A stretch of 32,658 nucleotides of DNA from Bifidobacteriaceae bacterium. GTDB lineage: Bacteria; Actinomycetota; Actinomycetes; Actinomycetales; WQXJ01. Under the pieces are notes generated by a model. The model made no database searches. It worked only from the letters and a program-made list of their open reading frames with translations, and was not told where the DNA came from. A program made the translations under genes and the position numbers. Location of the stretch: positions 1 to 32,658 of the forward strand of contig JAIROU010000314.1 of NCBI GenBank assembly GCA_031257375.1, written 5' to 3'. Positions 1-32,658 of the stretch are shown here, in pieces (the first letter of the stretch is position 1; every line of letters begins with the position of its first letter).

Positions 1-1
1 C

Positions 2-604
2 GCGGAGCTTTTCGAGAGCCTTGGGCCGGGTGTTGTGGGCGGGATCGCGCTGGCTTTGATCTGCCTGGCGCTGGCCGCCAACCTGGTCGCCTGGATGGTC
101 GCCTACCTGGCCGGACCCGGCTTCGCGGTTGGGGCCGGGACGGCCTTCACGCCCTTCGAGACGGTCGGGGGCGTCGAACCGGCCCTGCCGCTGTTCGGGT
201 TGCTGCCCGCGGCCGAGCCGCCGGGATGGGCCGGGGCGGTGGTCTTGGTCCCGGCCCTGGCCGGATTGGCGGCGGCCTGGTGGTCGCTGCGCCGTTTGGG
301 CCTGGTCTGGTGGCGGCAGTTGATCGGCGGCCAGTTGGCCGCCTTGATGGCGGCGGCCGGATTGGGCGCCTTGGTGGCCTTGGCCGGGGGCGCGGCCGGA
401 CCCGGCCGCCTGGCCGAGGTCGGCGCGCCGCTCTGGCCCCTGGCCGGATGGCTCTGGCTGGAACTGGGTCTCGGCGCGGCGGCCGGGTCGGTGCTGGCGG
501 CCCGGCCGTGGCGGCGGGCGGACGCATTGCTGGTCGGCGGGTCGGCGGCGGGCGAGCCCCTGGCTGGCGGGGGTGCGGCGGCCGGGCACTCGGCATCGGG
601 ATAG
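2..604 (+). CDS. C-terminal part of DUF6350-type integral membrane protein (5' truncated by window edge)
   Basis: Frame open from base 2 (AELFESLGPGVVGGIALALICLALAANLVAWMVAYLAGPGFAVGAGTAFTPFETVGG...LPLFGLLP). Hydrophobic segments plus the PGFAVGxGT...PLPLxxLLP pattern that I associate with actinobacterial DUF6350 proteins, commonly encoded next to purN. Confidence 0.7.
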   Translation, partial: AELFESLGPGVVGGIALALICLALAANLVAWMVAYLAGPGFAVGAGTAFTPFETVGGVEPALPLFGLLPAAEPPGWAGAVVLVPALAGLAAAWWSLRRLGLVWWRQLIGGQLAALMAAAGLGALVALAGGAAGPGRLAEVGAPLWPLAGWLWLELGLGAAAGSVLAARPWRRADALLVGGSAAGEPLAGGGAAAGHSASG

Positions 605-605
605 G

Positions 606-1104
606 GAGCACGGCCAGCCCGGAAGAGTCGATGCCGTCGACCGCCCGAACGGCCCCGCTCACCAAGGCGGCATCGGCGTCGAAAACCTGCCTGTAATCGC
701 CCACGGCGGTGTTGCCGGGCACGCACGGCGGGTCGATGGGGAACGGGGAGCGGCTGTTCAGGTAGAGCGGCCTCCCATAGTCCTGCAGCTGCCACATGCC
801 TGGCGCCTGAATCTGGCGCCTGAATCTGGCGCCAATCCCCGGAGGCGTCAGCCAAATCCGGGGCAGTCGCGAGGGACGGGCTGTGGCGGAACTCCCTAAC
901 GCCGTTCAGGATCAGGGCGGGAAGATCGGTGCGAAAAAAACGAGCGCGTGGCGGCATGGCCCCCAGGCAACCCTTGGCCCAAGCCATTGCTCCAGCGTGA
1001 ACTGATCCGCAGGGGCCGTGGATCAACCCCTGCCAAGGCTGTCACCAGGAGACACGCGCAACGGCGGCGCCTGCGTGCTTGCGGTGGCACTGGCCGGGAG
1101 GCAT
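606..1104 (-). pseudogene. Truncated, frameshifted remnant of a GH2 beta-galactosidase 5' end
   Basis: Minus-strand pieces PPRARFFRTDLPALILNGVREFRHSPSLATAPDLADASGDWRQIQAP and MWQLQDYGRPLYLNSRSPFPIDPPCVPGNTAVGDYRQVFDADAALVSGAVRAVDGIDSSGLAVL align with the N-terminus of the intact GH2 at 3895. A 13-bp tandem duplication separates the two frames; homology stops at about 606. Confidence 0.88.
801..833. repeat. 13-bp tandem duplication TGGCGCCTGAATC x2 plus partial third copy (TGGCGCC)
   Basis: Read directly: TGGCGCCTGAATC TGGCGCCTGAATC TGGCGCC. Removing one unit restores ...DWRQIQAPGMWQLQDYGRP... on the minus strand. Confidence 0.95.
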
Positions 1105-1106
1105 GG

Positions 1107-1145
1107 CCCCTTTGGAACTCAATTATTCATAATGATAGCATTAAC
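1107..1145 (-). promoter_or_regulatory. Island 5' element, copy A (upstream of GH2 remnant)
   Basis: Reverse complement TTAATGCTATCATTATGAATAATTGAGTTCCAAAGGGGCC-ATG; shared with copies B and C. Confidence 0.7.
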
Positions 1146-1514
1146 GACTATGAGTCAGATTGCCGTGGCCTCTGCCCCAGGTTAATTGCGGATGCGCGCG
1201 TGCCCTGAGGCACAGCCCCCAAGCGACGACGCTGCCCTGCCCGATCTGCGGCCCGGCCGGCTGGGCGCGACCGTCCTCACGCCGGACCCGGGCCGGTGGC
1301 CGCCGAACCCGTGGGAGTCTTCGCGTTCGGGGACCACCGCAGCCAATTGCGCCCAGACGGGCTGAGGGTGGATGATCGTGCGGCGGACTTCGGCGCTCCC
1401 GGGGGAGGACGAGCGGACTTGACGCCTATTCGTCTACCAAGAACCCATCTGCACCCATCACCACCCGCCCTTAGAAAATCCCATCGACGCGATCCTCAAG
1501 GAGATTTGATTGAA

Positions 1515-3491
1515 ATGACCGAATACCACGTGGCGAAGACCGGGGACGATGGCGCTTCAGGCACCGCCGCCCAGCCGTTCTTGACCATCGGCCGCGCCGC
1601 CAAGGCAGCCCAGGCGGGCGACGATGTGGTGGTCCACCGGGGCGTCTACCGGGAATGGGTGGCACCGGAGAACCCCGGCCTGTCGAACCAGCGGCGGATC
1701 ACCTTCACGGCAGCCCCGGGAGAACATGTGGCGATTAAGGGCTCCGAGCCCGTGACAGGCTGGACGCCAGAACGCGCCGGGGTTTGGCGGGTCACGGTCG
1801 ACAACGCCTTGTTTGGGGACTTCAACCCGTTTGCCCAGGAGGTCCAGGGCGATTGGCTGGTGCGGCCTGGCCACTCGGACATGCCCAAACACCTGGGCGA
1901 TGTGTACCTGAACGGCCGGAGCCTGTACGAGGCCTCCAGCCCGCAGGAAGTGGCGACGCCGCCCCGCCGCGAGACTGCCATGGATGATTGCACCGGTCTA
2001 GAGCGGCCGGCAGCGGACCCCGATTGGAGCCAGCGGGTGTGGCACGCGCGAGTCGAGGAAGCGGCAACCACCATTTGGGCCAACTTTGGCGCCGCCAACC
2101 CCAACACGGAACTGGTGGAGATCAATGTGCGGCGCTCCGTTTTCTATCCCCGCTTGACGGGCCGCGACTACATAACCGTGCGGGGATTCGAGTTGGCCCA
2201 GGCGGCCTGCCCATGGGCGCCGCCCACCGCTGACCAAACCGCGCTGATCGGCCCCAATTGGGCCAAGGGCTGGATCATCGAAGACAACGACATCCACGAC
2301 GCCAAAGGTTCCGCGGTCTCGATTGGCAAAGAGGCCTCCACAGGCGACAATTTCTACACCCGCAGGCGCGACAAGCCGGGCTACCAGTACCAGCTCGAGT
2401 CCGTGTTGGCGGCGCGGGGAATCGGCTGGTCGCGGGAGCGGATCGGATCGCACGTGATCCGGCGCAACCTGATCCACCATTGCGGGCAGAACGGCATTGT
2501 GGGCCACCTGGGCTGCGTGTTCTCGCAAATCTATGACAACCGCATCTGGGCCATCGCGCTGAAGCGGGAGTTCTTTGGCCACGAGATCGCGGGAATCAAA
2601 CTGCACGCCCCCATCGACGTGGAAATCAGGCACAACCTGATACACGACTGCACTCTGGGCATCTGGCTGGACTGGCAGGCGCAAGGCGTCCGTGTCACAG
2701 CCAATGTGCTGCACGCCAACTCGCGCGACCTGTTTGTGGAGGTCAGCCACGGGCCGTACACGGTGGACCACAATATCTTTGGCTCGGCCGCCTCGGTTGA
2801 GGTGCTGTCCCAGGGCGGCGCCTTTGTGGGAAACCTGATCTGCGGCACGCTGCGCCTGGAGGCGGTGATGGACCGTGCCACCCCCTATCACTGGCCGCAC
2901 TCCACGCAAGTCAAGGGCTATGCGGTGGTCCGCGGCGGCGACGACCGCTGGATCGGCAACATCTTCTTGGGCTCTGGCGGCGATCCCGATGACGCGTCTG
3001 CGGCTTACAACCCGGACGGCCCCTTCATTGTTGACGCATCCTACGGCACCGCCCGGTACGCCGGCCATCCCGGCACGTTCAAGGACTATGTCGCTGCCGT
3101 GACGTCGCTGCACGGCGATTGGGAAGTTGTCAAGGGGCTGAAGCAGCCGGTCTACCTGCGGCAGAACCTCTACCTGGGCAACGCGGCGGCCTCTCCAACC
3201 GAAGAGGGCGCCAATTTCAGCGCCGGCCCGGCCACGGTGTCGCTGCACCAGGAGGCCGATGCCGTCTGGCTGGCCGCCCAGCTCCCGCCTGAGTTGGGCG
3301 ACATGGCCGTGCCGGTCCAATCGACGGCCACGTTGGGGCGGACCCTGGTGGTGGATGCGGATTTCGAGGCGCCGGACGGCTCTGCCCTGGTGCTGGACAC
3401 CGACCTGGTGGGCGCGCAGGCCATCGGCGCATCGGTCCCCGGCCCGGTGTTCGCGCTGCGGTGCGGCCCCAACCGGATCCGCGTCTGGTAG
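1515..3491 (+). CDS. Right-handed parallel beta-helix glycoside hydrolase, GH120-type beta-xylosidase
   Basis: Start ATG at 1515 with AAGGAG upstream. The translation (EYHVAKTGDDGASGTAAQPFLTIGRAA..., DVYLNGRSLYE, LIGPNWAKGWIIEDNDIHDAKGSAVSIGKEA, ALKREFFGHEIAGIKLHAPIDVEIRHNLIHDCTLGIWLDW) closely resembles the Thermoanaerobacterium XylC/GH120 sequence as I recall it. No signal peptide. Confidence 0.82.
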   Translation: MTEYHVAKTGDDGASGTAAQPFLTIGRAAKAAQAGDDVVVHRGVYREWVAPENPGLSNQRRITFTAAPGEHVAIKGSEPVTGWTPERAGVWRVTVDNALFGDFNPFAQEVQGDWLVRPGHSDMPKHLGDVYLNGRSLYEASSPQEVATPPRRETAMDDCTGLERPAADPDWSQRVWHARVEEAATTIWANFGAANPNTELVEINVRRSVFYPRLTGRDYITVRGFELAQAACPWAPPTADQTALIGPNWAKGWIIEDNDIHDAKGSAVSIGKEASTGDNFYTRRRDKPGYQYQLESVLAARGIGWSRERIGSHVIRRNLIHHCGQNGIVGHLGCVFSQIYDNRIWAIALKREFFGHEIAGIKLHAPIDVEIRHNLIHDCTLGIWLDWQAQGVRVTANVLHANSRDLFVEVSHGPYTVDHNIFGSAASVEVLSQGGAFVGNLICGTLRLEAVMDRATPYHWPHSTQVKGYAVVRGGDDRWIGNIFLGSGGDPDDASAAYNPDGPFIVDASYGTARYAGHPGTFKDYVAAVTSLHGDWEVVKGLKQPVYLRQNLYLGNAAASPTEEGANFSAGPATVSLHQEADAVWLAAQLPPELGDMAVPVQSTATLGRTLVVDADFEAPDGSALVLDTDLVGAQAIGASVPGPVFALRCGPNRIRVW

Positions 3492-3721
3492 CGCAAGAGA
3501 TGGGCGGTGTCCGGCCCGCTCAACGATGTGGAACCGTTCCGCGTCCGGGGCAACCAACCCTATAAGCCGCCGGGCGGCCCCGGGGGAGAGAGTCAAGACG
3601 GACCGGCGCGAGCCAGGCATTTGGCCGAGTTGGTGGCGGCGAGGTTGACGACCCCGGTGCGGGTGCCTGGCGTGGAGGAGAAACGGCGCGGGACGTGGTC
3701 AGGTGCCGGGAGGATGCCTGC

Positions 3722-3730
3722 GGGGGGGGG
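3722..3730. repeat. G9 homopolymer tract
   Basis: cctgcGGGGGGGGGtgtcc, 5' of the GH2 promoter. Confidence 0.85.
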
Positions 3731-3809
3731 TGTCCAGGTTCACCCGAGGTCGGGGTTCATGGATAACCCATCCCTTCCTGTTGCCTCGTTGTCAACCCTC
3801 CGCTCTCTC

Positions 3810-3838
3810 TTGACGCGCGGGGGCGTTATTGGTACTCT
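3810..3838 (+). promoter_or_regulatory. Sigma-70-like promoter for GH2 gene (TTGACG-N17-TACTCT)
   Basis: TTGACG at 3810-3815, 17-bp spacer, TACTCT at 3833-3838, about 57 bp upstream of the likely start codon. Confidence 0.55.
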
Positions 3839-3848
3839 CGCGTTGAGG

Positions 3849-3890
3849 CATTTAGGCCATCATTATGAAAAATATGGTTCCAAAGAGGGG
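3849..3890 (+). promoter_or_regulatory. Island 5' element, copy B (upstream of intact GH2)
   Basis: CATTTAGGCCATCATTATGAAAAATATGGTTCCAAAGAGGGG-ATCAATG; shared with copies A and C; the distal end acts as the Shine-Dalgarno. Confidence 0.7.
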
Positions 3891-3894
3891 ATCA

Positions 3895-6800
3895 ATGGGC
3901 GGTAGGCAGACCAATTCGCGTGGGCAAATGGCACCCAGGCGCTGCGGCGCGCGCACGACCTGCGGCGGCGGCGTCGCGACGGGTCAGCCCGGATGGCTGG
4001 AGGCGAAGGCCTCGCGCGGGGCGTTGGCCCCCAGGGCGCGGTTCCGCGCGGATCTGCCCGCGTTGAGCTTGAACGGCGCGTGGGAGTTCCGCCACAGCCC
4101 CAGCTTGGCGGCGGCCCCGGGGCCCGGCGACCCGGCGAGGGAGTGGCGGGCTGTCGCGGTGCCGGGGATGTGGCAGTTGCAGGGCTTCGGGCGGCCGGTC
4201 TACTTGAACTCCCGTTACCCGTTCCCGGTCGATCCGCCCCGCGTGCCGGACGCCAACGGGATCGGCGATTACAGGCTGGTGTTCGACGCGGATCCGGTGT
4301 TCTTGGGCGGCGCGGTGCTGGCCTTCGACGGGATCGACTCTACCGGGCTGGTCGCGCTCAACGGCGAGGTCTTGGGTTGGACCAAGGGCTCGCGCCTGAC
4401 TCATGAGTTCGATGTGGCGGGCCTGCTGCGCGAGCGCGGCAATGTGCTGGAGGTCCGGGTCGCCCAGTTCAACGCCGGCTCATACCTGGAGGCGCAGGAC
4501 CAGTGGCGCCTCAGCGGGATCTTCCGGGACGTGGCGCTGTTGGCCGCCCCGCCCGCCTTCCCGCGCGACATTGCCGTCCAAGCCGATTACGACCCGCGCA
4601 CCGGGGATTGCCTGGTGTCGGTCCGGGTGGAGGGCGCCGTCGGGCGGCCCGCCGCTGTCACGGCAGCGTTGGACGGGCGGCCGGTCCGGGTGGACGGGGA
4701 GGCGCACGGGATCGGCCGCTTGGAGCCTTGGACGGCGGAGCGGCCGGTGCTGCACGAGTTGCTTGTCAGCGCCGGCGGCCACGAGGCGGTGATCCCGGTG
4801 GGCTTCCGCCGCGTCGAGGTGGCGGGCGGGCTGTTCCGGGTGAACGGGCGCCCGATCCGTTTCAAGGGCGTCAACCGCCACGATTTCGACGCCCGGAGGG
4901 GACGCGCCCAGGACGCGGCCGCGATCGAGCGGGATCTGGTGTTGATGAAGCGGGCGGGGATCAACGCGATCCGGACCAGCCACTACCCGCCGCAGCCGGC
5001 GTTGTTGGACGCGGCAGACCGGCTGGGCTTTTGGGTGGTCGAGGAGTGCGACGTGGAGACCCACGGCTTCGAGGGCCTGGGCTGGGCGGGCAACCCGGCG
5101 GACGATCTGTCCTGGGAGGCGGCCATCGTGGAGCGGGTGGCCCGGATGGTGGGTCGGGACCGGAACCACCCGTCGGTGGTGATGTGGTCTTTGGGCAACG
5201 AGTCCGGCGCGGGGCGCTGCCTGCGGGCGGCCTATGACTGGTGCCGCGCCCAGGACCCGTCCCGCCCGGTCCATTACGAGGGCGACCGTTCGTACGAGTA
5301 CTCGGACGTGGTCTCGCACATGTACACGCCGGTGGCCCAGTTGGCGGATATCGTCCGGGGCGTGGAGCCGGACCGGGCGTTGGACCCGTTCCCGAACGGC
5401 GCCGTGGTGGGCCCGGTGGACAAGCCGTTCGTCTTGTGCGAGTACGCGCACGCGATGGGCGCGGGCCCGGGCGGCCTGGCGGATTACGAGGCGTTGTTCG
5501 ACGCTTGGCCAAGGTTGCAGGGCGGGTTTGTCTGGCAGTGGCAGGACCAGAACCTGGTGGCGCGCGCCGCTGACGGCCGGGAGTACCTGGCCTACGGCGG
5601 GGACTTCGGCGACGAGTTCTCCGACGCGGCCTCTGGCAACGGGTTGACCAGGGCTTTTCGCGAGACGCCCGCCGGCCCGGCCGCCTGGGAGGACGTGGCG
5701 AAGCCGGGCCTGGCGGATTACGCGGCCGTGATCGCCGCGTTCCGGGTCGAGGTCGCCGCCGACGGCAGCGGTTGCGTTGTGACGAACCGCCAAGATTTCG
5801 CCGATGCCGCCGGGTGCCGTCTGCGGTGGCGGCGGGATGGCGCCTCGGGGCAGTTGGCCGGTGGCGTCATCCCGCTGGGCGGCGACCCGGGGGCCGGGAC
5901 CGGCCTGGAGGTGGCCTTGCCGGCGGCGGCCCGTCTGGGCGCCGAGGGCGCCGCCGGGGCGGGCGGCGCGTCCGGCGGCGCGAGCCGCGACCGGGGCGGC
6001 GCCGACCGGGGCGAGGTGCTCACGGTGGTGGTGGAGGCCGAGTACCCGTGGTGGGACGGCTTCGTGCCGCTGGGCGTGGGCCAGGCCGCCCGCGGCCTGG
6101 ACGGCGCCGACCCCGAGGCGCCGCTGGTGGTTGGTGTGGCGCTGGCGACCGGGGCGGCGGAGGCGGGACTCCGGCCGGGTGCTGTGCGGGCGGGCGACCG
6201 GGGGCCGGCGGGCGAAGTGGCGACTGGCGCGGCATCGGCGGGCGGGTCGGCTCCCTGGGAGGCGGCGTTTGCCGGCGGGCTGCTGGAAACCTTGGGGGGT
6301 GTCCCGCTGACTGGCCCGCGGTTGGGCTTGTGGCGGGCGCCGACCGACAACGACTTGGGTGTTCTAATCCAGGCCGCGGACAGCGCGTTGTTCGAGCGGG
6401 CGGGTTTGAGCCGCCTGATGCGGACCACGTTGAGCCAGGACCTGGGAGGCGGCGGGCTGGCGACAACGGTGCGGGAGTCCCCGATGGGCGCGGATTTCGG
6501 CGTGGAGCTGGTGTGCCGCTGGGCCGGGGTTCCCGGGGGCGCGCGCCTGCGGGCGGACGCCGCGCCTTACGGCCCCTGGCCGGCGGACGCGGTCTGGGCG
6601 CGGGTCGGACTGGATTTCGAGCTGCCGGGCTGCGGTGTGGACGCGCCGGTGCGGTGGCGGGGCCTTGGGCCGGGCCCGGCGGGGCCGGACAGCGGCGGGG
6701 CCGCCCTGTGGGGCTGGCACCGCTCCACCGTGGCGAACTGGCAGGTCAACTACTCCCGGCCGCAAGATGGCGGCGTCCGGGGCGGCGTCACCGAATTGGC

Positions 6801-7065
6801 GATCGGCCTGCCCCAAGGTCGCGTCTTGGTGGTCGTCAGCCGCCGCCCGTTGTGGGTGTCACTGCGCCCGTGGACGGACTTGGAGTTGAGCCGCGCCGCC
6901 CACCCGCACGAGCTACCCGCGACGGACCGGCTGGTGTTGCACCTTGACGCGGCCGAGCACGGCCTGGGCACGGGCTCGTGCGGGCAGTCCACCTGGCCGC
7001 CGCACCGGCTCCACCCGGTCGCCGTGGCCTGGGACTTGCGGTTGGCGGTGCTCCAACCCGGCTGA
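3895..7065 (+). CDS. GH2 beta-galactosidase (LacZ-like)
   Basis: GVNRHDF..., RTSHYPPQPALLDAADRLGFWVVEECDVETHGF, VVMWSLGNESGAG (acid/base), FVLCEYAHAMGAGPGGL (nucleophile), GGFVWQWQDQ; C-terminal beta-galactosidase small-chain domain. Start chosen at 3895 because AAAGAGGGG precedes it. Gly/Ala-rich linker near 5935-6015. Confidence 0.92.
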   Translation: MGGRQTNSRGQMAPRRCGARTTCGGGVATGQPGWLEAKASRGALAPRARFRADLPALSLNGAWEFRHSPSLAAAPGPGDPAREWRAVAVPGMWQLQGFGRPVYLNSRYPFPVDPPRVPDANGIGDYRLVFDADPVFLGGAVLAFDGIDSTGLVALNGEVLGWTKGSRLTHEFDVAGLLRERGNVLEVRVAQFNAGSYLEAQDQWRLSGIFRDVALLAAPPAFPRDIAVQADYDPRTGDCLVSVRVEGAVGRPAAVTAALDGRPVRVDGEAHGIGRLEPWTAERPVLHELLVSAGGHEAVIPVGFRRVEVAGGLFRVNGRPIRFKGVNRHDFDARRGRAQDAAAIERDLVLMKRAGINAIRTSHYPPQPALLDAADRLGFWVVEECDVETHGFEGLGWAGNPADDLSWEAAIVERVARMVGRDRNHPSVVMWSLGNESGAGRCLRAAYDWCRAQDPSRPVHYEGDRSYEYSDVVSHMYTPVAQLADIVRGVEPDRALDPFPNGAVVGPVDKPFVLCEYAHAMGAGPGGLADYEALFDAWPRLQGGFVWQWQDQNLVARAADGREYLAYGGDFGDEFSDAASGNGLTRAFRETPAGPAAWEDVAKPGLADYAAVIAAFRVEVAADGSGCVVTNRQDFADAAGCRLRWRRDGASGQLAGGVIPLGGDPGAGTGLEVALPAAARLGAEGAAGAGGASGGASRDRGGADRGEVLTVVVEAEYPWWDGFVPLGVGQAARGLDGADPEAPLVVGVALATGAAEAGLRPGAVRAGDRGPAGEVATGAASAGGSAPWEAAFAGGLLETLGGVPLTGPRLGLWRAPTDNDLGVLIQAADSALFERAGLSRLMRTTLSQDLGGGGLATTVRESPMGADFGVELVCRWAGVPGGARLRADAAPYGPWPADAVWARVGLDFELPGCGVDAPVRWRGLGPGPAGPDSGGAALWGWHRSTVANWQVNYSRPQDGGVRGGVTELAIGLPQGRVLVVVSRRPLWVSLRPWTDLELSRAAHPHELPATDRLVLHLDAAEHGLGTGSCGQSTWPPHRLHPVAVAWDLRLAVLQPG

Positions 7066-7100
7066 CGCGGACGGCGGCCCGCGGCCGCGCCTGGCTTGGC

Positions 7101-7120
7101 GCGGGGCGGCGCCGCCCCGC
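7101..7120. repeat. Perfect 20-bp palindrome between GH2 and GH95-like genes
   Basis: GCGGGGCGGCGCCGCCCCGC. Confidence 0.8.
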
Positions 7121-7171
7121 GGCGGACAACAACCAAGAAGGAAGAAGCAAGCAAGAAAGGTAAGGACAACA

Positions 7172-10100
7172 ATGAGGCAACTGAAACGGACAGGGAAGCT
7201 CGCGGCGCTGTGCTGCGCGGCGGCGCTGGGCGCCGCGGGCGCGCTGGTGTCGGCGGGGGGCGGGGCGCCACTGGCGGCGCACGCCGAGGAGCCGGACGGC
7301 GAGTGGGAGCAGGTGTCGGCGATCCTGGACGCCTACCCGGGGGTGTACACCAGTACGACTAGGATTGCGACAGCCTGGGACACAGATATGGCTCCGGATG
7401 GCCCGCAGTTGGGTAACGGCACGGTGTTGGCGTTTATGGCGGAGCATGACGACGCCCAGAATCTGCACATCTCGCGGACGGATCTTTGGGATGGCGCGCG
7501 CTATAGGACTTTCGGGGGTCTGAGGTTCAAGGCGACGAACACGGCCTCGCCGGCCACCGAGTTCCGCTACGAGCAGGACGAGAAGAACGCCGAGATCTCG
7601 GCGTGGAACACGCGCGGGTTCAAGACGGTGTCTTACCTGTCGGCGGCGGAGAACTTGATTGTGACGGAGATCGAGAATCTGCGTGATGAGGCGATCGGGA
7701 TGGAGGTGTCGGCGTACACGGCGAACGCCAACACCGCCTCTTCGGTGGACGGCGAGGTGTTGGTGGCGACGAAGGCGGCGGTGACCGATACCTATAACGC
7801 GGGCGCCACCTCGTGGGCCGGGTGGACCGTGAACGCGGCCTTGGCCGCCAAGGTGGTCAGCGGCGCGGACAATGTGATCGTGTCTTCGTCGGGTTCGTGG
7901 GCGACGGCGAGTTTCTCTATCGAGCCCAGTGGGAAGGCTGTCTTGGTCGCGGCGGTGGAGGGCGGCAAACAGGACGGCACCGCGAACACGATGGACGCGG
8001 CGACCGCGGCCGCCAAGGCGAGGGTCGCGGCCAGGAGCAATTCCGAGGCGTTGGCCCAGGCCAAACAGGCGCACCGGGACTGGTGGAAGGATTGGTGGCT
8101 GGCCTCGTTCATCGACATCGAGGACCCGTTGGTGGAGCGGTTCTATTACGGGGAGCTGTACAGCCTGGGGTGCATGACGAACGCTTCGAGCGAGAACTCG
8201 GCCGGCCTGGCGGTGGGCTTGTTCCCGTGGACGGCCAACAACGCGCCGGGCTGGCAGGGCGACTACACGTTGAACGGCGACGTGCAACGGCAGTTGCACC
8301 CGTTGACCTCGGCCAACCGGACGCAGGGCCTTGAGAGCTGGTTGAACGTGGTCAAGGATTTTTGGCCGCAGGCGCAGGCGCTCGCGGCGGACGCCGCGTC
8401 TTTGAACAACCTCGCGGGGAACGGCGGGCGGCCGCACTTCACCCAGGGGATCGCGGACGCCGCGATGTTCCCGGTGCACATCGGCCCGTGGGGCGCGACG
8501 ACCGAGACCTGGGCGGACAGGTACTGGGGCCAGCCGGCCATGGCGAGTTTCGCGTTGATGCCGCTGATCCGGTGGGCCCAGGGGACGTGGGATCCCGACC
8601 TGCTGGCGGAGTTGTATCCGATGGTGCGGGATGTGGCGGTGTTCTGGGAGAACTGGGTTGTCCTGCAGAACGGCAAGTACGTGGTCTACGGCGCCACCTA
8701 TGAAAACCACCGGGGGAAAAACACGGTGCTAGACGTGGACGCGGCCGAGTACATCTTGGAGAACGCGATCACGGCCGCCGGCCTGCTCGGGCTCGACGAG
8801 GAGAAGATCCCGGTCTGGCAGAACATTTTGGACAACATGAGCCCTACGCCGACGTTCTTGTACAACGGGAAGGAGGTCGTCGCGGAGATGGACGGCCTGT
8901 CCCAGTCGGCCACGGGAAACACGTTCTTGCCGGACAACCCGGTGCCGCTGCAGTCGGCGTATTTCTTCGACGCGGTCGGGATGGGCGAGCCGGAAGAGGT
9001 CAAGGCCAAGTACGTCAACTGGCTCGACCTGAGACTTGCCCAGGTCAACCACTACCGGGGGTTGAACGCGGCCGTGCGGGTCGGTTACGACATCGACAAG
9101 GTGTTCACGGCGTTGAAGAACAACATTTTGACCGTGACTCCGAGCAACTGGTACGGGTTGCGGGGGAACAACACGGCCGGGGACGTGGCGTTGGCGGCGA
9201 ACGTGTCCGTGGTCAACGACGCGTTGTTGCAGGGCAACGAGGGGTATTTGAACATCTTCGCCAACTGGTATAACGACCAGGCGGCGAGTTTCACCCGGTT
9301 GCGGGCGAACGGCGGGTTCGTGGTGTCCGCGGCGCAGAACTCCAGGGGAAAGGTGACGTCGGCGTCGGTGCTGTCCGAGCAGGGCGTGGACGCGGCCGTG
9401 CTGAACCCGTGGGAGGGTTACACGCTGGCCGTCCAGGACTCGGCCGGCGATCCGGTGGAGGTGGAGAAGCTGTACACCAACTCGATCGGGACGGTGTACG
9501 GGTTCGCCACTGAGGCCGGCGAGACGTACCAGCTGGTCCGCGGCGAGCTGACGGAGCCGACGTTCGCCCTGGCGGAGGCGTCGCTTTCCCTGGCGCGCGG
9601 CTCGGTGGGCGAGCTGACCGTGGCGACGAACCTGGACTACGAGGACGACGGCATCGTCTGGTCCTCGGACAACACCGGGGTGGCGTTGGTCGGCCGGGGC
9701 GGATCGGTCACGGCGGTGGGCGCCGGGGTGGCCACCATCACCGCGACCCATGTGGGTTCCGGCCTGTCCGCGTCCTGCGTTGTCGAGGTCAATAGCCTGC
9801 CCGAAACTCTCGACGTGGCTCGCTACAAGACAGCCTGGGCGTCCAGCGAGCACGAGAGCTTCGTGGCGAGCAGGGCTGTGCAGGGTGTTTGGGACATCGG
9901 CTACGAAGGTTGGGTCTCGACCCATGCCGACTTCGCGGCTGTCCCCCAAAGGTGGATCGCGGTCGACCTGGGCCGGGATTACACGATCATACGATGGGTG
10001 ACGGGGCTGCATGGGCTCGCAGCAGGCAAAACCACCGATTGGAACTACAAGGACGCCGAGAACGTGGGCACCTATCGCCTGCAGGTCAGCCCGAACGGCG

Positions 10101-10867
10101 AGGACGGCTGGCAGGACGTGGCCGTGAAGGAGAACCCGAAGGGGAACGCCGTCAGCGGCTTCAGCATCGACCTGGACGAGCCCGTGAGGGGACGGTACTT
10201 CCGGATCCTGGTGGACTACACCAACCATCTGCCCGATCCGAACGGGTGGGCCGGCGGGTACGCGCGGGTGGGCCAGTTCGAGTTGTACGCGGCGTCGGCC
10301 GTTCTCGAGTTTAACGTCGCTTCGGTGGATCCGGTGGCGGGTGTCGAGGTCGCGGCCGGCACGCCGTTCGCAGACCTGGGGTTGCCGTCGCATGTGAGCG
10401 TGGTCCTGTCGACCGGGAACCGGGCGAATGTGCCGGTCGAGTGGGACGAGGACTCTTACGACGGGTCTGCGGCCGGCTCCTCCACGGTGACGGGCGCGTT
10501 GACGGTGGCCGGTTTGCTGGCCAACCCGGATGAGCTGACTGCCTCGGTCGAGGTCGAGGTGGTTGGCAGCGCCGTCGAGCCGTTGTCGTTGTCGCCGACG
10601 GCGGTGGCGCGGTGCGCGGCGGGCAAGGCGCAGGTGTCGGTGGTGGTCAAGAACACCGACACTGTGGCGGCGGCGGTGTCCTTCACGACTGATTTTGGGT
10701 CGGCGTCGTTCGCGTCGGTGGCGAACGGGAAGTCGGCGTCGAAGGCGTTCGTGATCCGGGCCACCTCGGTGGAGGCCGGGACCGTCACGGTGACCGGCGA
10801 AACCCCCGACGGCGCCAAGGCGGCATCGCACGAAGTCGCCTACACGGGCATCGACTGCGCGCCGTGA
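7172..10867 (+). CDS. Secreted multidomain (alpha/alpha)6-type glycoside hydrolase, GH95-like, with Big2, F5/8-type C (CBM32-like) and further Ig-like domains
   Basis: Start ATG 7172 with AAAGGTAAGGA upstream; signal peptide MRQLKRTGKLAALCCAAALGAAGALVSAGG...AHA. WWKDWWLASFIDIEDPLVERFYYGELYSLGCM..., GDYTLNGDVQRQLHPLTSANR resemble GH95-like catalytic domains; IVWSSDNTGVALVGRGGSVTAVGAGVATITATHVGSGLSASCVVEV (Big2); ARYKTAWASSEHESFVASRAVQG...WIAVDLGRDYTIIRWV (F5/8C). Confidence 0.72.
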   Translation: MRQLKRTGKLAALCCAAALGAAGALVSAGGGAPLAAHAEEPDGEWEQVSAILDAYPGVYTSTTRIATAWDTDMAPDGPQLGNGTVLAFMAEHDDAQNLHISRTDLWDGARYRTFGGLRFKATNTASPATEFRYEQDEKNAEISAWNTRGFKTVSYLSAAENLIVTEIENLRDEAIGMEVSAYTANANTASSVDGEVLVATKAAVTDTYNAGATSWAGWTVNAALAAKVVSGADNVIVSSSGSWATASFSIEPSGKAVLVAAVEGGKQDGTANTMDAATAAAKARVAARSNSEALAQAKQAHRDWWKDWWLASFIDIEDPLVERFYYGELYSLGCMTNASSENSAGLAVGLFPWTANNAPGWQGDYTLNGDVQRQLHPLTSANRTQGLESWLNVVKDFWPQAQALAADAASLNNLAGNGGRPHFTQGIADAAMFPVHIGPWGATTETWADRYWGQPAMASFALMPLIRWAQGTWDPDLLAELYPMVRDVAVFWENWVVLQNGKYVVYGATYENHRGKNTVLDVDAAEYILENAITAAGLLGLDEEKIPVWQNILDNMSPTPTFLYNGKEVVAEMDGLSQSATGNTFLPDNPVPLQSAYFFDAVGMGEPEEVKAKYVNWLDLRLAQVNHYRGLNAAVRVGYDIDKVFTALKNNILTVTPSNWYGLRGNNTAGDVALAANVSVVNDALLQGNEGYLNIFANWYNDQAASFTRLRANGGFVVSAAQNSRGKVTSASVLSEQGVDAAVLNPWEGYTLAVQDSAGDPVEVEKLYTNSIGTVYGFATEAGETYQLVRGELTEPTFALAEASLSLARGSVGELTVATNLDYEDDGIVWSSDNTGVALVGRGGSVTAVGAGVATITATHVGSGLSASCVVEVNSLPETLDVARYKTAWASSEHESFVASRAVQGVWDIGYEGWVSTHADFAAVPQRWIAVDLGRDYTIIRWVTGLHGLAAGKTTDWNYKDAENVGTYRLQVSPNGEDGWQDVAVKENPKGNAVSGFSIDLDEPVRGRYFRILVDYTNHLPDPNGWAGGYARVGQFELYAASAVLEFNVASVDPVAGVEVAAGTPFADLGLPSHVSVVLSTGNRANVPVEWDEDSYDGSAAGSSTVTGALTVAGLLANPDELTASVEVEVVGSAVEPLSLSPTAVARCAAGKAQVSVVVKNTDTVAAAVSFTTDFGSASFASVANGKSASKAFVIRATSVEAGTVTVTGETPDGAKAASHEVAYTGIDCAP

Positions 10868-10885
10868 CCTGAAGACAGGAGGTCT

Positions 10886-10922
10886 GGCCCGGCCCGGCGG
10901 GAAGAGAACGCTGGGCCGGGCC
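10886..10922 (+). terminator. Strong GC hairpin after the GH95-like gene (possible terminator, no U tract)
   Basis: GGCCCGGCCC...GGGCCGGGCC stem, 17-nt loop, 19 bp past the stop codon. Confidence 0.5.
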
Positions 10923-11014
10923 GGGGTTGGGTCAATCAATCAATCAACGGGGGGTCGGTCGCCATCGGGGCGGCGGGCCTGGCAATTTTAGTCAATAGAG
11001 AAAGGGAGTTGGAT

Positions 11015-11692
11015 ATGAGGAAGAGTGTCGGAAGGTTCGCGGCTGCGGCTGTGGGCGCTTTCTTGATGGTCGGCGGCGCGGGGGCGGCGTTCGCTGAGGA
11101 TCAAGTCGGTGACGACGCCGAGAAGCCGGTGCGGGTGGTGATCTCGCCGCAGGCCGAGCCGCCGTGCGAGTCGGGGACCTTGTCTCTGTCAGTGGACACG
11201 GCGCTGGTGGATTTGCTGGAGGAGCAGGCGGACGAGCCGACTGATCCGCGCTACAACGCCGCGCTGCCTTCGGATGAGCGCTGGTTCATCGAGAAGATCG
11301 AGGAGGTTGTGGTCGAGGACACCCGTTGCGCGGAGCAGATCGGCGAGGGTGTGTTCTGGTCGGTGCAGGGCGTCGCGACGGACTTCGCGGGCTCGGGGAC
11401 GGCGCTGGGTGAGACGATCTCGCCGCAGAAGCTGGGTTGGGAGCCTGCCGTGCTGGACGACACGACCGGCTTGGTGGTCGATGGCGGCGCGATCGACTCG
11501 CACAACGACGGGCCTGGCCTGGAGGGCCTGCTCGGCCGGGAGATCATGTACCAGGTGAACTCGTCCTCGGACGACGAGGATTTGCTGGAGCAGGATGTGT
11601 GGACGGCTGAGGCGCTGCTGCGGCTGAAGGTGGACGATACGGTGGTGCCGGGGACGTACCTGGCGACGCTGAAGATCGGCCTGTTCGAGTAG
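11015..11692 (+). CDS. Secreted protein, WxL-domain-like
   Basis: AAAGGGAG RBS; signal peptide MRKSVGRFAAAAVGAFLMVGGAGAAFA; SGTLSLSV..., FWSVQGVATDFAG, C-terminal VPGTYLATLKIGLFE resembles the end of WxL domains; adjacent to a DUF916-like gene. Confidence 0.5.
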   Translation: MRKSVGRFAAAAVGAFLMVGGAGAAFAEDQVGDDAEKPVRVVISPQAEPPCESGTLSLSVDTALVDLLEEQADEPTDPRYNAALPSDERWFIEKIEEVVVEDTRCAEQIGEGVFWSVQGVATDFAGSGTALGETISPQKLGWEPAVLDDTTGLVVDGGAIDSHNDGPGLEGLLGREIMYQVNSSSDDEDLLEQDVWTAEALLRLKVDDTVVPGTYLATLKIGLFE

Positions 11693-11719
11693 GTTCTGGT
11701 TGACGGCCGCCCGGGGGCG

Positions 11720-13042
11720 GTGATGCAGGGGGGCTGGGCTCGCGCCGCCGCCGCGACAGCGGCGGCGGCGTTGGCCTGCGCCCTGGCGCCCGCGCCCGCG
11801 GTGGCCGCGCCGGACTCGGCCGCCGGAGCGGCGGCCGGTCGGGGGCCTGTGGCCGTGGATTTGGCGGCGGCGGATGGTGAGACCCCGGACCCCTCGGCAT
11901 CGTCGGGCGGCGCGGGCGGCGCCGACGGGTCGGGCCGGGTGCGTTGGTCGGTGGCCCCGGCCGGGCCGGACGGGCGGCCGGACGGTCGGCGTTGGTTCGA
12001 GTTGGCGCTGGAGCCGGGGGAGCGGGCGGAGGAGTCGCTGGCGGTGACGAACCTGTCGGACCGGCCGGTGGTGTTTGGCTTGGAGGCCGCCGACGGGTTC
12101 TTCAACGAGGGCGGCCGTTTCGGGATGGCGTTCGACGCCGAGAGTTCGGTCGGCGCCGGCCGGTGGGTCGGCGTGCGGGGGGAGGTGGAGGTCGGCGCGG
12201 GCGAGACGGTGGCGGTGCCGTTCTGGGTGGATGTCCCGGCCAACGCCGAGCCCGGCGACTGGGCGGCTGGGATCGCGGCGGTGTTGGAGGCCGGGGCCGG
12301 CGGCGGCGAGACCGGGGTGGGGATCGCGTCGCGGGTCGGGGTCAGGGTGTTGGTGCGGGTGTCGGGCGAACTGGCGCCGTCGCTGCGGGTCAGCGGGCTG
12401 GAGGCGTCCTACGTTGGAGTCTGGGACCTGCGCCGGCCGGGGTCGGTGGCGGCCGGGTTTGACCTGGTCAACACCGGCAACACGCGCTTGACTGTGACGG
12501 GGCGGGTGTCCGCCGGGGGCGGCGCCGCGGCCCTGTTCCCGGCCGAGGGGGAGCCGGCCTTGGAGTTGTGGCCGGGCGCGTCGCGCCGCGTCGAGGTGGC
12601 GCTGGACGGGGTCTGGCCCAAGTTCCGGGTGCCGGTGGTGGTGGAGGCGGACCCGGTGGCGGTGTTGACGGCATCGGGCGGCACGGCCCCCGAGGTGGCG
12701 CCGGTGGCGGCCGAGGCGACGGTCTGGGCGGTGCCGTGGCCGCACTTGGCGCTGGCGGGCGGCCTGGCGTTGCTGGTCGGGGCGCTGGTGGCGCGCCGGG
12801 CCCGCTCCAGGCGGCGGACCCAGGCGCTGGTGGCGCGAGCCCGCGCCGAGGGCGCGGCCGCCGCCCTGGCCGGCGCGCAGGCCGGCGCGCAGGCTGGTGG
12901 CGGACCCGCCGGAGGTCTCCGCCGGGCCGGGGCGGCGCCTGGCGTTTCCGCCGCCGCCGACCCGTTGGCGCAGGCGTTCGCGCCGACGGCGCGCAAGCGC
13001 AAGCAGGACAGAGCGGCGCGACCAAAACGCGGAGAGGCCTGA
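11720..13042 (+). CDS. Membrane-anchored DUF916/WxL-interacting-like protein
   Basis: WFELALEPGERAEESLAVTNLSDRPVVFGLEAADGFF..., WVDVPANAEPGDWAAGIAAVL, FDLVNTGNTRLTVTGRV; C-terminal TM (HLALAGGLALLVGALVARRARSRRR) and basic tail. Confidence 0.62.
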   Translation: MMQGGWARAAAATAAAALACALAPAPAVAAPDSAAGAAAGRGPVAVDLAAADGETPDPSASSGGAGGADGSGRVRWSVAPAGPDGRPDGRRWFELALEPGERAEESLAVTNLSDRPVVFGLEAADGFFNEGGRFGMAFDAESSVGAGRWVGVRGEVEVGAGETVAVPFWVDVPANAEPGDWAAGIAAVLEAGAGGGETGVGIASRVGVRVLVRVSGELAPSLRVSGLEASYVGVWDLRRPGSVAAGFDLVNTGNTRLTVTGRVSAGGGAAALFPAEGEPALELWPGASRRVEVALDGVWPKFRVPVVVEADPVAVLTASGGTAPEVAPVAAEATVWAVPWPHLALAGGLALLVGALVARRARSRRRTQALVARARAEGAAAALAGAQAGAQAGGGPAGGLRRAGAAPGVSAAADPLAQAFAPTARKRKQDRAARPKRGEA

Positions 13043-13188
13043 TTAGAGACATGAGCCGTGAGCGGGGCCCCCAACCCGCACCGGCCCGCCTCCCAGTGGC
13101 GCCGGCGGCCGTGCGTCCGGGACCGCGATCCGATCAGGGCGCCCCGCGAGCCGGTTGCTGGTCTGTTGGTGGGCGCGCGGCGGGGTCA

Positions 13189-13428
13189 GGGGCCGCGGAA
13201 GGGGTTGGTCACCCGCACGCCGCTGATGATCTGGCCGTCGTCCAAGTCCTCGGTCAGCAACCTGGCGCAGCCGGCGCTGGCGGCGGCCTCCACGATCAGC
13301 GCATCCCAGTAGTTGACCTGGTGCCGGATTGAGGTCTCGATGGCCGCGGCGACCTCTTGCGCGTAGGCCGCCCGGAGCCGGGCCGGCGCGAGCAGGTCAG
13401 CGGGGATGGACAGCGGCAGGTTCGTCAT
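13189..13428 (-). pseudogene. C-terminal fragment of a PIN-domain (VapC-like) toxin
   Basis: Minus-strand ETSIRHQVNYWDALIVEAAASAGCARLLTEDLDDGQIISGVRVTNPF is the typical PIN C-terminal half. The conserved N-terminal acidic half and an antitoxin gene are not visible. Confidence 0.7.
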
Positions 13429-13447
13429 CGGGTAAGTGTGGCGCGTG

Positions 13448-14704
13448 TTATGTGCGAGGACCCCGCGGGGCGCTTGATGTCTGAGGATCAGGGCTGCGAC
13501 CCCCCGCCAGGCGGGCGAAGCTGCTGTCCAGGACGGTGCAGGCGGCCCCAAAGGCCGCCACATCGACCCCGACCGTGGCGTCGCGGAGCTTCGGGTAGTC
13601 ACCAGGCGTCATACGGTACTCGGAGGTGTGCAGCTGTTCGGCCACCAGCGGCAGAAAGATGTCGCGAACCTCGTCCCACGACGGCCCGGCGAAGACGATC
13701 TCATCCAAATCGAGCACGTTGGTCAGCGTCACCATAGCGTCGCCGAGCAGGCGCCCCGCCCGCTCGAGCACCGTTTTCGCGGCCGGGGCGCCTGCGCGAC
13801 AGGCGCCGACCAGCGCCGCGAAACGGGTCACCGTGTCGCGGCCGGGTACGCTGAACCCCTCGGATTCCGCCTGTTTCAGCAGATAGCGGGGCGTCACCAG
13901 ATGCCCGAGGCTTTCAGAACGGCGCACGGGCGGCGCGCCGGCGCTCGGCACAATGATCGTGCCGCCGAAGCCTGCGTTGCCGGAGCGCCCCAGGAACGGC
14001 TCGCCGCCCAGCACCAGCCCGGTTCCGATGCCGGCGCCATAGATCACGAGAGCGAAATTGCGGGCCGGCTCGGCGCTGACCCAAACCTCGCCCGCGGCAG
14101 CGGCGTTGACGTCCATGTTCATGGTCACGGGAAGGCCGGTGGCGGCCGCCAGCGGTTCGCGCAGCGGCTCGTCCCCCCAGGTTGGGAGCAACGAAGGGAA
14201 ATGCAGGGAGCCGCGCTCGAGATCGACCGGACCAGGCGTCGCGAGCCCCACCCCCAGAATCAACGACGGGTCCACACCGGACGCCGCGATCACATCGCCG
14301 ATGGCGGTCGCCAGGTTGGCCACCAACCGTTCCGGCCGTTCCGCGCCGATGGTCGGGGCGGAACGGTGGGCCTTGACCTCTCCCGCCAGGTTGAGCACAA
14401 AGAAAGCGGAACTGGTCGGATCGAAGTAGGCGCCCACCGCGAACCGCGCGTCCGAGCGCAGCCGCAGCATCATGCGCGGCCTGCCGCGCCCGCGCGTCAC
14501 CAAGTCGGCTTCGGCGATGAGCCCCGCTTTGATCAGGTACCCCACGGCGTTGGAGACCGTCTGGTGGGCCAACCCGGTCCGGTGCGCCAACTCCGTCCGG
14601 CTGATGCCCTGGGGCGACATGCGGACCAGGCTCAGGATCACGCTCAGATTGAATTCCCCGACCGCGGGAAGGTTGATCCCGCGAAGGTCATCTGCGAGGC
14701 TCAC
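13448..14704 (-). CDS. ROK-family transcriptional regulator
   Basis: N-terminal winged HTH (ISRTELAHRTGLAHQTVSNAVGYLIKAGLIAE), then ROK domain (ILGVGLATPGPVDLERGSLHF..., NMDVNAAAAGEVW, IYGAGIGTGLVLGGEPFLGRSGNAGFGG). GTGA overlap with the upstream GH78 gene. Confidence 0.88.
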   Translation of the reverse strand: MSLADDLRGINLPAVGEFNLSVILSLVRMSPQGISRTELAHRTGLAHQTVSNAVGYLIKAGLIAEADLVTRGRGRPRMMLRLRSDARFAVGAYFDPTSSAFFVLNLAGEVKAHRSAPTIGAERPERLVANLATAIGDVIAASGVDPSLILGVGLATPGPVDLERGSLHFPSLLPTWGDEPLREPLAAATGLPVTMNMDVNAAAAGEVWVSAEPARNFALVIYGAGIGTGLVLGGEPFLGRSGNAGFGGTIIVPSAGAPPVRRSESLGHLVTPRYLLKQAESEGFSVPGRDTVTRFAALVGACRAGAPAAKTVLERAGRLLGDAMVTLTNVLDLDEIVFAGPSWDEVRDIFLPLVAEQLHTSEYRMTPGDYPKLRDATVGVDVAAFGAACTVLDSSFARLAGGRSPDPQTSSAPRGPRT

Positions 14705-17484
14705 GGCTCAATTATCCAGGGCGCAGCGGCGGCAGGCGGCGCCGGATCTCGCCGACGCGGGCCGTTCCACACCTTGGCCTCGCGCCCGAGCGGTGTCTTG
14801 ATGCTGTGGGTCCCCGGGGCCAGAGCCTCGGCGCTGGCGCTGGGCAACGCCAGGACCGCCTCGGTTCCAGGGGGGATGCTGGCCCGCACCCTCCACTCGG
14901 CGGCGGTGCGTTCCCAGGCGAACTCGATCAGACCGTGCCCGGTGACATGGGTGGTCTTGGCGCGGGTCACCCTTGCGTCATCCGGCGGGCTAAGGCACGC
15001 TTGACGCCAGCCGGGGGCGGTCCCCCGCAGGCCGCCCACAGCTTGCCGGATCCAACTCGACACGGAACCGAGGAAAAAGTGACTGCGGCTGCGGGCGTCC
15101 GCGTCGAAAGATTCCCACAGCGTTCCGTCGCCGGTCTTGGCCCAAGGAGCCCAGGACGGACGGGTCTGTTGCGTGGCGATGGTCAGGGCCAGGTCGAACC
15201 GGCCGCTCTCGCTCAAAGCCGGGAGCAGGTACTTGACACCGATGGAGCCGCAGTTGAGATGGCCTTGGGTGCGCTGTTCGACATCGGTCGCCAGCCCCGA
15301 GGCAACTCTTGCCCGCTCCTTTAGGGGAACCGTGCCGAACACCAGCGGTAGAGCGTTCATCACCTGCCGGTAGGGCGCGCCGGCGATGCGATAGGTTCCA
15401 CTCGCGTCGTCGAAGTAGCGTTTGTGGTAGGCGCCCATGACAGCCTGCCGGGCGCTGCGATAGCCCGCGGCAACCCCGTCTAGGCCCACGGCAGCGCACA
15501 TTTGGGCCAACCGGTCTGCCAGCAGCGTCAGCATCATGGTCGCAACGGGCGTGGGGCCTTCGAGCGCCCCACCGGGGGGAAGCCAATCCCCGTGGCTCAG
15601 GCGCGCCCATAGCCAACCAGTTTCACTGGCCAGCTCAAGGACGTGGTCGAGGTAGCGGCGCATCGGGTCCAGGTAGCGGCCGATGATGCCGGTGTCGCCG
15701 TGCTCAAAATAGAGGGCGTAAGGGATCAGGACCATCGAACCGCTCCAGGCCGGGTCCAACCAGCGGCCCCAGCCGGGAGTTGGCACGATCACGGGAACGG
15801 CGCCCACGGCGTCCTGGGCGTCCACGTAGTCGTCCAGCCATTTCGTTAACAGCGGCCGCAAATCGAGGCTGAGCAAGGCCGCCTCGGCCACCAGGTGCAC
15901 GTCCGTCCAACCGTTCTTCTCATACGTCGGGGTGTCGACAGGTAGGCCGTGGACGCAGTTCAACACCGTGGCGCAGGTCGCCGTATCGATCCACTGAAGA
16001 AGCGGTTGGTCACACTCGAAAGAACCTGCCCGCGCGATCTCAGCGACGTACGGGACTGCCCTGACCCCACTCACCGCCACATTTCCGGTGAGGGTCAACT
16101 CGGCGTGGCGAAAGCCCTTGTACGTGAACTCAGGGCGCCACGTCAGGTCTACCGGGCCGCGGACAACAACCTGGTCCACCTGAGCTTCCCCGCTGGCGTA
16201 GGCATTGTCGCAGACCGCGTGCCCTTCGGCATCGGCGGTCTCGCCGTACTTCACACGGACTTCGCCCGGACCGGCCCCGGTCACGCGGAACTCGACCACA
16301 CCTGTCAGCACCCGGCCAAAGTCGAAGACTGTGCTGTCGCCAACGAGCCGCGCTTTGACGGGCGGCACCGGTTCGCGGGGGATGTCCGGCGGCGCCGAGG
16401 CCAGGCAGAGGCGCCCCTGAGGGCCGGCCACTTCCAGGGCAGGTTCCCAAGATCCCTCAGGCCCGCCCACTTCCTGGACGACGCCGGTATACAGCATCTC
16501 GCTCGTGATGTCGCTCGCTCTTGTGAGCCACGAACCATCCGTCCCGATCACCGCTCCGCCTCGCTGGCCGCCAACCTCCAGGTGCGCCCAGACCATCGGT
16601 TCGGCCGTCCAAGGTGCCAAACTCCAACCCCAGACGTCAGACCCATGCGCGCCCCAGAATCCGCGCCCGGTTCGAGCGATTATCTCGTTTGAGCCCGCTC
16701 GAAGTAACTCGGCGACGTCGAAGACGGACACATCGACTCGCTTGTCGTATTGGGTTGGGGCTGGTTCAAGCGCTCCATCGCCGACCCGGTGGCCGTTTAT
16801 CCACCAGGTTGCGTACCCCAGCCCAGTGGCGTGAAGCCGCGCCGCCGCCGGCGCCTCGTCCAGATCGAACACCTTTGAGAACTCCGGGTTCGGCGCCGGG
16901 CGCACCTGTGCGCCTAGAGCCAGCACGCCGGTTTGCGCTTGGCCGTCGCGCAGGTACGGGCGGACAAGCGACAGCGGCGCGATTTCCGGATCGCAGGGCT
17001 CGGCTACCAAACCCCGACTCCAGCCGACTTCCTGGCGAGCGGTCAATTCGACGGCGAATCTGCCCGCGGCGAGCGGCGCGGGCAAGGCGAGGAGCACCGA
17101 GAAGCGCTGGAAGAAAGCATCGTCATCGACTGCCAACTCCGTCAAGACGCTGCCAGCGTGATCCAACAGGCGCACCCGGCACAGCGGCCGACCCGGCGCC
17201 GTCACCCGCGAGTCGGCGTTCAGGCCGCTGATGGCGTCCAGCCCGGCGCGCTGGAAAGGATCGCGCTCCGGTTTGAAGCGCAGGTCAATGTTGACCCCCG
17301 TGAGCTGGCCCTCGCAAACAAACGGCTGCGCCAAGGTTGTGCCAGCCGGCGCCCATGCCACCGCTCCGGAAGGCAACGCCACAAGCGGGCGGAACCGAGG
17401 CTGGACGGGACGGCTGATCCAGCGGGCAGACCCGGCCCGGGGGAGAGCTTGCAATTCTTGCGAGAAGTGATGGCTTGTCGTCAT
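14701..17484 (-). CDS. GH78 alpha-L-rhamnosidase
   Basis: LHATGLGYATWWINGHRVGDGALEPAPTQYDKRVDVSVFDV, VFDFGRVLTGVVEFRV, LNCVHGLPVDTPTYEKNGWTDVHLVAEAALLSLD, LNCGSIGVKYLLPALSESGRFDLAL. ATGA overlap with the upstream gene. Confidence 0.88.
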   Translation of the reverse strand: MTTSHHFSQELQALPRAGSARWISRPVQPRFRPLVALPSGAVAWAPAGTTLAQPFVCEGQLTGVNIDLRFKPERDPFQRAGLDAISGLNADSRVTAPGRPLCRVRLLDHAGSVLTELAVDDDAFFQRFSVLLALPAPLAAGRFAVELTARQEVGWSRGLVAEPCDPEIAPLSLVRPYLRDGQAQTGVLALGAQVRPAPNPEFSKVFDLDEAPAAARLHATGLGYATWWINGHRVGDGALEPAPTQYDKRVDVSVFDVAELLRAGSNEIIARTGRGFWGAHGSDVWGWSLAPWTAEPMVWAHLEVGGQRGGAVIGTDGSWLTRASDITSEMLYTGVVQEVGGPEGSWEPALEVAGPQGRLCLASAPPDIPREPVPPVKARLVGDSTVFDFGRVLTGVVEFRVTGAGPGEVRVKYGETADAEGHAVCDNAYASGEAQVDQVVVRGPVDLTWRPEFTYKGFRHAELTLTGNVAVSGVRAVPYVAEIARAGSFECDQPLLQWIDTATCATVLNCVHGLPVDTPTYEKNGWTDVHLVAEAALLSLDLRPLLTKWLDDYVDAQDAVGAVPVIVPTPGWGRWLDPAWSGSMVLIPYALYFEHGDTGIIGRYLDPMRRYLDHVLELASETGWLWARLSHGDWLPPGGALEGPTPVATMMLTLLADRLAQMCAAVGLDGVAAGYRSARQAVMGAYHKRYFDDASGTYRIAGAPYRQVMNALPLVFGTVPLKERARVASGLATDVEQRTQGHLNCGSIGVKYLLPALSESGRFDLALTIATQQTRPSWAPWAKTGDGTLWESFDADARSRSHFFLGSVSSWIRQAVGGLRGTAPGWRQACLSPPDDARVTRAKTTHVTGHGLIEFAWERTAAEWRVRASIPPGTEAVLALPSASAEALAPGTHSIKTPLGREAKVWNGPRRRDPAPPAAAAPWIIEP

Positions 17485-20114
17485 CGAACACTCCCTGATT
17501 TCAAGCGAGACTCAATTGTTCGGCCCGGAGCAAGGTCAAAGCCGACCGCTCGAATGTTTCGCAGTGTGCCCCATTTGGTCGACGCTTTGCCGACCTGTTC
17601 GCCGTCGAAGGTCGGATCAAGCTCAAACAGGCCGGCTAGCACCGCTTCCGCAGAGGCGATGGCACAGGCTGAATCGCGGTTGGATGAGCTGCGCTCGGCG
17701 GCGCGGAAATGCCCCTCGCGAATGGTTTCCTGGCCCTGGCCCCACAGCTGGCCCGAGCGCGCCCGGTGGATGCGGCCCAGGAAACTCGCGGCCCGATCAG
17801 CCTGTCCCAGCTTGCACAAACCCAACGCCGTGCGCGCCGGCCAGGCCCCGAACGCGCCGGCGGCGCCGTGGTCGGGCCGGTCTGCCAGCGGCGCTATCGG
17901 ATCGTTCGGATCCAACGCCCGCATCCAGTCGCCATCGAGCAGGCTGGTGGCAATGAACTCGACCATCTGCGCTGCAATGGCGGGCGGAAGGTCGCCTGAC
18001 AGGAATTCTGCGATCAGCGCGAAATCGAGGCAGTGACCTATGGTGTCAATGCCGGTCGGCGTGTAGATGGACCAACGGCCAGCGCCCGCATAACCGCCTA
18101 TCACGGCCTTGGCCAAGGTGTCGCCTTCGCTTCGCGCGAGAGCCCCCTCCACGTCATCGCCGCGCCTGGCCAACAATGACGAGAGCGCTCGCAGCATGTG
18201 CGCGTAGGCGGCGTTGAAGGCCATGACCACATGGCGGTAGTTCGGGACGCACTCCAACAGCTCCCACGAATCACCGCCGAAATCAGCTAACACGCCCCCG
18301 GCGTATGGCGCGCGGATAGAAGCCGGACGCCAGGCCATGTCGGCCAAGTGCTCCAGCACGGTCTTGCCCGAGGCGACCTCGTCGAGCAGCGCGTAATCGC
18401 CGGTGATGCCGACGTAGCGTTCAACCGAGCAGAAGAGCGCGTAGTCGTTGGCCGCATAGTGGTTCCCGATGGTGACCAAGTTGCGGGTGTCGAAAGAGTG
18501 AGAGTGCCGGTAATCGCCCGAGAGAGCGGCCAGGAGCCAGCGGCGGGTGGCGTCTGGCTCCAGCAGCGTCACGACACGCGAGAACTCGACCTGTTCCCAA
18601 TAGAAGGTGACGGTGGGCCCCAAGCGCGGTCCGCCTGTGAGAAAAACCGGCCCCAGCTCGCTCACACCGGTGTTGCGCATATAGACAGCCAACAAGCAAG
18701 CCAGATAGTAGGTCTGCTCCAGGCCCTCGTCCTGCGTCACCAAAGTCGGCAGGTAACCGGAATGATCCGGGTTCCCGGGAATGAAGGCGTTCGCCCACAG
18801 GCACTGCCAGCGGGTCCTGGTCGCCGCCAGCCGTTCGCCGAAACCGGCACTGGCTTGCCGCGCGCGCTTCAGCACGTCGCTGGCGGCTACCCCGATTTCG
18901 AGGGATATTCCAACCCTGAACGCCTCTCCCGGCGCGAGCGTTAGTTTCCAGCCTGCGCGGCCCCGCTGCCCCTCGGTGGTGAGCGAGTCTGGCTCAACCG
19001 TGGCAGTAAACGCCGAACAGGCGTCAGTCGCGGCGTCTTCAACCAGCACAGTCGTCCTGGAGACCACTCTTGCCGACCAGCGCTGCGACCCCCACCACGG
19101 TTGAGTTCCGCCGACGCGCTCCCCGTCGACAAGAACAGCGACCGCGTCAGGTTCCCGCAGGGCTCCGAGTTCGTACCATACGCCGGCCTCCAGGCGCCGT
19201 CCGGTGCGGATGCGCTCGCCGCCGACATCAACGACCAAAGCGCCGTCTTCGACCAGGAACTGGAGCGAGCCGGGATGGTTCCCGTGGGTCAGGATCGCGC
19301 CGTCCGCAAGGCCGTCCAGCCGCACCCGGACACTGATAGCCATGCCGACCTTCCAGCCGGACGCCCCTAGCTTGACCTTGCACTCGCCACCAGTCAACAC
19401 CCATGGCCCGACGATCCGTTCTTCGCCCTCGACCCAGGCGACTTCACCGTGCACGCTGTGCGGGCGCGGCCAGTCCCAATCGGGGGCGGTGTGGTCTGGC
19501 AGGGCCGATTCGATGAGCATCGGGGAATCATCCTCGTCGCGCTGGATGCCGGGGATGGGCGGATGTCCCAGACGCAGCACGCGCGACTCGTCCGGCGGTA
19601 GCTGTGCTTGTCGGGGTTCGGCGGACAACACGTCTTGGCGGATGCGCTCGGTGGCGAAAAAGTCATGGCCTTCGCCGTGGTTCCAAGGCGTGTTGTAGAG
19701 CCAACCCCAACCAGTCGCATGGCGGGCGATCGGGGCGAGCAGCTCAAACTCCAGGTCGCACGCGCGGGGAAGGCCACTCTCATTGCGCACTTCGACCTGC
19801 CACAGAGCCGCCGCCTGCTCAAAAGGCAGGCAAGTGTCCGTCTCAATCACCAATCCGCCGTTTGAAGACCGCCGCTGGACTCCCCACGGCCGCCAACGAA
19901 GCTCCTGCGCCGGCGGGGCCGCGCCGTCTATCCGAAGCACCCCTGTCCGGTAGCCGCCCGAGTACGGCGGGATGGCGAGCCAGGAGATAGAGGCCAGGTC
20001 AGCGTTCGCGTGAGCCTGCCCCCATTGGTTGCGCAGCGACGGCAGATGCGCCCAATCGGCGGCCGGCATCCATGCGCCGCTCAGTGCGTCAAGAGAAGGG
20101 ACGTGTTCAGGCAT
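17481..20114 (-). CDS. Putative (alpha/alpha)6-barrel glycoside hydrolase of uncertain family with an inserted LamG/concanavalin-like domain
   Basis: 877-aa ORF. N-terminal beta-rich region, an internal segment (VKLGASGWKVGMAISVRVRLDGLADGAILTHGNHPGSLQFLVEDGALVVDVGGERIRTGRRLEAGVWYELGAL) resembling LamG, then helical toroid-like region (LEQTYYLACLLAVYMRNTG..., GDSWELLECVPNYRHVVMAFNAAYAHML). Position inside the GH operon. Confidence 0.6.
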   Translation of the reverse strand: MPEHVPSLDALSGAWMPAADWAHLPSLRNQWGQAHANADLASISWLAIPPYSGGYRTGVLRIDGAAPPAQELRWRPWGVQRRSSNGGLVIETDTCLPFEQAAALWQVEVRNESGLPRACDLEFELLAPIARHATGWGWLYNTPWNHGEGHDFFATERIRQDVLSAEPRQAQLPPDESRVLRLGHPPIPGIQRDEDDSPMLIESALPDHTAPDWDWPRPHSVHGEVAWVEGEERIVGPWVLTGGECKVKLGASGWKVGMAISVRVRLDGLADGAILTHGNHPGSLQFLVEDGALVVDVGGERIRTGRRLEAGVWYELGALREPDAVAVLVDGERVGGTQPWWGSQRWSARVVSRTTVLVEDAATDACSAFTATVEPDSLTTEGQRGRAGWKLTLAPGEAFRVGISLEIGVAASDVLKRARQASAGFGERLAATRTRWQCLWANAFIPGNPDHSGYLPTLVTQDEGLEQTYYLACLLAVYMRNTGVSELGPVFLTGGPRLGPTVTFYWEQVEFSRVVTLLEPDATRRWLLAALSGDYRHSHSFDTRNLVTIGNHYAANDYALFCSVERYVGITGDYALLDEVASGKTVLEHLADMAWRPASIRAPYAGGVLADFGGDSWELLECVPNYRHVVMAFNAAYAHMLRALSSLLARRGDDVEGALARSEGDTLAKAVIGGYAGAGRWSIYTPTGIDTIGHCLDFALIAEFLSGDLPPAIAAQMVEFIATSLLDGDWMRALDPNDPIAPLADRPDHGAAGAFGAWPARTALGLCKLGQADRAASFLGRIHRARSGQLWGQGQETIREGHFRAAERSSSNRDSACAIASAEAVLAGLFELDPTFDGEQVGKASTKWGTLRNIRAVGFDLAPGRTIESRLKSGSVR

Positions 20115-20161
20115 GGCGATTGGATCTTTCAGTCAAAGAGACGGATGGGCGGCGATTCGCC

Positions 20162-21004
20162 CTATCCCTTGGCCGCTCCCGACGTCAGCCCGGCGACAAA
20201 CTCGCGTTGGCAGAACAGGTAGGCGATGAGCGGGATGAGCGCGGCAATCAGCGTGATGGCGTACACCTGCCCGTAATCCGTTGAGACAGCGCTGGCCCCC
20301 AATGACAAGTACATGGCCACTGTGATTGTTTGCCCCTGCGTCGGTCCCAGGATGATGAGCGGTCCCAGGAAATCGTTCCAAGTCCACAGGCCGACGAAGA
20401 TCGCCACCGTGATGGTGGCCGGGCGCATCAGCGGCATCACAATTGACCACCAAACCCGTAGATCCCCGGCGCCGTCGACGCGCGCGGAATCCAATATCTC
20501 TTTCGGAACCGTGTGGAGGAAACCCACATAGACGAACACCGCGAAAGCGAAATACCCCCCAGAGATGCCTACCAACACCAGGCCGGGGTAGGTGTTCATC
20601 AGACCCATGGCCTTCAGGACTTGCACCGTCGGTTGCAACCCCACCTGCGGCGGGATCATCAGTCCAAGTGCGAAGATCCCAGTCAAGATGCCTTTGACCC
20701 GAGCCGATCTCTCGAACAACCACAGGCTGGTGGCCGAGGAAAGCGGGATCAACAGCGCGACTGTCGCCGATGTGATCACGACCGAGTTGACCAGACCAGT
20801 CTGGATCAGGTGATCGGGCCGGGAGAGCGCAGTGATTACGTTGCTGAAGGTGAATGGGTTCGGCAACCCCAGAGGGTCGGACTTGATCTGCGCGTTGGCC
20901 TTGAACGCGTTCACAACGGCCAGATAGATCGGGAAACAAAACACGGCCGTGACAACCCAGCCGCCGGCCAGGCGTCCTGAGCGGGATGCGAGCTTTGCGT
21001 TCAC
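20162..21004 (-). CDS. ABC sugar transporter permease, MalG-like
   Basis: EAA-type motif KEILDSARVDGAGDLRVWWSIVMPLMRPA; multiple TM segments. GTGA overlap with the preceding permease gene. Confidence 0.9.
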   Translation of the reverse strand: MNAKLASRSGRLAGGWVVTAVFCFPIYLAVVNAFKANAQIKSDPLGLPNPFTFSNVITALSRPDHLIQTGLVNSVVITSATVALLIPLSSATSLWLFERSARVKGILTGIFALGLMIPPQVGLQPTVQVLKAMGLMNTYPGLVLVGISGGYFAFAVFVYVGFLHTVPKEILDSARVDGAGDLRVWWSIVMPLMRPATITVAIFVGLWTWNDFLGPLIILGPTQGQTITVAMYLSLGASAVSTDYGQVYAITLIAALIPLIAYLFCQREFVAGLTSGAAKG

Positions 21005-21894
21005 AGGTTGGTCTCCCTCTTGCGCAGGATGCGGGTGGCAATGGCGGACACCGCGGCCGTCAGGACCAGTAGCAGGATGCCCAGCGCGGCGCCATAACCT
21101 GTGTGGCCGTTGCCAAACGCCACGGCGATGACGTAATAGGCCAGCGAGTTGGTCGAATTGGCCGGTCCGCCTGACGTCAGCACCGCCAGGATGTCATAGA
21201 GTTTCAACGCGCCTATCAGCCCCAGCACCACGCAGGTGGTGGTGGCGGGAGCGAGCATGGGCCAGGTCACGTTGAAGAACCGCTTGATGGGGCCGGCCCC
21301 ATCCACCCGGGCGGCGTCCATGAGTTCGGGGGGCACAGACTGCAACCCGGCCATGTAGACGACAGTGCAGAAAGCCGTCGAAGCCCAGGCGACTGTGACG
21401 CAGACGCAGAATGTCGCCATCTCCCGCGTGCCCAGCCAGTTGATCGGCGCGTCCAGCCAGCCGTATTTCAAAGCGCTGGAGTTGATAAGGCCGTTCTGGT
21501 TGAACATCATGCGCCACATGAAGGCGACCACCACACCGGAGAGCACCTGGGGGATGAAGGCCAAGGTCCGCATCACTTTGTAGTTCTTGGCCTGGTTGTT
21601 GAGCATCATGGCGAACAGCACGCCCCCGACGTTCGAAACCAGCGTCACCAGAATCGTCACGATCAGCGTGAACGCGAAGGTCCGCCCGAGCCGCGGGTCG
21701 GAGAACATCCTGGTGTAGTTCTCCAGGCCGACGAAACTCATCGTCTGCCGGTTGGTCCTCGCATCGGTCAAGCTCAGCGTGGCGGAAGCGAACACCGGAT
21801 AGATGACCCACAGGGTGTACAGACCCAGGCTGATGAAGGCGATGGGCGCCAGCCCACCGAGCGCCTTGCGTCGTTTTCTTGGACGGCTAGCCAT
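21001..21894 (-). CDS. ABC sugar transporter permease, MalF-like
   Basis: PPELMDAARVDGAGPIKRFFNVTWPMLAPATTTCVVL; start chosen at MASRPRKRRKALGG (21894) rather than the longer ORF. Confidence 0.88.
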   Translation of the reverse strand: MASRPRKRRKALGGLAPIAFISLGLYTLWVIYPVFASATLSLTDARTNRQTMSFVGLENYTRMFSDPRLGRTFAFTLIVTILVTLVSNVGGVLFAMMLNNQAKNYKVMRTLAFIPQVLSGVVVAFMWRMMFNQNGLINSSALKYGWLDAPINWLGTREMATFCVCVTVAWASTAFCTVVYMAGLQSVPPELMDAARVDGAGPIKRFFNVTWPMLAPATTTCVVLGLIGALKLYDILAVLTSGGPANSTNSLAYYVIAVAFGNGHTGYGAALGILLLVLTAAVSAIATRILRKRETNL

Positions 21895-21995
21895 CCCGGA
21901 CGTCGGCGGCGGGCTAGCCGCGCGGAGCAGCCGCGCCCGGCCGAGGATGCCGTCCCCATTCAGATGGAACTGCCGTGTTGGCCTACCGCTGGGAA

Positions 21996-22025
21996 GCGAT
22001 GGGGCCGGCCTTGCGGCCCCATCGC
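21996..22025. promoter_or_regulatory. Perfect 12-bp stem inverted repeat between SBP and permease genes
   Basis: GCGATGGGGCCG-GCCTTG-CGGCCCCATCGC; lies between the SBP stop (22047) and the MalF-like start (21894). Confidence 0.8.
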
Positions 22026-22046
22026 TCTCCCCCGTCAAACTACGCA

Positions 22047-23342
22047 CTATTGCGCCGCAGCCCACTGCGCATCGAGGTCTGCGCACAGGGCGGCCGCGTC
22101 CGAGTTGGTGAAGACGGCCTGAGCCATTCCCATGAAGCCATCAGCCACAGTGGAGGGAATCGCGTTCTTGCCGCCGGTCCACCTGAAGGATGGAACTGAC
22201 GTGGCGGCGTCGCCCGTCGCCAACTCATAGCCCTCCATATACAGCGGGGTGACGTCGACGCCAAGATCCGCCAACGATGCGTTCTTCAACAAAATGAAGG
22301 CCGCGTCGTTCTCGATCAGCGGCTTGTACGATTCCTGGTTCGTCGCCCAAGCTTTGGCCCACTCCATCGCGACCTCGGCATTCGGCGACTCCTTGTTGAC
22401 TGCGAACGTGCCACCGGCCACCGTCGGCAGGTAGGCGGTCCCGTTGTCGCTGGGCCAAAGGAAAACGCCGATGTTCTCGGCTTGCTCGTCAGTCAGGTAG
22501 CCCTTGCCGATGAACCAGGAACCCATCGGGTACATGCCGGACTTTCCGTCGAGGAAGTTCTGGTTCGCCGCCGAATAGTCGGCCGAGAGCGCCGCCGGGT
22601 CATAGGCGCCGGCCTCGACCAGATCGATCATCTTCTGGACGGCGCCGACGAAGTCGGCGTCAGAGAATTTGGCTTCGCCCGCCTTGAGCTTCTGGATCCA
22701 CTCGGGGTCCTTCCCCAACACGTCCGTGGTGACGGCGCCGACCATTCCTATGTCAGCAGCCCAGCCTTCCCCGCCGGCCATCTCAATCGGGGTGACTCCC
22801 GCAGCGCGCAGCTTGGCGACAACGTCGAGGAATTCGGACCAGGTCTTTGGCACGGAGATGCCGTTGTCGGCGAAGATCGTCTTGTTGTAGAACACCAGCG
22901 GCACGATTTGCGTACCCGTGGACGGCGTGTAGACGTTGCCGTCGCTGTACACGCCAGATTCCCAGAAGAGGAAATTCTCCTCCAGCCAGGCCTCGTCATA
23001 GGGCATGAGCGTGTCGTGAAGATCGTCGACATTGACCTGGCCCAGCACGTCCGGCAGTTGGCCAGAAGCGCGCAACTGCCCCGGATACTCGTCCCCAATG
23101 GAGACGATCTTCTTGACCGTGACGCCGGGGACCTTAGCCGAAGCGGCCGCGATCGAGGCGTCCCAGAACTCGGCGGTGTTGGCCTCGGACTCCGTCACCA
23201 ATACCGTGATTTCGACTGGCTCGCTGGAGCGGGACTCGTCCTGCGACCCGGGCACGTTTGAGTCTGAATCGTTGGAGCATCCCGCAGCGAGCAGAAAAGC
23301 CACCGCGAGACCAGCTACCAGAACATTTGTAGGTCGTTTCAT
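22047..23342 (-). CDS. ABC sugar transporter substrate-binding lipoprotein
   Basis: Lipobox LLAAGCS after a signal sequence; WSEFLDVVAKLRAAGVTPIEMAGGEGW, AVNKESPNAEVAMEWAKAWATN; RBS AGGAGGAAGAAAAGG. Confidence 0.92.
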   Translation of the reverse strand: MKRPTNVLVAGLAVAFLLAAGCSNDSDSNVPGSQDESRSSEPVEITVLVTESEANTAEFWDASIAAASAKVPGVTVKKIVSIGDEYPGQLRASGQLPDVLGQVNVDDLHDTLMPYDEAWLEENFLFWESGVYSDGNVYTPSTGTQIVPLVFYNKTIFADNGISVPKTWSEFLDVVAKLRAAGVTPIEMAGGEGWAADIGMVGAVTTDVLGKDPEWIQKLKAGEAKFSDADFVGAVQKMIDLVEAGAYDPAALSADYSAANQNFLDGKSGMYPMGSWFIGKGYLTDEQAENIGVFLWPSDNGTAYLPTVAGGTFAVNKESPNAEVAMEWAKAWATNQESYKPLIENDAAFILLKNASLADLGVDVTPLYMEGYELATGDAATSVPSFRWTGGKNAIPSTVADGFMGMAQAVFTNSDAAALCADLDAQWAAAQ

Positions 23343-23356
23343 TCCTTTTCTTCCTC

Positions 23357-23446
23357 CTAGATTACTGTAGTCGAGCGCCTAGCCGCCGCACTGCCACTTC
23401 TTCGCGATCGCGCTCTCAGACGGGAATCGGGGTACCCACTCCTCAC
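23357..23446 (-). CDS. Possible 29-codon leader ORF (MRSGYPDSRLRARSRRSGSAAARRSTTVI)
   Basis: GTG preceded by AAGGAGGGACCC; in-frame TAG overlaps the SBP Shine-Dalgarno (atcTAGGAGGAAG). Same position relative to the shared 5' element as the GH2 start codon. Confidence 0.4.
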   Translation of the reverse strand: MRSGYPDSRLRARSRRSGSAAARRSTTVI

Positions 23447-23449
23447 GGG

Positions 23450-23494
23450 TCCCTCCTTGGAACCGCCTTATTCACAACGATAGCATAAATATCG
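23450..23494 (-). promoter_or_regulatory. Island 5' element, copy C (upstream of ABC/GH operon)
   Basis: Reverse complement CGATATTTATGCTATCGTTGTGAATAAGGCGGTTCCAAGGAGGG; shared with copies A and B. Confidence 0.68.
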
Positions 23495-23514
23495 TAGGCC
23501 CGTCGGCCGTGGTC

Positions 23515-23767
23515 GGCGGCAACCTGCGTTTCGCAGGCCGCGGTCGAGTTCACGCTCGCCGCTGGCGCCAAATTCGCGAACGTGGCCGGTCAACCTGGCC
23601 AAACTGTCGAGGTGACCACCTCCGAGGCCTGCTTGGCCCGCGTCGAGGTGGTTGATCTGGTCCGGGGTGGCGAGACTGTCACGGTCACCGCCGTCGTGGC
23701 GGGCCAGGAGGTCGGCTCGGCCGAGTTGGAGTTTGGCCCCGACGCGCCCGGGTGCCGTTTAGCCTAA
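23515..23767 (+). pseudogene. C-terminal domain remnant of a secreted GH-associated protein
   Basis: Frame reads VSQAAVEFTLAAGAKFANVAGQPGQTVEVTTSEACLARVEVVDLVRGGETVTVTAVVAGQEVGSAELEFGPDAPGCRLA*, similar in length and pattern to the C-terminus of the GH95-like protein (AAAVSFTTDFGSASFASVANGKSASKAF...EAGTVTVTGETPDGAKAASHEVAYTGIDCAP*). Confidence 0.45.
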
Positions 23768-23960
23768 GAGCGTCTGTTTCTAACGCGCTAAACCCTGTGC
23801 CGAGCGAGGACGTGCCGGGCGTGGTGCACCGCAAGTCCCCACCGTCGGTGGGGGCCCAGGAGGACCTGCCCTTGGGTGGAGCCCAAGGGCTGCGTCCGTG
23901 GGCGCGGCGGGGCGCCGCGACCGGTGCGCCGCAGCCGGTGCGGGGTTTAGAAACAGGCTC
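23768..23960. mobile_element. MITE-like element with imperfect terminal inverted repeats
   Basis: GAGCgtCTGTTTCTAA...TTAGAAACAGGCTC termini; flanked on both sides by TAA (23765-23767 and 23961-23963); internal hairpins CCCCACCGTCGGTGGGG and CCTTGGGTGGAGCCCAAGG. Confidence 0.5.
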
Positions 23961-24181
23961 TAAATCCACCGAAATGGCCTCGGCCGGCGGCTGATGGCTG
24001 TCGCTGGCGCGCGGAGGGCGCACGGGGGCCGTCCGGGGGCCGCCCGGGGCGGCCCGGGGGCGCCCGGGGCCGGGCGATGGGCGCGTGGCGGGCGGCGTGG
24101 GCGTGTCCCGGGCGCGCCAAGACCGTCCCCGGGTGCTCGCTGTTCGGTTGTCCCCCCCCGGCCAGAGGCCGGTCAGGGGCC

Positions 24182-24785
24182 GGCGCAGGCGGCCCGCATG
24201 GCCTGATACCGGTACACCTCGAACAGCGTCCCTTGCCCCGCCTTCGCGGCCGGGTTGGCCTCCGGGACTCGCCGCACTACCAGCCGGCCCGCGACCTGGA
24301 GCTTCTTCGGCTTGGAGGAGTTACGTCGTTTCGACATAACTCGTCCACGCCCCGCCATCACCGTCGAGGAGTCCGAAGCGCGCCCGAGCAGGCCGCTGTT
24401 GCGGGCCAGGCCGGCCAGGAACCCCGGGCGCGGGCGCGTCGAACTGGCGGACGTGCCCGAGCACCGCCTTCCTGAGCGTCTGGCCGATCGTGGAAGGCGC
24501 GTGGCCGAACCCGACGGCCTTGCCCATCGCCCCGGCCCGCCACACCTGGAGGCCGTCGATCGAGTCCGCGCCCATGACGATCCCGGCGGCCAGCGCCATC
24601 GTCTTCGCGCCGATGTTCGCGCCCTTGTCGGACGGGATCGTCACGTGCTCGCCGGCCACCTCCGGCAAGCCGGCCTTGCGGGCCAGGGCCATCACCGGCA
24701 CGATCCCCGCGCTAGGCACCAGGTCGGGGTCGTCGAAGTCGGCGCGGGTGATTACCGCGACCGCCGGGGTGTGGGGAACTCGCAT
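24182..24785 (-). pseudogene. Internally deleted IS1380-family transposase remnant
   Basis: N-terminal part FDDPDLVPSAGIVPVMALARKAGLPEVAGEHVTIPSDKGANIGAKTMALAAGIVMGADSIDGLQVWRAGAMGKAVGFGHAPSTIGQTLRKAVLGHVRQFDA, followed in another frame by a C-terminal-type piece GRLVVRRVPEANPAAKAGQGTLFEVYRYQA; the catalytic core between them is missing. Confidence 0.75.
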
Positions 24786-24910
24786 CTCGGAGATGCCTTT
24801 CTCTTCTGCGGTTCGGACTGCTTAATAGCTACCATTATCGCAGGTCAGGAAGGCATTTCCCGATTATCGGGGGGCGTGTCGCCGCCCCTGGCAAAGCCGG
24901 GTCGGTGGAT

Positions 24911-24930
24911 TCAGGCTAAGGTGAACCTAA
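24911..24930. promoter_or_regulatory. Putative DtxR/IdeR-type iron box upstream of hemH
   Basis: TCAGGCTAAGGTGAACCTAA; reverse complement TTAGGTTCACCTTAGCCTGA compared with the TTAGGTTAGSCTAACCTAA consensus; core half-sites TAAGGT/ACCTAA. Confidence 0.5.
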
Positions 24931-25079
24931 TGCGGTTCGGCCTGGCCGGGCCGTTTGGGTTCATCGGCGCGACCCCTGACCGGCGCCCGGCGGCCCGGCG
25001 GCGGGAGGGTGGGCTGGCGGGCGGGCGGGCGGACGGCACGGGACATGGCGGGCCGGGCCAAAACCTCGGAGGAGCGAAC

Positions 25080-26087
25080 ATGATCCTGCCCGGCGCCACG
25101 ACCGCCGTGCTGCTCGTCAACTTGGGCACGCCGGACACGCCGACCCCCCGCGACGTGCGGCGCTACCTGCGGCAATTCCTGTCCGACAAGCGCGTCGTGA
25201 ACATGCACGCGGTGGTCTGGCGGGGCATCCTGGAGGGGTTCGTGCTGCCCTTCCGGGCTCGGCGGTCGGCCGAGAAGTACCGCTCCATCTGGCTGGAGGA
25301 GGGCTCGCCGCTGGCCGTCTACACCCAGGCCCAGGCCAAGGGCGTGGCCGAGCGGCTGGAGCGGCGGCTGGGCAAGCCGGTCCGGGTCGAGGCGACCATG
25401 CGCTACGGCCAACCGGCCGTTCGGACGCTGCTGGAATCGCTGCGCGCCGAGGGCGTCAGCCGCGTGCTGGTGGTGCCACTCTATCCGCAGTACTCGGCGC
25501 CGACCGTGGCCTCGATCATGGACGAGGTCGCCCGCTACGCCCTGCGCTCGATTCACCAGCTCGAATACTCGTTCGTCCATTCTTACCCCACCCTGCCCGG
25601 CTACATCGAGGCCCTGGCCTTGCGGGCGGAGGAAGCCTGGCAGCGCCACGGCCGGCCGGACTTCGCCGGGGGCGACAAGATGCTGCTGTCATTCCACGGC
25701 ATCCCGGTCTCGCTCGACCGGGCCGGCGACCCCTACCGCGGCCAATGCCTAGAAACGGCCACCGCCGTCCGCGCCCGCCTCGGCCTGACCGAGGAACAGT
25801 GCCTGGTCACCTATCAGTCGAAATTTGGCCCGATGCCGTGGCTCGCCCCGGCGACGATCGACACGGTCGTGCGGTTGGGCTCGCAGGGCGTCCGCCGGAT
25901 CGACGTGGCCTGCCCCGGCTTCGTGGCCGACTGCTTGGAGACGCTGGAGGAGATCGACCTGCTCAACAAGGGCGCCTACCTGGCCGCCCAGCCGGACGGG
26001 CAGTTCGTCCGGCATCAGTGCCTGAACGACCATCCGGCCTGGTTGGACGCCCTGGTCGAGCTGGTCGATTCCCGGCTTCAGCTATGA
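25080..26087 (+). CDS. hemH: Ferrochelatase (coproporphyrin ferrochelatase type)
   Basis: TTAVLLVNLGTPDTPTPRDVRRYLRQFLSDKRVV..., VPLYPQYSAPTVASIMDEV, LLSFHGIPVSLDRAGDPYRGQC, LVTYQSKFGPMPWLAPAT, CPGFVADCLETLEEI; RBS GGAGGAGCGAACATG. Confidence 0.95.
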   Translation: MILPGATTAVLLVNLGTPDTPTPRDVRRYLRQFLSDKRVVNMHAVVWRGILEGFVLPFRARRSAEKYRSIWLEEGSPLAVYTQAQAKGVAERLERRLGKPVRVEATMRYGQPAVRTLLESLRAEGVSRVLVVPLYPQYSAPTVASIMDEVARYALRSIHQLEYSFVHSYPTLPGYIEALALRAEEAWQRHGRPDFAGGDKMLLSFHGIPVSLDRAGDPYRGQCLETATAVRARLGLTEEQCLVTYQSKFGPMPWLAPATIDTVVRLGSQGVRRIDVACPGFVADCLETLEEIDLLNKGAYLAAQPDGQFVRHQCLNDHPAWLDALVELVDSRLQL

Positions 26088-26208
26088 CGCTCGGCCCGCG
26101 CTGAGGTGCGGGGCCGCGCGCGGCCGGCGGGGCTGGGCGGGACTGCGGGGCTGGGTGGATCTGGGCGCTGGGCGGTGCTGGGCGCGGGGCGGTGCTGGGC
26201 GCGGGGCA

Positions 26209-26817
26209 TCAGTCCCGCAGTTGGCGCAGCAGGCTGGCCCAATCGGACTTGGTGGCCTGCTCGAGTTGGGCGCGGCAGGCGTCTTGGCCCTCGATGGTCT
26301 GGGTCTGGCCCAGGCATTGCTGGTATTCCCACTGATCGCCCCAGGTGATGATGAGAGGGATCGAGTAGACGGCGAACATGCCCAGCAGGCCCAGGCCCAT
26401 GGCCAGGTACACAATAACGCCCCTGGCCAGCGGCACCCGCCGGGCCAGGGCGATCCCGCGGATGGCCAGGATCAGCGACACGACCAGCGCCGCCAGGCCC
26501 AGGACCGGCCACGGCAGCGGCAGGGTCAGGCCGATCATGGTCACCAGCGCGCCGGCGCCGAAGCCGAAGACGAACCGGTTGACCCGCACCAGATCCCGTT
26601 TCTGCTCCGGGGTCATGGCCTTCAGCTCGCGCTCGATCTGGGCGCGGCGGGCCGCCCGGTCGCTGTCCGGGCGGCGCGGTCCTTGCGGTCCGTGCGGTCC
26701 TTGCGGGCCGGTCGGGGGAGGGGGTTCGGGCGATTCGGTCGGCTGGTCGCCCTCAGGCGGGGTCTCAAGATTGGCCACCCGCCCATTCTTCCCTGCCAGC
26801 GCCCCACAACCAACCAA
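26209..26817 (-). CDS. Hypothetical membrane protein with collagen-like (GPQ/GPH) N-terminal stretch
   Basis: GPQGPHGPQGPRRP then several TM segments (FVFGFGAGALVTMIGLTLPLPWPVLGLAALVVSLILAIRGIALA); start uncertain. Confidence 0.65.
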   Translation of the reverse strand: MVGCGALAGKNGRVANLETPPEGDQPTESPEPPPPTGPQGPHGPQGPRRPDSDRAARRAQIERELKAMTPEQKRDLVRVNRFVFGFGAGALVTMIGLTLPLPWPVLGLAALVVSLILAIRGIALARRVPLARGVIVYLAMGLGLLGMFAVYSIPLIITWGDQWEYQQCLGQTQTIEGQDACRAQLEQATKSDWASLLRQLRD

Positions 26818-26839
26818 CCCCCCAGACCGCCCTAAACCT

Positions 26840-26879
26840 GGGGACGGTCCTTTCGTCTCAAACTCGGGGACACTCCTTT
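26840..26879. repeat. Paired GGGGAC-RS-TCCTTT direct repeats (REP/IS-end-like)
   Basis: GGGGACGGTCCTTT (26840-26853) and GGGGACACTCCTTT (26866-26879), 12/14 identical. Confidence 0.6.
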
Positions 26880-26924
26880 GCCGGACTGAACCGCCCGCCG
26901 CCGGCGGCGCGGTAGGGTGGGCCG

Positions 26925-27506
26925 GTGAGCTTCCGCGTCGTGATCCTCGCCTCGGGGACCGGGAGCCTGGCCGAAGCCCTGATCACAGCCGCGAAGCGAG
27001 CCGAATACGGAGCCCGGGTGGTGGCCGTCGGCGCCGACCGCCCGGCCGCCGCCCTGGACATGGCTCGGCGCCACGGCATCGCCACCTTCACCGTCTTCCC
27101 GGCCGACTTCGCCGACCGGGCCGAATGGGATCGAGCCCTGGCGGCGGCGGTGGCCGTGTTCAACCCGGAACTGGTCGTCTCGGCCGGTTTCATGCGCATC
27201 CTCGGCGCCGCCTTCCTGGCCCGCTTCCAGGACCGCACCATCAACACCCACCCCGCCCTGCTGCCAGCCTTCCCCGGCGCCCACGCCGTCCGCGACACCT
27301 TGGCCGCCGGGGTCGAGGTCACCGGCTGCACCGTCCACCAGGTTGACGCGGGCGTTGACACCGGTCCCATCTTGGCCCAGCGCCAGGTCGCCGTCCGCCC
27401 CGGCGACACCGAGTCCTCCCTGCACGAACGCATCAAACAGGCCGAGCGCGAATTGCTGGTCCAGACCGTCGCGGCCCTCGCCACCGGCGACAGTGCCCGG
27501 CGTTAG
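26925..27506 (+). CDS. purN: Phosphoribosylglycinamide formyltransferase
   Basis: VVILASGTGSLAEALI, PELVVSAGFMRILG, INTHPALLPAFPGAHAVRDTLAAGVEVTGCTVHQVDAGVDTGPIL; GTG start. Confidence 0.95.
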   Translation: MSFRVVILASGTGSLAEALITAAKRAEYGARVVAVGADRPAAALDMARRHGIATFTVFPADFADRAEWDRALAAAVAVFNPELVVSAGFMRILGAAFLARFQDRTINTHPALLPAFPGAHAVRDTLAAGVEVTGCTVHQVDAGVDTGPILAQRQVAVRPGDTESSLHERIKQAERELLVQTVAALATGDSARR

Positions 27507-27515
27507 GCTCGTCGG

Positions 27516-29915
27516 ATGAACCCTGGCTATTGCGCGTCTTGCGGTGCGCAGACCGTTCCGGGGCAAGCCGCCTGCCAGAACTGCGGCCACGTCACGCCAA
27601 ACCCGGCCCCGCCAGACCCGGCACCGCCCGGCCCCCCACCGCCAAGCTCGCCACCGCCCCACCGGCCTCCCCGCCGCTGGGGCGTGGTCACCATCACCGC
27701 CGCCGCCGCCGTGGCCCTGGGCGCCGGCGGCGCGCTGGCCGCGACGGGGCTGCGCGGAGCCCCCGACGACAGCGGCAACGGCGCCAGCACCGCCGAGAAG
27801 ACCCCCAGCAACACGCCCCGCCCGATCTTCGCAGACCTCCAGACCCCGACCGGGCCGCCGCCGGGCGCGTCGTTCGCCTACGGTTACACAACAAAGTCCG
27901 AGGCCCCGCCCGGTTACTCGATCGCCGATGCGCCCGAGACGCCCGGGCTCCCCATCTGCCAAGGGCCGTTCGAGTTCGGGAACAGGGTGCTGGTCGCCAC
28001 CTCTGCCTCCTGCGCCGAGGAGTCACTGCCGTACCAAGTCCAGTTGTACGACGAGGACGGGACCGCCCTGTGGGATGAGGCCACCGCCGCCGTCGTCGCC
28101 AAGGACGACTGGCCCGAATGGGTGGGCGACGGGATCTTCACCGAGGACGAGGGCGGCGGGCTGCTGTCGCTGACCGGCCCCCTGCTGCTGGACGCCGAAG
28201 AAGGCTCGGACCTCACGACGGCGCTCCGGTCGGCCCAGGAAAACTGCTGGTCGTTGCAGGTCTACCAGGGCCGCAACGTCTGGTGCGACGGATCGGTCAG
28301 CCAGTCGGAGAGGGCCGACCCGACCGCGACGCGGGCCCAGCCCAGCGGCGCCGAGAGCTTCACCGCCCACAAGCTCACCGGCGAGCATCTGGTCGTCTTC
28401 TTCGGCTCGCGCCATCCCGACGACTTGGTGCTGGCGAGCCGCTGGAACGAGTTGCGGGCGCTCGACGCCGCCTCGGGCGCGGAATTGTGGAGCCTCGACC
28501 TGGCCCGCCCGGCCGAACAGCTCACCCAGAGCCGCGACGACCAACTCTACGGCGCTTGGAGCCCGGACGCCCCCGGCCGGGCGACCGTCCTGGACGCCGC
28601 CGGGAACCTGTTCGGGATCGACCTGGCCACCGGTGAACCGCTCTGGCAGACGTCCTACCCGGTCGAGGAAGACGCCCACCTGGTCGGCTGGCCCTTGGTC
28701 AGCCAACTCGACGCCGGCGCCGTCGCCGTCGAGGACGCCGCGCCGTCCCAGTCGATCATGACGCGCGTGTTCGACGCCGCCACCGGACGCCTGGCCTGGA
28801 CCACCGATCCGGGGACGGCCGCGCGGGTCGGCGGCGACGGCCGCGTCCGCCTCGACTGGCAGGCCGGGGCGACCTGGATCGAGCCCCTGCAGCCGCCCGG
28901 CCAGGAAGGTGGTCATCCGGCCGACGCTCCCGCCTGCCCGGCCGAGACGGGCCTCGTGGCGTGGACCGACACCGGCGGCATCGTCGTCCTGATCTGCGCC
29001 TATGAACCGACCGATGGCGCCGGGCGTTACGCCGTCCAGGTGTCGCGCGACGGCACGGACCTGACGGCGGCGGCGCTGCGGTTCACCGCCGACGGTTTCA
29101 CGGTCACGCTGGCCGATGGCGCCGTCTGGCGGGTCACCGGCGGCGGCGCGACGGTCGAGGCGACCGGCGGCGGGTCGGCCGAAGAACCCGAGGTCTACCC
29201 CGCCAAGCGCTATTGGCTGGCCTTCCAGCCGCGTGGCGGTTGGGCTGGTGACACGGCCGCCGATGCCGAGCCGTCGCCTTCCAGCCCGGCCTCGCCTTCC
29301 AGCCCGGCCTCGTCCGCGGCGCCCCAGCCGACTCTCACCGCCGCCCAGATCCCGGACCTGATCCTGCCTGCCACCGCGGTTGCGCGCGAGGTCAGCGGTT
29401 TCGCCTGGCTGCCCGACCTGGGCTCGCAGGACTGGGCCGCCTATTTCTCCGGCTGGACCTATTCGCCGTCCGACTGCGCCCGGCTCGAACTGGGCGCCAG
29501 CCAGGCTCCGTCGAGTTGGGCGATGGCCTACGGCACCGGCCTCGACGAGCGCGAGTTCTTCAAACAGCAGATCGCGGTCTTCGCCGACGCCGGGGCGGCC
29601 AGCGCCGAATTCGCCCGGATCGCCGCCGCCGCCAACGCCTGCCCGGGATTCAGCCGCGACCAGGGGAACGGCCGCGCCTACGCGATGACGGCCGGGTCGG
29701 TGGCGACCGGGCAACTGGGCGCCTACGACTTCGTCGCCTTCACCACCACAGCCGCGGGCGAATCAGCCGCCTGGGCCTCGCAGATCGTGGTGGTCCGCTG
29801 CGGCAACGCGCTGATCTGGGCGAACGGCGGCGCCTATGGCGCAGGCGCGAACACCGTCGACACCCTCGCCCTGCTGCGCGCCGAACTGGCCCCCCGGTTG
29901 GACGCCTTGCCCTGA
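27516..29915 (+). CDS. Zinc-ribbon, TM and PQQ-like beta-propeller protein
   Basis: [19 protein letters not shown] zinc ribbon, Pro-rich linker, TM ([24 protein letters not shown]), propeller-type repeats ([47 protein letters not shown]). Confidence 0.75.
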
Positions 29916-30084
29916 CCGCCGCGCCGGTAGACTGGGCGCCAGCCACGGCCGCGACTGGCGACACCAGGTGGAGCACCACCGGGGAGCGGCCCGGCCGCCA
30001 ACCGCCACCGTCCGCCGCTCGCCTGGGCGAACGGAACCGACCCCAGCACTGGCCACGCCCAGTCGTCTTCCAGGAGGTTCCGCC

Positions 30085-31875
30085 ATGACCAGCACCCCGC
30101 CAGCCCCAGCCCGCCCGTCCAACAACGCTGACGGCGCCAACACGGTGTCCGATGCCGCCGCCGCCAGTCCCAGCCCCGCGGCGGGTTCCGGCCCCGCTCC
30201 CGACCAGGCGGGGGGTCGCGTCGGGAGTCCGCCCGCCCGCGCCGCCGCGCCCGATGCCGCCAGGCCCGTCCCCGCGCCCGGCCAGGCGGGGGGTGGCGGC
30301 CGGCGCCCGATCCGCCGCGCCCTGGTCTCGGTCTACGACAAGACCGGCCTGGACGGCTTGGCGCGGGCGTTGGGCGCGGCCGGGGTCGAGATCGTCTCGA
30401 CCGGATCGACGGCCCAGGCGATCGCCGCCGCCGGGGTCCGGGTCACCCCGGTCGAGCGGCTGACGGGCTTCCCCGAATGCCTCGACGGCCGGGTCAAGAC
30501 CCTCCATCCCAAGGTCCACGCCGGAATCCTGGCCGATCTGCGCCTGCCCGCCCACTCCCGGCAGCTGGAAGAACTCGGCATTGAGCCGTTCGACCTGGTG
30601 GTGGTCAACCTCTACCCGTTCGCGGCGACGGTGGCGAGCGGCGCGGCGGCGGACGAGTGCGTCGAGCAGATCGACATCGGCGGCCCGGCGATGGTCCGGG
30701 CGGCGGCCAAGAACCACCCCTCGGTCGCAATCGTGACCTCGCCGGAGCGTTACCCGGAGGTCGTCGCCGCGCTGGCGGGAGGCGGTTTCAGCCTCGCCCG
30801 GCGGCGCGAACTGGCCCGTGACGCCTTCATCCACACGGCCGACTACGACGTCGCCGTGGCGACCTGGATGAGCGCCGAGCTGGCCCCGGCCGAAGGCCTC
30901 CCGGCTTGGCGGGGCGCCACCTTCAAGCGGCTCGACACCCTGCGCTACGGCGAGAACCCGCACCAGGCGGCGGCCGTCTACGCCCAGGTCTCCGGCGGCG
31001 GCGCCGAGGCCGGCGCGGCCGGCGAGGGCGGCGGCTTGGCCCAGGCCGAACTGCTCAGCGGCAAGGCCATGAGCTTCAACAATTACGGCGACGCCGATGC
31101 CGCCCGCCGCGCCGTCCTCGACTTCGACCAGCCGGCGGTGGCGATCGTCAAACACGCCAATCCGTGCGGGATCGCCATCGGCGCCGACATCGCCGAGGCC
31201 CACCGCCTGGCCCACGCCTGCGACCCGCTGAGCGCCTTCGGCGGCGTCATAGCCGCCAACCGGACCGTCACCCTGGCGATGGCCGAGCAGGTCAAACCGA
31301 TTTTCACAGAGGTCATTGTGGCCCCCGGTTACGAACCGGCGGCGCTCGAACTGCTCAGCGCCAAGAAGACCCTGAGGATCCTCAGGCTGGCGCTCAACCC
31401 GCTGCCGGGATTGGAGTCCAAGCCGGTCTCCGGCGGGTTGCTGGTCCAAGAGCGCGACGCCTTCCAGGCCGCCGGCGACGACCCGGCCAACTGGCGCCTG
31501 GTCGCCGGACCGGCGGCCGACCCGGCCACCTGGGCCGATCTGGCCTTCGCCTGGAAGGCCTGCCGGGCGGTCAAGTCGAACGCCATCCTGCTGGCCCGCG
31601 GCGGCGCCTCGGTCGGCGTCGGCATGGGACAGGTGAACCGGGTGGACGCGGCCGAACTGGCCGTCAAGCGGGCCGGGGCCGGGCGAGCGCAAGGCGCGGC
31701 GGCGGCATCGGACGCCTTTTTCCCCTTCCCGGACGGGCTGGAAGTCCTGATCGGAGCGGGCGTCAAAGCGGTGGTCGAGCCGGGCGGCTCGATCCGGGAC
31801 CAGGCCGTCATCGAGGCGGCCGAGGCGGCCGGGGTGAGCCTCTACTTCACCGGCTCGCGGCACTTCTTCCACTGA
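30085..31875 (+). CDS. purH: Bifunctional AICAR formyltransferase/IMP cyclohydrolase
   Basis: [103 protein letters not shown] before ATG 30085. Confidence 0.95.
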
Positions 31876-31990
31876 CCGGCGGGGCGGGGGAGCGGCGGGA
31901 GAGCGGCGGGCGGGCGGGTTGGCCCGGATATGCTTGAAGGCGGCATTGATGCCCAGAGATTGAAGACTCCACCAGAAGGAAATAAAGCTT

Positions 31991-32658
31991 ATGGCACGCA
32001 GCGGTAAAGCTACCGTCATCGGGGCTGGGTTCTACGGCTCCACCACCGCTCAGCGAATGGCTGAGTACGACATTTTTGACGAGGTGGTCCTGACCGACAT
32101 CCGGGACGGCTGGTCGGAGGGCCTGGCCCTGGACCTGAACTCGTCGCGGCCGATCGAGGGCTTCGAGACCAGGCTGGTCGGCAAGACCACCACCGCCGAC
32201 GGCCGGGGCTACGAGGTGATCGAGGACTCCGAGGTCGTGGTCGTGACCGCCGGGGTGCCGCGCAAGCCCGGCATGAGCCGGATGGACCTGCTGGGGGTCA
32301 ACGCCGGGATCGTCCGCGGCGTGGCCGAAAACATCGCCAAATACGCGCCCAACGCCGTCATCATAGTGGTGTCCAACCCGCTGGACGAGATGACCACCCT
32401 GGCCCAGATCGCCTCCGGCTTCCCGCACCACCGCGTCATGGGCCAGGCCGGCGTCCTCGACACCGCCCGCTTCACCTACTTCGTGGCCGACAAACTGGGC
32501 CTGCCGGTCGGCGCCGTCAAGACGCTGACCTTGGGCTCGCACGGCGACACCATGGTGCCGGTCGCCTCGGCCTGCACGGTCGAGATCAACGGCCAGACCA
32601 AGCTGTTGTCGGAGGTCTTGCCCCCGGCCGACATAGACGCCCTGGTCACGCGCGTGCG
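31991..32658 (+). CDS. mdh: Malate dehydrogenase (3' truncated by window edge)
   Basis: MARSGKATVIGAGFYGSTTAQRMAEYDIFDEVVLTDI..., VVTAGVPRKPGMSRMDLLGVN, VVSNPLDEMTTLAQ, MGQAGVLDTARF, LGSHGDTMVPV; open to the window end. Confidence 0.92.
   Translation, partial: MARSGKATVIGAGFYGSTTAQRMAEYDIFDEVVLTDIRDGWSEGLALDLNSSRPIEGFETRLVGKTTTADGRGYEVIEDSEVVVVTAGVPRKPGMSRMDLLGVNAGIVRGVAENIAKYAPNAVIIVVSNPLDEMTTLAQIASGFPHHRVMGQAGVLDTARFTYFVADKLGLPVGAVKTLTLGSHGDTMVPVASACTVEINGQTKLLSEVLPPADIDALVTRV

Follow-up and report, generated by a model that had tools for sequence, protein, structure and literature searches.

Organization of the P0001 operon

The window, which is the entire 32,658-nucleotide stretch analysed, contains on its minus strand an operon that runs 5' to 3' from an extracellular sugar-binding lipoprotein (SBP) through two permeases and an 877-residue protein (P0001) to a GH78-type protein and a ROK repressor. 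The features are as follows:

22047..23342, minus strand: ABC importer extracellular sugar-binding lipoprotein (SBP); PF01547 (SBP_bac_1), orthologues 46–51%
21001..22086, minus strand: ABC sugar permease 1; PF00528, orthologues 53–54%, start GTG 22086 or ATG 21894
20162..21004, minus strand: ABC sugar permease 2; PF00528, orthologues 57–63%
17481..20114, minus strand: P0001, GH94-like family protein, 877 aa; open frame, orthologues 50–53% identical, AF2 model
19035..19367, minus strand: LamG-like insert of P0001, residues about 250–360; family alignment, PF13385 below cut-off at 19.4 bits
17628..18884, minus strand: (alpha/alpha)6 catalytic-type domain of P0001, residues 411–829; AF2 secondary structure, Foldseek and hhalign to GH94
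18231..18290, minus strand: candidate catalytic loop of P0001, residues 609–628 (LADFGGDSWELLECVPNYRH); D611 and E621 invariant in 66/66 sequences
14701..17484, minus strand: GH78 alpha-L-rhamnosidase-like protein; PF17389 (232 bits), PF08531, PF05592, PF17390
13448..14704, minus strand: ROK-family repressor (winged helix and ROK); PF00480 (87 bits), orthologues 44–48% beside the same module

The P0001 reading frame is intact over 877 codons from an ATG start, and we consider it a real gene because it displays a GC3-type coding bias and has full-length homologues in other genomes, at about 50–53% identity. This bears out the 877-residue product of the first-pass annotation, which had left the strand unspecified. 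Pfam likewise confirms the ABC genes (SBP_bac_1 and two BPD_transp_1 matches) and the GH78 domains, and the SBP gene has a good ribosome site, AGGAGG. As that annotation had also reported, the stop of P0001 and the start of GH78 share a four-base ATGA overlap (17481–17484); together with a GTGA overlap between the GH78 stop and the ROK start (14701–14704), this arrangement would couple the three genes. A plus-strand reading frame at 13628–15004 was rejected as a gene, the coding bias there favouring the minus-strand ROK repressor. The operon was probably acquired horizontally, since its GC content (62–68% at positions 14000–24000, against 72–73% downstream) is lower and the P0001 gene is missing from the 17 further genomes searched within its family-level group. 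The source assembly comprises 491 contigs and is about 89% complete.

By inspection, the N-terminus of P0001 (MPEHVPSLDALSGAWMPAADW) has no hydrophobic stretch, in agreement with the earlier statement that a signal peptide is lacking, and the protein, encoded next to sugar importer genes, is probably cytoplasmic. Searches with P0001 yielded nothing reaching E 0.01 in Pfam or E 0.1 in NCBIfam and only noise in the PDB (single-sequence query), so that the absence of a known family, as first noted, holds for these curated resources. No paper naming the family was found in open-access text.

Elsewhere in the window, the plus strand carries a glycosidase array (1515–10867) with a GH120-insert beta-helix protein, a LacZ-type GH2 and a large GH95-like protein bearing F5/8, Big_2 and Big_4 domains. 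A small secreted protein (11015–11692) precedes a protein at 11723–13042 with a sub-threshold match to a WxL-interacting-protein peptidoglycan-binding domain (23.8 versus 27.3 bits).

P0001 is a divergent member of an actinobacterial family

A scan of genome contigs with the single P0001 sequence returned no match, and relatives were reached solely through a family alignment. Homologues of about 700 residues, found among 198 related genomes, are about 30–34% identical to P0001 and match its residues 20–136 and about 360–840, not the region between. The alignment-based scan of GTDB contigs identified 129 confirmed relatives, of which 80 were kept, from Microbacterium, Agromyces, Glycomyces, Kribbella, Jiangella, Ruania and other genera. 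Members of the family are encoded by at least 80 actinobacterial genomes, and relatives of P0001 are widespread among soil actinobacteria. Wider searches revealed two full-length, insert-bearing close relatives that are 53% (genome G239) and 51% (genome G838) identical to P0001. In the 66-sequence tree, these three full-length members group together with full support, set apart by a long branch. P0001 is no orphan but part of a divergent clade within the family of ~700-residue proteins. In another genome (G807), a fragment 51% identical to P0001 residues 419–612 (locus L138, 9771–10436) stands without an intact partner and appears to be a decayed copy; the same genome retains an intact ~700-residue homologue (L142).

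The insert is located within the N-terminal beta-supersandwich of P0001 and is present in both close relatives, but absent from the ~700-residue proteins. The LamG/concanavalin-like insertion proposed for the N-terminal half is thus real as an insertion; its laminin-G-like nature is weakly supported, the isolated P0001 insert scoring 19.4 bits with PF13385 (cut-off 27.6). Relatives match PF02210 weakly, and a series of beta strands is predicted for residues 257–357, in a low-confidence region of the P0001 model.

The fold and profile of P0001 are nearest to GH94

The AF2 model of P0001, generated from 53 aligned sequences, has a mean pLDDT of 67.6; most of the helical domain exceeds 80, and most of the insert falls short of 70. 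A Microbacterium family member was modelled with a pLDDT of 88.7 and a pTM of 0.91. When the Microbacterium model was used for Foldseek, GH94 enzymes (cellobiose and chitobiose phosphorylases) ranked first (E 1e-20, TMq 0.64–0.68), with a TM-score of 0.66 to cellobiose phosphorylase, and GH94 was also first for the P0001 model (E 5e-13). The family shares the GH94 architecture, namely a beta-supersandwich followed by an (alpha/alpha)6 domain.

Profile comparisons with hhalign, run in local mode against comparison profiles built alike, gave 98.2% (E 3e-14, 524 columns) for the family versus GH94 and 96.1% (E 3e-9) for the P0001 clade alone; as a control comparison of GH116 with GH94 reached 97%, we interpret these values as superfamily kinship nearest to GH94, not as membership. 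The GH94 Pfam profile PF17167 (cut-off 27 bits) found no match in P0001 at E ≤ 0.01, and the best clade member scored 16.8 bits. The (alpha/alpha)6 glycosidase architecture predicted from the sequence is therefore supported by the model and by both kinds of comparison; the list of families that had been excluded at that stage, however, did not contain GH94, the nearest one.

Membership of GH78, GH65 and GH116 was rejected. For GH78, P0001 has no match to Pfam Bac_rhamnosid6H, and hhalign gave 7.5% for the family and 0.9% for the clade; the corresponding values were 8.1% and 4.2% for GH65, and 11.2% and 1.2% for GH116, where a Pfam match to DUF608 is also absent. The MGH1-like profile PF22422 (cut-off 27 bits) is reached by two ~700-residue relatives (27.8 and 28.3 bits) and has no match in P0001; by hhalign, MGH1 aligns with the C-terminal half of the family only (94%), and with the P0001 clade at 0.1%.

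Clan GH-Q signatures are absent while other residues are invariant

GH94 and GH149 enzymes have a common active site, whose hallmarks are the catalytic Asp within a WND loop, an RD motif and a conserved histidine (PMC6771811). Catalytic, phosphate-binding and subsite -1 residues are conserved throughout clan GH-Q, the member families of which are glycoside phosphorylases (PMC12102758). We compared 19 GH94 proteins from related genomes with 66 family proteins. DWND of the catalytic loop, RD..QD of the sugar-phosphate site and the phosphate His motif [FY][SC]H are each present in 19/19 GH94 proteins and 0/66 family proteins, and the same holds for all three together. Because these signatures are absent, P0001 is not filed as GH94; from the alignment, the phosphate site and clan signatures appear to have been lost in the family. 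In place of the RD arginine, all 66 family members carry a Trp, such that the aligned pair is W-D, or W-E in P0001. The surrounding segment aligns without gaps, reading W[DE]-12-P-3-R in 55 of the 66 and RD-12-P-3-R in 14 of the 19 GH94 proteins.

The column of the GH94 catalytic Asp is variable within the family, with Glu in 41, Gly in 19 and Asp in 5 of the 66 sequences, and Lys also occurring. Such variability may possibly reflect another mechanism or a non-catalytic role, in which case the glycosidase fold of P0001 would have decayed and the protein would serve in sugar binding or regulation. We regard such decay as highly improbable, because D611, E621, D697, D738, D748, H694, H749 and W506 are invariant across 66 long-diverged sequences, and these acids, the Trp and the two His indicate a maintained active site. 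One of them, E621, lies within the motif GDSWELLECVPN, in which the first-pass annotation had placed its candidate acids.

Gene context argues for hydrolysis of an imported sugar

We inspected 86 family loci, which are related by descent, so that the counts do not represent independent events. Permeases are located nearby in 83/86 and an SBP in 82/86. A ManA-like gene is found in 42 loci (39 of these with a ROK kinase) and a glucarate-dehydratase-like gene in 38 (35 with an SDR); the two never occur together (0/86), yet one or the other is present in 80/86. Loci L021–L112 illustrate these two alternative catabolic modules, one with a ROK kinase and a ManA-like 605-residue protein, the other with an SDR and a glucarate-dehydratase-like protein. 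The 605-residue protein (e.g. L063, 5043–6860) has no Pfam match, and its residues 249–473 resemble mannose-6-phosphate isomerase. Since both gene sets act on free sugars, they argue for hydrolysis by the family, although they belong to the loci of the ~700-residue relatives and none is present in the P0001 operon. In Microbacterium sp. CBA3102, a GH94-profile-positive protein of about 1040 residues (L055, 15007–18123) is encoded within a few kb of the family gene.

These data bear on the possibility that P0001 belongs to a new clan GH-Q-like family of phosphorylases in which different residues bind the phosphate. Both the fold and the profile kinship are to phosphorylases, such enzymes are typically cytoplasmic and accompanied by an importer (PMC6484121), and a phosphate site could have re-evolved around the invariant H694 and H749. 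However, the three clan signatures are absent in 66/66 sequences, the loci of the family encode a free-sugar ROK kinase or SDR, and no phosphomutase was recognised among the identified neighbour genes. We thus judge phosphorolysis to be unlikely.

Secreted DUF4185-type (GH183-like) proteins are encoded in 66/86 loci (L063, 12219–13388; L025, 15802–16956; and 64 similar). Two of these score 41 and 48 bits against a family cut-off of 39.5, and the partners possibly constitute a distinct GH183-related group. In a Microbacterium locus that also encodes an ABC importer, DUF4185 enzymes act as endo-D-arabinanases (PMC10509167). On this reading, the secreted enzyme would cut actinobacterial or mycobacterial wall glycans outside the cell, and P0001 would be an exo-D-arabinofuranosidase, or a similar enzyme, that processes the resulting fragments inside it. 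The partners barely pass the cut-off, however, and the published locus employs GH172 and GH116 exo-enzymes. Moreover, this role fits the ~700-residue relatives rather than P0001, and no DUF4185 was detected in the source genome (89% complete), where a search control also gave no signal. For P0001, an arabinofuranosidase activity therefore seems quite improbable.

Within the P0001 clade, the module ROK-SBP-permease-permease-enzyme is kept in three genomes at 44–63% identity, with ABC importer and ROK repressor as the conserved partners. GH78 is absent from both full-length orthologous loci, which keep importer and repressor, and elsewhere occurs in 1 of 103 neighbourhoods, where it lies on the opposite strand at a distance of about 7 kb. 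It is thus a local addition to the window operon, which renders the link to rhamnose weak, and the suggestion that the ATGA overlap implies a coupled function does not extend to a general rule. In G838, an AXE1 acetyl esterase adjoins the conserved module. The ATGA overlap and a common operon with the importer would fit a joint role in which P0001, as a hydrolase, and GH78 together process a rhamnosyl glycoside taken up by the importer, for instance a flavonoid disaccharide from plants; with GH78 missing from the two orthologous loci and from all but one other locus, we consider such a partnership fairly unlikely.

Proposed function of P0001

We favour, as reasonably probable, a model in which P0001 acts in the cytoplasm as a glycosidase from an unclassified family that shares a common ancestor with GH94, has lost the phosphate site and hydrolyses an imported oligosaccharide or glycoside. 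Building on the established gene, operon, fold, GH94 kinship, clan-signature loss and conserved module, we infer the following steps for hydrolysis, stereochemistry, acid roles and substrate. The ABC importer would take up a small oligosaccharide or glycoside, with the ROK repressor controlling the operon. P0001 would then hydrolyse the imported sugar, probably in an exo-acting and inverting manner. The proton donor may be D611 or E621, both invariant acids of the catalytic loop, and the base may be an invariant acid close to the segment that formerly held the phosphate His, with D748 as the best candidate; these assignments derive from sequence alignment. A GH65 enzyme lacking the phosphate site is indeed a hydrolase that uses a Glu base instead (PMC8626586). 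GH78 would have joined the operon in the source genome alone, and hence the local substrate may also bear an alpha-L-rhamnosyl unit.

More tentatively, with the chances slightly below even, we propose that these proteins constitute a new GH family of hydrolases with kinship to clan GH-Q, which would comprise the lectin-bearing P0001 subfamily and a widespread actinobacterial subfamily; as part of the same tentative proposal, the latter would feed one of two alternative catabolic routes. If true, clan GH-Q would gain the kind of hydrolytic counterpart that exists for GH65 and GH130, and a function would be provided for a gene of at least 80 actinobacterial genomes that is nameless in Pfam and NCBIfam.

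Comparison with known systems

The GH94 phosphorylases of clan GH-Q (acting on cellobiose, chitobiose and cellobionic acid) resemble the family in their beta-supersandwich, (alpha/alpha)6 domain and C-terminal strands, as well as in profile homology over 524 columns and the conserved [RW]D-12-P-3-R segment. By contrast, the family has 11–14% identity to GH94 and is devoid of WND, RD and phosphate His (66/66), its associated genes point to a free sugar, and the P0001 clade carries the LamG-like insert. MGH1-like/GH63 hydrolases (PF22422) align with the C-terminal half of the family (hhalign 94%), but not with the P0001 clade (0.1%). The GH116 exo-beta-D-arabinofuranosidase ExoMA2 (PMC10509167) is, like P0001, intracellular with a beta-sandwich and an (alpha/alpha)6 domain, and its gene shares an actinobacterial ABC locus with a DUF4185 gene; its structural match to the family model (Foldseek TMq 0.55) is weaker than that of GH94, with no profile similarity (11%) and no DUF608 match. 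Although it belongs to a different family and GH65 has no profile similarity (8%), the hydrolase FjGH65A (PMC8626586) provides the functional precedent, namely a phosphorylase fold in which the phosphate site has been lost and the glycosidic bond is cleaved by inverting hydrolysis.
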